A stretch of 57,002 nucleotides of DNA from contig JAIORV010000161.1 of the NCBI GenBank assembly GCA_021107945.1, positions 1 through 57,002 on the forward strand, written 5' to 3'. Source of the DNA: Vulcanimicrobiota bacterium. GTDB lineage: Bacteria; Vulcanimicrobiota; JAJTBE01. The position numbers and the translations under genes were made by a program. Under the pieces are notes generated by a model. That model did no database searches, had not been told where the DNA came from, and worked only from the letters and a program-made list of their open reading frames with translations. Shown piece after piece: positions 1 through 57,002 of this stretch (positions within the stretch are counted from its first letter, which is position 1; every line of letters begins with the position of its first letter).

Positions 1-21
1 CTGAAAAAAAATCGAAAATTT

Positions 22-50
22 TCTTTCTGGGGTATTGACTTTGTTATAAT
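22..50 (+). promoter_or_regulatory. Extended -10 promoter of the radical SAM gene
   Basis: A perfect -10 hexamer TATAAT lies at 45-50 and is preceded by TGT, which makes an extended -10 (TGTTATAAT, 42-50). The -35 position, 17 bases upstream (22-27), is weak (TCTTTC), as is usual for extended -10 promoters. Transcription would start near 57, at the first GGGACG hairpin. This is inferred from consensus only. Confidence 0.5.
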
Positions 51-188
51 AGGGACGTCCCCGTCCCGATTTCCAGCAGTAGAAGGAGAGAAATAATGAA
101 TAAATTTCCATACAGTTTTGTAGGAGGGACGTCCCCGTCCCGATTTCCGGCAGCAAAAGGAGAGAAATAATGAATAAATTTCCATACA
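51..188 (+). repeat. 74-base tandem duplication of a repeat, RBS and start codon
   Basis: Bases 51-114 recur at 125-188 with three mismatches and an offset of 74. Each copy holds the GGGACG-TCCC-CGTCCC hairpin, an AAGGAG ribosome binding site and the start ATG with the codons for MNKFPY. Translation from the upstream ATG (96) gives a 24-residue peptide that stops at 168-170, overlapping the real start ATG (170) by one base. The second copy is preceded by GTAG (120-123), the first is not. The mini-ORF could be a translated leader or only a by-product of the duplication. Confidence 0.85.
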
Positions 189-1198
189 ATCCAAAAGTGG
201 TAGGCTGGGAGCTAACTTTAGCCTGCAATATGAACTGCATACACTGCGGGTCTTCCGCGGGTTCTCCCCGCGAGAACGAGCTTGACATTGAAGAAGGATT
301 GTCTTTAATAGATCAATTAATTGAGCTTGGGGTAAAAGTAGTTACATTATCAGGCGGAGAGCCTTTAATTCATCCCGGATGGGAAAAATATGCCAAAAAA
401 ATATCAAGTGCCGGAATTGATGTGTATATGATTAGCAACGGTCTCTTATTGAAAAAATATGCAAAAAAGATAAAAAGCGCCGGGATTAACAGGATGGGAA
501 TAAGTCTTGACGGCATGGAAGATACGCATAATTTTATCAGAAACAATCCAAAATCGTTTCAAATTGCAATGGAAGGAATAAAAGAAGCTATTAACGAGGG
601 ACTGACTTTAGGAGCAGTTACTCATATATCAAAGGCCAATTTCTCTGAGATGGAGGATATGTATGATCTTTTCAATGAAATAGGTCTGAAGTTTTGGCAG
701 ATACAGATCACTTTTTCCATGGGAAGGATGAAAGAGCATAAAGATTATTCCTTAAATCCGGAGCAGCTTCCGAAAGTCGCAGAATTTATTCATAACAAAC
801 AGAAACAAAAGGATAAAATAAGCGTTATACCGGGGGACAATGTTGGATATTACGGCGCCCTTTCAATAAGGGATAAAACCTGGAAAGGCTGTTTCGCGGG
901 AAGACATCTGTTGGGAATTGATTCCGATGGAGCGGTAAAGGGCTGTTTGTCGCTGCCGAGAGAATTTATCGAGGGAAATATACGTGAAGAACCCCTGAGA
1001 AAAATTTGGGAAGACGTTAACAGATTTAAGTATAACAGGTATTTCTCTTTGGAGGATCTTGAAGGATTTTGCAAAGACTGCCCCAAAGGAGATCCCTGCA
1101 GAGCGGGTTGTGTGGTGACCGCTTATTCTTCGACAGGTAACAGATTCAATAATCCATATTGTATTTACAGGATTGAAAATAAAAAAAAGGAGAATTAA
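170..1198 (+). CDS. Radical SAM/SPASM peptide-modifying enzyme
   Basis: This is a cytosolic radical SAM enzyme of the SPASM class, 342 residues. The motif C19-x3-C23-x2-C26 (ACNMNCIHC) binds the SAM-cleaving 4Fe-4S cluster, and SGGEP follows at 61-65. The C-terminal third has the full seven-cysteine SPASM pattern: Cys, GX4C, then CX2CX5CX3C (CKDCPKGDPCRAGC) and a last Cys in NPYC, expected to hold two auxiliary clusters. Relatives oxidise or cross-link side chains of ribosomal peptides or mature sulfatases; the substrate is not visible here. The M16 peptidase gene starts 3 bases after the stop, which favours peptide maturation. AAGGAG lies 7 bases before the start. The same RBS and start occur once more 74 bases upstream. 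Family assignment is firm, the substrate is unknown. Confidence 0.9.
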   Translation: MNKFPYNPKVVGWELTLACNMNCIHCGSSAGSPRENELDIEEGLSLIDQLIELGVKVVTLSGGEPLIHPGWEKYAKKISSAGIDVYMISNGLLLKKYAKKIKSAGINRMGISLDGMEDTHNFIRNNPKSFQIAMEGIKEAINEGLTLGAVTHISKANFSEMEDMYDLFNEIGLKFWQIQITFSMGRMKEHKDYSLNPEQLPKVAEFIHNKQKQKDKISVIPGDNVGYYGALSIRDKTWKGCFAGRHLLGIDSDGAVKGCLSLPREFIEGNIREEPLRKIWEDVNRFKYNRYFSLEDLEGFCKDCPKGDPCRAGCVVTAYSSTGNRFNNPYCIYRIENKKKEN

Positions 1199-1201
1199 TT
1201 A

Positions 1202-2518
1202 ATGATTCCGGATTCTCTATTTAAAATTGCCGATAAATATTCAGGAAAAGCGGATATTATCAACGAAATCCCCTGCTCCGTCATCTCACTTCCCGGCTCA
1301 AACTCGGCTTCAATCGCGGTAAGCTTTGGAAGTGGTGTAATGTATGAGCCGAGAGATCTATGGGGTATCTCGCATTTTATAGAGCATATTCTTTTCAGAG
1401 GCTCCAAATTATTTCCTTCATTGTATGAAATCAGCAGAGCCATTGAGGGGATCGGGGGGAGAATTTCAGCCTACTCCACAAGAAATTTCTCATCATTCTG
1501 GGTGAAGACTCCGCCGGGCTTTGAAGATAAGGCGTTAAATATCCTTTGTGATCTGTTTTCAAACCCGCTTCTTAAACCTGAAGACATTTTAAGTGAAAGA
1601 GATATTATCGTACAGGAGCGCTTCAGGGAGAGAAGCAATCCTTCTTTTTTCAACTCATTATTGATTGAGGAGATTTTACTTTCTCCTCTTCCCATAAGCA
1701 GAATGCCTGTTGGTTCCGAAAAAGTTATAAACGCTTTGAATCCTCAAATATTATCGGAGCATATTAAAAAATATTATAACAAAAATAATATGTTCATCGG
1801 TGCGGCAGGAAATATTCGGCAAGATTTTAAAGATGATCTTAAAAACTTTTCGAGTCGATTCGATTCCGGTAATCCCCCAAAAGAAGCAGATTTCGTTCTC
1901 GATAATAATTTTGACGGCAAGAAAATATTTTATCTTAAGTCGAATCATAAGACCCAGGTTTTTTTATCTGCCGGTTGGAGAATAAAAATAGACAATCCTG
2001 ATGAAATATTCACCTGGAGAGTTTTGGGATCTATTCTTGGTGCCGGATATACAAGCCTTTTAAATAAAAAGTTGCGCGAAGATGAAAATGTTACGTATGT
2101 ATGTATGACCGGACTGAATTTTTATAAAAACACCGGGATATTTAAGACGAATCTTTCATTTGCCGACAGGAATTTTAAAAGGGTCTTATCGTTGATTCAA
2201 GAGGTAATTGACAGGATTTCTTCCGGAGACTTAGATGATAAAATATTTGTAGAGGGAAAGATAAAACATGCTTCCAGCCTTCTGTTTCGCATGGAAGATA
2301 ATCTGGAAACCGCTAAAATTCTCTCTCAATACCTTTTAAATGAAAACAAATTCTTTTCGCTTAGAGATTATCTTGCCAATATTCATAATGTTACAAAGGA
2401 AGAAATAATAAACGCCGCGGGGATTCTAAGCGAGGAAAACAGAAAAATCTTATTCCAGACAGGATCGGATCTTGCAGTATCAAACTTCAAAGGGACCGAT
2501 GTCGTAAATATTACATGA
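1202..2518 (+). CDS. M16 family zinc metallopeptidase
   Basis: This 438-residue protein has the inverted zinc motif H58-x-x-E61-H62 (HFIEH), and a glutamate-rich helix near 130-140 (ERDIIVQERF) should give the third zinc ligand. The C-terminal half has the usual partner domain with the conserved LREDENVTY region. The size and two-domain layout match the short M16 peptidases (mitochondrial processing peptidase, PqqF/G-like, ymxG-like). There is no signal peptide, so it is probably cytosolic. The start lies 3 bases after the radical SAM stop and its AAGGAG sits inside the end of that gene, so the two are very probably co-translated. By analogy with PQQ and other RiPP pathways it may trim a leader from a peptide modified by the upstream enzyme. 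This role is inferred, because no precursor gene is seen. Confidence 0.88.
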   Translation: MIPDSLFKIADKYSGKADIINEIPCSVISLPGSNSASIAVSFGSGVMYEPRDLWGISHFIEHILFRGSKLFPSLYEISRAIEGIGGRISAYSTRNFSSFWVKTPPGFEDKALNILCDLFSNPLLKPEDILSERDIIVQERFRERSNPSFFNSLLIEEILLSPLPISRMPVGSEKVINALNPQILSEHIKKYYNKNNMFIGAAGNIRQDFKDDLKNFSSRFDSGNPPKEADFVLDNNFDGKKIFYLKSNHKTQVFLSAGWRIKIDNPDEIFTWRVLGSILGAGYTSLLNKKLREDENVTYVCMTGLNFYKNTGIFKTNLSFADRNFKRVLSLIQEVIDRISSGDLDDKIFVEGKIKHASSLLFRMEDNLETAKILSQYLLNENKFFSLRDYLANIHNVTKEEIINAAGILSEENRKILFQTGSDLAVSNFKGTDVVNIT

Positions 2519-2817
2519 GATGCTTGGTGATTGTTTATTTAATTTAAGCCGAACTTGACCGGGGAAGGTCAAAGAACATTGTTAAATCAACATTTGTGAT
2601 TTTTTTAGTAACAGTTCACTTTCTTAATCAATTTAGACGAGCATCAAAACAGTGATATGTAGCGATTCTCTCGGATTCTACCGAGAAACAATTTTCAAAA
2701 ATTATAACATAAGTGCAATTGCAACATTCTTTTAGTAACTACATATTTGCAATAAACATCGATTTTACGCCATTCTTGATCGAAAAAAGGTCAAGTTGGG
2801 ATTAAAGCAAATTTGCA
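2519..2817. other. Gap without recognised feature
   Basis: This AT-rich gap between the convergent M16 gene and the membrane-protein gene shows no ORF above about 12 codons and none of the dispersed repeats common elsewhere. Two short related strings, GACCGGGGAAGGTCAA and GAAAAAAGGTCAAG, occur at its two ends, but no clear terminator is seen. Confidence 0.4.
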
Positions 2818-3327
2818 TCAAATCTTAGGTGAGAAAAACATTTCAGATATCCCGATACTTGCCTGAATGAGCTGGTATAGTATAATAATCGTACCACCGG
2901 AGCCGATGCTTATCACGCTAAAAAGCCCAACCTTATTATTATCCGGGTTTTCTGTATATTTTGATATTCTTCTCTCGCTAAAGAAAGCTGAACCTACAAA
3001 AATACAGTAAAATACCATAAGTAGAAATCCAAAATTTAAGCCGATAAATTTTAGGAATGCGACTATTCTGTCGATTCCCTGGAAAGAAGGGGCAGGGCCC
3101 AAATTGAGAAATGTTATAACCCAGAGTCTTGATATGAGACCTTCCCCAAGCAATGTGAGTCCCGAAATGAATAAAACAAGGAAAGAAAACCTGACAATCC
3201 CTGGTTTGCTTTTGGCAATAATGTTGATATTTTTGTATCTCCAGTGCAGGAACATAGCAACCAGCCCGATTAATATGGACGCAGAGGCGATTGAGTATAT
3301 AAATATTGCTTCAAATGTTTTTTGCAT
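2818..3327 (-). CDS. Hypothetical four-helix membrane protein
   Basis: I do not recognise this 169-residue protein. It has about four hydrophobic segments: residues 8-28, 45-63, 90-115 (GLNFGFLLMVFYCIFVG) and 135-155 (SVISIGSGGTIIILYQL). A charged loop (SERRISKYTENPDNNK) precedes the last helix. There are no catalytic motifs. It lies 55 bases downstream of the coiled-coil gene on the same strand and may be co-transcribed with it. No good ribosome binding site precedes the ATG. The coding assignment rests on the length of the frame and its membrane pattern. Confidence 0.6.
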   Translation of the reverse strand: MQKTFEAIFIYSIASASILIGLVAMFLHWRYKNINIIAKSKPGIVRFSFLVLFISGLTLLGEGLISRLWVITFLNLGPAPSFQGIDRIVAFLKFIGLNFGFLLMVFYCIFVGSAFFSERRISKYTENPDNNKVGLFSVISIGSGGTIIILYQLIQASIGISEMFFSPKI

Positions 3328-3382
3328 GGTATGGTTGATTTATTTTCCAGCCGGACATACCTGACAATTCAGGATGCAGAAT

Positions 3383-4444
3383 TCAATTCATTCCCTGTGT
3401 CTTGAATGTGAAATCGGATATTATCCATTGGAGCTTTTCCAATTCCGCCTGTTTGGTCGTTATGTTTGATTGTATTGTCTCGACCTCCTGGCTGGTTGTG
3501 GAGAACATATCTTTCAACCTTTGCTCGGCGGTTTTTAACTCCTGTAGCTCCTCTTTTTTTCTTGCCTGCTCCGATTTCTTTTCTTCTTTCTTTTGCCTGT
3601 TTTCTTCGGCTTTTTTCTCGTTTTCCTGTTTCCTTGCTTCAAGTTCCTGTTTTTGAGCTTGTTTCTCGGACAGGTTTCTTTTTTCTTCCGCTACTTCCGA
3701 TTCCAACCCCTGTATTTTTGCCTTCAACTCATCTTTCTTATCGGGATTATTCTCCATCTCTTCTTTAATTTGGCTTATCTGTTCTTCTTTAGAGCCTATT
3801 TTACTCTGGGATTCCCCGATTTTATTGTCAGCTTCTTTTATTTTTGATTCAATTTCCTGGTTGTCGGCGCTATCTTTCAGCCCTTCCAATTCATTCTTTT
3901 GCGCATCTATCTCATTTTTCTTCTGTTCTTTTTCTTCCTGTTTCTGCTCGATCATCCTCTGCGTCTCGGCCTTTTCGAGGTTGATCTGTGCAATATGTCC
4001 CATCATGTCTGCAATTGCAAAATCCCTCTCACTGATTATCTGATCAAACTCCCTCAATGCCCCGTCTCGTGTGTCACCCCATTTGGCCATCCTGGAACTT
4101 AGAGACTGGGCGTCGTCCCATGGAAGCCTCCAGTTTAAGCTGTCGTTCACATCGTCCAGTATCGACATATATTTTGGGACGTTTTCTGTCTTTTGCGACT
4201 CCCGAGCCTGTGTGCCGTGTATGCTTCCGGAAAAAGAGCCGATCTTGGGCGTCTCCACTATTGCATTTTTTCCACCCATGTAACTTTCCAGGGACTCGGT
4301 TACAGGAAGTATATTCCCTGTTATTGATACACTGTCTCCAATTGAGGGAAAATCCGTAAAGGAGCTTATAGGCGAGGTGCGCTGCGGCTTAAAAAGTGAT
4401 TGTTGTAAAAACAGGCTTCTTTTCAAGGGCGACATATCAGACAT
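3383..4444 (-). CDS. Hypothetical coiled-coil protein
   Basis: This is a 353-residue protein with no recognised domain. The first 130 residues are Ser/Pro/Gly-rich and probably flexible. From about residue 140 to 335 the sequence is almost all Glu, Lys and Gln in heptads (for example EKAETQRMIEQKQEEKEQKK), a long predicted coiled coil. It has no signal peptide or membrane segment. AAGGAG lies 11 bases before the ATG, and a second ATG (codon 4) is possible. Such proteins can be structural or scaffold proteins, and the sequence gives no further hint. The low-complexity coiled coil will give spurious matches to SMC and tropomyosin-like proteins. Confidence 0.7.
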   Translation of the reverse strand: MSDMSPLKRSLFLQQSLFKPQRTSPISSFTDFPSIGDSVSITGNILPVTESLESYMGGKNAIVETPKIGSFSGSIHGTQARESQKTENVPKYMSILDDVNDSLNWRLPWDDAQSLSSRMAKWGDTRDGALREFDQIISERDFAIADMMGHIAQINLEKAETQRMIEQKQEEKEQKKNEIDAQKNELEGLKDSADNQEIESKIKEADNKIGESQSKIGSKEEQISQIKEEMENNPDKKDELKAKIQGLESEVAEEKRNLSEKQAQKQELEARKQENEKKAEENRQKKEEKKSEQARKKEELQELKTAEQRLKDMFSTTSQEVETIQSNITTKQAELEKLQWIISDFTFKTQGMN

Positions 4445-4654
4445 TTGGTTTCCATCTCCTTATGCCGGGGTTTTCGACTTTTTTACATGATGCGGATAAA
4501 GTCGTTTCTATCGCTACACCCGGTACCTACTATTAGTTATATTCTATCATGAAAATATTGCGAAATATTTACGAGAATGTTGATAAAATGTTAACATTTG
4601 ACAGGTTTTTTTCAACGCAGAGTTCGCAGAGAAATATTTTACCAGAACCCGTGA

Positions 4655-6286
4655 CTAGCTCTTTTCCTTACATGCCTTTGCGAATTTGACGAAAAGCGGA
4701 TGCGGCGACAGGGGTCTGCTTCTGAATTCCGGGTGGAACTGGACGCCAATGAAAAACGGGTGTATATCTTTTGAAACCTCGATTGTCTCGACAAGTTTGC
4801 CGTCGGGGGAAGTGCCCGAGAACACGACGCCCTCTTTTTCCATACATTCCCTGTAATCATTATTGAATTCATACCTGTGCCTGTGTCGTTCACGAATCAT
4901 TTCTTCCCCGTAAATTTCCCTCATAAGGGTTCCCTCTTTAAGTTTGCAGGGGTATCCGCCAAGCCTCATTGTGCCGCCGTAATCTTTTCCAAGGAGCTTC
5001 TTTAACTGGTCGGGCATCAAGTTAATTACAGGGTGTGGCGTATCGGGATCTATCTCCATCGTATTCGCCCCGTCAAGTCCACATACATTCCTTGCGATTT
5101 CAACCGCCGCCATTTGCATTCCATAACAGAGCCCCAGGAACGGTATCCCGTTTTCCCGCAGGTATTCAATGGAGCGCACTATTCCTTCGACACCTCTTGT
5201 TCCAAATCCGCCGGGAATGACCACGCCGTCAAAATCGGAGAGGTTATTTACTTTGTCTTGATCGTTCTCAATCTTCTCTGAATCAACCCATACAAGTTTT
5301 GGCTTCACATTCGCCGCCCAGCATCCATGTTTAATGGCGGCAATTACAGAAACATAAACATCTGCAAGCACAAATTTACCCGTGGTGAAATATTTTCCCA
5401 ATATTGCAATTTTCACCTCATCCTTGAGTCCTTCGGACTTGTGAATCAGTGCTTTCCACTCCCGTATATCCTTTTCCCTGACCGGCAGTCCGAGTTTCTT
5501 CAAAATCCTCTCGTCCAGTTTCTGCTCTTCTAAAACAAGGGGTACTTTGTATATATTATCAACATCGGGTGCGGATATAACATCATCTTCCGAGTGCATA
5601 TTACACAGTAGCGCTATCCGCTCTTTCCTCGGCTTGTCAAGGGTTCTCTCTCCCCTGCATATGATAAAATCAGCCTGCATCCCGGTTTCATTCAGTGTTC
5701 TGGAGGCATACTGTGTGGGTTTTGTTTTCATCTCGCCAAGAGTTTTTGGAATCGGCACATAACTTACAAGCGCCGTTATTACATCCTTCTGCCTCTTGTA
5801 TTTCATCAGCCTCGCCGCTTCTATGAACAGGATATTCTGATACTCTCCCACTGTCCCGCCAATTTCAATAATTGTAATCTCGGCATCATCTTTCTCCCTC
5901 GCGTTTTCAATGCGCGCAATGATTTCAAGGGGTATATGCGGCACAACTTCGACACATTTTCCACCATATTCCAGGTTTCTCTCTTTGTTGATCACCGATT
6001 GATATATTTGCCCCGTTGTCGCATAATTCGCCTTTCCCAGGTCCCTGTTCAGGAATCGCTCGTAATTTCCCACATCCTGATCCGTCTCAATGCCGTCATC
6101 GGTAACAAACACCTCGCCATGCTCCGTCGGATTCATAGTCCCTGCATCGAAATTGACGTATGCATCAATTTTTATATTTGTAACCCGATATCCCCGACCG
6201 GTAAGAAGTCTGGCGATGGATGCCGCCGTTATGCCCTTTCCAAGTCCTGAAATAACTCCTCCGACAATGAAAATAAACTTTGACAT
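4655..6286 (-). CDS. pyrG: CTP synthase
   Basis: CTP synthase converts UTP to CTP with ATP and glutamine, the last step of de novo pyrimidine nucleotide synthesis. The 543-residue length is typical. The N-terminal amidoligase domain has the P-loop (GGVISGLGKG, residues 8-17) and the conserved GTMNPTEHGEVFVTDDG region. The class I glutamine amidotransferase domain follows, with the nucleophile Cys in PFLGLCYGMQ and the His-Glu pair in GVQFHPEF near the C-terminus. GAGG precedes the ATG by 9 bases. It stands alone, with repeat-rich sequence upstream. No leader-type regulatory structure was recognised. The identification is firm. Confidence 0.97.
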   Translation of the reverse strand: MSKFIFIVGGVISGLGKGITAASIARLLTGRGYRVTNIKIDAYVNFDAGTMNPTEHGEVFVTDDGIETDQDVGNYERFLNRDLGKANYATTGQIYQSVINKERNLEYGGKCVEVVPHIPLEIIARIENAREKDDAEITIIEIGGTVGEYQNILFIEAARLMKYKRQKDVITALVSYVPIPKTLGEMKTKPTQYASRTLNETGMQADFIICRGERTLDKPRKERIALLCNMHSEDDVISAPDVDNIYKVPLVLEEQKLDERILKKLGLPVREKDIREWKALIHKSEGLKDEVKIAILGKYFTTGKFVLADVYVSVIAAIKHGCWAANVKPKLVWVDSEKIENDQDKVNNLSDFDGVVIPGGFGTRGVEGIVRSIEYLRENGIPFLGLCYGMQMAAVEIARNVCGLDGANTMEIDPDTPHPVINLMPDQLKKLLGKDYGGTMRLGGYPCKLKEGTLMREIYGEEMIRERHRHRYEFNNDYRECMEKEGVVFSGTSPDGKLVETIEVSKDIHPFFIGVQFHPEFRSRPLSPHPLFVKFAKACKEKS

Positions 6287-6603
6287 TTTGTATCCTCGTT
6301 TGATGAAATTATGAGATTATGAATTAATAAATCTATGTTATAATCTGAAATTATTTTATCCTACTTCTATAGACTCATGTTGAATTCCCTTCTAATCCTG
6401 CCACTTCTTTTGGCGAGGAGATGAGGAAACAAGGAGTTTTCCTCTAAGGAAATGAGGAAATAAGGAAAACGGAATGTGGAGGATGGATGATGGTTTTGTT
6501 TTTCACCACGGAGCCACGGAGGACACGGAGTTTTTTCTATTCTTCGTGTACTTCGTGTCTTCGTGGTGATAACATTTTTTTTAATGGTCGGATCCCGTTT
6601 CCC
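6287..6603. repeat. Repeat-filled gap: GAGGAAA and CACGGAGG motif blocks
   Basis: The gap between pyrG and the U32 gene holds two repeat types seen elsewhere. The first is a block of GAGGAAA-like words (about 6415-6475). The second is CACCACGGAGCCACGGAGG (from 6504), followed by TCTTCGTGT/TTCGTGGTGAT (6541-6570), which is its inverted counterpart, so that 6504-6570 can fold into a long imperfect hairpin. The pyrG promoter should lie at about 6300-6400, but no convincing -35/-10 pair was found. Confidence 0.6.
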
Positions 6604-7617
6604 TTAACGGAAATTTTCGATGGAATCTAGCCTGGCGAATATCTGCTCTCCTCTTCCGGTGCATTCATCAAGCAGGGCATTTGTTCTTTTATCTCTCTGG
6701 CTGTCTCTTTTTATCCCAAGTTGAAGGATCCGCTCTTCCCATATAGGATCATCCACCGCCGAGAGGTCGTCAAAGCAGGCGTCTATTAATTCACGGTAAA
6801 ACGAAACGATTTCCCTTACCAGGGATGTTGAATATTCTCTTCCCTGTATCTTGAGGCAGTCTATACCGAGGCGGATGTAATCGGGGATTTCCCGGAGTGA
6901 GAGGTAGCAATAGTTTCCAAGGTCTTTCCCGGTGAATTTTCTGTTTCCCCGGCATATACCGTTCCATGAGGATTTGCATACCCTGTAGCATAATCCCCCG
7001 CGGTTGGGTGAGCCGAAGAAGTTGTCCTTGCCCCGGTCGTCAATGCTGTGCTTGAATTTGAAATAACTGCTCATGATACAGCGTCCCAGGTATGTGTAAT
7101 CTCGGTTTGCATGAATGAGAATCTCGATCTCGCCGTCAAATTTTTGTCTGAGATCCTCAATCTCCCCGATTGTCATCTCGCATGGGGCAACCATTACATC
7201 GAATCCTATTTCTTTATAAAACCTGAATTCTTCTATATTCATGACACTACACCCGACGGAGGCGGTGATTATTGACTCCGGGAATCGTTTTTTTACCTGG
7301 TTCACGAAGCCTGGATCGGTCATAATGAATTGCTTTACTCCCATTTTCCAATATTTCTCTATAGCTTTGAGTCCTGCAGGGAGCTCGCCAGATGAGGGAA
7401 GTGTGTTGAATGCAAGTTTTAACACTTTCCCTTTTTTATTTGCATAATCCGCCACCCGCTTTATGACGTCGTCTTCCACCTCGTATGCACGGGTTCTCCT
7501 TGACCATCCCCTGGGTCCCATATATACCATGTCCGCGCCTGCGTCAAAAGCGGCCATCGCCATTTCCCCGGAACCGCCGGGTCCCAGGAGGGACGGTTTT
7601 TTAGAGGGTTTTATCAT
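6604..7617 (-). CDS. U32 family protein (peptidase U32 / UbiU-RlhA type)
   Basis: This is a member of the U32 family, once called collagenase-like peptidases. Many members are now known as Fe-S proteins in prephenate- or O2-independent hydroxylation (UbiU/UbiV, RlhA, TrhP). The start has the family TIM-barrel pattern (LLGPGGSGEMAMAAFDAGAD, then DMVYMGPRGWSRR). Conserved cysteines occur in YLGRCIMS, GGLCYRVCKS, GNYCYLS and the family signature GIDCLKIQGREYS, as in the Fe-S-binding members. About 337 residues matches the short UbiU-like class. I place the start at ATG 7617, which has AAAAGGTG at good spacing; a GTG at 7626 is the alternative. The substrate cannot be told from sequence. Confidence 0.85.
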   Translation of the reverse strand: MIKPSKKPSLLGPGGSGEMAMAAFDAGADMVYMGPRGWSRRTRAYEVEDDVIKRVADYANKKGKVLKLAFNTLPSSGELPAGLKAIEKYWKMGVKQFIMTDPGFVNQVKKRFPESIITASVGCSVMNIEEFRFYKEIGFDVMVAPCEMTIGEIEDLRQKFDGEIEILIHANRDYTYLGRCIMSSYFKFKHSIDDRGKDNFFGSPNRGGLCYRVCKSSWNGICRGNRKFTGKDLGNYCYLSLREIPDYIRLGIDCLKIQGREYSTSLVREIVSFYRELIDACFDDLSAVDDPIWEERILQLGIKRDSQRDKRTNALLDECTGRGEQIFARLDSIENFR

Positions 7618-7764
7618 CAATATCACCTTTTATGGAATTGGTTTTGTGGTAATCAAACGAAGAGAGCGGCAAAAGTTATGAAGAGATTCGCTAATTCTGC
7701 GTTTAATGTATTTGCAATAGTAATATAACATTCTTTTTGGAGAATGAAAAGATTGGATTTATCT

Positions 7765-7872
7765 GGACGGGGACGTCCCTCCTATAAAGGAAATGGGAAA
7801 GGGGATGTGGGAAATGGGATCCATTCTCCATCTTTCGTCTTCTGTTCTCCGTCCTCCGACCTCCGGTTTCCG
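7765..7872. repeat. REP-like hairpin plus homopurine block
   Basis: A GGACGGGGACGTCC hairpin with tail CTCCTAT (from 7765) is followed by GGGAAA/GGGATG-type purine words on the plus strand and TCCGACCTCC words up to 7872. The block runs directly into the stop codon of the glycosyltransferase gene, whose last few residues (MGRMEVG) appear to be encoded by it. Confidence 0.65.
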
Positions 7873-8973
7873 TCATCCGACCTCCATCCTCCCCATGCCA
7901 TATACATCCAGGGCACTTTTGCACATTCCTTCCAAAGTAAAATTCTCAATTACTTTTTGTCTTGCGGATTTTGCCATTTCTTTTGCCTTATCGGGGGAAT
8001 CGAGGAGTTTCAGGATGGATTTTTCTATAGCTTCAGCATCGCCGGGAGGCACAATGACACCCGTTACGCCGTCGTCGATCTCCTCTGGAATTCCGCCGAC
8101 ACGGGTTGCAATCAAGGGTACTTCCGCATACATTGCCTCCAGAACAGAAATGGGGCATGGATCATTCCAGACAGATGGAACAAGGGCAACGTCAAGACTG
8201 TCAAGGATCCTGGGTATGTCGTGTCTTATCCCTGTGAATATGACTTTATCTGATATCTCAAGATTCTTTGCAATATTCTCGAAACACTCTCTTTCCTCGC
8301 CGCTTCCGACCAGGACAAGCTTGGCCGACGGGAACTTTTCAAAAACTTCGGGCATTGCCTTAATAACGAAATCCTGTCCCTTATCTTTAATCAATCTCCC
8401 GATGCATCCGATGAGTATGTTGGAATCGGAGAAGCCCATCTCTTCTCTGAATGACGGCAAGTTTCTGTCATATTCATATTTTCTCAAATCGATGCCGTAA
8501 TTCCTTACTGTTACCTTTGCTGGATTTACGCTGTGATTCTCAAGATTTTTTCTTATATAATGCGATGGGCAAATTGTCATGTTTGTCCATTTGTTATAAA
8601 CAATGCGAAGGAAAAACTGATGCACTTCAGGGAAATGGATGTGCTGTGTCCTGATCGCCATGACGCCTTTTAAGAGCCTGGCAGCGGCGGCGCCAAGTAT
8701 ATGATCCCTCATGGTTTGCGCATGAACAATGGTGAATTTCTCTTCTTTAATAATTTTTCGTAGATTAAATATGGCGGCGAGATCTTTTGAGGTTCTCATA
8801 GGTATTGTTATTACGGGGATTTTTTTTTCTTGCGCCTTTTTCAAGATTATGGTGTCGGGATTGCATCCAAGGTGAGCATCGACTCCCATATCAAGCAGAC
8901 CCCTCGCAAGACCGAGAGTGAGAACCTCGCCCCCGCCCCACATATCGGCACAGTTCAGTATAAGCACTTTCAT
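7873..8973 (-). CDS. GT4-type glycosyltransferase
   Basis: This glycosyltransferase has the GT-B fold of family 4, transferring a sugar from a nucleotide donor, probably to a surface glycan or lipid. The N-terminal Rossmann half starts MKVLILNCADMWGGGEV, where the Gly-rich loop is typical of the family. The C-terminal half has IGRLIKDKGQDF, the donor-site region LVGSGEERE, and the EX7E-like motif PCPISVLEAMYAEVPLIAT, followed by GGIPEEIDDGVTG. I choose ATG 8973 (366 residues) because AAGGAAA precedes it and the family begins there; the ATG at 9012 has no RBS. The 3-prime end merges with a homopurine repeat. It is an isolated gene, and the sugar and acceptor are unknown. Confidence 0.88.
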   Translation of the reverse strand: MKVLILNCADMWGGGEVLTLGLARGLLDMGVDAHLGCNPDTIILKKAQEKKIPVITIPMRTSKDLAAIFNLRKIIKEEKFTIVHAQTMRDHILGAAAARLLKGVMAIRTQHIHFPEVHQFFLRIVYNKWTNMTICPSHYIRKNLENHSVNPAKVTVRNYGIDLRKYEYDRNLPSFREEMGFSDSNILIGCIGRLIKDKGQDFVIKAMPEVFEKFPSAKLVLVGSGEERECFENIAKNLEISDKVIFTGIRHDIPRILDSLDVALVPSVWNDPCPISVLEAMYAEVPLIATRVGGIPEEIDDGVTGVIVPPGDAEAIEKSILKLLDSPDKAKEMAKSARQKVIENFTLEGMCKSALDVYGMGRMEVG

Positions 8974-9027
8974 AAATGGCAGATTTCCTTTTTTGATATT
9001 AGCTGTTTTCATTTATTGATGACATTT

Positions 9028-9098
9028 TTTTCACCGCAAAGACCACAAAGACCACAAAGTTTTTTTGTAGGAGGGATGTCCCCATCCCGAGAATATCC
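9028..9098. repeat. CACAAAG motif repeat plus GTAG hairpin
   Basis: CACCGCAAAGACCACAAAG (9032 on) is followed by GTAG at 9067-9070 and a hairpin GGGATG-TCCC-CATCCC (9073-9088). The hairpin is the same as that at 126-141 (GGGACG-TCCC-CGTCCC) except for one base pair changed on both sides, so pairing is kept. Confidence 0.75.
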
Positions 9099-9181
9099 CT
9101 ATTCATAAATTATATGGCGATTATCTGAATCCTTTATTCACTCTTGACTGTTTTCATTACCACGTCTATAATTCAATTGTT

Positions 9182-10525
9182 ATGAAAATTGGATTTATTG
9201 CGCCTCACGGTGTCGAGGTCTATCAGGAAGGCAATATATTAAACGAGCTTATTTCCAGTATGGAAGAGATGTTGGATTTTTGTGAAGATGAGCTCGAGGT
9301 AATGCCCAACCTTGCCCTCCTTACGATGGCGGCATATATTGACACCGACGGGCATGAAGTGAAATATATCGAGGAAAGTTTTATTTATAAGCCCGGTAAG
9401 AAACCCAATTATTTCGACGAGGATTTTGACCTTGTGGGAATATCCGCATTCACAAGGCAGGTGCCAAGGGCATACAAGATTGCGGATCATTTCAGATCCA
9501 GGGGAATCCCCGTGATACTGGGGGGAAATCACATAACGGCTCTTCCCGACGAGGCGCTGAAGCATGCAGACCACATCATTGTGGGAGAGGGAGAGGACAC
9601 ATTCCCCCGATTTTTCGAAGATTTCGAGGCAGGCAGGGCAAAAAGGGTGTATGAATCGGACAGATCCGTTAACCTGGGGACGATTCCGCCACCGCGATTC
9701 GACCTCGTACCTCACAGGGAGAGATATAACAAGATTCCACTGCAAACAACAAGGGGATGTCCATATCACTGTGAGTTTTGCTCGATTACGGCAGTATTTG
9801 GTCACAAATTCAGGGTGAAGCCTGTAGAAAGAGTTGCGGAGGAAATAAAGCTTGTTCAATCCCTGTTCAAGAATCCACATTTTTCCTTTGTTGATGAAAA
9901 TATGTTTGTAAACAAGGAGCACTCCAAAAGTCTCCTCAGAAGACTCCTGCCGATGGGAATAACATGGGAGTGCTACTGTGATATAACTGTTGCGGAGGAC
10001 GAGGAATTGCTTGACCTGATGAGGGAATCAGGATGCTACGAGATTCAGGTGGGACTGGAGACCGTCAACCCGGAAAGCTTGAGGAAGGTCAGTCCCTGGA
10101 AATATGAGAAGGTGTCGAAATATCCGGAAGATATAAAGAAAATTCAGGATCATGGCGTGGGTGTTATGGGGCTGTTTATGATCGGGATGGACGGAGATGA
10201 CAATACAATATTCCGCCAATTGTGGGATTTCATTGAAGAGAATCACATTTTCGAGGCGGATCTTGCCATTATGACTCCTCTGCCGGGGTCTGATCTATAT
10301 AGCAGGTTAAAGAAAGAAAACCGTGTTACAAGCGAAATATGGGATAGATATACATGGTATCATATTAATTACGAGCCTGCTCTCATGACACAGGAAGAAC
10401 TGCGAAAGGGCATGCTCTGGCTTCATAAAAAAATCCACTCCCCGGAATGGCTGAAGTTAAAGAATTCGATGCTTAATCCCAGGCCTGCGGAAAAGAATCC
10501 CTGTGTTCCGGATAAGGGGAATTGA
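9182..10525 (+). CDS. B12-binding domain radical SAM protein
   Basis: This is a cobalamin-dependent radical SAM enzyme of 447 residues. The N-terminal half (about 1-150) is a B12-binding-type Rossmann domain (DLVGISAFTRQVPRAYKIAD, IPVILGGNHITALP, HIIVGEGEDTFPRF). The radical SAM domain follows with TTRGCPYHCEFCSI (CX3CX2C) near residue 195 and the family's late motif LPGSDLYSRLKKE. Related enzymes include methyltransferases for hopanoids, antibiotics and bacteriochlorophyll and the BchE cyclase; which reaction occurs here cannot be told. The canonical His of the DxHxxG cobalamin motif is not evident, as in many of this group. It is isolated, convergent with pilB, with a repeat-filled gap between. 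No strong RBS lies before the ATG at 9182. Confidence 0.88.
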   Translation: MKIGFIAPHGVEVYQEGNILNELISSMEEMLDFCEDELEVMPNLALLTMAAYIDTDGHEVKYIEESFIYKPGKKPNYFDEDFDLVGISAFTRQVPRAYKIADHFRSRGIPVILGGNHITALPDEALKHADHIIVGEGEDTFPRFFEDFEAGRAKRVYESDRSVNLGTIPPPRFDLVPHRERYNKIPLQTTRGCPYHCEFCSITAVFGHKFRVKPVERVAEEIKLVQSLFKNPHFSFVDENMFVNKEHSKSLLRRLLPMGITWECYCDITVAEDEELLDLMRESGCYEIQVGLETVNPESLRKVSPWKYEKVSKYPEDIKKIQDHGVGVMGLFMIGMDGDDNTIFRQLWDFIEENHIFEADLAIMTPLPGSDLYSRLKKENRVTSEIWDRYTWYHINYEPALMTQEELRKGMLWLHKKIHSPEWLKLKNSMLNPRPAEKNPCVPDKGN

Positions 10526-10964
10526 AACATGTTTTTTTACCACAGAGGGCACAGAGGGCACAGAGGACACAGAGTTTAAATGAAATTAAATTATTAATTC
10601 CATGAAATTTGGGTGGAGGTTGGTCTCCCGACCAGCCTAAAACGGTGTGAAATCGTGGTTTTGAAATCCCCCCAAAAAGGGGCTGAATAGTTACGAAAAA
10701 AGAAGCGTAAACTGTCATTCTGAGCGATACAAGAAAGGAATACTTGGCTCCGATAACTTTCTAAAAAGCGGGATTATCTTGTATCCGAGAATTCACATAG
10801 CGAAGAATCTCATGAATATTTGCCTGGAGGAGATCCTTCGCTGATTAATGCATCGGAGGTAAGTAAAATCCGTTCTTACTAAAGCTTATCCAGTAAATTA
10901 AGAGATCGTATTCCGCTCAGGATGACAAGCTTGAGGCTTCCCGTCTCCCGCTTCCCGCCTCTCA
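10526..10964. repeat. Repeat-filled convergent gap
   Basis: Three units fill this 439-base gap. The first, at 10539-10694, is a composite: ACCACAGAGGGCACAGAGG-type repeats, an AT spacer, then a conserved 95-base part with GGTTGGTCTCCCGACCAGCC and an end TGAATAGTTAC (10684-10694). The second, at 10713-10927, is a nested palindrome beginning TGTCATTCTGAGCG and ending CGCTCAGGATGACA, with an inner pair AGCGAAGAATCTC/GAGATCCTTCGCT. The third, at about 10938-10964, is a TCCCGCTTCCCGCC pyrimidine block that touches the pilB stop codon. No gene is seen. Confidence 0.8.
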
Positions 10965-13682
10965 TCATGACATTGTAACCCGGCGAACTTCTTCCATTGT
11001 GATGTGACCTGCGGCGGCTTTTATTAGCGCGTCATAAAGGAGTGATTTCATTCCTTCTTTTTCCGCCTGTTTTCTTATCTCCTCGGATGTCGCACTCGCG
11101 GATATCATCTCGCCGAGAATGGGGCTTACTGTTAAAATCTCATATATTCCCATTCTTCCCTTGTACCCCACATTATGACATTTAAGGCATCCCTCGCCCC
11201 GTGCCAGAGTTTTGAACCTGATACCCTGATCCTGGAAAAGCACCTTGTCCGCCGGGGTTATGGGGGCTTCCACCTTGCACTTGTCACAAGTTCTCCGGAC
11301 AAGTCTCTGTGCGACACCGCCAATCATAACGGAACCTATGAGGTATGGGGCGACGCTCATATCTCTTAGCCTTGTTATAATTCCAACGGCGTCGTTTGTG
11401 TGAATTGTTGACATGAGCAGATGTCCTGTCAGAGACGCCTGAACCGATATCGAAGCGGTCTCCGGGTCCCGGATCTCTCCCACGAGTATAACATCGGGAT
11501 CCTGTCGCAGGAATTCTCTTAATGCCCTTGAGAATGTTACCCGCTTCTCCACTTCGCGGGGAGCAAGGTTTACCTGAACCTGTAATATTCCGGGCATTTC
11601 GTATTCAATAGGATCCTCAACTGTCAGCAGTTTGCGATCAGGTCTGCTTATCTCCTTGAGGCTTGCATATAGTGTTGTACTCTTTCCCGATCCGGTGGGG
11701 CCGCTTACAAGTATCATTCCGTGTGGTCTTGCCAGAAGTCCCTTGTATATTTCTATGGAATCGTTCCTGAATCCCAGGTCAGTGAGCTCGTAATTGAACG
11801 CGCCCTTGTTCAGGATTCTCATGACAATACTCTCACCGTGGGCGACAGGGATGACACTGACCCTCATGTCAAAATCCTGCTCTGCAATTTTGAGGGATAT
11901 TCTTCCTCCCTGGGTTATTCTCTCCTGGGCAATGTCCATGTTGCCGGTAATTTTGACCCTTTTGACAATCGCCCTGGCTATTTCGGGGGGATATGTATTC
12001 ATCATATGCAGTACGCCGTCAATTCTGTATCGTACAGCCATTTCCTTTTCGAAAGTCTCCAGGTGAATATCGCTTGCCCCGATGGAGATAGCTTCCTTGA
12101 TAATCCTGTTTGCCTCCTCGATGACAGGCCCGTCAATTTCATCCTTGCCGAAAATACTCAACTGGACGGCATCCTGTTTTACATCAAGCTCTTCGTACTC
12201 ATATTTCTTTTTCTCAAGCCATTCTTGCCAAGTAACACCCATTGTACCTGCGGGAAGCTCGTAACAATATTCAATTGCAAGTTCGATCGCATTGGGATCC
12301 GCCCGGTAAAGAAGGGGACGGTATTTATCCCCAAGCGCATACGCTATCTGGTCATAAATATATACATTACTGGGATCTTTGACGGCGATCTTAATCTCAT
12401 TCCCCTCGCCCCCGGCAAAAACAATTCCCACTATCGCCTTGGAGGCTTTTTCCGGCAGAAGCTGGGCAATTTCCCTCTCGAGCCTGATACTGTTAAGATC
12501 AATGGACGGGTATTGACTGAGAAAACCGCTCCCCGGCGTGGAGACCATCATGGGCCCCTGAACATCCTGCTTACTGCCGAGCCAGAATGATTTGTGAAGA
12601 AGCCTGGCAATTTCAAACTTCTTTTTTAATTCCTTGTCTTCTTCATCTTCTTCCTCGATCGCTTCGAGTCCTAATTCTTCTTCAAGATCCTCTCCCGTTG
12701 GGGTTTGAGCCGACACGGGAGTAATATCCGTCATGCTGTCTGGGCCGAATGGATATATTGTTTTGTCGATATCTATCTTCTCGCTTTTGGCGTCTCCATC
12801 GACAAGTCTTTGCATCAGGTTGGGCAAAGCTACGGACATTTCAACATTCATGGGAAATTTCGCCTGGAAATCCGCCTCCAGAATTCTCATACCCACATAT
12901 CGATCAGCTATTTGGGGCGTCATCATTTTTTCGATGATCTCTTCCAAATCTATCGTGATATTAGGATTGATCAGGGTTATTTTCTTGTCATTGTCAGAAT
13001 TTTTCAATCTTGCCAGTGACTTTATTGGTTTTTCTTTTGTTGCTATGAAAAAATGTACCGCTCCTATGGAATAAATGTCATTCCTGGGATCCGGCGGATC
13101 CCCCTGGAGTTGCTCCGGCGCCGAGTAATGTTTATCTGCAAGAACGCGAAGATTCGTCCTGCCGGTGATGTTTGTATGACCTATCCTTGTCATTCCGAAT
13201 TCCGTGAGTAGAATACGTCCTCTTGAATCTACAAGTATGTTTTCGGGTGAAAGTCCGCCGATAATGATGGGAGGGGTCTGCGTATGGAGATAGCTGAAAA
13301 CTCTGATAAACTGAATCAGGAAATGTTGAATCAGATTTTCATCTGTTTTTTCACGCATCTTTTTGATGTATTTTTCGAGAGGAGTGCCATCAAAATATTC
13401 CATCAGGAGAAAGATCCCATCCTCCTCTTCAAAAGTCTTCTTTACCTGAGGGAGATGCCGGTGATTCAAGTAGGAGAGGAGATTTCCCTCCATGAGGATC
13501 TGCGCTTTGCATGCCTTTTTTTGCTGTCCGGTCTTGACCTTTACCTTCTCATGAAACGCCCTTATTATATAAGGCTTGTTTTTCTTCATATCAATAGCTT
13601 TATACAGGATTGAAAACCTGCATTTCATGAATTCATCCTCAATTTTATAACGGTCTTTTATGATTTTTCCTATAAATGACAT
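10965..13682 (-). CDS. pilB: Type IV pilus/secretion ATPase PilB fused to an N-terminal pseudokinase
   Basis: This 905-residue protein joins three parts. Residues 10-280 are a Hanks-type kinase fold without its catalytic residues: the VAIK Lys is Arg41, HRD is I141-G142-G143, the following Lys is S145, DFG is E161-F162-G163, and no glycine loop is seen. Glu65, Asn148, SAPE (187-190) and D202 remain. An acidic linker (about 325-355) leads to a T2SSE N-like domain (about 390-490). The ATPase follows, with Walker A GPTGSGKSTT near 660, Walker B DPDVILVGEIRDPE near 725, and the zinc site CDKC...CLKC near 800-835. It powers pilin or pseudopilin assembly at the inner membrane. pilC lies 22 bases upstream. 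Ordinary PilB has about 560-580 residues and no kinase part. The fusion is read through one open frame with no sign of a junction error. Confidence 0.95.
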   Translation of the reverse strand: MSFIGKIIKDRYKIEDEFMKCRFSILYKAIDMKKNKPYIIRAFHEKVKVKTGQQKKACKAQILMEGNLLSYLNHRHLPQVKKTFEEEDGIFLLMEYFDGTPLEKYIKKMREKTDENLIQHFLIQFIRVFSYLHTQTPPIIIGGLSPENILVDSRGRILLTEFGMTRIGHTNITGRTNLRVLADKHYSAPEQLQGDPPDPRNDIYSIGAVHFFIATKEKPIKSLARLKNSDNDKKITLINPNITIDLEEIIEKMMTPQIADRYVGMRILEADFQAKFPMNVEMSVALPNLMQRLVDGDAKSEKIDIDKTIYPFGPDSMTDITPVSAQTPTGEDLEEELGLEAIEEEDEEDKELKKKFEIARLLHKSFWLGSKQDVQGPMMVSTPGSGFLSQYPSIDLNSIRLEREIAQLLPEKASKAIVGIVFAGGEGNEIKIAVKDPSNVYIYDQIAYALGDKYRPLLYRADPNAIELAIEYCYELPAGTMGVTWQEWLEKKKYEYEELDVKQDAVQLSIFGKDEIDGPVIEEANRIIKEAISIGASDIHLETFEKEMAVRYRIDGVLHMMNTYPPEIARAIVKRVKITGNMDIAQERITQGGRISLKIAEQDFDMRVSVIPVAHGESIVMRILNKGAFNYELTDLGFRNDSIEIYKGLLARPHGMILVSGPTGSGKSTTLYASLKEISRPDRKLLTVEDPIEYEMPGILQVQVNLAPREVEKRVTFSRALREFLRQDPDVILVGEIRDPETASISVQASLTGHLLMSTIHTNDAVGIITRLRDMSVAPYLIGSVMIGGVAQRLVRRTCDKCKVEAPITPADKVLFQDQGIRFKTLARGEGCLKCHNVGYKGRMGIYEILTVSPILGEMISASATSEEIRKQAEKEGMKSLLYDALIKAAAGHITMEEVRRVTMS

Positions 13683-13704
13683 TCAGAGGTCACACTCCCA
13701 CTGT

Positions 13705-14958
13705 TTAAACTTTCATCTTGCTTGTAATACTGAGCATTGGTAAAATAACACCGATAACAAATATTCCCACAACTCCGCCGACAAAAACCATCATAGCCGG
13801 CTCAAGAATGGATGTAAGAGTGGTAACGGCGTTGTCAAGATTCTGGTCGAAATAATCCGCCGTTTTTTCCATCATCTCGGTGAGTGATCCTGACTCCTCG
13901 CCGATTTTCACCATATCAACCACAATTTCCGGGAAGACTTTTTCTTTTGAAAGAGCTTCAGAAAGCGATTTACCTCCACGGATATTGCCCGCCATGCGCT
14001 CAATCGCCGCGCTGACCACTGTATTTCCCGCCGCTCCGGCGACAAGCTCCATTGCTTTTAACATCGGCACACCGGCGGCAAACAAGCTGGCGAAACTGCG
14101 GCAGAAACGGGCAAGCGCCGCCTGCCTTACTAAGCCGCCAAACCCCGGCACATTCAGAGCGATGGTATCCATCACCATCTTACCGAACTTGCTTCTTGTG
14201 AATAATTTGAACGCTATAACAATAGCTATAATCACGATCACAGCAGCTATAACACCCTTGGTGTTTGTCACTACATCACTTAGTTTTACCAGGAAAGCTG
14301 TAATTGGGTAGTCCTTGTTGAGATCCAGGCCGAACTCGTCGAAAAGAGGCGTGAATATGGGGAGAAAATGTGCAAGCAGAACATACACAAGAATCGTGCT
14401 GAAAATCAGGATAAAAACGGGGTAGGCCATTGCCGCTCTTATCTTCTTTTTTATAGCGAGACTCTTCTCCAGTATATCCGCTACCCTTGCCACCGCTGTA
14501 GGCAGATTACCGCCTATCTCCCCGACGGATACCATGCTTACATACATTTCATCGAATATCGCTGGATGTTTTTTCAGGGCATCGGTAAAACTGGAACCTT
14601 TCTGGAGATCAATCCCCACTTCATGTATGGCCTGTTTCAGTCTTCTACTCTTTGCCTGGTTATAAAGGATGGAAATAATTCTGTTCAGGGATACGCCTGC
14701 TCTTAAAATCGTCGCCAACTGCCGGGTAAAGAACGCCATCTCATCATCGGAGACGCCCCGGCCGATCCTGACCTTGTCGAGGATGCCACCACCCTTTTTT
14801 CCCTCTTCCTTTTTCTTCTCTTTCACCTCGTGAATCTCGATAATGTTGAGCTGAGATTTTTGAAGTTTTTCTATAAGCTTCTGCTTGTCCAGCACAGCCA
14901 TTTTTCCCTTGAGAAGCTTTCCCTTTTTGTCCCTGACCTTGTACTCAAATGTCGGCAT
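13705..14958 (-). CDS. pilC: Type IV pilus/type II secretion platform protein PilC/GspF
   Basis: This is the inner-membrane platform protein that couples the PilB motor to subunit insertion. Its 417 residues are typical. The N-terminus FEYKVRDKKGKLLKGKM is the family signature, and two repeated GspF cytoplasmic domains follow (about 75-195 with FTRQLATILRAGVSL, and about 280-400 with FCRSFASLFAAGVPM). Three membrane segments lie near 175-195, 225-245 and 380-405. It is transcribed first, 22 bases ahead of the pilB-pseudokinase gene, and is divergent from the pilX-like/pseudopilin genes across a 444-base gap. CAGGAG precedes the ATG. The identification is firm, but whether it serves pili or secretion is open, since no major pilin, pilQ or pilT is in the window. 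Confidence 0.95.
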   Translation of the reverse strand: MPTFEYKVRDKKGKLLKGKMAVLDKQKLIEKLQKSQLNIIEIHEVKEKKKEEGKKGGGILDKVRIGRGVSDDEMAFFTRQLATILRAGVSLNRIISILYNQAKSRRLKQAIHEVGIDLQKGSSFTDALKKHPAIFDEMYVSMVSVGEIGGNLPTAVARVADILEKSLAIKKKIRAAMAYPVFILIFSTILVYVLLAHFLPIFTPLFDEFGLDLNKDYPITAFLVKLSDVVTNTKGVIAAVIVIIAIVIAFKLFTRSKFGKMVMDTIALNVPGFGGLVRQAALARFCRSFASLFAAGVPMLKAMELVAGAAGNTVVSAAIERMAGNIRGGKSLSEALSKEKVFPEIVVDMVKIGEESGSLTEMMEKTADYFDQNLDNAVTTLTSILEPAMMVFVGGVVGIFVIGVILPMLSITSKMKV

Positions 14959-15402
14959 GATATTTCTCCTGTCAAATGAGATTTATGGTTTTATTTATAA
15001 TGGCAAGTATCCTGATTGCGAAGGAAAGCTAAAGCTTTCCGCTACCGGCTTTCCGCAACCGGCTTTTGAGATTCCAGGGGCGGTTGCCCTCCTGCTGAAA
15101 ATAACTTTAAAAAACATGAAAAAACTATACAAAAATGCCTTATTACCCTCTATAATAAGAATAGTATATATCCCCGTAATTATCCTGCTTGTGGAATAAA
15201 ATTTTGCAAGTATTCAGTCTTCCTTTTTGCAGGAGTGGCATCTTGCCACGGAAAGATAGGCGAGAATTGGTGTCATCCAATGGGTTGTGGTATTTTCCCG
15301 CATCCCGTTTCCCATCCAATTCAAAACCGGGGCATAAAGAGGAATTATCCGATAATAAATGAAATTATCAATTAAGATGTACTAAAAAAGGCAGTGGATG
15401 TA
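14959..15402. promoter_or_regulatory. Divergent pilus-cluster intergenic region with hairpins
   Basis: This 444-base region should hold both divergent promoters. Two compact hairpins stand out: GGAAAGCT-AA-AGCTTTCC at 15023-15040, followed by GCTACC (GTAG foot on the minus strand), and GTGGCA-TCT-TGCCAC at 15235-15249, preceded by GCAGGA. AT-rich stretches at 15140-15200 (CTATAATAAGAATAG) could contain a promoter, but no clean -35/-10 pair is seen. Confidence 0.45.
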
Positions 15403-18150
15403 ATGTTCAGGAGAGCTAATACAAGGGGATCAATTCTTGTTCTGTCCATAATGCTGTTTTTACTTTTGCTCACCATCGCGGCGTCACTTATTTCCCAGGA
15501 AGCAATCACCCGACGAATGTTCCTTCGTTCCAGAATCGAGGGGATCGAATCGAGGGCGATGAAAAAAGCTCTGCTGGAATTAAAAGGAAAGATAGAAATC
15601 GCCGGAAAAAATCCTATTAGTGATTTTGAGGTAAGATCCAATGAAGACAGCGATTTCAAAGTAAACGTAAAGGTTGTCTCTTTCAATCCGCCACAGGGTG
15701 AAGAGGCGAAAGATTTCGCACAGATTCCCGAGGTTGGATACAGCAAGTCTCTTACCGTTAAGGTTGACGACAGAGATATAAAAGTCCCTCCGTGGCACAA
15801 CCTCGCCGTGCTGGAATCTCCTCTGGGAAACAAGTATATTGCGATGTATAGTTATGCTTTCCCTTATGGAGCTTATGCGCCAAACGGCAAGATTGACCTG
15901 TACGACGCCAGAAGCTGGGCAAACCCCACACTCAAACAGGTGGAGCAGATACTCCAGGATAAGGACAAGAAGCAGGAATATGACAGGAACAAGGGCGATG
16001 TATATTCCGGCACTCCCGTTGATATACTTGCAAGGAAGGATATCAACATAACCACATTTCCCCACGGCAGAGCATATTCATACGAGGGAAAGATTGCCGT
16101 CAAAGGCGGTGGAATGGGGTTTTCCAAATTTACGACTATTCCCGCGACTGATTATTACAACAAATATGTACGAAATTTTTCCAACAAGATTGAGTCCCGG
16201 GTAGTTAGCTCAAAAAATACTGTTCTCGGAAATCCACTGAACAAGGAAGACTATATATTTTCCAGAGTTACACCTCCTTTAACTCCCCTTTCCATTGTAA
16301 ATGGAGTTGGAGGCGATGTGACGAAGATTTTCAACCTCCAGCAGGCGGCGGATTCCGGTATGTTATTCCCCATTCCCACAATTCCCGTGGTTTCAATGCA
16401 ATCTTATATGTCATTTGGAACATTACTTACTTTTCAACTACATGCGCCGATGCCGCCATCGGGCAAATCGGAGCCGCAGACAAGAACACAGGAAGCTTCA
16501 TTTGACAATTCAGGCGCGCCCAAGACATTCTTTTTCTGGGGATCCACCGAGTACTGGAGATTGATGCTAGGTCATTTTAGCTATGTCATGGAGATCCTGG
16601 GCAGAAAGATTCGCACGGTTCACCTGGGACAGGGCGCACCCGACGTTCAATTTTCTTCCGGATCAATTGATATAAAAACTACGTTTGTCGTACCCCGGGG
16701 AAGAACTCTGGAAATGCCCTGTAACACCACAATAAGGGGAGACCTGTGGATCCAGGACGGCGCAACCCTTTATGTCATGCGTAATCTCACGGTGAAATCC
16801 CCCGGAGTTTACACATCAAACCTGTCTATTCCCTCCGGAAGAGTCATTTTTGGGAAAGGATCAACGCTCGTTGTTGACGGCGACTTCTCATGCCAGGGAA
16901 ATGAGTCATTGGGATCAATTCTCATCTCATCCCCCGAGGGAAAGATTAACCCCATAACATCCGCGCTGATATGTTACGGGAATGTCGATATCCCATACGG
17001 GGTTCTGCCGGGAGTATCACTCTCGGACCTTTCACAAAATCTCGCTGTAAAGAATTTTATGACAACAGTCGATGAAATATCCCCCAACCTTGCCAAGCTC
17101 GTGGGTCCCTTCTATTCAAGGGGAGATATATTTGCAGCAAAACCCGCGGTATTTGCATACACGCAGTTCGGGTGGGTGTATTCTCTGATTATTCTGCCAA
17201 ATACTTACAAAAATGCCAATCTCAAGATTTTCAAGCTCATAACCACATCATACACAACATTTCTCAACGCATCCCTGGGAGAATACCTATTTACACAGGC
17301 AGACTGGTGGTCCTCCTCATTCGGCGAAGACGCCGTGCCGGTCATTCACAAGATAGATATGGCAAACACCAGCAACGATAATACAATTACAAAGCTGTCG
17401 GCAATAAACGTCTATGGCTTCACTTGCGATTACTCGAAGGTGAAGAGCTTGATAAATAATATATCGGCGGGAACATTCCAGAACATCGGAAGTGTCATAT
17501 TTCAGGAAATAGCAACCGAGATTATCGCGAAAATTTCACTTCAGTTTATCTCTATCCCGAATATCGATACAATTGTCAACAACGCATTTAACAAACTTTA
17601 CTCCAAGATATTTAAGGTATCGCCTACCGACGTAACCCTCAATACGACAAACGCTGCCACTTTTAAGGCAGGTATGGATTCCGTTTATCAGCATGTGAGG
17701 AATAAATTGAATACTCATTACAATGACAGGATGGTGAACAAGGAGACAGTTGTTTTTAACGAGGTGTCCGGGCTTTTTGTATATTCAAAGGGGAAACTGA
17801 CCCTGGGAGGTCCCCTTAACTGTGGATTTTTTATTGCAAAGGGAAATATCAAGATTGATTCATCGGGCAGGAATACCCGTGTTGTGGGATGTATGATAAG
17901 CCTGACGGGGAATATCAAGGGTAAAAATTGTCAACTACGCTATTACCCCTATTTCACGAGATTTTCTCTTCATATACCCGAGCAAATACCGGGCACGGGA
18001 CTGACCGCCCTGGTAAATGATATAAAACAAGTGACTGTGAAAACAAAAAGCGATTATATTTTTCCCGAATTTGGAATTGAGAAAGGGCATTTTCAGTTGC
18101 AGGGATGGAGCAGGTGGTCTTATGTTGACCGTAAAAAACAGTGGAATTAA
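15403..18150 (+). CDS. Giant PilX/GspK-like pilus-associated protein
   Basis: This protein of about 915 residues has an N-terminal helix like PilX_N/GspK minor pilins: RANTRGSILVLSIMLF then a hydrophobic stretch to about residue 30. A Gly precedes the helix and the usual Glu at +5 is absent, as in GspK. The rest is far larger than PilX (about 200 residues). Near 420-540 there are short beta-repeat phrases (TTIRGDLWIQDGATLYV, VIFGKGSTLVVDGDF) and again near 780-840 (KLTLGGPLNCGFFIAKGNI), like polymer-forming or beta-solenoid modules. It probably caps or decorates a pseudopilus outside the inner membrane. ATG 15403 is preferred over GTG 15394 for RBS spacing. The next pseudopilin gene overlaps its end by 29 bases. 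The function is inferred. Confidence 0.75.
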   Translation: MFRRANTRGSILVLSIMLFLLLLTIAASLISQEAITRRMFLRSRIEGIESRAMKKALLELKGKIEIAGKNPISDFEVRSNEDSDFKVNVKVVSFNPPQGEEAKDFAQIPEVGYSKSLTVKVDDRDIKVPPWHNLAVLESPLGNKYIAMYSYAFPYGAYAPNGKIDLYDARSWANPTLKQVEQILQDKDKKQEYDRNKGDVYSGTPVDILARKDINITTFPHGRAYSYEGKIAVKGGGMGFSKFTTIPATDYYNKYVRNFSNKIESRVVSSKNTVLGNPLNKEDYIFSRVTPPLTPLSIVNGVGGDVTKIFNLQQAADSGMLFPIPTIPVVSMQSYMSFGTLLTFQLHAPMPPSGKSEPQTRTQEASFDNSGAPKTFFFWGSTEYWRLMLGHFSYVMEILGRKIRTVHLGQGAPDVQFSSGSIDIKTTFVVPRGRTLEMPCNTTIRGDLWIQDGATLYVMRNLTVKSPGVYTSNLSIPSGRVIFGKGSTLVVDGDFSCQGNESLGSILISSPEGKINPITSALICYGNVDIPYGVLPGVSLSDLSQNLAVKNFMTTVDEISPNLAKLVGPFYSRGDIFAAKPAVFAYTQFGWVYSLIILPNTYKNANLKIFKLITTSYTTFLNASLGEYLFTQADWWSSSFGEDAVPVIHKIDMANTSNDNTITKLSAINVYGFTCDYSKVKSLINNISAGTFQNIGSVIFQEIATEIIAKISLQFISIPNIDTIVNNAFNKLYSKIFKVSPTDVTLNTTNAATFKAGMDSVYQHVRNKLNTHYNDRMVNKETVVFNEVSGLFVYSKGKLTLGGPLNCGFFIAKGNIKIDSSGRNTRVVGCMISLTGNIKGKNCQLRYYPYFTRFSLHIPEQIPGTGLTALVNDIKQVTVKTKSDYIFPEFGIEKGHFQLQGWSRWSYVDRKKQWN

Positions 18151-18607
18151 AAAGCGAATAAAGGGCATGTCCATAATCGAAGTGATAATAGCTCTGGTTG
18201 TTATCACCTGCGGCATACTAACCGCGCTCACAGTTATCGCCGCGTCGCTGAGGTTCTCAACACAATCCCGCCAACAGGTATATGCATATCTTGTAGCTGA
18301 AAGCATGCTGGAGAAGATAAAAGCTCATAAATACGGGGAGCCTGCGCCAAAATCATGGAAAGAGCCTGAATACTACAAAATCTCGATCGAGGGCAAAGCG
18401 GAGCCTATGTTGGCGGAGTTCAAGAGGGATTATAATTTCACTGCCGCAGGTGCGAACGGGAGCTTTGTTGATTCCACAATGCCACAGACCGAGGATATAG
18501 TAACAATTGTGGTGACCTGGGTCGAGGGGACAGGCAGAACATCAGCCAAAAGCAAGAAGATCGAACTGGAGACAAAAGTAAAAAAGAGTGAAGTTGAGGT
18601 AAAATGA
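18122..18607 (+). CDS. PilV/GspI-like pseudopilin
   Basis: This is a type IV pilin-like protein of 161 residues. The prepilin peptidase site is KRIKG-MSIIEVIIALVVIT: a short basic leader ending in Gly, then a hydrophobic helix with Glu at +5, the hallmark of processed and N-methylated pilins. The rest is a small globular domain with features of PilV/GspI minor pilins (AESMLEKIKAH). The start ATG 18122 has GGAG upstream and overlaps the end of the PilX-like gene by 29 bases, so translation is probably coupled. An upstream in-frame start at 18071 would give an overlong leader. It would be cleaved by a PilD-type peptidase that is not in the window. Confidence 0.85.
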   Translation: MLTVKNSGIKKRIKGMSIIEVIIALVVITCGILTALTVIAASLRFSTQSRQQVYAYLVAESMLEKIKAHKYGEPAPKSWKEPEYYKISIEGKAEPMLAEFKRDYNFTAAGANGSFVDSTMPQTEDIVTIVVTWVEGTGRTSAKSKKIELETKVKKSEVEVK

Positions 18608-18682
18608 GCCATTTTTAGAAAATGGCAAAAACAAACTTTCACGCAATTATTTTATGATTGAAAGGACCTGGATAGAAAACAA

Positions 18683-19600
18683 TTGTCATTATTTATTGAA
18701 AAAAACTTAATGGACCCAATGTGTCAGAATATGCACAGGAGTAGGAATAGAGGATTTTCCCTCACTGAGCTTATTATATATATTCTCATGTCAACAATTG
18801 TCTTCGGGGTGATTATCTCGATCTTCTTTTTTGTCAGAAGCTCGTCGAGGAGAACGGCATCGTCTTTTGAGATCAGAGAGCAGACCGATTCCGCCCTCCG
18901 GTGGCTGAAAAACGACCTGATGGAGACAAGCTTGAATTCCATCAGGACATACCCCGACAATAGCAACAAGAGCGAGGCGCCCGGAGTTTCGTTTATCTCG
19001 GCAGTGGATGTAACGGGAAAAGCCGGGGATATTGTCCTGGATACATCAGAATTCGGCAACCCGTCCTGGCAAAAATACGTTTTCTATACGGTCGTTGAAG
19101 ATAAGGTATGGCCTATGGCTCTAAAAGACGGCACGAAAATAACACTCAGACTGGGGAAGCTTGTAAGGTGGGAGTATAAACAAAGCAATACGGTTCCCTC
19201 TGCAACCACGCTCAAGCCTTTCTCGGATATAAATCAGGCGACAACGCCGCCGCGAACGGTATTAAGCGGGATTATGCTGCCGGCAAAAATCGGTGATATT
19301 AACCAGAAGGAATGGTTCGGAAGACTTCGCATCCCCCATGTTGCGCCGGGAAAGTCGCCTCAACCGGGAGCGCTTGATTATGGCGGATTCAGGGTGTCCT
19401 TTGTGAGGAGAAAGCTTTCAGGATCCGGTCCGGGGCTGAGCGTGGAGGAAGAACTTTCAAATGTTAATCCGTCGGAATCAACGGATACAGACGGAAACAC
19501 AGACCTTATCCAGGTGGATTTTATCGCCCTTCAGATATCGTCAAAAACGGGACAACCCACGGCGTTATCACAGACTTTTCAACTAAAACCCCGGAATTGA
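18683..19600 (+). CDS. PilW/GspJ-like pseudopilin
   Basis: This minor pilin-like protein has about 290-305 residues. Its prepilin motif is SRNRG-FSLTELIIYILMST, with Gly at -1, Phe at +1 and Glu at +5, followed by a hydrophobic helix to about residue 50. The size and the SSFEIREQTDSALRWLKNDL segment fit PilW/GspJ-type minor pilins. It is the third gene of the plus-strand pilus operon (75 bases after the previous gene). The start is uncertain: TTG 18683 has GGAC upstream at poor spacing, and ATG 18710 or 18731 would give the usual short leader. It would form the tip complex with the PilX-like protein and the PilV-like pseudopilin. It is convergent with a kinase gene. Confidence 0.85.
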   Translation: MSLFIEKNLMDPMCQNMHRSRNRGFSLTELIIYILMSTIVFGVIISIFFFVRSSSRRTASSFEIREQTDSALRWLKNDLMETSLNSIRTYPDNSNKSEAPGVSFISAVDVTGKAGDIVLDTSEFGNPSWQKYVFYTVVEDKVWPMALKDGTKITLRLGKLVRWEYKQSNTVPSATTLKPFSDINQATTPPRTVLSGIMLPAKIGDINQKEWFGRLRIPHVAPGKSPQPGALDYGGFRVSFVRRKLSGSGPGLSVEEELSNVNPSESTDTDGNTDLIQVDFIALQISSKTGQPTALSQTFQLKPRN

Positions 19601-19624
19601 TTCGTCACAGATTATACATTTCTC

Positions 19625-19794
19625 GTAACTATTCACCGCAGAGAACGCAGAGGGCGCAGAGTTTTAAATAAATTCAGCACTTTAGACAATTATTAATTCC
19701 ATAAAATTTGGGTAGATGCCGGTCTCCCGACCAGTCTGAAACATTGTGAAATCGTGGTTCAGAAATCCCCCACAAAAAGGGGCTGAAAAGATAC
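19625..19794 (+). mobile_element. MITE-like composite repeat of about 170 bases
   Basis: The element starts GTAACTATTCA (19625-19635) and ends in the degenerate inverse CTGAAAAGATAC (to 19794). Inside are CCGCAGAGAACGCAGAGGGCGCAGAG, an AT-rich spacer, GCCGGTCTCCCGACCAG and AAAAAGGGGCTG. The same order occurs at 10539-10694 and, inverted with better ends, at 44463-44631. It fills most of the 202-base gap between two convergent genes and ends 8 bases from the kinase stop codon. Confidence 0.7.
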
Positions 19795-19802
19795 AATTTC
19801 TC

Positions 19803-21428
19803 TTAAAGACTATACATTTCTTTGAATTTATTGAAATCTTTCACCACTTCATCGACGGACTGATACCTCGCACTTTTACTCATTGCAAGCATCTTGTCGA
19901 ATATCTTTTGAAACTCCCTGGGGAATCCCGGCACATATTTATATATAGGTGGGTAACTGAAGGGATCTTCCCTTTTCTCGGGACCCTCCCCCGTGAGAAG
20001 ATGATGAAATGTCGCCGCAAGACTGAATATATCTGATGTGGGAGAGAAATTTCCGCTGTAATGCTCCGGGGAAGCATATCCATAAGTCCCCACTCTTGTC
20101 ATTGCCCCTTTTGGATCCAGGGCGCGGGCGAATCCAAAATCTACAAGATAGAGTCTTCCTTTCTTGTCTATCATAATATTCGAAGGTTTGATATCCCTGT
20201 GAATTATGGGGGGATCCTGCCTGTGCAGGACAGCTATAAGTTCAAACATCTTATCGAACCATTTTAAACACTGTTCCATAGGAAATCGCTCGTCAGGCTG
20301 TTCTTTCAATAAAAAGAAGAGATTCTTTCCTTCGATATACTGCATTACAATGAGGAGTCTGCCCTTCTCGGTAAAGTAATCCATCACCCGGGGAAAACCT
20401 GTGTGAGTTAACCTGAAAAGGAGCTTTGCTTCTTCCTTGAACCTTTTTTCAAGATACTTGAGAGTGGAAATCTTGACCGATAATGGGCAAAGTTCTTTTA
20501 ATACAATATTTGAGCCCATCTTGTGATCAATTGCCAGGAAAATCCTCCCGGTGCCACCGGCTCCCAATTGCTTTATCAACTCGTATCTCCCGTTTTTCAG
20601 GAATTTCAGAGTTTCAGGGACCTCAGGCTCATCAGGAATTGTGAGCTTACTGGAATCCTTGTATTTTGCCCTTGGAGTCTTTTGGGGAGTCCCACAGGGT
20701 TCAACCGGGGCATCATCAGTTTCCCGGGGAATTTCAGGCTGAGACTCCTGTGTGACAGGCTCTTCTACTTTCTCTTCCATACCCACAGGGTCGGCGGGTG
20801 CTTCTTCTGCTACTTCTTCTATTTTCTCTTCTTCCTCAACATTATCATCTGAATCCGGAACAGATACAGGCTCTTCTATAGGTTGCTCCACCTGAGCACT
20901 TATATTTTCCGCCACCGGGACTTCTTCCACAACCTGCCGTATCAGCACAGGCTCAACTTCCGTCTGCTCTTTTTCCTCAACTTCCAACTCTTCAGGAAAA
21001 TCTTCAACTTCCGCCTCTATAGCCTCTTTAATTTCGTGGACAGGACTTTCTTCAACCTCTTCTGTTTGCTGTTGCTCTATTATCTCTTCAAGCCCAGGTT
21101 CTTCAGGAATAACTTCCTCCCCGGAATCTGTCGAGATTTCTTCATGTCTCTTCTGCGGGTGGAGTTCTTCCGGGACAAGTCCTTCCGGCAAGGGATCTTC
21201 TCTGGAGGGTATAGGCTCTTCCTCCTCGTGCCATTCGTCCTGTATTGCATAAGCGGGTTTGGAAGGTCTGTCGCCATCCGTCGAGGAAACCTTTTCTTCC
21301 ACGGATTCCTCCTGTCCGAGAACTCCCAGAGGATCGATGATTCTTTCCTCCTCCTTGAGGGATTCTCCACATTTCTTACAGAACCGCGCTCCTGTCCTGT
21401 TAAATGAGCCACAATATAGGCAAAACAT
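19803..21428 (-). CDS. Ser/Thr protein kinase with N-terminal zinc ribbon and acidic linker
   Basis: This is a cytosolic Hanks-type kinase of 541 residues. Residues 3-21 form a zinc ribbon (CLYCGSFNRTGARFCKKC). Residues about 25-265 are a disordered-looking Glu/Pro/Val-rich linker. The kinase domain (about 275-541) is complete: GAGGTGRIF loop, Lys in IVLKEL, HRDIKPSN, VDFGFAR and YASPEHY. No membrane segment or PASTA repeat follows. It shares the PPII(H)RD-type phrasing with the pseudokinase part of the nearby PilB (PPIIIGGLSPEN), which suggests a common origin. It lies next to the pilus operon on the opposite strand, so a regulatory link to the pilus is possible but unproven. Start ATG 21428; the upstream gap is repeat-rich. 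Confidence 0.9.
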   Translation of the reverse strand: MFCLYCGSFNRTGARFCKKCGESLKEEERIIDPLGVLGQEESVEEKVSSTDGDRPSKPAYAIQDEWHEEEEPIPSREDPLPEGLVPEELHPQKRHEEISTDSGEEVIPEEPGLEEIIEQQQTEEVEESPVHEIKEAIEAEVEDFPEELEVEEKEQTEVEPVLIRQVVEEVPVAENISAQVEQPIEEPVSVPDSDDNVEEEEKIEEVAEEAPADPVGMEEKVEEPVTQESQPEIPRETDDAPVEPCGTPQKTPRAKYKDSSKLTIPDEPEVPETLKFLKNGRYELIKQLGAGGTGRIFLAIDHKMGSNIVLKELCPLSVKISTLKYLEKRFKEEAKLLFRLTHTGFPRVMDYFTEKGRLLIVMQYIEGKNLFFLLKEQPDERFPMEQCLKWFDKMFELIAVLHRQDPPIIHRDIKPSNIMIDKKGRLYLVDFGFARALDPKGAMTRVGTYGYASPEHYSGNFSPTSDIFSLAATFHHLLTGEGPEKREDPFSYPPIYKYVPGFPREFQKIFDKMLAMSKSARYQSVDEVVKDFNKFKEMYSL

Positions 21429-21837
21429 ATATAGACTCCTTTATTGGATTCAATTGATCATGCTCAAATTACATAAAAAGCTTAAATTTCCTGCAAATGC
21501 GCGTGGGAGGGTCTTTTTCCTGCTCCCGTTTCCCGCTTCTCATTTCCCACTTCCCACTTCTCGCCTCTCGTCTCCCACTTCTCCGAAAAACAGAGCGTCT
21601 GTCTCCTGTTATCTATCTTCCTATTTCTATCTTCCTTTTATATAAAGGAGAACCGATTCGTTTCAACAAATACTAATTTCTGTAGTTAAGCTATTTCTAA
21701 TAAATATTATCCTTTTTGATCTGCGGCGAGACGCCGCAGCTACCAATATTGTTGTAATGGTGAGGTCAGCATCCCGCCGCCCAAATAATGGTGGGGGTGG
21801 CGTCACGCCGCCCAAATAATGGAGGAATATATATAAA
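21429..21837. repeat. Repeat-rich divergent gap
   Basis: A pyrimidine block (about 21521-21600, TCCCGCTTCTCATTTCCC-type words) is followed by a composite at 21695-21824. That composite is a string ending CTATTTCTAATAAATATTAT, a perfect hairpin CTGCGGCG-AGA-CGCCGCAG (21721-21739) followed by CTACC, and two further GGCGTCACGCCGCCC-type units. The same composite, in the same orientation, is at 33690-33783. The GGAGG that may serve the acyltransferase (21831 region) lies at the repeat boundary. Both divergent promoters must lie in or beside these repeats. Confidence 0.7.
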
Positions 21838-22452
21838 ATGAAGCTTGTTGGTAAAATAATTATGGGGAGCAACTGCTTTGTCGATGATATGGCGATTGTA
21901 GGATATGCTCCCGGAAGAAAAATAGAAGACACCGCCCTGAAGGTGGGAAATGACGCTGTTATCAGGGCAGGGTCGATTATTTACGGCGGAAGCGTGATAG
22001 GCGAGAACCTTGAAACCGGGCATGGAGCTGTCATACGTGAAGAAAACAGGATAGGCGATGGGCTCAGAATATGGAACAACTCCACAATTGATTATGGTTG
22101 TTTTATAGGCAATAATGTAAAGATACACTGTAATGTTTATATCGCCCAGTTCACCACAATCGAGGACGATGTGTTCTTGGCTCCCGGTGTAATGGTGGCA
22201 AATGATTTCCATCCCCTGTGTTCAAGGTGTATGAAGGGACCCACCATTAAAAAAGGAGCGCGGATCGGTATGAATGTAACAATCCTGCCGAGAGTAATAA
22301 TAGGCGAAAAATCGCTCATAGCGGCGGGGGCTGTGGTGACCGGGGATGTGCCCCCTTGCTCCGTTGTAGTGGGAAACCCGGGGAGGGTAACAAAGTCGAT
22401 TTACGACCTGGAATGCAAGACAGGCATAATGGAAAGACCATATAACGAGTAA
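21838..22452 (+). CDS. Left-handed beta-helix (hexapeptide) acyltransferase
   Basis: This 204-residue protein belongs to the hexapeptide-repeat acyltransferases (trimeric left-handed beta-helix). Repeats of the form (I/V/L)GxxxX run through the sequence: VGNDAVIRAGSIIYGGSVIG, IGDGLRIWNNSTIDYGCFIG, IEDDVFLAPGVMVAND, IGMNVTILPRVIIG. The C-terminal segment VVTGDVPPCSVVVGNPGRV is typical of sugar O- or N-acetyltransferases (WbpD/WlbB, NeuD or CysE-like). The likely role is acetylating an amino sugar for surface polysaccharide. No sugar-biosynthesis genes sit beside it, so the substrate is open. The 3-prime end lies 3 bases from the convergent CYTH gene, leaving no room for a separate terminator. 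Confidence 0.9.
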   Translation: MKLVGKIIMGSNCFVDDMAIVGYAPGRKIEDTALKVGNDAVIRAGSIIYGGSVIGENLETGHGAVIREENRIGDGLRIWNNSTIDYGCFIGNNVKIHCNVYIAQFTTIEDDVFLAPGVMVANDFHPLCSRCMKGPTIKKGARIGMNVTILPRVIIGEKSLIAAGAVVTGDVPPCSVVVGNPGRVTKSIYDLECKTGIMERPYNE

Positions 22453-22455
22453 TTT

Positions 22456-22983
22456 TTATTTTAAAATCATATCACTATATGACGTACTCATAAGATCCTT
22501 ATCCTTGATCCCGAATAAATCCATATAACCCCTGCATTGCTCATACAATTTTTCCTCGCCTATGTTGCCGAGCCTGTCGATTGCTTCGATTTCCACGAAT
22601 GAACCCAGATTCTTCACTATATCGATATGAAACTTGACATTATCAATAAAATATATCTCCCTGTTTTTATCCGTCACGGCAAGTATGCCCAGAGATTTTT
22701 CGAGGATTTCCTTTAAAGAAGAATCGGTCCCGGAAGAATCGGGGCCGGGTTTGTATAGAATGATATCGGCTTTTTTGGGACCCGGTCGGTTTTCTCTGTC
22801 ATAATATATGAGGTTATTCTCGATATTTCCCTCTCTCAATTTCAGCCTTCCATTTTCACATTTGAAATATGTGTCAATCTGATGATCCATCCCTTTGAAA
22901 TCAGCGTTTTTCTCTTTTAAAATTTTCCTTATTTTATCCGGGTTCTTACACCTTGCTTTGATCTCCACATTAATAAGAGCCAT
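22456..22983 (-). CDS. CYTH domain protein (class IV adenylate cyclase-like)
   Basis: This 175-residue CYTH-fold protein belongs to the group of CyaB-type adenylate cyclases and thiamine triphosphatases. The fold's acidic N-terminal motif is present (VEIKARC, E-x-K), followed by IDTYFKCENGRLKLREG, and the family's closing region FVEIEAID. These charged residues line the tunnel that binds triphosphate with metal. Members of this size (about 175) cleave NTPs or triphosphate; the substrate is not predictable. GAGGTGA stands before the ATG. It is next to dusB on the same strand (79 bases), possibly in one transcript. Confidence 0.85.
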   Translation of the reverse strand: MALINVEIKARCKNPDKIRKILKEKNADFKGMDHQIDTYFKCENGRLKLREGNIENNLIYYDRENRPGPKKADIILYKPGPDSSGTDSSLKEILEKSLGILAVTDKNREIYFIDNVKFHIDIVKNLGSFVEIEAIDRLGNIGEEKLYEQCRGYMDLFGIKDKDLMSTSYSDMILK

Positions 22984-23061
22984 TATTAATTCACCTCGAT
23001 AATGTGCTTTTTCTTATATTTGGGCTCTTTGCGATGAATATTAACTCTTGCCCTCTTACAA

Positions 23062-24099
23062 TTAATTACTTTTCATGAAATATGAATCAATCAATTCTAT
23101 CATATCTTTATGCGCTTCAATATAAAATACTTTATCCCTAAAGCATGCAGATGCGGGCAATCCCCTTGTCTGCCAGGCGGCGAATTTTCGCATTTTTCTT
23201 ACGCCCCTGTCCTCACCATACCTTTTGACCAGGCATTCCAGGTGATATAGAATAAGATTTTTTCTGTCTTCCAATGTGAGATTAGGAATTGTGGAATAAT
23301 CCGGCAATTCTTCCTTGCTTTTTAATTTTGTTGATATTTCCAGGTGTTCCAGAGATTGTTTGAATATCCATGGATTATAATAAGCTTCCCTTCCTATCAT
23401 AATGCCGTCGCATTGGCTGAATTCCAGCATCTCCACCGCCTGCCCCGGGGTTTTTATATCACCGTTTCCGATAAGAGGCAGGTTCGTTGACTCTTTTAAT
23501 TTCTTTATAAAATCCCAGTCGGCTTCACCGGAAAATTTCTGTGCCGATGTCCGTCCATGAACTGCAATTGCTCCGATCCCGCATTCACCGGCGATTCTGC
23601 AAACCTCCGCCGCATTGAGCTCTTGATTGCTCCACCCCTTGCGAATCTTTATCGTAACGGGAATCGAAACAGCCCTGACAACATCTTCCAGGATCTTTCC
23701 AAGCAGAACACTATCCCTGCATAGAATTGCACCCGCCCCCGATTTTATTATCTTGGGAACAGAGCATCCCAGGTTTATGTCAACAATTGAAGCCCCTGCA
23801 TCTTCAACCATTTTCGCCGCTTCGGACATAAGTTGTGGATCTGTACCAAAAATCTGTATCGCTATGGGAGTTTCGGATTTATCAAAATCCATGAGCGAGA
23901 GTGTCTTTTGGTTCCCATAATGAAGGGCGTTACAGCTTATCATCTCGGAATAAACAAGTCCCGCTCCCATTTTTTTTATAATCGAGCGGAAAACCATATC
24001 AGTTATTCCTGCCATGGGGGCAAGGATAATCGGGTTGGGAATAAGCACATTCTTAATATAGAAGCTTTTTGTTTTTGGAGTTTCTTTTATTAAAAACAT
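23062..24099 (-). CDS. dusB: tRNA-dihydrouridine synthase
   Basis: Dus enzymes reduce specific tRNA uridines to dihydrouridine with FMN and NADPH. The 345 residues contain the FMN-barrel start (LIPNPIILAPMAGITDMVFR), the catalytic Cys in INLGCSVPKIIKSGAG, the KIRKGW phosphate site, AVHGRTSAQKFSG, and IGNGDIKTPGQA...CDGIMIGREAYYNPWIF. The helical tRNA-binding domain follows. The sequence is closest in style to bacterial DusB. GCSVPK replaces the more common GCPVKK, but the Cys is kept. Its start overlaps the end of the upstream phosphoribosyltransferase-like gene by 10 bases, suggesting translational coupling. Confidence 0.93.
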   Translation of the reverse strand: MFLIKETPKTKSFYIKNVLIPNPIILAPMAGITDMVFRSIIKKMGAGLVYSEMISCNALHYGNQKTLSLMDFDKSETPIAIQIFGTDPQLMSEAAKMVEDAGASIVDINLGCSVPKIIKSGAGAILCRDSVLLGKILEDVVRAVSIPVTIKIRKGWSNQELNAAEVCRIAGECGIGAIAVHGRTSAQKFSGEADWDFIKKLKESTNLPLIGNGDIKTPGQAVEMLEFSQCDGIMIGREAYYNPWIFKQSLEHLEISTKLKSKEELPDYSTIPNLTLEDRKNLILYHLECLVKRYGEDRGVRKMRKFAAWQTRGLPASACFRDKVFYIEAHKDMIELIDSYFMKSN

Positions 24100-25223
24100 A
24101 TATGTTTATTATAATGCGAATTCATCGGCTCTCCTGCCCGGTTTTTATTTTCTCCCGATGAGTGGCAATTTTTCTCTATCATCTCTTTCAAATCAGAATA
24201 AATATGGGGCAATTTCGTCTTTATTTTTGTCTGAACTCCCGGCATATTCCACGCAGACTGAGCTTTTTCTTTCCAGGGAGGCCTGGTGAAATCGATCCCG
24301 GCATTATAGAGCTCGATGAAATCATAAGTCAGCGGACCTACCCATGCTTCCTGGATCTTCTCTCCCACTTCTCCCGGAATGTCCGGCAGCAACTTGAGCC
24401 TGTCTCTTTGAAAAATGTCGTGAATATACTCCATAACTTCTTTTGGAGCAATGGGGTTGTTTTGAGGGTAATCCGGATCCGGGTTGAGATTAATTATGGT
24501 TCCCCCATGAATCACTTCGCCGTTGGGTAAAATGACATCATCTCTCCAGACCGAGAAAAGTGCTTCCCAATAGACTACCGTTACTTCAATCTCCGGCGGT
24601 ATTATCGGAATCACCCTGTTCAGTGCATTTATTGTGGATGTAGAGCAATTGAATATAATCCTTTTAAGGTTGGTTTCTTCCAGGGCTTTATTGAAAAATG
24701 CCTCCATTGTGCTTCCTGATGCCGGACATATGTCCGAGAAGATTCGCGCAGTCTCCGGCCCCCAATTAATATCTTTCGTGGCACATGCGTGATACAAATT
24801 ATTTCCTTCAACGGGATTGCGTTTGAAATCATCACCCTGTGTCTTTAAACCCTCTATAAAGGGAGTAAGTGTCAGAGCCCTCCCCGCCCTTAATATTTGA
24901 TGCTCTTTAATAAGATCGAGATGCCCGATTACATCGGGGAAAAACCTGAGAAGCGCTTTTGCGGTTGTGGCACAACAGTGCCTGTAAATAAAACGAGCCG
25001 CTTTTCCGTGGATAAAACGGCCCGTGAGAAGCTTTTCTCTCCCGGCTTTGCTGTCAAAGAGCAAAATCCGCACGGATCGTTCTTTAAAGGGCATATCTAT
25101 ATCATATACAACTCCCGTATCGCCCTCATATTTTTCGCCTTCTATATCAATTGAAACATCGCCGGGGAAATCAAATTCTATCTTATTGACGACATTCAGT
25201 CTTTTTGTTTCCTCTAAAATCAT
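24090..25223 (-). CDS. Unknown protein, possible phosphoribosyltransferase fold
   Basis: I do not recognise this 377-residue family. Two segments resemble a type I phosphoribosyltransferase such as uracil phosphoribosyltransferase. EHQILRAGRALTL (about residues 106-118) is like the RAGL region, and IFSDICPASGSTMEAFFNKA (about 160-180) is like the PRPP-binding loop D-x-x-x-A-S/T-G-S/T-T. RIIFNCSTSTINALNRV, which follows, would match the next strand. The C-terminal 130 residues are unique (HGGTIINLNPDPDYPQNN). It is cytosolic with no signal peptide. GAGGAGGGA gives a strong RBS, and the gene overlaps dusB by 10 bases. The fold assignment is an inference from pattern alone. Confidence 0.65.
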   Translation of the reverse strand: MILEETKRLNVVNKIEFDFPGDVSIDIEGEKYEGDTGVVYDIDMPFKERSVRILLFDSKAGREKLLTGRFIHGKAARFIYRHCCATTAKALLRFFPDVIGHLDLIKEHQILRAGRALTLTPFIEGLKTQGDDFKRNPVEGNNLYHACATKDINWGPETARIFSDICPASGSTMEAFFNKALEETNLKRIIFNCSTSTINALNRVIPIIPPEIEVTVVYWEALFSVWRDDVILPNGEVIHGGTIINLNPDPDYPQNNPIAPKEVMEYIHDIFQRDRLKLLPDIPGEVGEKIQEAWVGPLTYDFIELYNAGIDFTRPPWKEKAQSAWNMPGVQTKIKTKLPHIYSDLKEMIEKNCHSSGENKNRAGEPMNSHYNKHICF

Positions 25224-25298
25224 TGTTGTCCCTCCTCTTTGCTGCTAATTGTATTTACGTGAATGGAAGATAGTCCTTCCGATAAAACAAAAAAATCT

Positions 25299-26597
25299 CT
25301 ATTTCACATTTGCATCCATGATGAGCTTCGTTATCCCGTCAGAAAGCTTGGCCGGGTCATGCCTTACCAGGTTTGTCTGACTAATTAATGAAGCTTTTAT
25401 CGGTTTTACTCCCATTTTTTCTATTTCTTCAACATCGGCCGGTACGGGATATGCATTTTCAAGTTTATATTTTTCCTGTAGAGTGGGAGAAGGTATTTCG
25501 TCATTCACAAGACAATAATCAATTCTGATCTCCTGTGCGTGTTTTTTCAATGTTTTAAGATGATCCGAGGCGCTGAACCCGTCAGTTTCTCCGGGCTGGG
25601 TCATCACATTGCACACATAAAGCGTGACCGCTTTTGAATTAGTTATTGCAGAAATTACCCCATCCACCAGGAGATTAGGTATGACGCTTGTATATAGACT
25701 TCCCGGTCCCAGCACAATAAAATCGCTCTCGGAAATTGCCTCGATAACTTCATCCAGCGGTTTGCAATATTCAGGTTCAAGAAAAACCTTCTTGATTTTC
25801 CTCTCATCATGAGTTATGCTTGATTCCCCCCTGACCACCTCATCATCTTCCATCACAGCGCACAATGTGGACTGGTACAGAGTTGCGGGGAGTACCCTGC
25901 CCTTGATTGCCAGGATCTTACTTGATTGTTTTACAGCGGTGTCAAAACTCCCGGATATGTCGGTCATTGCGGCGAGAAGCAGATTCCCGAAACTATGCCC
26001 CTCCAGTGACTCGCTGTCATGAAACCGGTATTGGAAGAGTTCCGACATCAGGTTTTCCTCGTCTGCCAGTGCGACAAGGCAGTTTCGAATATCACCCGGT
26101 GGAAGCACTCCCATTTCCTTGCGAAGGCGTCCTGAGGATCCCCCGTCATCGGCGACGGTAACAACTGCGGCGATATTTGAAGTCTGTGATTTCAATCCTC
26201 TGAGAAGGCTCGACAGTCCCGTTCCGCCGCCGATTGTTACAATTTTGACTCCCTGCGCCAGTTTTCTCTCATCATAAACAACATCAACAAGATCTTTTTT
26301 TCTGTAGGGTACTGCCACTTCATAGATGGATTTGAACCATTTCAATATTCCAATGATTATAAGTACAAAACCCACCGTGATAAAAATTATGTCCACCCAG
26401 ATTGTATGTATGTCATATCCTGTAATTTTATTAATGATCTCGGCCGTTCCCAATTCAATCTGTGTGGGTATTTTGGGATTTATAATGAGAATAACGCCCA
26501 GGATAAAAATCGTAAGTCCGATCCATGAAAGGAATATCCATCTTTTTATCTTCATGCCCGGTGACAGCCATTTGTATGTTTTTTTAAGCATTTTCAA
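25299..26597 (-). CDS. yvcK: YvcK/GlmR-like UDP-GlcNAc-binding protein with membrane anchor
   Basis: This is a YvcK (CofD-like) family protein, 432 residues. In other bacteria YvcK binds UDP-GlcNAc and tunes cell-wall precursor and carbon flow. The N-terminal 100 residues hold two membrane segments (about 22-42 and 68-88). The Rossmann domain begins KIVTIGGGTGLSSLLRGLK, followed by VVTVADDGGSSGRLRKE and PPGDIRNCL, all family signatures, and GPGSLYTSVIPNL. It is the third gene of a cluster with rapZ (33 bases upstream). The start is TTG 26597 with AGGTGA 6 bases upstream; ATG 26591 is in frame and possible. No whiA-like gene follows, unlike Gram-positive rapZ-yvcK-whiA operons. Confidence 0.92.
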   Translation of the reverse strand: MKMLKKTYKWLSPGMKIKRWIFLSWIGLTIFILGVILIINPKIPTQIELGTAEIINKITGYDIHTIWVDIIFITVGFVLIIIGILKWFKSIYEVAVPYRKKDLVDVVYDERKLAQGVKIVTIGGGTGLSSLLRGLKSQTSNIAAVVTVADDGGSSGRLRKEMGVLPPGDIRNCLVALADEENLMSELFQYRFHDSESLEGHSFGNLLLAAMTDISGSFDTAVKQSSKILAIKGRVLPATLYQSTLCAVMEDDEVVRGESSITHDERKIKKVFLEPEYCKPLDEVIEAISESDFIVLGPGSLYTSVIPNLLVDGVISAITNSKAVTLYVCNVMTQPGETDGFSASDHLKTLKKHAQEIRIDYCLVNDEIPSPTLQEKYKLENAYPVPADVEEIEKMGVKPIKASLISQTNLVRHDPAKLSDGITKLIMDANVK

Positions 26598-26630
26598 TTT
26601 TCTTCACCTAAACCGGGAGAATTTATATGA

Positions 26631-27491
26631 TTACTTCTTTATATCCCTGTGATTGATAAAAGTCTGATAATTTTTTTCCTTGAGAAATTGTGCCAGTCGA
26701 GTTGTAACCGCCACGGAGCGATGTCTTCCCCCGGTACAACCCACGCCTATTGTAAGATGAGACTTGCCTCTGCGGATATACAGCGGGATGATGAATTCCA
26801 GTAATTGATAAATATTATCAAGCAGAATCCGTCCATCATCTCCCCTGAAAACAAACTGCCGGACCGACTCATCGGTTCCGTCCTTACATTGTAAATTGGG
26901 ATCATAAAAGGGGTTGGGGAGGACCCTTGCGTCAAAGACAAGGTCAACATCAAGGGGAATTCCAAACTTGTAACCAAAAGAGAGAATAGTAATCATTATG
27001 GGCGGCGAGCCGTCTTCAGACTGAAAGAAAAGCCTGGTGATTTCCTCTTTCAAGTCACCCCTCTTTAAGTCACCCGTGTCTATGACTATATCGGCAAGCC
27101 CCCTGATTTCTCTGAGCTTTTTCCTCTCTTTTTCAATGCCGTCGAGCAATCGTCCTGAAGATGCCAGAGGATGCTTTCTGTATGTCTCCGAGTACCTTCT
27201 AACGAGTATTTCATCGGGAGCGTCCAGGAATATTATCTGTGTGTTGAAATTGTATTCCCTGACTGTTTCAAGCGAGACCTGCAATTCGGACAGAAAACTA
27301 TTCGCCCCGTCATCGGCTGCAACGGCGACACGATTAAACCCCGATGTGGAGCATAATTGCACGAACGTTGGAATTAATGAAGGGGGGAGATTGTCAACCC
27401 AGAAGAAATTCAGATCTTCAAGGGATTTTATTGCGATAGTTTTACCGGCTCCCGACATGCCGGTAATTAAAACGAATTCCTTTGCATTCAA
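26631..27491 (-). CDS. rapZ: RapZ/YvcJ family P-loop protein
   Basis: This RapZ-type nucleotide-binding protein has 286 residues, the usual length. In E. coli RapZ senses glucosamine-6-phosphate and guides RNase E to the small RNA GlmZ. The Walker A is GMSGAGKT (about residues 11-18), followed by the family motif FFWVDNLPPSLIP, FLDAPDEILVRRYSETYRKHPL, and the C-terminal GVGCTGGRHRSVAV, which in RapZ forms the sugar-phosphate site. The start codon is TTG with GGGAGG 8 bases upstream; an ATG nearby is in another frame. It is followed by yvcK, so both sit in one envelope-precursor control cluster. Confidence 0.95.
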   Translation of the reverse strand: MNAKEFVLITGMSGAGKTIAIKSLEDLNFFWVDNLPPSLIPTFVQLCSTSGFNRVAVAADDGANSFLSELQVSLETVREYNFNTQIIFLDAPDEILVRRYSETYRKHPLASSGRLLDGIEKERKKLREIRGLADIVIDTGDLKRGDLKEEITRLFFQSEDGSPPIMITILSFGYKFGIPLDVDLVFDARVLPNPFYDPNLQCKDGTDESVRQFVFRGDDGRILLDNIYQLLEFIIPLYIRRGKSHLTIGVGCTGGRHRSVAVTTRLAQFLKEKNYQTFINHRDIKK

Positions 27492-27540
27492 TGTTTAAGC
27501 CTCCCGGTAATAGGTTCTTCTTTGATATTTCAAACCCTTT

Positions 27541-28128
27541 TTAAATCTCGCTGCCACATTTTGAGCAGAATTTGCTTTCCGCAGGATTTTGATGGTTGCA
27601 GTCAGGGCAATAAAACGGTGGATAGTTGGGGGTAGCCTCCCTGTATTGATAAAAAATTTCAGGATACCTGTTTGACGGGATTTTAATTGTTATTGAATTG
27701 TCATCCATATGAGTGCATGAAATCGAATATTTCATATGATGAGCAATTAAATAATAGATAGGGATACCGATGAGAATAAGAATCCCCAGTAATCCCACAG
27801 CGTTTTGCTCCACTGCAAAAGCCCATATTATACCGACGAAGAGTAAAAAACACAAAAATCCCACGCCACATCCCATGGGAGTCAGTGTTTTATATTTCCC
27901 GTAGCATTCATCGCAAAGATGTAAGTTGACCACTTCTTCTTTTTTCAATGCATACATGAGTATCGCCAGGGGGATAATTCCACCAAGGAGTCCAATATAT
28001 ACCCAGGGCGGATAGTAAATTAAATTCTGATGTATCCTGTTTGTCGCTTGGCGTTCGGCGCATACCATACATTCGGGCGGGTAATAATCTGACCCCGCCT
28101 CAGTACGGTTCATGGTTATCTTTCCCAA
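27541..28128 (-). CDS. Zinc-ribbon membrane protein of unknown function
   Basis: This protein has about 195 residues. The N-terminus has PPECMVCAERQAT, paired with LHLCDECYGKY about 55 residues later, probably one zinc site. A membrane segment (VYIGLLGGIIPLAILMY) lies between, two more follow (VGFLCFLLFVGIIWAF, GLLGILILIGIPIYYLI), and the C-terminus is a zinc ribbon CPDCNHQNPAESKFCSKCG. Its function is unknown. I place the start at TTG 28128, because GGAGGTGACTTC stands directly before it; the ATG at 28164 has no such site. It is 49 bases upstream of rapZ, so it is probably the first gene of that operon. Confidence 0.75.
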   Translation of the reverse strand: MGKITMNRTEAGSDYYPPECMVCAERQATNRIHQNLIYYPPWVYIGLLGGIIPLAILMYALKKEEVVNLHLCDECYGKYKTLTPMGCGVGFLCFLLFVGIIWAFAVEQNAVGLLGILILIGIPIYYLIAHHMKYSISCTHMDDNSITIKIPSNRYPEIFYQYREATPNYPPFYCPDCNHQNPAESKFCSKCGSEI

Positions 28129-28315
28129 GAAGTCACCTCCCGGTTGAATGTCATTCTTATTCATTCAAATAAGACCACTCTATTTGATTAATTAACGAAT
28201 AATCATAATCCTGCCTGATTTGAGGTAAGCATTCAGGGACATTTAAAGGCGTGACATCTTGCCGGGAATATCAGGGCAATATTTTCTGGATCAACATTTA
28301 ACCTGAAGGAAAAAA

Positions 28316-28861
28316 ATGACATATATAAATCAAATTACGTTTATTTCATTTGACGCACCCACCGGTGTTATACATGCCGCTCAAAAGGAAGGCAAGCTGA
28401 TTTATGTTTTCCCCGGCGGCTCAGCTTCTCTTGTTGACGCAAAAAGACAAATGCTCTCGTGGATTCAAAAGAAATTCCCGGACTTCGGGGTGAAGGAATC
28501 AGGTAATGACGATCCTTATAATAAACTCCTGGAGGCTGCGGGGAATCAGATTCTTGAATATTTCAACGGCAAAAGAAAGCATTTCGATATTCCGTACGAA
28601 ATGACGGGAACCGATTTCCAGAAGTCCATATGGAGAGAGATTGAAAAAATTCCATATGGGAGTGTTATTTCCTACGGCGAGCTTGCGGTCAACGCGGGGA
28701 ATCCCGGGGCGGCAAGGGCGGCCGGGGGCGCATGTGGCAAGAACCACCTTCCGATAATAATTCCATGCCACAGGGTAATTGCCTCGGACGGCACATTGGG
28801 AGGATTCACGGGTGGACTAAATCTGAAAAGTTATCTATTAAAGATTGAAACTTCCGATTAA
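28316..28861 (+). CDS. ogt: Methylated-DNA-protein cysteine methyltransferase (Ogt type)
   Basis: This is a suicide DNA repair protein that moves the alkyl group of O6-alkylguanine to its own cysteine. The 181 residues hold a variable N-terminal domain (to about 85) and the conserved helix-turn-helix domain: GTDFQKSIWREIEKIPYGSVISYGELA, NPGAARAAGGACGKN, then the active site IIPCHRVIASDG and GGFTGGLNLKSYLL. The arginine-finger motif (RAAGGA) and PCHRV are intact. AAGGAAA precedes the ATG. It stands alone, with a repeat-filled region behind. The identification is firm, though the split between Ogt and Ada-C type is by length only. Confidence 0.95.
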   Translation: MTYINQITFISFDAPTGVIHAAQKEGKLIYVFPGGSASLVDAKRQMLSWIQKKFPDFGVKESGNDDPYNKLLEAAGNQILEYFNGKRKHFDIPYEMTGTDFQKSIWREIEKIPYGSVISYGELAVNAGNPGAARAAGGACGKNHLPIIIPCHRVIASDGTLGGFTGGLNLKSYLLKIETSD

Positions 28862-29098
28862 CCCGGATATTGTTTTTTAATTAAACGCAGAGATCGCGGA
28901 GGGCGCAGAGAATAAACATGGATAGATCTCTATAGTGAACGGGAAACGAGAAAAGGGAAGCGGGAAAAAAGGGAAACACCGGGATTTTGAGATTTTTCGA
29001 CACCCTCTTCTCCGGCCTCCGTTCTCCACTTTCCTCATTTCCTAATTTCCTTAGCGGCAAAACTCCCCGGTCCCTCGGCGGTAAAACTCCTCATTTCC
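28862..29098. repeat. Repeat-filled convergent gap
   Basis: AACGCAGAGATCGCGGAGG (28885 on) is followed by a homopurine block of GGGAAACGAGAAAAGGG-type words (28935-28980), then TTTCCTCATTTCCTAATTTCC and a doubled CGGCGGTAAAACTCC-like unit up to the hydrolase stop codon. No ORF with an RBS is seen. Confidence 0.6.
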
Positions 29099-30109
29099 TC
29101 ATCTCATGTTCGTTTTCAGAAACCGGAAAAACCTCTGCCAGGCAAGTTCGGTCTGTTGCTTTTCGAGTTTATCAACTTTTTTAAGATATGGCACATAAAT
29201 CAGGAACCCGTGGAGACAATGGGAATATATAATAACCTCCCATTTAACTTTTGTCTTCTTGAGAGCTTCCGCCGCGTAAAAAGCCTGCTCCTGGGGGACT
29301 ATTGTGTCTTTTGCGCCCTGTAGAATTAAAACCGGGCATTTTATATTTTTAACATAAGAGATACCGTTTCTGACAGCAAAATTCCTGGGTTTATCCCTGG
29401 GACCGTTCCCGTATGTCTTTATTGTGATTTTATCTTTGCCAAGCTTGTTGTTATCCTTGAGATATTTGTACCACTTATATATGTCCATTACTCCGTATGC
29501 GCATATCACCGCCCTTACACTGTGATTCTTCGAGGCGGCGATGAGTGAAATGAGCGCGCCATGCGAAGCTCCTGCAAGGGCAATTTTCTTCTTGTTAACC
29601 CATTTAAAATTAGACATAACTTTGATGGCGTTTAAAACATCGTTGACCTCGCCTTTTGCAACCTCAAGCTCTCCCTCGGAACGATCTCTTTTCTCCTTTG
29701 GCTTTTTTCTGTCCCTGTAAGAAGTAGGCTCACCCCGGTACGCCGGACAGAACACAGCATACCCCTTGTTGGCGATTCTCAAGCTTGATTTCTCGTGTGA
29801 CTCGGAAATACCGCTCATGCCGTCATGGTTGAAAATTACAACGGGAAGCTTCGTGCCTTTTTTGGCAGGAGGGATATACATCAATCCCTTTACTTTCAAG
29901 CCGTCGCTGTAATAAGTGATATTGAATATTTTTACCTTGCCTTTTTTACCCATATATTTCCTGGAGACGATAGAGCCGTCTGTTTTCTGCCCTGCAAATG
30001 CGGCACCGGTAAATTGGAGGAAAAACAGCAATAACAGGCATAGCAATTCTGTTATTATAGATTTTTTCATGGTTATACCGGTGTTTTTTCCTGGTGTAAT
30101 GTTTTTCAT
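29099..30109 (-). CDS. Secreted alpha/beta hydrolase (S9/dienelactone hydrolase-like)
   Basis: This exported alpha/beta hydrolase has 336 residues. The signal peptide starts near MKKSIITELLCLLLLF and ends at TGAAFAG. The nucleophile elbow is GASHG (IALAGASHGALISL, about residue 170). The Asp lies in VLILQGAKDTIVPQEQA and the His in HCLHGF near the C-terminus, giving a complete triad in the order of prolyl-oligopeptidase-like hydrolases. Acyl peptides or esters are possible substrates. The start is ATG 30109 because AAGGAGATTTGAA stands before it; the upstream ATG (30130) lacks an RBS. The predicted leader is long, with about 13 residues before the MKK. It is flanked by repeat-rich gaps. Confidence 0.85.
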   Translation of the reverse strand: MKNITPGKNTGITMKKSIITELLCLLLLFFLQFTGAAFAGQKTDGSIVSRKYMGKKGKVKIFNITYYSDGLKVKGLMYIPPAKKGTKLPVVIFNHDGMSGISESHEKSSLRIANKGYAVFCPAYRGEPTSYRDRKKPKEKRDRSEGELEVAKGEVNDVLNAIKVMSNFKWVNKKKIALAGASHGALISLIAASKNHSVRAVICAYGVMDIYKWYKYLKDNNKLGKDKITIKTYGNGPRDKPRNFAVRNGISYVKNIKCPVLILQGAKDTIVPQEQAFYAAEALKKTKVKWEVIIYSHCLHGFLIYVPYLKKVDKLEKQQTELAWQRFFRFLKTNMR

Positions 30110-30129
30110 TTCAAATCTCCTTGTTTTCA

Positions 30130-30275
30130 TTATTGGGAAGCCGCTGAAGCGGCTGAAATGCCAGGGGGAGTGGGTTTCCTTCGTTCCCCCCGGATAAATC
30201 TCATGGGAGGTTTAAAACCTCCGCTACCCGACCTCCGGGCTCCGTTTATCGGGACGAGGACGTCCCTCCTACAGA
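30130..30275. repeat. Composite of three compact hairpins
   Basis: AGCCGCT-GA-AGCGGCT (30139-30154) is followed by a GGGGGAGTGGG/TTCCCCCC part, then GGAGGTTT-A-AAACCTCC (30206-30222) followed by GCTACC, then GGGACG-AGGA-CGTCCC (30251-30266) followed by TCCTAC. The last two have GTAG at their 5-prime foot when read on the minus strand. The first half recurs, diverged, at 46011-46090. Confidence 0.8.
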
Positions 30276-30302
30276 TTCGCAGGATTGTAAGGAGGGCCCC
30301 GT

Positions 30303-30422
30303 ATGAGCGATTTTGGCGTATTTGAACTCCAATGCCACAAGGTCAAGAGAATTCACAAACTTTTCGACAAGGCGAACAATGCAGTCCCTTCAAATCTGAT
30401 CATCAAGAGTTTTTGGGAGTAA
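30303..30422 (+). CDS. Possible small protein of 39 residues
   Basis: This short frame starts at ATG 30303, with AAGGAGGG 5 bases before it, and encodes 39 residues (MSDFGVFELQCHKVKRIHKL, then a mixed polar tail ending SFWE). It is the only non-repeat part of a 469-base gap. The near-perfect ribosome binding site and the absence of repeat words in the frame argue for a real gene or the front part of a decayed one. There is no membrane segment and no known motif. Confidence 0.35.
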   Translation: MSDFGVFELQCHKVKRIHKLFDKANNAVPSNLIIKSFWE

Positions 30423-30578
30423 ACTCAATTGATTTCTGTTGATGCCACTTTGATAAGTCATATCTCAAACACATCTTTTCTTTAAAATAAATATTTAAAC
30501 CTGTAAAATGTATTCGACAATCCTGAAGAAAATCCTTCGGAGAAAAAAAAGTTTTTACACAGTCTGAGGAAACCCCTC

Positions 30579-33500
30579 CTACACGGATTTTGCCTTGTCA
30601 AGCCTATCCTTTACCAACTCGCATACGCTCCAATAAACCTCTTTTCGTTCTTCGTCGGTCAGGTTCAGGGTTTTGAATGCGATGTTGTCCAATGCCTTTC
30701 TGTCGGGAAGGGGATTGGGTTGTTGTTGGCGGATGGGGATTGAAATGTCAATTCCTGATTCAACAAAGAAGCTGCAGCTCTCTCTTTTCCTCATATTTTG
30801 CCATATTCTTTTTAATTCATTGTTATCTTCATTCGATATGACATTTTGTTTTATTGCAGGTATTTCTTTTATGACACAAACATTTGTATCGGCAACAGCC
30901 TGGGCGCCGGTTAATTCTCTGGTATTAAGCTCTATGAGTAATCTGACAAAGGAAGAATTCAGCAGGGCAATATTTTGTTCTATGCTGCTTCTTTGAAAGA
31001 ACTTAATTCCAAACAAACAACAATCTTCAAGAAAGCCATTCGCTTCGAACACGGGCATTCTTTCGCCTATTCTTCTTAATATGATTGCATCGCAAGCATC
31101 TTTATGTCCAACATCATACCATAGTTTTCGATTTTTCACAGATGATATATTTTGAAATTTGTTTTCTTCACCCCATTTGATGTAATTGTTGACACATTTT
31201 TTTTCGATATTTTCATTATTCTTAAATTTCAAAATATATGTGCTTAAATTCTCTCTTTTCAATAGTAAAATTGAACTGTTTTTGGCGCTCTTTATTATTG
31301 GAACTAAATACTCATCCTCAATCATCATCCCTACGGGCAAGCCTTCGTGTTTTGGTATCAGTTTCCAGTATCTTCCGTCGTCGGTTTTCTTTATATCAAA
31401 ATGCCTGCCGGGAAGGTAAAAGAATTCGTTGCAGCCGGTCGTAAAACCGCGGCGAATTTTCGCAATGTCGCCCAGTCTTACCAGTTTCTTCCTGCCTTTT
31501 TCCAGGATTGTAAAGAATATATCAGGCGCACGCAGATATTTTCCGCCCCATCTATCGCCGGCGAATTTGCCTGATTTGGGGACGCCTGTTTTCTTGCCTG
31601 AAACAAAAGCTTCCTTTTCGCTTTTTGAGGATAATTTTTTCTTTGTTTTTTTAGATTGAGATTGCTTCGTCGCTTCGCTCCTCGCAATGACATTCTCCTC
31701 TTCCGGGAATTCCCATCCTTCCAGCAACAATTCCTGTTGGGTCATAGGTACAACCCGGGCAATTGTGCTTTCCCCATCTTTTCCATATCCCATTTCCCGT
31801 TTCCCACTTTCCGCTTCCCTTTTCCCTTTTCCCATCTCCCACTTCCCGTTTCCCTCTTCCCGTTTCCCCTTTCCCTCTCTGAGATGCCCCCTGGATTTCA
31901 TCTTTTCGATTTCTTTTAAATTATCAAGGTTAATGACTTCCTCGAAAGGTTTCCTGAATTGAACAAACCGGGCGATATTTTTCAACGCTTCCTTTTCCCT
32001 GTAAACGGGGGCTGAGAATAAAGCTATGATGGTGTTTACATCAGCATGTGAGAAGCTCCTCTTTGCCGAGTTATCATATATGGCATGGATTCGGACATAT
32101 TTGAGAAGAAACTCCTGTAGGTTTTTACCATATCCCACATCAAGCCAGGAATTGGAAGTAATAAAGCAAAAGACGCCGTTTTTGTTGAGAAGGTGAAGCC
32201 CATTGAAATAAAAATAGATGTAGAGATCGCTCCTTTTTTCAATTTTATTTATCTGCCCGGGGTAAAGATGTTTTATTTTATTAATGATCCTATCCTTATA
32301 TTTCTTTTTGATATCCGTCGTTATTTTGGCTGAATCGAGTGACGGAGGGGCAATATTTTCCTGACGAACATAAGGGGGGTTGCCGATAACTACATCGAAG
32401 CCTTTCGTTTCGCCGGATAATATCTCTATGAATGCCGGGTCCAAAACTGCAAACCTATTCTGTGCTTTTTTGCATATGCCTAATCCGCCTATGTCTGCTG
32501 CAAGGAAATCGCCGACACTCAGATTAAAAGAAAAACTGGGCAGGAGTGGCTTTGATGAATGATGCTCTTCAAGTTCCAAATCGGTTTCGATAATGAGTTG
32601 AAGCCATAGGCGAAGTTCTGCGATATTCACAGCCCATTCCTTGATATCGATACCATATAATGATTTCCCAATGATACTTTTTTTGATGTTGAAGTCAGCA
32701 GGAGGCCCATTTTGACTATATGAATACGCCCTTTTAAGTAACCCGTAAAGAATATTGAGCATACCCACAAGGAAAGAGCCGCTACCGCATGCGGGGTCAA
32801 CAACTGTAATGTTCTCCAGCAATGTAATAATGCCGTTCCACAGTTTAATCTTGCTGATTTTTTCATCTATCTCATTAATACTGTCACCGGCGGCAAATAT
32901 AAAATCATAAAGAAGCTCTTTCCCATTCCCGTTCCCGCTTCCCGCCTCCCACTTCTCATTTCCCATATTGGTGAGATTGTTCCACAGATATTCCACCAGG
33001 GAGCGGCGGCACATGAAGTCGATTTCTGTTCTATCTGTGTAGAAAATCCCAGCCTTTGCCCTTTCGTCAGTGTCTTCTGAAATGTTAACCAGGGACTCAT
33101 AGACTCTTCCAATCATTTCCGGATCAACGGCAACCGCTGCATCAAGCGGCAATTCTTCCCTGATCGTGAAGTTATATCTCTCGAGGAATTCGAATATCGT
33201 GTCGAAAATCTCATCGGGAATCGTGAAATGTAGTCTGTTATCGAAATCATTTATTTTGAATAGCCTGCTGTTAAGGTATGGGGCGAGAATTATTGCAGAA
33301 CTTATTTTATCCGAAAAATAAGGGCGTTGACATCCTTTGACATTTCCGCAAAGAGCTTGAAAAAAGAGAACCGAGAGCCAATCTTCATAAAACGAGTCTG
33401 CTTCAATTTTGTTTGCCTTTTTTAATTTTTGGTATGTCCTGTAAAATTTAATTATGAATTTTTGATCCTTACCGAGCCATTCTTTTTTCTGTATGAAACA

Positions 33501-33665
33501 TAGGAACAAGAGTCGGCTTAATAACTGGTGTGAGAAATAATGCGCCCATTTAATATCGCCCGATTTTTCCCTGAATACTTTCTTCACATGGTTGAATATT
33601 TTTTCATATCCCCGGAAGAAGTCTTCCGAAAGTGTCTCATCCATGTTGATTCCTGGGGTGTTCAT
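30579..33665 (-). CDS. Eco57I-type N6-adenine DNA methyltransferase/restriction protein with repeat insertions
   Basis: This protein of about 1028 residues modifies adenine in DNA, or modifies and cuts. The N-terminal helical part (LSRLLFLCFIQKKEWLG) is common in large solitary Eco57I-like enzymes. Methyltransferase motif I is VVDPACGSGSFLVG (about residue 290) and motif IV is VVIGNPPYVRQ (about 425). The C-terminal third resembles a target-recognition domain (LVRLGDIAKIRRGFTTGCNE). No nuclease motif was seen. Three stretches inside the frame are dispersed repeats (32919-32967, 31779-31880, 31658-31691). ATG 33665 is chosen; 26 more in-frame residues upstream come from a repeat. No helicase or partner subunit is adjacent. 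It is intact and open, but could be a decaying gene. Confidence 0.88.
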   Translation of the reverse strand: MNTPGINMDETLSEDFFRGYEKIFNHVKKVFREKSGDIKWAHYFSHQLLSRLLFLCFIQKKEWLGKDQKFIIKFYRTYQKLKKANKIEADSFYEDWLSVLFFQALCGNVKGCQRPYFSDKISSAIILAPYLNSRLFKINDFDNRLHFTIPDEIFDTIFEFLERYNFTIREELPLDAAVAVDPEMIGRVYESLVNISEDTDERAKAGIFYTDRTEIDFMCRRSLVEYLWNNLTNMGNEKWEAGSGNGNGKELLYDFIFAAGDSINEIDEKISKIKLWNGIITLLENITVVDPACGSGSFLVGMLNILYGLLKRAYSYSQNGPPADFNIKKSIIGKSLYGIDIKEWAVNIAELRLWLQLIIETDLELEEHHSSKPLLPSFSFNLSVGDFLAADIGGLGICKKAQNRFAVLDPAFIEILSGETKGFDVVIGNPPYVRQENIAPPSLDSAKITTDIKKKYKDRIINKIKHLYPGQINKIEKRSDLYIYFYFNGLHLLNKNGVFCFITSNSWLDVGYGKNLQEFLLKYVRIHAIYDNSAKRSFSHADVNTIIALFSAPVYREKEALKNIARFVQFRKPFEEVINLDNLKEIEKMKSRGHLREGKGKREEGNGKWEMGKGKREAESGKREMGYGKDGESTIARVVPMTQQELLLEGWEFPEEENVIARSEATKQSQSKKTKKKLSSKSEKEAFVSGKKTGVPKSGKFAGDRWGGKYLRAPDIFFTILEKGRKKLVRLGDIAKIRRGFTTGCNEFFYLPGRHFDIKKTDDGRYWKLIPKHEGLPVGMMIEDEYLVPIIKSAKNSSILLLKRENLSTYILKFKNNENIEKKCVNNYIKWGEENKFQNISSVKNRKLWYDVGHKDACDAIILRRIGERMPVFEANGFLEDCCLFGIKFFQRSSIEQNIALLNSSFVRLLIELNTRELTGAQAVADTNVCVIKEIPAIKQNVISNEDNNELKRIWQNMRKRESCSFFVESGIDISIPIRQQQPNPLPDRKALDNIAFKTLNLTDEERKEVYWSVCELVKDRLDKAKSV
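31658..31691 (-). repeat. Dispersed repeat inside the methyltransferase frame (translates as VIARSEATKQS)
   Basis: This 34-base repeat runs from GAGATTGCTTCG to CTCGCAATGAC, with complementary ends ATTGC/GCAAT. It is a widespread bacterial dispersed repeat whose translation (VIARSEATKQS) often appears as an insert in annotated proteins. Here it lies in frame, between the methyltransferase core and the recognition domain. Confidence 0.85.
31779..31880 (-). repeat. Homopurine repeat block inside the methyltransferase frame
   Basis: About 100 bases of GGGAAG/GGGAAA words (read on the coding strand) are translated in frame into about 34 residues of Gly, Lys, Glu, Arg, Met and Trp (for example GKREEGNGKWEMGKGKRE). 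The same words fill intergenic gaps at 7795, 21521, 28935 and 37081. Confidence 0.85.
32919..32967 (-). repeat. Second homopurine repeat block inside the methyltransferase frame
   Basis: About 49 bases of the same GGGAA-type repeat, read in frame as NEKWEAGSGNGNGKE, lie just before methyltransferase motif I. Confidence 0.8.
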
Positions 33666-33689
33666 GATATCACATCCATATAGGCTGTA

Positions 33690-33783
33690 TCTAATAATTA
33701 TTATCCTTTTTGACCTGCGGCGAGACGCCGCAGCTACCGACATTGTTATATTATAATGGTGGGGGTGGCGTCTCGCCGCCCGG
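33690..33783. repeat. Second copy of the GCGGCGAGACGCCGC composite
   Basis: Same order and orientation as 21695-21824: CTAATAATTATTATCC, hairpin CTGCGGCG-AGA-CGCCGCAG (33715-33733) followed by CTACC, then GGTGGGGGTGGCGTCTCGCC. It lies directly upstream of the methyltransferase start, where its promoter should be. Confidence 0.85.
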
Positions 33784-33798
33784 ACAACGTATTTACTG

Positions 33799-33832
33799 AA
33801 ACAGGCGGAGGGTTAGCTCTCTCCGCCTGTTT
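33799..33832. terminator. Bidirectional hairpin terminator candidate downstream of ppdK
   Basis: A perfect 12-base-pair stem AAACAGGCGGAG / CTCCGCCTGTTT closes a 10-base loop. Being A-rich on the left and T-rich on the right on both strands, it could terminate in either direction. It most likely serves minus-strand ppdK, whose stop is at 34050. The T run is short (3 bases), so efficiency is uncertain. Confidence 0.55.
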
Positions 33833-33874
33833 ATGATCCTGTATTTTAATTGATTATATTCCAGGTATGTTTGT

Positions 33875-34023
33875 CGGGGCTGGAAGCCCCTCCCATATTA
33901 CCCAGTCTATATTATCGGGACGAGGACGTCCCTCCTACATTACCAATCTACATTATCGGGACGAGGACGTCCCTCCTACATTACCAATCTACATTATCGG
34001 GACGGGGACGTCCCTCCTGCATT
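33875..34023. repeat. Hairpin plus three tandem 41-base GGGACG units
   Basis: GGGGCT-GGA-AGCCCC (33876-33890) is followed by a tandem array with period 41 starting at 33911, 33952 and 33993. Each unit holds GGGACG-AGGA-CGTCCC (GGGA loop in the third) with tail TCCTAC or TCCTGC and the spacer ATTACCAATCTAC. It lies between the ppdK stop and the terminator hairpin. The whole unit is repeated, so it is not a CRISPR array. Confidence 0.9.
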
Positions 34024-34049
34024 ATCGGAGTTGCGAAGCCCCTCCTGCT

Positions 34050-36857
34050 TTATCTATTCCTTAACACCGCATGTGCGGCGGCGAGTCTTGCTATTGGTAC
34101 TCTGAACGGTGAGCAGGATACATAATCGAGGCCTATCAGGTAGCAGAATTCCACCGATTTTGGCTCTCCGCCATGCTCTCCGCATATTCCTACTTCCAGA
34201 TCCGGGTACATAGCTCTTCCGTCGTTCACGGCCATTTTCATCAGTCGTCCCACGCCTTCTCTGTCAACAACCTGGAAGGGATCTACTTCGAGAATTCCCA
34301 ATTCAATATAGACAGGGATGAATGTGCCGGCGGCGTCGTCGCGGGAGTATCCGAATGTGGTCTGTGTGAGGTCGTTTGTTCCAAATGAGAAGAACTGTGC
34401 TCCATGCTTGGGATCGGCCAGCGTACCGGCAATGGTACAAGCTCTTGGAAGCTCGATCATTGTGCCAACCTTGTATTCAACCTCGACACCTTCTCTTTTC
34501 ATTACCTTGTGGGCGATCTCGTCAACCATTTTTCTCAGCATTATCATCTCATTGATATGGCTAACGCCGGGAATCATAACCTCGGTTTTCACATCCACGC
34601 CCTCTTTTTTAAGCTGGCAGGCCGCTTCAAAGATAGCATTTGCCTGCATCTCATAGAGGGACGGATAGACAATGCCCAGTCGGCATACACGCAGACCCAG
34701 CATCGGGTTGAATTCGCGAAGCTTTTTGATTTTTTCGAGAAGCTCTTCTTTCTCCTTGAGCTTTTTAGGGTTATCGCCGGAAATTCTCAGTTTGATTACC
34801 TCTTCAAATGTTTCGTCATGGTCGGGAAGGAATTCGTGAAGCGGCGGATCGAGCAATCTGATTATAACCCAACGTCCTTCCATAGCCTTGAGTATACCGT
34901 AGAAATCTTCTTTTTGCATCGGCGCGAGCTTGTCAAGGCAATCCTGATATACCTTCCAGGGCTCTTTCGCTTCTTTTTTAATTCTATCAATATCCATCTG
35001 AATTCCGGATTTCTTATCCTCGTCAGCGGCGATTAAATCTTTTTCAAGCCTGGTGAGGAGTCTTTTTGTACGCTCGGCATCTCCGGCGACCATGATCATC
35101 TTCTGGACGACTGGAAGCCTGCCTTCTTCCATGAACATATGCTCGGTTCTGCAAAGTCCGATTCCTTCTGCGCCGAAGGAGCGTGCTCTCTTTGCATCCC
35201 TGGGGTTGTCTGCGTTGGCATAGACGCCCAGTTTCCGGATATCGTCAGCCCACGAGAGAAGCTCTTTTGCCTGTGGCATCAATTCTTCAGGTTTGACCGC
35301 CCGGATCTTGCCCTCGAAAACCTCACCAGTTGCGCCGTCAAGAGAGAGCCAATCTCCCTGCTTGAATGTCTTACCATCGACCAGGAGTTTCTTGTTTACA
35401 AGATCAATTGTGAGCGCTTCGCATCCGACTATGCACGGGATACCCCATCCTCTTGCCACGAGAGCGGCGTGGGATGTGGAGCCTCCTGTGCTTGTGAGGA
35501 TTCCTACCGATGCGTTCATTCCGCCTGCATCGTCGGGCGTTGTCTCGGGTCTTGTCAAAATTACAGGTTTGCCCTCTTCTTTTGCTTTTATGGCGGCGAC
35601 GGCATCGAATATGATTATGCCGGTAGCGGCTCCGGGAGATGCGTTGATTCCCTTGGCAAGGAATCTTCCCTCCGCCTTTGCCTCCGCTTTTGCCTGGTTG
35701 TCAAAATAGGGATGCAACAGGAGATCTATCTGTTCGGGTTTTATCCTGTCAACTGCCATTTCTTTTGTGATAAGCCCCTCATGAACCATATCAACGGCGA
35801 TTTTGATGGCGGCGAGCGCCGTTCTCTTTCCGTTCCTTGTCTGGAGCATATAGAGTCTGCCGTCCTCGATTGTGAACTCCATATCCTGCATATCCTTGTA
35901 ATGTTTCTCAAGCTTACCGCAAATATTCAGGAATTCCTTATAGACTGCCGGGTGGGATTTCTCCATCTCCGCGATATCCAGGGGTGTCCTGACACCGGCG
36001 ACGACATCCTCACCCTGTGCATTCAGGAGGAATTCACCGGCAACGACTTTTTCACCGCTCTGGGAATCACGGGTGAACGCCACACCGGTTCCGGAATTCT
36101 CTCCCATATTTCCATATGCCATAGCCTGGATATTTACGGCGGTTCCGTATGTATGAGGGATTCCTTCTCTTTCGCGATAGACAATTGCTCTCTCGTTGTT
36201 CCAGGATTCAAACACAGCTTTGACCGCCAGGAAGAGCTGCTCATAGACATCTTCGGGGAATTCTCTTCCGGTGTTTTTCTTGAAGATCTCCTTGAAATGC
36301 ACAACCAGCTTCTTAAGCTCTTCTGCCGGGATATCATAGTCTTCTTTGATTCCGAGTTTTTTCTTGAGTCCCTTAAATTCTTGTTCGAATTTGTGCTTGC
36401 TGACACCCATGACCACATCGCTATACATCATAACGAACCGGCGATATGCGTCGTATGCGAAACGGGGGTTGTTCGTCTTATTGATGAGTCCTTTTATCGT
36501 CTCTGCGTTCAGTCCCAGGTTCAAGACCGTATCCATCATTCCGGGCATGGAGACCCTTGCGCCGGAGCGGACAGATACGAGCAGGGGATTCTTCGAGTCT
36601 CCGAAGACTTGTCCCTTCTCCTTCTCGATGTACTTCATCGCCTCATGAATCTCTTCCGTGAGTCTGTCGGGCATCTTTCCGTCGTTCTCGTTGAACTCGT
36701 TGCAGACCTCTGTTGTGATGGTAAATCCGGGCGGTACCGGGAATCCCATGGAGGTCATCTCAGCAAGGTTCGCTCCCTTGCCGCCGAGCAAGTTTTTCAG
36801 TTCTTTCTTGCCCTCGTTGAAAAGGTAGATCCTTTTCTTTGTCATTGTTTTGCTCAT
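34050..36857 (-). CDS. ppdK: Pyruvate, phosphate dikinase
   Basis: PpdK interconverts pyruvate + ATP + Pi and phosphoenolpyruvate + AMP + PPi, serving gluconeogenesis or PPi-linked glycolysis. At 935 residues it is slightly longer than typical (about 875-900). The nucleotide domain starts LLGGKGANLAEMTSMGFPVPPGFTI (split by conserved Gly), with SVRSGARVSMPGMMDTVLNLG. The swivelling His domain has GGSTSHAALVARGWGIPC, where the His is phosphorylated by way of PPDK-specific chemistry with the Thr just before it as regulatory site. The PEP barrel ends with SFGTNDLTQTTFG and the catalytic Cys in GICGEHGGEP. GAGGTG precedes the ATG. It stands alone between repeat-rich gaps. Confidence 0.97.
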   Translation of the reverse strand: MSKTMTKKRIYLFNEGKKELKNLLGGKGANLAEMTSMGFPVPPGFTITTEVCNEFNENDGKMPDRLTEEIHEAMKYIEKEKGQVFGDSKNPLLVSVRSGARVSMPGMMDTVLNLGLNAETIKGLINKTNNPRFAYDAYRRFVMMYSDVVMGVSKHKFEQEFKGLKKKLGIKEDYDIPAEELKKLVVHFKEIFKKNTGREFPEDVYEQLFLAVKAVFESWNNERAIVYREREGIPHTYGTAVNIQAMAYGNMGENSGTGVAFTRDSQSGEKVVAGEFLLNAQGEDVVAGVRTPLDIAEMEKSHPAVYKEFLNICGKLEKHYKDMQDMEFTIEDGRLYMLQTRNGKRTALAAIKIAVDMVHEGLITKEMAVDRIKPEQIDLLLHPYFDNQAKAEAKAEGRFLAKGINASPGAATGIIIFDAVAAIKAKEEGKPVILTRPETTPDDAGGMNASVGILTSTGGSTSHAALVARGWGIPCIVGCEALTIDLVNKKLLVDGKTFKQGDWLSLDGATGEVFEGKIRAVKPEELMPQAKELLSWADDIRKLGVYANADNPRDAKRARSFGAEGIGLCRTEHMFMEEGRLPVVQKMIMVAGDAERTKRLLTRLEKDLIAADEDKKSGIQMDIDRIKKEAKEPWKVYQDCLDKLAPMQKEDFYGILKAMEGRWVIIRLLDPPLHEFLPDHDETFEEVIKLRISGDNPKKLKEKEELLEKIKKLREFNPMLGLRVCRLGIVYPSLYEMQANAIFEAACQLKKEGVDVKTEVMIPGVSHINEMIMLRKMVDEIAHKVMKREGVEVEYKVGTMIELPRACTIAGTLADPKHGAQFFSFGTNDLTQTTFGYSRDDAAGTFIPVYIELGILEVDPFQVVDREGVGRLMKMAVNDGRAMYPDLEVGICGEHGGEPKSVEFCYLIGLDYVSCSPFRVPIARLAAAHAVLRNR

Positions 36858-37168
36858 AAATTCACCTCTGCGTTTAATTTGTTTTTTATTTATCTAGCTT
36901 TAGAAATTGCAGCTCCTGTGAGTTGAATAGTTTAAATGCCGGGAAAAATGAGGAGCCTTGATTTTACCTAAATATAATTCTACTACATTTTAACAAGTTC
37001 ACATGCACGAAACTTGAGTACTTAGTGTATAAAAGTACATTAATGCTTTATGTATTAGTTTTAAACAAAAGAAAATCCTGCATGCAAAATGGGAAATGGG
37101 ATGTGGGAAATGGGAAATGGGAAATGGGAGACGGGAAAAAGGAATAAGGAAGAGAATACTTTAGCTCG
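36858..37168. repeat. Divergent gap with a homopurine block
   Basis: The ppdK side (36858-37060) is AT-rich and without repeats; a minus-strand TATATT near 36970 could be a -10 box with a poor -35. The right side (37081-37145) is a GGGAAATGGGATG-type purine block ending just before the GT39-like gene. The AAGGAAGAG inside that block is its only RBS candidate. Confidence 0.5.
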
Positions 37169-39076
37169 ATGAAAAAAATACTTCAACAATGGGATATTGT
37201 CGTTCTCGTCCTGATTCTCCTTATTCTTGCTTTTTATAATTCTTATTTTATTAATAACAACAATGCCCCGCCGTATGCCGACTCGCCGTTCCACTTGATA
37301 AACGGGAACCGCTATTATTCAAGAGTTTCCGGCGAGGAAATTGAGAGACACGGCGAGATAAATCTGGAGTATCCGCCACTTTTATACTTTACATCTATAG
37401 CTGTTTATAAAACTTTTGGCTTTTCCCTGAAGAACGCCTTGTGGAGCAGTTTTCCGTTCCTTGTTATATTTGTCGTTTCCATATTCCTGATGGGAAAGTA
37501 TTTTGGAGGAAAAATCGGGGGTGTTGCAGCTATACTCATCACCGCATCAAGCCATATTACCCTTGAAGCTTCCCATATGTACCTGCTTGATCTTCCCCAT
37601 ACGGCATTCACCGCGCTGGGACTGTATTTTCTTATTATATCCGACAAGATGGAGAAACCCGTCTATACTTTCCTGTTTGGGATTTCATTCGGACTGGCAA
37701 TGCTGGGAAAGCATACATCCATATTTTTCCTGTCTCTCCCGCTCCTGACGATGTTCATTTACATCATCAGAAAAAAATGGGTTCTATACCTCCTGCCTGT
37801 AATACCTGTTGCAGCACTCTCAATCCTGGGATATATAATGATAAGGCATGCGGTAAGTCTCGGCAGGCATATTCACACACGAAACCCGGTTCCTTATTAT
37901 GGAATCCCCATTCTTATTCTGACAACGGTAGTGTTCTTTGCGGCTATAATATATCTCAGGAGAAAAAAAGGCAGACTCTTCACCGGTATCGACGGCAACC
38001 TTATTGACTCGACATTAAACGGTGTTTCAGCGATCCTTGTAACTTCCCTGACGGCGGGAGTTTGGTACATCCTGACAATAAGGGGCGTTGTTCAGAAGAT
38101 GTTTCTTCAGGGAGTTCTTGTTAAAACGGCAACCCGGAGCATGGGATCACTTTTCCTTGTAAGCATCCTCAATTATGTTGATCTCATAAAGTTTTTCAGC
38201 ATTATCACATTAATCCTCGCCCTTGTGGGTGTTGTTTATTTATTCCTTAAAAAAGAAAAAAGATTCGAGCTTATTTTGATTATGCTTTGTTGTTTGTCGG
38301 GTATTCTCGCTCATGCGCCCCTTGCCCACGCCTCGGTTTTCTATGTTGTCGCACTTTTTATATTTCTGTCAGTTTTTGGAAGCTACTGGTTCAAGTATGC
38401 GGGGAAATTCCAGGCAATCCCGTTTGTGCTTCTTATTATCTCATCCACACTTTCTTTTTATTACCCGTTTTCAAATCGAGCGACAAGCCTGAAAATATTC
38501 CCTGTTGCCGTTGTGAAGGTACTTGCATTAAAACACACGATTATACCCGACAGGCGGGATTACCCCATCAACCATATTTTAAACGACCTGGACGAGAAAA
38601 AAGAGGAAATGCTGGATATAATGGGGGACAGACGATTACCCGCGCTTGTATATTTAACTCCTGAATTCAGAACCGCATACCGGGGACCCGGCGAGGTCAA
38701 CCACCTTGTATTTGAGACCTACAAAGAATTCATGAAAATTGAGGATGTTTTCATTTACTCATTTGAGAAAGACTGGGAAACCCCGTTAAAAATACTTGAA
38801 AGCTATCCGGTTTGCATGATAATCGGATATTGTGATGAATCTGAAATTAAGAAAGTAAAGGAGAAAGTTCACCGGATCTCCGGCAGAAAGTTGATACCCA
38901 CCTCAAAATATAAGCTCACGGGAAAAAGGAACCTTGTGTTTTACAATCTTGAATGGGATAAAACCAGTGATAACGTAAAAACAGGGACTGATTTTGAATC
39001 CATCCTGGGAAGAATGCAAAAACGGCCCGGTGAACTTGAAGATATGAGGGGGGCATCGGAAAAAATGTTAAAATGA
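37169..39076 (+). CDS. GT39-like polytopic membrane glycosyltransferase
   Basis: This 635-residue inner-membrane protein has about eleven to twelve hydrophobic segments up to residue 430 and a soluble C-terminal part of about 190 residues. The first periplasmic loop has ADSPFHLINGNRYY and NLEYPPLLYF, in the place of the acidic catalytic motif of ArnT/PMT (GT-C fold) enzymes, which move sugars from polyprenyl phosphate carriers. HMYLLDLPHTAFTALGLYF and GKHTSIFFLSLP are typical of the PMT_2 group. The acceptor (lipid A, protein or glycan) is unknown. ATG 37169 lies at the edge of a homopurine repeat. It is convergent with a small gene, 14 bases apart. Confidence 0.85.
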   Translation: MKKILQQWDIVVLVLILLILAFYNSYFINNNNAPPYADSPFHLINGNRYYSRVSGEEIERHGEINLEYPPLLYFTSIAVYKTFGFSLKNALWSSFPFLVIFVVSIFLMGKYFGGKIGGVAAILITASSHITLEASHMYLLDLPHTAFTALGLYFLIISDKMEKPVYTFLFGISFGLAMLGKHTSIFFLSLPLLTMFIYIIRKKWVLYLLPVIPVAALSILGYIMIRHAVSLGRHIHTRNPVPYYGIPILILTTVVFFAAIIYLRRKKGRLFTGIDGNLIDSTLNGVSAILVTSLTAGVWYILTIRGVVQKMFLQGVLVKTATRSMGSLFLVSILNYVDLIKFFSIITLILALVGVVYLFLKKEKRFELILIMLCCLSGILAHAPLAHASVFYVVALFIFLSVFGSYWFKYAGKFQAIPFVLLIISSTLSFYYPFSNRATSLKIFPVAVVKVLALKHTIIPDRRDYPINHILNDLDEKKEEMLDIMGDRRLPALVYLTPEFRTAYRGPGEVNHLVFETYKEFMKIEDVFIYSFEKDWETPLKILESYPVCMIIGYCDESEIKKVKEKVHRISGRKLIPTSKYKLTGKRNLVFYNLEWDKTSDNVKTGTDFESILGRMQKRPGELEDMRGASEKMLK

Positions 39077-39090
39077 ATATGAGTGAATTA

Positions 39091-39387
39091 CTATTCCACG
39101 GCGTCTTTTAAACTCATAATATATTCATAATCCGCATCAATATATCTCTTTGCGCATTCAATCAAATTATCGCTTGCATTGAGATTGTCATCAAGTATGA
39201 CGGCGACTGCATACATCGAGGATCTGTCAACACATTTGCCTTTTTCTTCCATCTCGGCGGCATATTTTTCAACCGCTTTCTTGATCTGCTGGAGTATGTT
39301 TTTGTCTTCCGGGCTTGCCTGTGCCATCAATCCCCCTAGCTCTTCTCCAACTTTGACCAATGCTTCTTCCCTTTCCTTGATTATCAT
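39091..39387 (-). CDS. Small helical protein of unknown function
   Basis: This 98-residue protein is all helical in appearance (KVGEELGGLMAQ, NILQQIKKAVEKYAAEMEEK) with a C-terminal acidic tail. There is no known motif, membrane segment or signal. I set the start at ATG 39387, since GGAGGAG stands 6 bases before it; upstream in-frame codons reach 39435 without an RBS. Its promoter side is next to the MITE-like element at 39481-39779. Confidence 0.65.
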   Translation of the reverse strand: MIIKEREEALVKVGEELGGLMAQASPEDKNILQQIKKAVEKYAAEMEEKGKCVDRSSMYAVAVILDDNLNASDNLIECAKRYIDADYEYIMSLKDAVE

Positions 39388-39480
39388 ATTACTCCTCCTG
39401 TTAGTGATTTCCATGTTAATTTCTCGATTGCCCACTTACACTCCTTCAAAATATTTCCAAAATGAATTCAAGGAATATTT

Positions 39481-39779
39481 TATATAAGGACTTACGCAAT
39501 TGTCATTCTGAGCGGATCACGAAAGACTTGCTTTACTCCAATGACTTTCTCAAAGACGGAATTTTCTTGCTCTGCGGAGATTAACACAGCGAAGAATCTC
39601 TTGAATAATTGCCTGCAGGAGATCGTTTGTCGTGGGTAGAGATCCTTCGCTGTGGAAGACATCGGAGGTAAGTAAAACCCGTTCTTGCCAAGGTTTATTC
39701 AGGAAAGATAAAGATCGTATTCCGCTCAGGATGACAGTTTCATGCATTTCTTTCTTGGAAATGCGTAAGTCCTTATATA
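39481..39779 (+). mobile_element. MITE-like element with 18-base terminal inverted repeats
   Basis: The ends are exact inverted repeats of 18 bases, TATATAAGGACTTACGCA (39481-39498, and inverted at 39762-39779), 299 bases in total. No ORF fits a transposase. Inside is a complete nested palindrome of the TGTCATTCTGAGCG family (39501-39736) with its own inverted ends and the inner pair AGCGAAGAATCTC/GAGATCCTTCGCT. If the outer TA is a target duplication, the element would resemble non-autonomous IS630/Tc1-type elements. It lies between divergent genes. Confidence 0.75.
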
Positions 39780-39961
39780 ATAATCTTAAGTTACTGTTCA
39801 ACCCCTATGTTTTTTCTACCGCAGAGAGCACAGAAGTTTTATTCGGGATTTTCCATGTTTTAATAACCCATGCGGCGGATAGTTACATTTTTTTATTTTT
39901 CTCTTTAGCTTTTTTTCAAGGAAGGAGTCCGTTTATGGGGAGTATAAGATAATAGATTATA
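39780..39961. repeat. Remainder of divergent gap
   Basis: A short CCGCAGAGAGCACAGAAG repeat (39820-39838) is followed by T-rich sequence that should hold the promoter of the next gene. No RBS stands out before ATG 39962. Confidence 0.4.
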
Positions 39962-40495
39962 ATGAGCAGAATTCACGAAGAAAACGATTTCACCAGAATA
40001 AAGGGAATATCATTTGCCCTTTTTAAAAAATCAAATAATATCACACTGCTATACTCAGCACTCATGATCGGGCTTTTTTGGTTAATCCAACGTTATGCAT
40101 CCAAAATGCCGGTTTCCGATAGCCCCATAAGAACGATTTTATTTGGTATCTCGTATGTTTTTTTCTTCCTCTGGGTGGCATGGTTTTTCTTGATTCTTAT
40201 TCCAGTCACACTGAAAATTTGCAGGAAAACCGGAGAGATCACCGCAGTATGGCTTGGAATATTCCCCCAAAAAATAGGCACGAGAGACGATGTTGAAGAA
40301 GTGATACTTGAGAAAAAATGGGAATCCGAGAAATCCGGGGACCAGGCAGTTTCCCCCCACAAAAAGATTGTTATGCTGAAGTTCAAAAGCGGCAGGACAT
40401 TCCCGGTTCTCATAACGGGTAATGACAATCTGGCCCATGAGGTCTCCCTGGAGTTGACAAGATGCCTTGAAGCCCGTCTTAATGAATCCACATAA
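39962..40495 (+). CDS. Hypothetical two-helix membrane protein
   Basis: This 177-residue protein is of unknown function. Two hydrophobic helices (about 30-45, ITLLYSALMIGLFWLIQ; and about 58-80, TILFGISYVFFFLWVAWFFL) are followed by a soluble domain of about 95 residues with beta pattern (GEITAVWLGIFPQKIGTR, KKIVMLKFKSGRTFPVLITG), like a PH-like (bPH2) domain. It precedes the PEGA/TPR gene by 53 bases on the same strand and may be in an operon with it. Confidence 0.7.
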   Translation: MSRIHEENDFTRIKGISFALFKKSNNITLLYSALMIGLFWLIQRYASKMPVSDSPIRTILFGISYVFFFLWVAWFFLILIPVTLKICRKTGEITAVWLGIFPQKIGTRDDVEEVILEKKWESEKSGDQAVSPHKKIVMLKFKSGRTFPVLITGNDNLAHEVSLELTRCLEARLNEST

Positions 40496-40548
40496 ACTTC
40501 CACGCGACGAGCAAAAAACTCATCATTTCTTTCATAGGAGTTGATACA

Positions 40549-41418
40549 ATGAAAAAGATTTTTCTGATTCTTTTCTTACTTACGCTGATTCTTTTTTCTC
40601 TTCATTCAAGCGCGAATGCCCAAAACATAACGCTTACTATTAAATCGGAGCCTTCAGGGGCAAATGTTTTTATTGACAGGGAATTAAAAGGCACAACGCC
40701 TTACACAATAAAACTGGAAAAAGGCGAGCATTTGATAAGGGTTGCCGTCGATGCGTACTGGCGGCCTTACATAGAAAAAAAGAATATCACAGAAGATACA
40801 ACGCTAAATGTCAAATTGATGCCAATCAACGAGCTTTCGTACGACAGGGGGCTGAAATCTTTCCAATCCGGGAGTTACAAATCGGCAAGGAGTCATTTTG
40901 AAAAAGCGGTTTCCGGGAAGGGAAGAGTTATACCGGAAGCTTATTTCTACCTTGCAATTATCGACAGGATGGAATCCAAAGACACATCGGCAAAGCACAA
41001 TTTGAAAAAATTCATTAACCTGAATCCACAAAAAGGTCAATTCATGGAGACATACCCGGAAATATATAAAGATACGCTCAACTATAGCGTAAAAATATCT
41101 CATTTCCTGCTGGGAGAAATTTACCGGAAAAATTATGAATGGGCAAACGCCGCCACCGCGTATAAGCTGGCGATACCCGATTACAAAAGATTTATTGATG
41201 AAAAAAGTAAGCCTTCGTATGAACAGATAAGGAAATTGAGGGAAAAAGTCAACAAGAATCCCGATAATTATGGCGCACAAATACAATTGGGATACCTTTT
41301 CGAGCTTAAAGGGAAGCTCTTCCAGGCGATGATGTCATACCGGGATGCGGCAAAAAAAATATATGCCAAATCACCGGAATTCATGAAAAAGTATGGAAAA
41401 TTGCTGGAGTCGGAATAA
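40549..41418 (+). CDS. Exported PEGA-domain protein with TPR-like repeats
   Basis: This 289-residue protein has a clear signal peptide (KKIFLILFLLTLILFSLHSS, cleaved after SANA). A PEGA domain follows at about 25-92 (LTIKSEPSGANVFIDRELKG, TPYTIKLEKGEHLIRV), a beta module that often binds surface or envelope partners. Residues about 95-285 are helical, with TPR-like repeats (YDRGLKSFQSGSYKSARSHF; GEIYRKNYEWANAATAYKLA; GYLFELKGKLFQAMMSYRDA). It probably acts in the periplasm as an adaptor. The next gene, 151 bases on, is the LptD-like protein, so an envelope role is likely but not shown. Confidence 0.85.
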   Translation: MKKIFLILFLLTLILFSLHSSANAQNITLTIKSEPSGANVFIDRELKGTTPYTIKLEKGEHLIRVAVDAYWRPYIEKKNITEDTTLNVKLMPINELSYDRGLKSFQSGSYKSARSHFEKAVSGKGRVIPEAYFYLAIIDRMESKDTSAKHNLKKFINLNPQKGQFMETYPEIYKDTLNYSVKISHFLLGEIYRKNYEWANAATAYKLAIPDYKRFIDEKSKPSYEQIRKLREKVNKNPDNYGAQIQLGYLFELKGKLFQAMMSYRDAAKKIYAKSPEFMKKYGKLLESE

Positions 41419-41419
41419 T

Positions 41420-41522
41420 TGTCGGCAGACCTGAGCTACGTGTTTTGTCGGCAGACCTGAAGGTCTGAGCTACGTGTTTTATTATATCATCATCATAACG
41501 TAGCGCGGGTTTTTAAACCCGC
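41420..41522. repeat. GTAG-foot hairpins, two families side by side
   Basis: Two copies of GTCGGCAGACCTGA...GCTACGTGTTTT occur in tandem (from 41420 and 41446). The second has the full hairpin AGACCT-GA-AGGTCT (41453-41466); the first lacks 8 bases of its right arm. Then CGTAGC and GCGGGTTT-TT-AAACCCGC (41505-41522) follow. On the appropriate strand each hairpin has GTAGC at its 5-prime foot. Confidence 0.85.
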
Positions 41523-41578
41523 TATCCATCTAAAAACATTAAAGGAAAACATTCTAACCTGTCAAATTAGTGGCTGAA

Positions 41579-44389
41579 ATGAAAACAGGAAAGATGCCTG
41601 CAAATTTGATATTTCGGATACTTTTTTTCACGTTTGCTATTTTTTTATTTGTTTTCTTTTCTTTTAATAAATATAGATTTACATGTTATGCACAAACCGA
41701 AAAAATCACACCTGCCGACAAACATAATAGTCCAGCAAATAGTTATAAGGAATCTCTCGTAAACGGGCACATTGCATTCTGGGCCGTAAGGGAACCGCTG
41801 GTTAAAATATGGAAATGGGCGGAGATTATTACATACGAAAATCTCAGAAATCTTCCGGAGAATTTATCATTCAAACCCAAAAAAAGAAGAATGGATAACA
41901 TTAAAAACAGGTTGTCCTCGCTAAATTGTCTTTCTTCCAATGATTCAATTCAATCGGACTTCCGGTTGAAACCGCTCAATAATGATAAGCGGAATAATTT
42001 CAACAATATCAATCGGCCAAAACTTGACGGGGACAGTTTTTACGACGATTTTAACCGTCCTGAGATGGTCGGCAGGATGAGAAAAGACAGGGGTAATTTT
42101 CTGATTCCCATGTCAAAACAAACCGGGGTTCTCTCAAATAAATCTGATTCCCACAAAACCCCGTTTTTAGAAAACGAAACCGACAGATTTCATAAAAAAC
42201 TTTCATACCTTTCCCGGCAGTCGGGAGATTTCAGCATTGACCGGAATAATAAAGACGATAATCAAAACGAAGAAGATTCACCAACAAAAAAGGAAAAGCG
42301 AAAAAGATGGTATCGGCGGGAGTCTCTATGTAAAGAGAAGAAGGTGAAAAATAAAGAGGACAAGAGGGAATTAAAGACACTCACCCTCGAAGATACGGAG
42401 GGACCCCAGCGTATAAACATCAAAGCTGACGAGGTAAGATATCACAGGGGTATAACTACCGCCAGGGGAAACGTTACTGTTGAAAATCGCGGCGTAAAAA
42501 TTAAGGCGGATAAAATTCAATATAACAAGTATTCAAAAGAAATACTCGCCGATGGAAAAGTGACAATCCAAAAGGGTGAGGACGGGATCACGGGAAGTTC
42601 CCTGAAATATAATCCCGTAACGCTTGAAGCTGATATCAAAGACGCTTACGGTCACGCAAAAGATATTGCAGTGGGGGATGTAAAACTCAAAAGAACGATA
42701 TTTTTCTGGGGCAAGCAGGTTCAATGGAAGCAGGGAGTGATTTGCATAAAAAAGGGAGCGGTAACTTCATGCGATCTGCCTCCACCCGATAGCCATTACC
42801 GGATAACCGGTGAGGAAATAATTATTTACCCTAAGGAAAAGATGATCGTGCGAAACGCCCGATTTTTCCTTGGCAAAAGTCAACTGCTTGGTTTGAAGAA
42901 CATGGTATTCCCACTTCGCCAGCGCGACCCAAGGACGAGTCAATCCTTCATACCGAAAATCGGCAGAAACGAGCAGGAAGGATTGTATGTCAAGGAAGCT
43001 GTGAGTTATCTATGGGGAAAGAAAGATTACGGAGTTCTTCACCTTGACTGGTTCCGCAAGGTGGGAATAGGTGCGGGAATAGAGCATTACTATCATCTTG
43101 GGGACAGGGGCGCGGGCAAGGTTTATTACTACAGGATGGGCTCTTCGACCTCGCCCACAAACCGCTATAATTTTACAAACAGGGTATATTACAAGTTTCC
43201 CAACAATTTTTTCGTTTCCCTCAACTACTCCAGCGAACGCTATGAGTATCCCGAGTACTCTTCCCCCAACATCAAAAATGTGGACTTCTATGTAAGTCAT
43301 TTCACAGACAAAACAAGAACCGCTCTTCATATCCAGGATTACATATTAGGCTCAAACAGGAACTACGGGTTCAATTTTCTCAACCGCTATGAGATTAACG
43401 AGAGGTTGCATTCACAGATGGTTGTGGATTACCTGTCCTCGGAAACTTCGCTCAAGAGGCTTTACCGGCTGAACACTCTGGGAAGACTGGTGCAAAGAGG
43501 AGACGTCTTCGATTCATCTCTTACTTTTGACTATACCTGGGGAGATCGGAAATTCTATGTAAACCGACAGCCCGAGGTAGCAATAAGAAGCAGGGATTTT
43601 AAGGCGGGACCTATCGATTACCGTGTTTCAATGGCAGTGGGAAGCTTCCGGGAAATGCCCTCGGATATTTCCACTATAAGATCCGATATAAAACTCAGCA
43701 TGCTCAACAAGGTCTATCCCATCTCAAGCTCGACCGATTTCTCCGTGGCAGGTGGATTGCGCCAGCTTCTATATGAACAGGGACATAAGAAATATATTGT
43801 GAGAACCCATGCAAACCTGGAACAGAAACTGGGCAAGAATATAAGCGTATTGGCAACCCATTACTTCCAGGACAAAGAAGGGCACTCACCAATTGCCCTT
43901 GATTATTTCGACGACTATAATGTTATGGGAGGAACCCTTGAATATTGCAACCTGAAAAACCTCAGAATGCAGTTGACCGGCGGGTATGATCTCGAACACA
44001 AGCAATACCAGTCAATGATCCCAAGGCTCGAATACTGCCCCACCATAGGAAGCAGGATGATATTCAGCTCCAATTACGACGTGAAGCATAAGCAATGGAT
44101 GAATATCGACGGTGAGGTGGGAATGAAGCTGAGCAAGCAGGTGGGATTGAAATATTGGGGACTTTATGATCTGAACAACAAGAGGATGACATATCAGAAC
44201 TATGTCGTGGAATTCGACTCCCACGACTTCGCCACACGATTTATCTACAAGGGATCACAGGGAGAAGTCTGGCTCTCGGCGACCATTAAAGGTTTCCCGT
44301 ATGATAAGATTGAAGTGGGGCCTGATGAGGACAGGAATATTGTTGACAAGAGCCTCCTTGAAAGAGCGCCTGATGAAGAGGATCTGTGA
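41579..44389 (+). CDS. lptD: LptD/OstA-like outer-membrane LPS assembly protein
   Basis: This protein of about 936 residues has an N-terminal hydrophobic segment (LIFRILFFTFAIFLFVFF) ending in a probable cleavage site near CYAQ. The LptA-like (OstA) domain spans about 270-420: INIKADEVRYHRGITTARGN, VKIKADKIQYNKYSKEI, and the LptD phrase TSCDLPPPDSHYRITGEEI. The rest is rich in aromatic, alternating strands, a beta-barrel that would place LPS in the outer membrane. Between the signal and the OstA domain lies an unusual 200-residue polar stretch rich in Asn, Lys, Asp and Ser. Starts at GTG 41570 or ATG 41594 (AGGAAAG before it) are also possible. No lptE or surA is near. Homology is clear, the function is by family. 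Confidence 0.85.
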   Translation: MKTGKMPANLIFRILFFTFAIFLFVFFSFNKYRFTCYAQTEKITPADKHNSPANSYKESLVNGHIAFWAVREPLVKIWKWAEIITYENLRNLPENLSFKPKKRRMDNIKNRLSSLNCLSSNDSIQSDFRLKPLNNDKRNNFNNINRPKLDGDSFYDDFNRPEMVGRMRKDRGNFLIPMSKQTGVLSNKSDSHKTPFLENETDRFHKKLSYLSRQSGDFSIDRNNKDDNQNEEDSPTKKEKRKRWYRRESLCKEKKVKNKEDKRELKTLTLEDTEGPQRINIKADEVRYHRGITTARGNVTVENRGVKIKADKIQYNKYSKEILADGKVTIQKGEDGITGSSLKYNPVTLEADIKDAYGHAKDIAVGDVKLKRTIFFWGKQVQWKQGVICIKKGAVTSCDLPPPDSHYRITGEEIIIYPKEKMIVRNARFFLGKSQLLGLKNMVFPLRQRDPRTSQSFIPKIGRNEQEGLYVKEAVSYLWGKKDYGVLHLDWFRKVGIGAGIEHYYHLGDRGAGKVYYYRMGSSTSPTNRYNFTNRVYYKFPNNFFVSLNYSSERYEYPEYSSPNIKNVDFYVSHFTDKTRTALHIQDYILGSNRNYGFNFLNRYEINERLHSQMVVDYLSSETSLKRLYRLNTLGRLVQRGDVFDSSLTFDYTWGDRKFYVNRQPEVAIRSRDFKAGPIDYRVSMAVGSFREMPSDISTIRSDIKLSMLNKVYPISSSTDFSVAGGLRQLLYEQGHKKYIVRTHANLEQKLGKNISVLATHYFQDKEGHSPIALDYFDDYNVMGGTLEYCNLKNLRMQLTGGYDLEHKQYQSMIPRLEYCPTIGSRMIFSSNYDVKHKQWMNIDGEVGMKLSKQVGLKYWGLYDLNNKRMTYQNYVVEFDSHDFATRFIYKGSQGEVWLSATIKGFPYDKIEVGPDEDRNIVDKSLLERAPDEEDL

Positions 44390-44462
44390 AAAAGGGTTGT
44401 TAACACAGAGAGCGCGGAGTTCGCAGATGATTTAAAATTACGAAATTGTTATTATTAAATTT

Positions 44463-44631
44463 TAACTATTCAGCCCCCTTATGAGTATGAATTTTAAACA
44501 TCGATTTCAAAGCGTTTAATGCCGGTCGGGAGACCGGCCTCTACCCAATATTTTATGGAATTATAATTGTATGAAGTGTTAACTTTATTTAAAACTCTGC
44601 GTCCTCCGCGTTCTCTGCGGTGAATAGTTAC
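44463..44631 (-). mobile_element. MITE-like composite repeat, inverted copy
   Basis: The ends are TAACTATTCA (44463-44472) and TGAATAGTTA (44621-44630), a 10-base inverted repeat. Inside, reading the minus strand, are CCGCAGAGAACGCGGAGGACGCAGAG, an AT spacer, GGTAGAGGCCGGTCTCCCGACCGGC and GGGGGCTG, in the same order as 19625-19794 and 10539-10694. The arm GCCGGTC-GGGA-GACCGGC is a perfect hairpin. It ends 34 bases before the oxidoreductase ATG. Confidence 0.75.
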
Positions 44632-44664
44632 TATCAAAATATAAAATTTTATAGAGGTCATATT

Positions 44665-45651
44665 ATGAAACAATATAAAGTGGGAATGATAGGATATGGA
44701 TACTGGGGCAAGATTCTGCTCAGGTATTTCAGGAAACACCCGGGGTTCAATGTTAAGTCTATCGCCACAAGACACCCCGACAGGATCAAGAGCGATATTC
44801 CCGCCGGGACAATTGCCTGCTTGCCTGATGAGATTATCAATGATGAAGAAATCGATGCCGTTATAATCGCAACGCCAATCGGCACTCACTTTGAACCGGC
44901 GAAAAAAGCGCTTGATAATGGGAAGCATCTGTTTATGGAGAAGCCTTTGACGCTGAATCCGGAGGAAGCTGAGCAGTTAGCCCGGATTGCCCGGAAAAAC
45001 GGACTCCACATCTTCACCGATTATATATTCACATTCTCTCCCGCCATATTGAAGATGATTTCCCTTATTGAAGAAGGTGCGGTGGGAAAAGTTACAGGTT
45101 CGAGTTTTCATGTTCGCCAACTGGGGCATTTCTCTAAGAATAATGTATATGTTGACCTCGGATGCCATATCCTCAGCGTGCTTGACCTCATCACCCCGCT
45201 CAACAAACTGGAATTCACCCGGTCTGACATATTGAGCCATGACGGCTTCGTGGAAACCGGCGTTATAGGATTCCGACCTGCAGTAGGGGCTTCCAGCCCC
45301 GATGAATCCAGATCCAAAAAATCCTCCACCTATAAACCCGACGGAATCACCGGCATCATCTGTCTTTCCTTCAACCACCCGATAAAAGAAAGGAATATGG
45401 CGATCTATGGTGATCTGGGTACAATTGTGTATGACATGATGCAGGAAAAGCCCTTGCAGATTCTTCATTATGGTTTTGATCGGGAAAAAACCAGGGATCC
45501 TATCGAAAAAAAGATAACATATTTTGATTTTGATGAATTCAATACTGTTAAAGAGGTTGTGGATGGATTTTACAGGGACCTGACAGGAAAATTCCCTTCA
45601 AACCTTGATATGTCAATGAGGGTGACGGAAATACTTCAAAAATTTCGGTAA
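44665..45651 (+). CDS. Gfo/Idh/MocA family oxidoreductase
   Basis: This NAD(P)-dependent sugar-type dehydrogenase has 328 residues. The Rossmann motif is VGMIGYGYWGKILLRYF (GxGxxG), followed by DAVIIATPIGTHFEPAKKAL and the catalytic-Lys motif LFMEKPLTLNPEEAEQL, all typical. The C-terminal domain would bind a UDP- or deoxy-sugar. The start ATG 44665 has GAGGT 9 bases upstream. The segment AVGASSPDESRSKKSSTYKP (about 208-228) contains a dispersed hairpin repeat in frame and is probably a surface loop. The role in surface glycan synthesis is inferred from family. It has its own gap with a MITE-like repeat upstream, and tRNA-Ser follows. Confidence 0.88.
   Translation: MKQYKVGMIGYGYWGKILLRYFRKHPGFNVKSIATRHPDRIKSDIPAGTIACLPDEIINDEEIDAVIIATPIGTHFEPAKKALDNGKHLFMEKPLTLNPEEAEQLARIARKNGLHIFTDYIFTFSPAILKMISLIEEGAVGKVTGSSFHVRQLGHFSKNNVYVDLGCHILSVLDLITPLNKLEFTRSDILSHDGFVETGVIGFRPAVGASSPDESRSKKSSTYKPDGITGIICLSFNHPIKERNMAIYGDLGTIVYDMMQEKPLQILHYGFDREKTRDPIEKKITYFDFDEFNTVKEVVDGFYRDLTGKFPSNLDMSMRVTEILQKFR
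45283..45302 (+). repeat. GTAG hairpin repeat inside the oxidoreductase frame
   Basis: GTAGGGGCTTCCAGCCCCGA: GTAG foot, then GGGCT-TCC-AGCCC arms. The inverted form is intergenic at 33875-33890. In the oxidoreductase it is translated as VGASSPD without a frame change. Confidence 0.85.
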
Positions 45652-45678
45652 TAAATTATAAAATTTTATCAAAAAGAC

Positions 45679-45707
45679 TTGACCAATTGGCAAATATCAA
45701 TTAAAAT
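45679..45707 (+). promoter_or_regulatory. Promoter of tRNA-Ser
   Basis: TTGACC (45679-45684) and TAAAAT (45702-45707), 17 bases apart, lie 20 bases upstream of the tRNA. Both boxes differ from consensus by one base. Confidence 0.75.
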
Positions 45708-45727
45708 ATTGCCGGTAGAATGTTGTC

Positions 45728-45814
45728 GGAGAGTTGGCTGAGAGGTCGAAAGCGGCGGTCTTGAAAACCGTTGTGGGCGCGAGTCCACCGGGGGTTCGAA
45801 TCCCTCACTCTCCG
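45728..45814 (+). tRNA. tRNA-Ser (anticodon TGA)
   Basis: This is a class II tRNA with a long variable arm. The acceptor stem GGAGAGT (45728-45734) pairs with ACTCTCC (45807-45813), with G as discriminator. The D arm has TTGGCTGAGAGG, the anticodon loop is CTTGAAA (TGA), and the variable stem (GTGGGC...GTCCAC) is as expected for Ser. The T arm has GGGTTCGAATCCC. CCA is not encoded. It reads UCA and, by wobble, other UCN codons. Confidence 0.95.
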
Positions 45815-46670
45815 CTTTTTAGTTCCCCCCTTTTTTCACCGCAGAGATCGCAGAGGATTTACACTTTTTTAACCACGAAGGCACGGAGGGCACGAAGATT
45901 TTTTTTAAAATGATAATTAAAGAAAAAGTCCTCATTTTCCGATAAAACCAATTCCTTATTTCCTCGGAGGAGACATATTCCTCATCATCCCTACTCCTGA
46001 TTTTATTATGGGGAAGCCACTGAAGTGGCTAAAAAAGTAAAGGGGGTGGGACTCCTTTCTTTCCCCCGGTTGAAACCGGGGGTTATTCTCATGGGACGAA
46101 TCCCTTTTGTTCTTCCATTATCCATCCCCCTACACATGAGGGGAGAGAAATGAGAAGCGTGAAGTGACGGCATCCATTTTCAAAACCCCATTCCCCTCCG
46201 TGTCCTCCGTGGCTTTGTGGTAAAACAAAAATCCTCTGTGGTCTCTGTGTCCTCTGTGGTGAAAAAAACACATACATCCTGCACTATCCGTTTATCGGGA
46301 TGGGGAAAGGGAAAGGGGAAAGGGGACATGGGAAACGAGATCCATTATCCGTCATCCATTATCCAATATCCATTATCCAATATCCATTATCCGTTTTCCG
46401 AATCCCTCTGTGGTCTTTGCGGTGATAAATTACATCCGCTATCAGTCCTCTATTATTTTCTTCGTGTTCTCCGTGGCTTCGTGGTAAAAAAACAGATCCG
46501 GTCTCCGTTTTCCTGATTTCCTAATTTCCTTAGAGGAAACCGATTCCTCATCCCCTCATTATCAAAATTCTTACTTTCCTAACAGGAAAAAGGTTGTCAA
46601 TTCTTTAATATTATCATGAATAACTAGGAAAAGCTGGAATCGGTAATCAGTCTTGAAAGGGGATGTAGAG
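45815..46670. repeat. Large repeat cluster between tRNA-Ser and the symporter gene
   Basis: More than 800 bases are almost entirely repeats: CCGCAGAGATCGCAGAGG and CACGGAGGGCACGAAG (45840-45900); GA-loop hairpins AGCCACT-GA-AGTGGCT (46015-46030) and CCCCCGGTT-GA-AACCGGGGG (46063-46082); inverted TCCGTGTCCTCCGTGG and TCTCTGTGTCCTCTGTGG runs (46195-46265); TATCCATTATCC words (46340-46395); TCTCCGTGGCTTCGTGG (46465-46485); TTTCCTAATTTCC (46515-46570). No ORF has an RBS. TTGTCA at 46594 could belong to a weak promoter of the symporter. Confidence 0.75.
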
Positions 46671-48344
46671 TTGTCAGTTATTGATATCACCATTCTTTTA
46701 GCATATTTTGCGGTCGTAGGGGGAATAGGCTACTGGTCGAGCAAGAAAAGCCAGAAAGACTCACAGTCTTACTTCCTTGGAGGAAGCGGCATAGGCTGGA
46801 TGGCAATCGGGGCAAGTCTGTTCGCATCAAACATCTCGGCGGAGCACTTTATCGGGCTTGCCGGAAGCGGTGCATCCAGCGGACTGGCGGTAGGTCAATT
46901 CGAATGGATTGCCTGTATTATCCTTCTTCTTCTTGGCTGGTTTTTTGTGCCGTTCTATCTGAGTACCGGTGTTTTCACGATGCCGGAATTCCTGGAAAGA
47001 AGATTTAACAAAGGATGCCGTAATTACCTATCGGCGATTTCACTTATCGCCTATATCTTCACAAAAGTGAGTGTAGCTCTCTGGGCCGGTGCCAAGGTAC
47101 TGGAAGTCATTCTGGGATGGAATATTTATGTGGGCGCTATCGTCCTCATCCTGGCTACCGGAGCTTATACTATCTTTGGAGGGTTGCGCGCCGTTATATA
47201 CACTGACTTCCTCCAGGCCTTCATCCTTATAGGCGGCGGAATTATGCTTACAACAATAGCGGTTTCACAAGCAGGCGGTCTCGGAGTGATGACGGCCAAG
47301 CTTGCGCCCTCGTTCTGGAGCGTCTGGCAACCCATTAACCATCCCGACTTCCCATGGACGGGCATATTATTCGGAGCGCCTATACTTGGGATCTGGTACT
47401 GGTGCACGGACCAGATGATCGTCCAGAGAACGCTAGCGGCAAAGGATGTCACAGACGCAAGGCGAGCCACTCTCTTTGCCGGTTATCTCAAGATCCTGCC
47501 TGTGTTTATCCTTGTTCTTCCCGGTCTTGCGGGAGCGATTATCTATCCGGGAATAAAACCCAATGCAATGTACGCAACGATGGTTAACAACCTGCTTCCG
47601 GTGGGTGTAAAAGGATTGGTTGTTGCTGCGCTCCTTGCAGCTCTTATGAGCTCGCTCTCCAGTGTGTTTAACAGCAGCTCGACTCTTGCTGTTATGGACT
47701 TTTACAAGGAATATCGCCCGAATGCCAGCGAGAAAGAATTGGTGCGGGCGGGGCAAGTGGCAACCTGTTTTCTTGTAGTTGTTGGTTTTCTATGGCTTCC
47801 CTTTATCGGGAAAATGAGTGAACAGCTCTTTGTCTATCTGCAATCGGTTCAGGCATATATCTCTCCTCCAATTGCAGTCGTGTTTCTCGTGGGTCTGTTG
47901 TGGAAACGAGTGAACGGGAAGGGAGCGCTTGCCGCACTTATTAGCGGCTTTGTGTTAGGAGCGTTCCGCTTTATTGTCGAACTGGGCGTGAAAGGCGGAT
48001 GGGTAACAAATGCCCTCCTGATTAAACTTGCAAAAATCAATTTCCTCCATTTTGCGATTATCCTGTTCGTGATTTCAGGGGCAATTTTGATTATTGTAAG
48101 CCTGCTTACTGAAAAACCCTCGGAGGAGAAATTGAGTATGTTCAAGGTGGAGAAGGAAGAAGTCTTGACTCATCCAGCCAACAGACTCAATATCGCTCTT
48201 ACGATTCTGCTTGTAGCGATAGTCCTTCTGCTATGGGCAATATTCAGCCCGCTGCCGCTTAACACCGCACTTATAAGCATTCTGCTTGTTGTGGCGTTGT
48301 GGAACCTGATAAGTCCGTACATGTTGAAAAAACAAACCGAATAG
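46671..48344 (+). CDS. Sodium:solute symporter (SSS family, SGLT-like)
   Basis: This inner-membrane sodium symporter has about 557 residues and 13-14 membrane segments. The start region (AYFAVVGGIGYWSSKKS, QSYFLGGSGIGW, ASLFASNISAEHFIGLAGSG) is the SSS signature with the unwound first helix. GGLRAVIYTDFLQ and AALMSSLSSVFNSSSTLAVMDFYKEY, the sodium-site region, are strongly like SGLT/vSGLT sugar transporters. The substrate is probably a sugar or inositol, by similarity only. TTG 46671 is the likely start, because AAAGGGG ends 7 bases before it; an upstream TTG at 46653 is unsupported. A strong terminator follows. Confidence 0.93.
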   Translation: MSVIDITILLAYFAVVGGIGYWSSKKSQKDSQSYFLGGSGIGWMAIGASLFASNISAEHFIGLAGSGASSGLAVGQFEWIACIILLLLGWFFVPFYLSTGVFTMPEFLERRFNKGCRNYLSAISLIAYIFTKVSVALWAGAKVLEVILGWNIYVGAIVLILATGAYTIFGGLRAVIYTDFLQAFILIGGGIMLTTIAVSQAGGLGVMTAKLAPSFWSVWQPINHPDFPWTGILFGAPILGIWYWCTDQMIVQRTLAAKDVTDARRATLFAGYLKILPVFILVLPGLAGAIIYPGIKPNAMYATMVNNLLPVGVKGLVVAALLAALMSSLSSVFNSSSTLAVMDFYKEYRPNASEKELVRAGQVATCFLVVVGFLWLPFIGKMSEQLFVYLQSVQAYISPPIAVVFLVGLLWKRVNGKGALAALISGFVLGAFRFIVELGVKGGWVTNALLIKLAKINFLHFAIILFVISGAILIIVSLLTEKPSEEKLSMFKVEKEEVLTHPANRLNIALTILLVAIVLLLWAIFSPLPLNTALISILLVVALWNLISPYMLKKQTE

Positions 48345-48391
48345 TTTAAAAGGTATATTCGTTATTATTACATCTTAACATAAAAAGCAAG

Positions 48392-48426
48392 GCTGTCAGT
48401 CTCTATCATCGAGTCTGACAGCTTTT
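48392..48426 (+). terminator. Intrinsic terminator of the symporter gene
   Basis: The perfect stem GCTGTCAG (48392-48399) / CTGACAGC (48415-48422), with an inner CTC/GAG pairing in the loop, is followed by TTTT. It lies 48 bases after the symporter stop. Confidence 0.85.
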
Positions 48427-48506
48427 AATTCGTAGGAATGGCATATTTTTATTTTTTTCAAGTATCTGCGGAGCGGAAAAGCGACAAGAAAGCGAGGATT
48501 GAAGCA

Positions 48507-48971
48507 ATGAAAGAGAAATATGAATCGAAAGAAAGTCATAAGTGGCATGGAGTTGAATTGAATAAGCTTGTATGGAAGCTTCTGGAAAAGAAGGAGAGAA
48601 CACCGGGAGAAGACGACACTATAATTCACGCGTCGCATGCCTCTTTTTATCATTGGGGCAAGGCGGGCACTGTAGTAAATATTGCCAGGGGATACCGGTT
48701 ATTATCTCATGTGTATGCCGTGTTAAATAAATCCGTGCCTGCCCTCATCTATGCAAAAAAGTGCATGGAAGTAACGGATAAGAACAAGCTCAAGGATTTT
48801 GATCTGGCTTATGCTTATGAGGCGATGTCACGCGCTTATGCAGTAGGCGGAAACAAAGCCAATTATGAGAAATATATGAAGTTGGCAAAGAATGCCGGAG
48901 AAGAAATCAAGAATGATGAGGATAGGAAGATATTTATGGCTACTGTTCAGACCACCACACTATTTGGGTAG
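48507..48971 (+). CDS. Conserved hypothetical helical protein
   Basis: This protein of about 154 residues is helical throughout and TPR-like (GYRLLSHVYAVLNKSVPALI, YAYEAMSRAYAVGGNKANYE). The phrase ASHASFYHWGKAG followed by VNIARGYRLLSHVYAVL is one I associate with a widespread family of uncharacterised bacterial proteins, whose N-terminus begins near HKWHGVELN. I therefore prefer ATG 48507 (GAGG 9 bases before) to ATG 48438. There is no signal peptide or membrane helix. It stands alone after the symporter terminator. Confidence 0.7.
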   Translation: MKEKYESKESHKWHGVELNKLVWKLLEKKERTPGEDDTIIHASHASFYHWGKAGTVVNIARGYRLLSHVYAVLNKSVPALIYAKKCMEVTDKNKLKDFDLAYAYEAMSRAYAVGGNKANYEKYMKLAKNAGEEIKNDEDRKIFMATVQTTTLFG

Positions 48972-49301
48972 AGGATAGTCTCCTGGCCAGCCTGAAACGG
49001 TGTGAAATCGAGTTTGGAGAGTTCTTCCTGCAAGAGAGGTCTGAATAAATACTATTTATGCAGTATTTCAAATCAGGACCATGGTTTAATACCCATTTGC
49101 GTTCATAACGTTATTTCGCGGCTGGGCGTTTTCCCTTATTTATCGGGATTGGGAAACCCCGATAAACGATGGTTTCCTGATTCCGATAATGTAGTCCGCC
49201 GTTGACCACCATTGTCCGTCGTTCGTCGTTGTTGAATGCCGTTTAATATTACCTTTTCCGCCTTTGGGAAAAGGCTCCTGCAATTGGGGTCTGCCCCGTT
49301 A
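48972..49301. repeat. Gap with half a composite repeat
   Basis: Bases 48963-49052 match the right half of the MITE-like composite (TTTGGGTAGAGG...CCTGGCCAGCCTGAAACGGTGTGAAATCG...CTGAATAAATAC) and include the stop region of the preceding gene. Further on is TTTATCGGG...CCCCGATAAA (about 49138-49167), a hairpin, and a CCGTCGTTCGTCGTTG block. No gene is seen. Confidence 0.6.
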
Positions 49302-51029
49302 TCATAGTCTCTTTATTATCTCATCCAGCATCATTTTTGTTGGTTTCTTTTTTATATCCCTATTCACTCTCAATCGAACAATAAACGATTGAAATTCATC
49401 GCTTCCGAGAAGATTTACACCCTCACTGATTATCTTGTCCGATGTCTCCCGGATCTGTTCTGTTTTTCCCGGGGATAGGCAGAGAATTACATCTTTTAAA
49501 AACGCTTCCTTATCCTTTTTGCTCCATGACCTTTGAGGGACACCGAGGGCATCCATCACAATTTTTTCCCGCGAATCATATTTCAGGATTTTCTTGTTAT
49601 TATCATATTTCTTTAATATCTGCATTAACAATGAAGGTTCATACCGTCCCTTTTTATTGATCACCTCATATTGATTGTAAATATCAATAAGAATATTTTC
49701 TCTTTTTATATCATTATCCGATAAAATCCGGACGGTTTTCAAGTCGGCGATAAACGTTATCTCAACCTTTGAAGACCCGGCATACCCCTTTTTTGTATGG
49801 ATATTATACAGCAGGAAATGTAAATGACCATTCCAATCCGAATAACCATAATGATAATTGTCATAATCTCCCCTGAACCTCATCTTGTCGAGATAATTAT
49901 TAAGATCGGACAATTTATCAGGCATCTTATCCTGCTCAAAATAGTATCTGTTAATAGCCCTGAGAATCTGAAGAGTTTGGATCTCAAGGGTGTTGTCTTG
50001 CTTTTTAACGCCATCGGTATAATATACTTTCTGAAATATCGGAAAATAAGACGGAAATGAAGTTATCACAAAATATAAAAACATGAATAGAAGAAAGAAA
50101 GTAATCGTTCTCCTGTTCAGAACCTTACGGACAACAATTCCGACCCATAACGGGATCAATGCGAGAAAGAAAGTGGAATTGGAGACTTTTACAGGCTCTC
50201 TGCTCAGGGGGGAATTCCTCAATTTCCTTATAATGCGGATTCTCTGAGACAGGTATTTTACGTTGTTAATCCTGCCATCCCCGGGTTTCAGGCATCGCTC
50301 TATTAATTTTACAAGAGCGGGAGACACTTCCGGATTGAATTGACTCACCGGCGGAAAATCAAACATATATTCCTGCGGTTCTTCATTTGTAAGAAGTTTC
50401 CACATCACCGCTCCAACCGAATATATATCTGCGCTTTCGTCAGTCTGTCTCTTCCCGTATGCCTCGGGAGCGGCGTATCCCGGGGTCCCGAGCTCCACGG
50501 TATCTTTCTCCTGCCCGTCTTTATATACCCGTGCGGTGGCAAGGTCAACGATATTTACATCGCATTGCATGTCAACAATTATGTTGGAAGGCTTCAGGTC
50601 CCTGTAAATTATTCTGCCTGCGGAATTCTTGCCGTGAAGATAATCAAGGATATCCAGAACATCAGTAATAATATCCAACACCTCTCCCTCATCCAGGGGT
50701 TTCCCTTCTCTTTCCAGCCTTGTCTCCAGATTCTCGCCCCGGATATACTCCGTAACAAGATACATCCTGTCCCCCAGAATGAAGAAATCAAAAAAAGTGG
50801 GAATTCCGGGATGCTTCAAATCTTGCAGCATCTGTGACTCCCGGAGGAAAAGGTCATACTTGAGCGAGCGTTCTTCGTCGGGAACCTTCGATATGTCCAT
50901 CTCTTTGAGCGCGCAAAGAAAATTTAACGCCGTTGTATCCTCGGCAAGATAGACGGTAGAAAATGCGCCGCTACCGATAACCTCTTTCAAAAGATACCTG
51001 TTGTTTATGAGGGTTGTTTGTTTATTCAT
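49302..51029 (-). CDS. Membrane-associated Ser/Thr protein kinase
   Basis: This 575-residue protein has an N-terminal Hanks-type kinase domain (about 10-270): glycine loop GSGAFSTVYLA, Lys in CALKEMD, catalytic YRDLKPSNI (Tyr for His of HRD), then DLATAR, where DFG has become DLA with the metal-binding Asp kept, and GTPGYAAPEAYG. It is therefore probably active. Two hydrophobic segments follow (FFLALIPLWVGIVV and TITFFLLFMFLYFVITSF). The C-terminal 240 residues start TLEIQTLQILRAINRYYFEQ, which resembles the region after the helix in pseudopilins of the GspG kind. Whether this part is outside or inside depends on whether one or two segments span the membrane. ATG 51029 is preferred to 51068. 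Confidence 0.88.
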   Translation of the reverse strand: MNKQTTLINNRYLLKEVIGSGAFSTVYLAEDTTALNFLCALKEMDISKVPDEERSLKYDLFLRESQMLQDLKHPGIPTFFDFFILGDRMYLVTEYIRGENLETRLEREGKPLDEGEVLDIITDVLDILDYLHGKNSAGRIIYRDLKPSNIIVDMQCDVNIVDLATARVYKDGQEKDTVELGTPGYAAPEAYGKRQTDESADIYSVGAVMWKLLTNEEPQEYMFDFPPVSQFNPEVSPALVKLIERCLKPGDGRINNVKYLSQRIRIIRKLRNSPLSREPVKVSNSTFFLALIPLWVGIVVRKVLNRRTITFFLLFMFLYFVITSFPSYFPIFQKVYYTDGVKKQDNTLEIQTLQILRAINRYYFEQDKMPDKLSDLNNYLDKMRFRGDYDNYHYGYSDWNGHLHFLLYNIHTKKGYAGSSKVEITFIADLKTVRILSDNDIKRENILIDIYNQYEVINKKGRYEPSLLMQILKKYDNNKKILKYDSREKIVMDALGVPQRSWSKKDKEAFLKDVILCLSPGKTEQIRETSDKIISEGVNLLGSDEFQSFIVRLRVNRDIKKKPTKMMLDEIIKRL

Positions 51030-51399
51030 ACAAATAATCCGGAAAAAAATACTATTCACATTATACAATAACCTGCAAGCAATTTCACCCCCGGGATTGC
51101 GGATTAGCCTAAAATGCCAGTTGTATTTTTTTATGGGAGTCTTCTTGAAAGAAAGCTCTCAGTTATAAGCCGCTGAAGCGGCTTGACATAACGCTACCTC
51201 CACTTAAGCCGCTTCAGCGGCTTAACAATGATGAAACACTATTTCAAATAAGGTTTTTCCCAGGTAACTGGCTTGTTGAGTTAGTTCAGTCCCATCACAT
51301 TTTCAAAGGATAATGCGGTGATTTATTTAATGAAATCATAAAATGTGTGGGGTTGCAAAACTAATGCCTGGTGCATTTGTTATTTAGGGGGGATTGTTT
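51030..51399. repeat. Divergent gap with facing GA-loop hairpins
   Basis: Two copies of AAGCCGCT-GA/TC-AGCGGCTT (51167-51184 and 51206-51223) face each other around TTGACATAACGCTACCTCCACTT and can also pair with each other. The remainder (51224-51399) is AT-rich and should hold the alpha-2-macroglobulin promoter; no clean boxes were found. Confidence 0.6.
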
Positions 51400-54300
51400 A
51401 TGAAAAAGTATCAAATTAAAATCACAATAATCATGGCTGTATTTTTATTGTTGTCGATTCTTATTGTGCTACCGGCTTTTGGAGAGAGTTCCAGGTTGCA
51501 CTGCTATACAAGGGACAGCCGCTTCTTTTCTCCTAACCAGACATACAGACCGGAAATAAGGATATACGCGACCAACCTTAATCATCTTGAAGTAACAGTT
51601 TATGAACTCAACTCGTTCAAGATCAAAGACGGAAATTTCCATTATAATAGTGAATCACCAGAAATCTCAGGAAAAGTGGTCTTTCGAAGAGACCTGAACT
51701 TTTCAAAATACGATTATGTCAAAAAAAGAAAATATAAAGACAAATATTTTAATCTCAAGTCATTTCAAACCCGGAACTCATCAAACAAGTTAGAGGGTAC
51801 ATTCAAGCCGCCGGCATCAAAAACAGGAATTTACCTGGTGAGGATTCAGAGCGGAAAACATAAATATGATGTTACCCTTGTAGCTTCGCCCCTGAGCATG
51901 ATTGTCAAGTATTCCCCTGATTTCGTCGAGGGATTCCTTTATGATCAGAAAACAGACCGCCCCGCCTCCGGTGTAAGTGTGAAACTGTTCGACAGTCGCG
52001 GTTTCAGGTACATGGGAGTGACGGACAAAAACGGGTGGTTCCGTTTTAGTACAAAAAAAGACTTGAAGGGACCCATCAGCGTGCTTGCCCATAAGGGTAA
52101 AGCTTATTGCATATATTCATTCAGGACCAAAAAACAGAGTAAAAGGGACTATGTTTATGTCTATACCGACAGGCCTATTTATCGTCCCGGGCAGACCGTC
52201 TATTTCAAGGGGATAATATCGGATATTCAAAAAGATAAAAAACAAAAGCTCATCGAAAATAAGAGCATAACCATAAACCTGCGCGATGCAAAATACAGTA
52301 CGATCAAAACATTAAAACTAAAGACAAGCGATAATGGCTCATTCGATGGCAAATTTCAGATAGCGAATGACGCTCCCCTGGGCAGATATACTATTATTAC
52401 GGGAGTGGATAAGAAGAATTATTATTCAAGTTTCCAGATTCATGAATATAAGAAGCCTGAGTTTGAGGTGTTTGTGAAGCCCGGAAAAGATATTGTGCTA
52501 AAAGGTGAAGAAGTGAAAGTGGCGGTTCGTGCCCGATATTACTTCGGGAACCCGGTAAAGGGAGGCAATCTCAAATATCGCATTACATCAAACCCCGATC
52601 CCCTCAGGATCCCGGGGAGATACTATCCCGGATACGGCAGGCATGATATAGTCGTTACAAGCGGAAAGGCCAAGCTTGACAACATCGGCAGGGCGACCTT
52701 CACAATAAAAACAGATCCGGATATGAAACAGGATTCCACATACATAATCGAGTGTGGCGTCAGGGATAAATTAAACCGCACAATCAACGGGCATGGAGCT
52801 TTTCATGTGAGAGTATCCGGGAAAAGAGTCGCCGTATCGGTGAAGCCCAATTATGTCTCAAAGAATGAGAAAATGGAAATCAACCTCCTCACAACCGATA
52901 TGTTTAACAAGCCTGTCTCAAGTGATGTGGAAGTTATATTGAATCAACAAATATGGAACAGAAAGACACGCAAGTATGAAAGCAGGGAAATTCAGAAACT
53001 GAATGTCAAAACCGGAAAAGATGGGAAGGCAGAGAGAAAAATCGTCCCTGAAAAACCGGGGTATATAAAAGTAACGGCAAAAGTAATTGACAACAACGGA
53101 CTTGCCAATTCCGGCAACACAAGAGTGTGGGTTTCCGGGTATAAATCTTATGCATACAACTACCCCACACTTGAGATGATCATGGATAAAAAAGTCTATT
53201 CACCCGGCGACACGGCAAAAATCCTCATAAACTCAAGCTACACCGGCATGTTGCTCTACGTTACCCTCGAACAGAACAGGATATATAAAAGATGGCTTCT
53301 TCCCGCAACAGGAAACTCGACCACATTTGAAGTGCCGATAGAAAAGGATTACGCACCCGGTGTATATTTCAAGGTATGTTTCGTCTCGAAGGGCGTTTTC
53401 CGGAGCGGGCAGAAGTTCTTAAACGTGCCTGTAACCGATAAATTTCTTGATATAGAGATAAATTCCGACAGGGGAATATATAAGCCTGGAGAGACTGCAA
53501 TTTATAGTATAAAAACGAAAGATCAGGATGGCAAGCCTGTCTCGGCGGAATTGTCCATGGGAGTTGTGGATGACGCCATTTATGCTCTTGCACCGGACAG
53601 GGCGGCGGATATTCGTAAGTTTTTCTATGGAAGGCGACCCAACCGTATTTATACCGGTTATTCAGTGCCAAGGGAATATCCCGGGGGATCATATCAGAAA
53701 GTTGCCCCAAAGAAGGTGATAGTCCCTGAAAAAATGGTCAGAAAGAATTTTAAGGACACAACATTCTGGGCTCCCCGGATATTTACCGATAAAGAAGGGC
53801 TTGCAAAAGTTAAAGTGGAGCTTGCGGACAACCTGACACGCTGGAGAACCACAATCAAGGGATATACACACGACATGAAAGTCGGATCAGTAAAACAGAA
53901 GGTCATTGCAAGGAAGGATATGACAATCAGGCTTGCCGTGCCACGGTTCTTCCGATATAAGGATTGTATTACGGTATCCTCGATTATCAGTAATGACAGC
54001 AAGAAAGACCAGGAAGTGAAAATAAGTTTCGATATACGGGGGGCAAACATAAAAGGGGAGCATGGGAATAATCATCGGGAGGAAACCCTTGTTATAAAAG
54101 CCGGCGAGGAGAAAAAATTCGATTACCCGTTAATAATGAAGCCCTATCCACCAGGGAAAAAAATCACGATTAAAGCTGTGGCCGAGGCAAAATCGGGACT
54201 TTTCGACGGCGTGGAGAGAACATTCCCCGTGGAACCTTTCGGAAAGTTTGAGAGGAATTTCCTGACGAAGACTGTCCGGGAATCATTCCGTGAAGAAGTA

Positions 54301-55821
54301 AAAATTCCCGACGACACAATAATGGGCGCAAGTGAATTGGTTTTAAGAATATCGCCGTCAATCGCGTCAAACATCATGGGGTCTCTTGATTACATGGCGA
54401 AATACCCGTACGGATGCGTTGAGCAGACAATGTCAAGATTCCTGCCTTTGTGCGTCTTGAGGGATACCCTTGACAGTCTCGAAATAAAAAATGACGATCT
54501 GAACAAGAAGATGCCGGATATGGTCAAGAAAGGCTTCAGAAAGCTCTACGGCTATCAGCATTCCGACGGCGGATGGGGATGGTGGAAATCTGACAAAATC
54601 AAACCGTTAATGACGGCATACGTAATATTCGGATTTCATTGGGCGGAAAAAGCGGGATATAAGGTTCAGCCCCGTGTTCTTGAGCGGGGGATAAAATCTC
54701 TTATGATACTCACTAAAAGCGAGAAGGATCTCGGCAAGAAATCATTCATGCTATATTCGCTGAGTGTCTATGGGAAAGCGAATAAAGATATGGCACAGGC
54801 AATTTACAAGAAAAAAGACAAGTTGAATTCATATGGGCTTGCGCTTCTTGCCCTGACACTTGACAACCTGAATGAAAAGGAAAAATTATCTGCTGTCATA
54901 TCCGATATCGAGAACAAGGCGATCGCAGATGAGAATTATGTTCACTGGGAAGGCTCAAAGGGATACGGCTGGATGAGCAGTGATATCGAAGCCACCGCGT
55001 GGGTATTATATTCGCTTTTAAAGGCAAAGCCTGAATCCGGACTTATTCAGAAAACAATATCCTGGCTCTTGATGAAAAAGAACGGCGATCATTGGGTATG
55101 CACAAAAACAACGGGTTATGTGATAATGGCGTTGTCGGAATACCTGAAGAAAAGCGGCGAGCTTGACGTTGATATGACCGCAAAAATAAAGGTGAACGGG
55201 CGGGAAGTGGAATCGCTGAAATTTGACAGGAAATCGGCATTTGAAAACGAGAAAGTCGTAAAAATTCCCGGAATTCATCCCAAAAAAGGATATGGGCTCA
55301 AAAAAGGTGATAATAAAATAGTAATCGAGAAAGAAGGCAAGGGAGTTCTTCATGTATCCCGGAGTCTTGATTTGTGCCTCGACAGGGAGCCTGTGAAGGA
55401 AGACAATGAGAATTTCGGCATAATTAAAACATATTTTGTGAAGAATGAAGAAGGAAAGTGGGTTCCTCTTAACAGGTCGATCAGATCAGGTGAAGAGGTT
55501 GTAGCGGAAATAAAAGTTATTCCCAAAAAAAGCTTCTCTTATGTGATGCTGACAGATCCACTGCCATCGGGATTTGAGGTAAAGAAAATCCGGAGACTCC
55601 GGGATTATTATTTCACAAACGCCGAGAAAAGGGATAACAGGGTTGTATTCTTCAGGTCATATATGTGGAAAAATTCCAAAGGCATAATATTCAGTTATGT
55701 AATGCTTGCGGAAAGACCGGGGGAATTGAATGTAATGCCTCCCCGGGTCGAATTGATGTACAGACCTGATGTGAAGTGTGAAGGAGAAGCTTTTATGCTC
55801 GACGTATCAGGGAAAGAATAG
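51400..55821 (+). CDS. Bacterial alpha-2-macroglobulin-like protein
   Basis: This large exported protein of 1473 residues is like the protease-trapping bacterial alpha-2-macroglobulins. The signal peptide (IIMAVFLLLSILIVLPAFG) has no lipobox. MG domains fill residues about 20-700 (SVKLFDSRGFRYMGVTDKNG; YVYVYTDRPIYRPGQTVYFK is the classic MG2-MG3 border). The bait region lies about 730-790, before FWAPRIFTDKEGLAKV. The thioester motif C1006-V-E-Q1009 (YGCVEQ) is intact, followed by the TED helices (WGWWKSDKIKPLMTAYVIFG). The C-terminal domains end near 1473. GGGGGG stands before ATG 51400. There is no neighbouring pbpC, which often accompanies these genes. It probably guards the periplasm against foreign proteases, by family only. 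Confidence 0.93.
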   Translation: MKKYQIKITIIMAVFLLLSILIVLPAFGESSRLHCYTRDSRFFSPNQTYRPEIRIYATNLNHLEVTVYELNSFKIKDGNFHYNSESPEISGKVVFRRDLNFSKYDYVKKRKYKDKYFNLKSFQTRNSSNKLEGTFKPPASKTGIYLVRIQSGKHKYDVTLVASPLSMIVKYSPDFVEGFLYDQKTDRPASGVSVKLFDSRGFRYMGVTDKNGWFRFSTKKDLKGPISVLAHKGKAYCIYSFRTKKQSKRDYVYVYTDRPIYRPGQTVYFKGIISDIQKDKKQKLIENKSITINLRDAKYSTIKTLKLKTSDNGSFDGKFQIANDAPLGRYTIITGVDKKNYYSSFQIHEYKKPEFEVFVKPGKDIVLKGEEVKVAVRARYYFGNPVKGGNLKYRITSNPDPLRIPGRYYPGYGRHDIVVTSGKAKLDNIGRATFTIKTDPDMKQDSTYIIECGVRDKLNRTINGHGAFHVRVSGKRVAVSVKPNYVSKNEKMEINLLTTDMFNKPVSSDVEVILNQQIWNRKTRKYESREIQKLNVKTGKDGKAERKIVPEKPGYIKVTAKVIDNNGLANSGNTRVWVSGYKSYAYNYPTLEMIMDKKVYSPGDTAKILINSSYTGMLLYVTLEQNRIYKRWLLPATGNSTTFEVPIEKDYAPGVYFKVCFVSKGVFRSGQKFLNVPVTDKFLDIEINSDRGIYKPGETAIYSIKTKDQDGKPVSAELSMGVVDDAIYALAPDRAADIRKFFYGRRPNRIYTGYSVPREYPGGSYQKVAPKKVIVPEKMVRKNFKDTTFWAPRIFTDKEGLAKVKVELADNLTRWRTTIKGYTHDMKVGSVKQKVIARKDMTIRLAVPRFFRYKDCITVSSIISNDSKKDQEVKISFDIRGANIKGEHGNNHREETLVIKAGEEKKFDYPLIMKPYPPGKKITIKAVAEAKSGLFDGVERTFPVEPFGKFERNFLTKTVRESFREEVKIPDDTIMGASELVLRISPSIASNIMGSLDYMAKYPYGCVEQTMSRFLPLCVLRDTLDSLEIKNDDLNKKMPDMVKKGFRKLYGYQHSDGGWGWWKSDKIKPLMTAYVIFGFHWAEKAGYKVQPRVLERGIKSLMILTKSEKDLGKKSFMLYSLSVYGKANKDMAQAIYKKKDKLNSYGLALLALTLDNLNEKEKLSAVISDIENKAIADENYVHWEGSKGYGWMSSDIEATAWVLYSLLKAKPESGLIQKTISWLLMKKNGDHWVCTKTTGYVIMALSEYLKKSGELDVDMTAKIKVNGREVESLKFDRKSAFENEKVVKIPGIHPKKGYGLKKGDNKIVIEKEGKGVLHVSRSLDLCLDREPVKEDNENFGIIKTYFVKNEEGKWVPLNRSIRSGEEVVAEIKVIPKKSFSYVMLTDPLPSGFEVKKIRRLRDYYFTNAEKRDNRVVFFRSYMWKNSKGIIFSYVMLAERPGELNVMPPRVELMYRPDVKCEGEAFMLDVSGKE

Positions 55822-57002
55822 AAGTGATTATTCACCGCAGAGGGCGCGGAGAGCGCAGAGTTTTAATGACAGGACAACCTTGCGCGCGATTCGTGATAAA
55901 AACGATGTGTGCAAACTGTCATTCTGAGCGGATCACGAATAATTTTCTTTACTCCGATGACTTTATCAAAGACGGGGTTATGTTAATGCACGAGGATTCA
56001 CACAGCGAAGAATCTCGCCACCCGTGGTATGGAGGAGCAAGTATTAATAAGAATGATTGTTGTGAGGAGAACCCGGGGAAGAGATCCTTCGCTGTGGAAT
56101 AAATCGGAGATATGCAAAATCCGTTCCTGCCAAAGCTTCGTTCATTAAAGTAAAGCGCTCGTATTCCGCTCAGGATGACAACCTGGCGTGCGATTCATTA
56201 TTAAAGATAATCCTTGCAATTGTCATTCTGAGCGGATCACGAATGAAATACTTGATTCCGACGACTTTTTCAAGACGGAACTCAATTTATGTTCGCGTTT
56301 TTACACAGCGAAGAATCTCAACCCAATGGCATGGAGGGAGCAAGTCTCAATTTGAGGAAGAATTGATTCGAGGGAGAACCCGGGAGGAGATCCTTCGCTG
56401 TGGAATAAATCGGAGATATGCAAACCCCGCTCCTGCCAAAGCTTCGTTCATTAAAGTAAAGCGCTCGTATTCCGCTCAGGATGACAAACTATGGGGATCG
56501 TCTTTGAGGAGATCCTTCGCTGTGGAATAAATCGGAGATATGCAAAATCCGTTCTTGCCAGGGCTTCATTTGTTAAAGTAAATCGCTCGTATTCCGCTCA
56601 GGATGACAACATGGCGTGCGATTCGTGATAAAAACGATGTGTGCAAACTGTCATTCTGAGCGGATCACGAATAATTTTCTTTACTCCGATGACTTTATCA
56701 AAGACGGGGTTATGTTAATGCACGAGGATTCACACAGCGAAGAATCTCGCCACCCGTGGTATGGAGGAGCAAGTATTAATAAGAATGATTGTTGTGAGGA
56801 GAACCTGGGAGAAGAGATCCTTCGCTGTGGAATACATCGGAGATATGCAAAATCCGTTCTTGCCAAGGCTTCATTCGTTAAAGTGAAGCGATCGTATTCC
56901 GCTCAGGATGACAACCTGGCGTGCGATTCATTATTAAAGACAATCCCTGCAATTGTCATTCTGAGCGGATCACGAATGAAATACTTGATTCCGATGACTT
57001 TT
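55822..57002. repeat. Tandem array of nested palindromic repeats (period about 732 bases)
   Basis: After a CCGCAGAGGGCGCGGAG block (55833-55862), copies of the TGTCATTCTGAGCG element lie at 55917-56180, 56221-56486, 56506-56608 (right half only), 56649-56913 and 56954 to the window end. Bases from about 55885 recur from about 56617 with an offset of 732, including unique inner words, so the array is a larger tandem duplication. Each full element has ends TGTCATTCTGAGCGGA / TCCGCTCAGGATGACA and inner arms ACAGCGAAGAATCTC / GAGATCCTTCGCTGT. Short ORFs here are translations of the repeat and not genes. Confidence 0.9.

Follow-up and report, generated by a model that had tools for sequence, protein, structure and literature searches.

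We found that an assembly ATPase of a Vulcanimicrobiota bacterium carries at its N-terminus a Hanks-type kinase domain that is apparently dead as an enzyme. The gene lies in a stretch of 57,002 nucleotides (contig JAIORV010000161.1 of assembly GCA_021107945.1), which was analyzed as a whole and is called the window below. Since this apparently dead domain is under strong selection, it is probably a control switch or a docking point and not an enzyme. We put the probability that the fused pseudokinase regulates the assembly ATPase or offers a docking site on it, without catalysis of its own, at roughly 0.6.

Results

A kinase fold and an assembly ATPase in one protein

The fusion gene begins with ATG and its stop codon ends at position 10,965; its parts and its neighbours are given in Table 1. 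Pfam places a Pkinase domain at residues 23-270 (E 2.2e-26; score 93 bits, cut-off 31.7). AlphaFold2, given residues 1-295 and seven family members, predicted a kinase fold with a mean pLDDT of 87.1 and a pTM of 0.87. The solved structures that Foldseek ranked best against this model are Mycobacterium tuberculosis PknB (5u94; E 4.6e-17, TM 0.74/0.83) and Staphylococcus aureus Stk1/PknB, and a profile search of the domain returned an S. aureus kinase at 2e-38. Because the Pfam E-values, the confident model and the PknB matches agree, a chance resemblance to kinases is excluded. The features of a Ser/Thr kinase fold are all present: two lobes, the alphaC Glu, a catalytic loop, an activation segment and the APE motif. 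The initial annotation, made from the sequence alone, had named Glu65, Asn148, SAPE at 187-190 and Asp202 as landmarks and had proposed structure prediction as the check. Every landmark stands at the residue named, and the prediction returned a confident kinase fold with PknB and Stk1 nearest.

Table 1 The fusion gene, its domains and neighbouring genes in the window
Feature	Position	Strand	Evidence
Fusion gene, pseudokinase-linker-MshEN_C-GspE/PilB ATPase, 905 aa	10965..13682	minus	ORF, Pfam, 10 further fused homologues
Hanks-type pseudokinase domain, residues 1-275	12858..13682	minus	Pfam, AF2, Foldseek, motif table
Acidic linker, residues 276-389, predicted disordered	12516..12857	minus	pLDDT about 25-45 in full-length model
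MshEN_C/ND1-like domain, residues 390-476	12255..12515	minus	Pfam MshEN 1.6e-5
GspE/PilB-type assembly ATPase, residues 517-901, Walker A/B, four-Cys zinc site	10980..12134	minus	Pfam T2SSE 5e-122
PilC/GspF platform protein, 22 bp upstream of fusion gene	13705..14958	minus	Pfam T2SSF 4.4e-62
918-aa protein with prepilin-like N-terminus	15394..18150	plus	No family hit; homologues at matching place in both paralogous clusters
Minor pseudopilin, PilV/GspI-like	18071..18607	plus	N_methyl 3.9e-4; PilV model 1.6e-12, slightly below cut-off
Minor pseudopilin-like protein with N-methylation motif	18683..19600	plus	N_methyl E 0.001, below cut-off
Intact Ser/Thr kinase with zinc ribbon, K/HRD/DFG present, candidate partner	19803..21428	minus	Pfam Pkinase 1.5e-38, motifs

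The full-length AlphaFold model has a pTM of 0.36, so contacts between the domains are not readable from it. In this model residues 275-389 have a pLDDT of about 25-45, and the pseudokinase is for this reason probably tethered to the motor through a flexible acidic linker. A frameshift or a faulty assembly join was ruled out as the origin of the fusion, since eight other genomes have the fused gene as an uninterrupted reading frame and a ninth (L166) has it across an assembly gap.

The T2SSE domain and the Walker A and B motifs assign the motor half to the GspE/PilB superfamily, whose assembly ATPases work as hexamers. Both Walker motifs and the four cysteines (799, 802, 832 and 835) are invariant across the family. 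The protein misses both NCBIfam equivalog cut-offs (GspE, 498 against 630.25 bits; PilB, 476 against 675.65 bits), so that type IV pilus and type II secretion are indistinguishable for this motor. The description in the initial annotation of a complete PilB with Walker A, Walker B and zinc site holds for the ATPase and needs two refinements: the PilB cut-off is missed and the N-terminal ND0/MshEN_N part of canonical PilB and MshE is absent. c-di-GMP-responsive MshE-type ATPases have tandem 24-residue motifs of the RLGxx type, and MshE uses its MshEN_N half to bind c-di-GMP (PMC5013675). A loose regular expression found none of these motifs in the fusion protein. Nearly all of the phylum's PilBs that were sampled, with or without the fusion, also lack the motif by this expression, and because of this we did not adopt the idea that the pseudokinase replaced a c-di-GMP sensor.

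Very long PilBs with C-terminal zinc ribbons were also encountered (plus strand: L049 6652-10455 and 10605-13682; L050 6103-9171). By reading, the L050 protein and the first of the L049 pair seemingly end in a response-regulator receiver domain.

Fused genes in four families of Eremiobacterota

A profile of the pseudokinase domain was run over 149 Eremiobacterota genomes and separated family members (at least 244 bits) from ordinary kinases (at most 208 bits). The fused architecture occurs in 11 genes from 10 genomes, all in families f1, f10, f11 and f15: the window's own genome G000, with the window gene (cluster C28) and a paralogue (C10), and G012, G016, G026, G028, G032, G142, G144, G145 and G146, where the gene spans one assembly gap. 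The search for the same domain order that had been proposed at the outset thus yielded 10 further fused genes. Three relatives are without the ATPase. L167 consists of pseudokinase and MshEN, and L168 and L169 are stand-alone pseudokinases with a beta3 Arg and a retained DFG. The latter two each lie beside a divergently oriented intact kinase (L168, 8217-9467 on the minus and 9546-11003 on the plus strand; L169, 7698-8912 on the plus and 6168-7577 on the minus strand), possibly as a pseudokinase-kinase pair outside a pilus context.

The fused family was not found in 291 genomes in the phylum of an Armatimonadetes record, 386 in that of a cyanobacterial record and 297 in that of a deltaproteobacterial record; these negatives (974 genomes) are weak, because few candidates were scored per genome and there was no positive control. 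Comparison of a 49-residue motor segment with named genomes gave generic PilB genes and no family member among the matches listed.

All 14 pseudokinase domains form one clade in the kinase tree (support 100/99); the f10 pair is its first branch, and the ATPase-less forms are nested within the clade. The fused motors likewise form one clade in the ATPase tree (100/100), together with L015, whose N-terminus is cut off by the contig end, and the motor of cluster C60 (L051), a close paralogue in the window's genome that is without the pseudokinase domain. With support of 88/61 and 91/39, the ATPase tree is compatible both with a loss of the domain from C60 and with its original absence there.

Loss of catalytic residues

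A pseudokinase is defined by substitution of at least one of the beta3 Lys, the HRD Asp and the DFG Asp (PMC12599244). The window protein has lost all three. Arg41 occupies the beta3 Lys position, Ile141-Gly142-Gly143 replaces HRD, Ser145 stands in place of the HRDxK Lys, Asn148 is retained, and Glu161-Phe162-Gly163 occupies the DFG site; the glycine loop reads F-M-K-C-R-F-S-I-L-Y and is free of glycine. With Arg41, Gly143, Glu161 and no glycine loop the protein falls outside the active Hanks-type kinases, and each catalytic change that the initial annotation had listed, Ser145 included, is at the residue it gave.

We compared these positions in all 14 pseudokinase domains (the 11 fused ones, L167, L168 and L169) and in 25 control kinases of the same phylum that aligned at all motifs. 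The beta3 Lys is Arg in 14/14 members, and the glycine loop is lost in 14/14, with C/G-R-F-S/T instead. The HRDxK Lys is likewise gone throughout: it is Arg in 12 members, Ser in the window protein and Tyr in L043. None of these three losses occurs in a control (0/25); Lys, HRD Asp and DFG Asp are intact in every control, and two controls read DLG or DLA in place of DFG. The other changes are partial. EFG is found at the DFG site in 10/14 members and Asp is kept in 4/14 (fused genes only, 9/11 and 2/11), and the HRD Asp is kept in 12/14 (fused, 9/11), the two G000 paralogues alone having lost it. These two are therefore the only members in which the active site is completely ruined. Of the four substitutions whose conservation was in question, those of the beta3 Lys and the HRDxK Lys proved universal and those of the HRD and DFG Asp did not; a homologue with Lys, HRD and DFG all in place did not turn up, as the beta3 Lys alone, kept in 0/14, shows. 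By these alignments the founding loss was at the nucleotide site, in the beta3 Lys and the glycine loop; degradation then went on, and the window protein marks its final stage. Residue losses, fold and fusion together bear out the proposed architecture of a pseudokinase fused to a motor.

A second diverged kinase-like family, with a transmembrane segment, occurs at L053 (7307-9061, plus strand), directly after a PilB (L053 4740-7373), and at L050 (1-1005, minus strand), about 5 kb from a sister PilB (L050 6073-9168). These proteins have LD in the HRD region and D/N-P-G in the DFG region. Their PDB matches are mainly kinases at E of about 0.1-0.5, so that their kinase homology is tentative.

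Gene neighbourhood and intact kinases

A PilC/GspF homologue lies near every fused locus examined except L045, where the contig ends. Judged by gene content, the PilC neighbour and the pseudopilins place the fused motor in a filament-assembly machine. The window's genome has three paralogous clusters of this kind (C28, C10 and C60), each with PilC, a motor, a 900-1050-aa protein with a prepilin-like start and two pseudopilin-like proteins. In C28, the window's cluster, the pseudokinase motor has an intact zinc-ribbon kinase 6 kb off. In C10 such a kinase (L043 11571-13247) lies downstream of the pseudokinase motor on the same strand, 0.8 kb away and with one TPR gene between, and C60 has neither pseudokinase nor kinase. 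G026 and G028 have an intact PEGA kinase one gene off or directly adjacent to the fused gene. An intact kinase thus stands in or beside the cluster in 4/6 independent fused lineages (G000-C28, G000-C10, G026 and G028). The five species of genus g15 have an HD-domain protein after PilC and no kinase gene in the flanks examined (about 8 kb where the contig permits), so the linkage to an active kinase is real and not obligatory.

This linkage argues for dedicated docking, in which the pseudokinase would pair with the intact kinase of its own cluster and bring it to the motor, where that kinase would phosphorylate the linker or a part of the pilus. For three of six lineages to have a kinase at most one gene away we obtained p of about 0.003, a hand estimate with a post hoc threshold that assumes about 70-110 kinases per genome. 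The suggestion in the initial annotation of a docking site for the active kinase at 19803-21428 gains circumstantial support: the C28 and C10 kinases belong to one subfamily (46% identical), and the cluster free of the pseudokinase is the one free of a kinase. However, no kinase was found by the g15 loci or by the two f10 loci within the DNA examined. Reciprocal-best pairing of the C28 and C10 kinases failed: ranked by relatedness to the window kinase, the C10 kinase comes sixth in G000. Five other kinases of that genome are as close to the window kinase or closer, and the pair is therefore not exclusive. We regard dedicated docking as possible, though less likely than not.

The genome (5.6 Mb) has 27 T2SSE-family and 71 kinase matches. 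One more kinase lies in the window at 49302-51068 on the minus strand; it is an apparently intact Ser/Thr kinase with DLA for DFG and a transmembrane segment, in which Pfam finds the kinase alone. A stretch of its outer part, AINRYYFEQDKMPDKLSDL, resembles the GspG major-pseudopilin fold. The sole tRNA of the window, tRNA-Ser (TGA), is at 45728-45815 on the plus strand.

Conserved residues and selection

Every family member has Arg22, Arg41 and Leu192, against 0% of controls. Nearly all members share Phe23, Ser24 and Arg179, against 23% of controls, and Glu65 is invariant in both groups. Together with the kept Glu65, these family residues suggest that a pocket and the activation segment are conserved. 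The two invariant arginines lie in the former ATP pocket and suggest either a structural Arg41-Glu65 pair or an anionic ligand.

If the ligand is real, a pocket lined by Arg22 and Arg41 could bind a nucleotide or a phosphorylated second messenger without metal and gate the ATPase allosterically. The Arg at the HRDxK position in 12/14 members fits such a sensor, as do the models of the DLHK and ActPs2 pseudokinases, in which arginines sit on the phosphates (PMC12599244). A GAF domain is carried by the f15 motor and gives a weak match at the N-terminus of the g15 motors, with a clearer one in G028. Against this, the catalytic-loop Arg is Ser in the window protein and Arg41 may merely hold Glu65, and we consider a ligand sensor doubtful.

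Selection was assessed by Nei-Gojobori dN/dS between four species of genus g15. The pseudokinase gave 0.025-0.075, the ATPase 0.044-0.067, MshEN 0.05-0.09 and the two linkers 0.05-0.31. Synonymous sites approach saturation in several of the species pairs, which makes the ratios rough, but they rank the segments clearly. The pseudokinase lies below most linker values, the linkers being the fastest-evolving segments in the relatives. Since its ratio is similar to that of the motor, the domain is not decaying. This low ratio and the family-specific residues that are invariant across four families make an inert spacer or relic of fusion improbable, despite the unfused C60 paralogue, the most degraded active site in the window's genome and the long branches in the kinase tree (0.93 for the window domain, 1.58 for the L043 domain). 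Persisting phosphotransfer or other catalysis of a SelO- or SidJ-like kind is very improbable, even though 9/11 fused members keep the HRD Asp and all have Glu or Asp at the DFG site, because the beta3 Lys, the glycine loop and the HRDxK Lys are missing family-wide and the HRD Asp is Gly in the window protein. In the homologues that keep this Asp, which are the majority, weak or atypical activity is possible.

Discussion

We propose that a pseudokinase on a flexible linker took over the N-terminal regulatory part of a pilus or pseudopilus assembly ATPase. To judge from its catalytic losses it would phosphorylate nothing. It would instead serve as a non-catalytic control module, and binding of a partner or ligand would alter the activity or the recruitment of the motor. 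Its mode of action would resemble that of PilZ-FimX docked at the N-terminus of Xanthomonas PilB, or that of the scaffold pseudokinases EssB/YukC and MviN, except that fusion makes the link permanent. The likeliest input would be Ser/Thr-kinase signalling, with a kinase such as the cluster neighbour docking on the module or phosphorylating it, and a ligand switch is the main alternative. Where relatives retain arginines in the former ATP pocket, this site may hold a nucleotide or another anion, metal-free and without phosphotransfer. Docking and ligand sensing are two ways for the control-module explanation to hold and were judged separately above. The close paralogue C60, which is without the domain, speaks against the control module. 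More tentatively, and at a little short of even odds, the fused genes may define an undescribed class of filament motors in which the pseudokinase gates or targets the ATPase and so couples Ser/Thr-kinase signalling, or an anion in the arginine pocket, to the building of a pilus or pseudopilus.

Bacterial pseudokinases are numerous and few have a known job, and little is settled about how Ser/Thr kinases govern surface filaments. In the present case the output can be read from the fusion, since the kinase fold without chemistry is covalently joined to a filament motor and has been kept across four families. C60 is a natural domain-free paralogue and thus a built-in control, and the idea is testable with purified motor and truncations.

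The initial annotation knew of no described case, and our searches of the open-access literature agree: no account of an assembly ATPase with a fused kinase fold came up there, most subscription journals lying outside their scope. The fused motor resembles PilB, GspE and MshE in its complete ATPase with Walker A/B and zinc site, its ND1/MshEN_C domain and its PilC neighbour, and differs in having pseudokinase and linker in place of ND0/MshEN_N. In Xanthomonas, PilZ-FimX acts at the N-terminus of PilB (PMC8389850), which is likewise motor control via the N-terminal domain by degenerate signalling proteins; those regulators are separate PilZ/EAL-type proteins, whereas our motor has a kinase fold as part of its own chain. 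EssB/YukC of type VII secretion is a kinase fold with all motifs degraded that serves as a scaffolding part of a secretion machine (PMC12599244), but it is transmembrane, unfused to an ATPase and part of another system. The pseudokinase domain of MviN/ActPs3 is a hub for an active PknB-type kinase, with PknB and FhaA (PMC12599244); this is an actinobacterial membrane protein of peptidoglycan synthesis whose phosphorylated tail recruits an FHA protein.

Arginine-based ATP binding has been proposed from models of DLHK and ActPs2, the former sharing an HRDLR loop with Arg and the latter the beta3 Arg with our family (PMC12599244). They differ in their helicase/DNA2 or transmembrane linkage, their occurrence in Proteobacteria or Actinobacteria and the lack of an assembly ATPase. 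The commonest DLHK partners are DEAD-like helicase and DNA2, whereas the members scanned here have T2SSE, MshEN and GAF only; the link to a COG3899 ATPase that marks CP1 pseudokinases is likewise missing. Among the ActPs2 hallmarks (beta3 Arg, HRD Asp to Asn, DFG deletion, transmembrane segment) the family has the beta3 Arg alone, its HRD Asp being kept or Gly and EFG or DFG being present. In conclusion, a secretion machine with a pseudokinase part (EssB/YukC) and PilB with a regulatory N-terminus are each known, and the open-access literature searched gave no example of the two combined by fusion.
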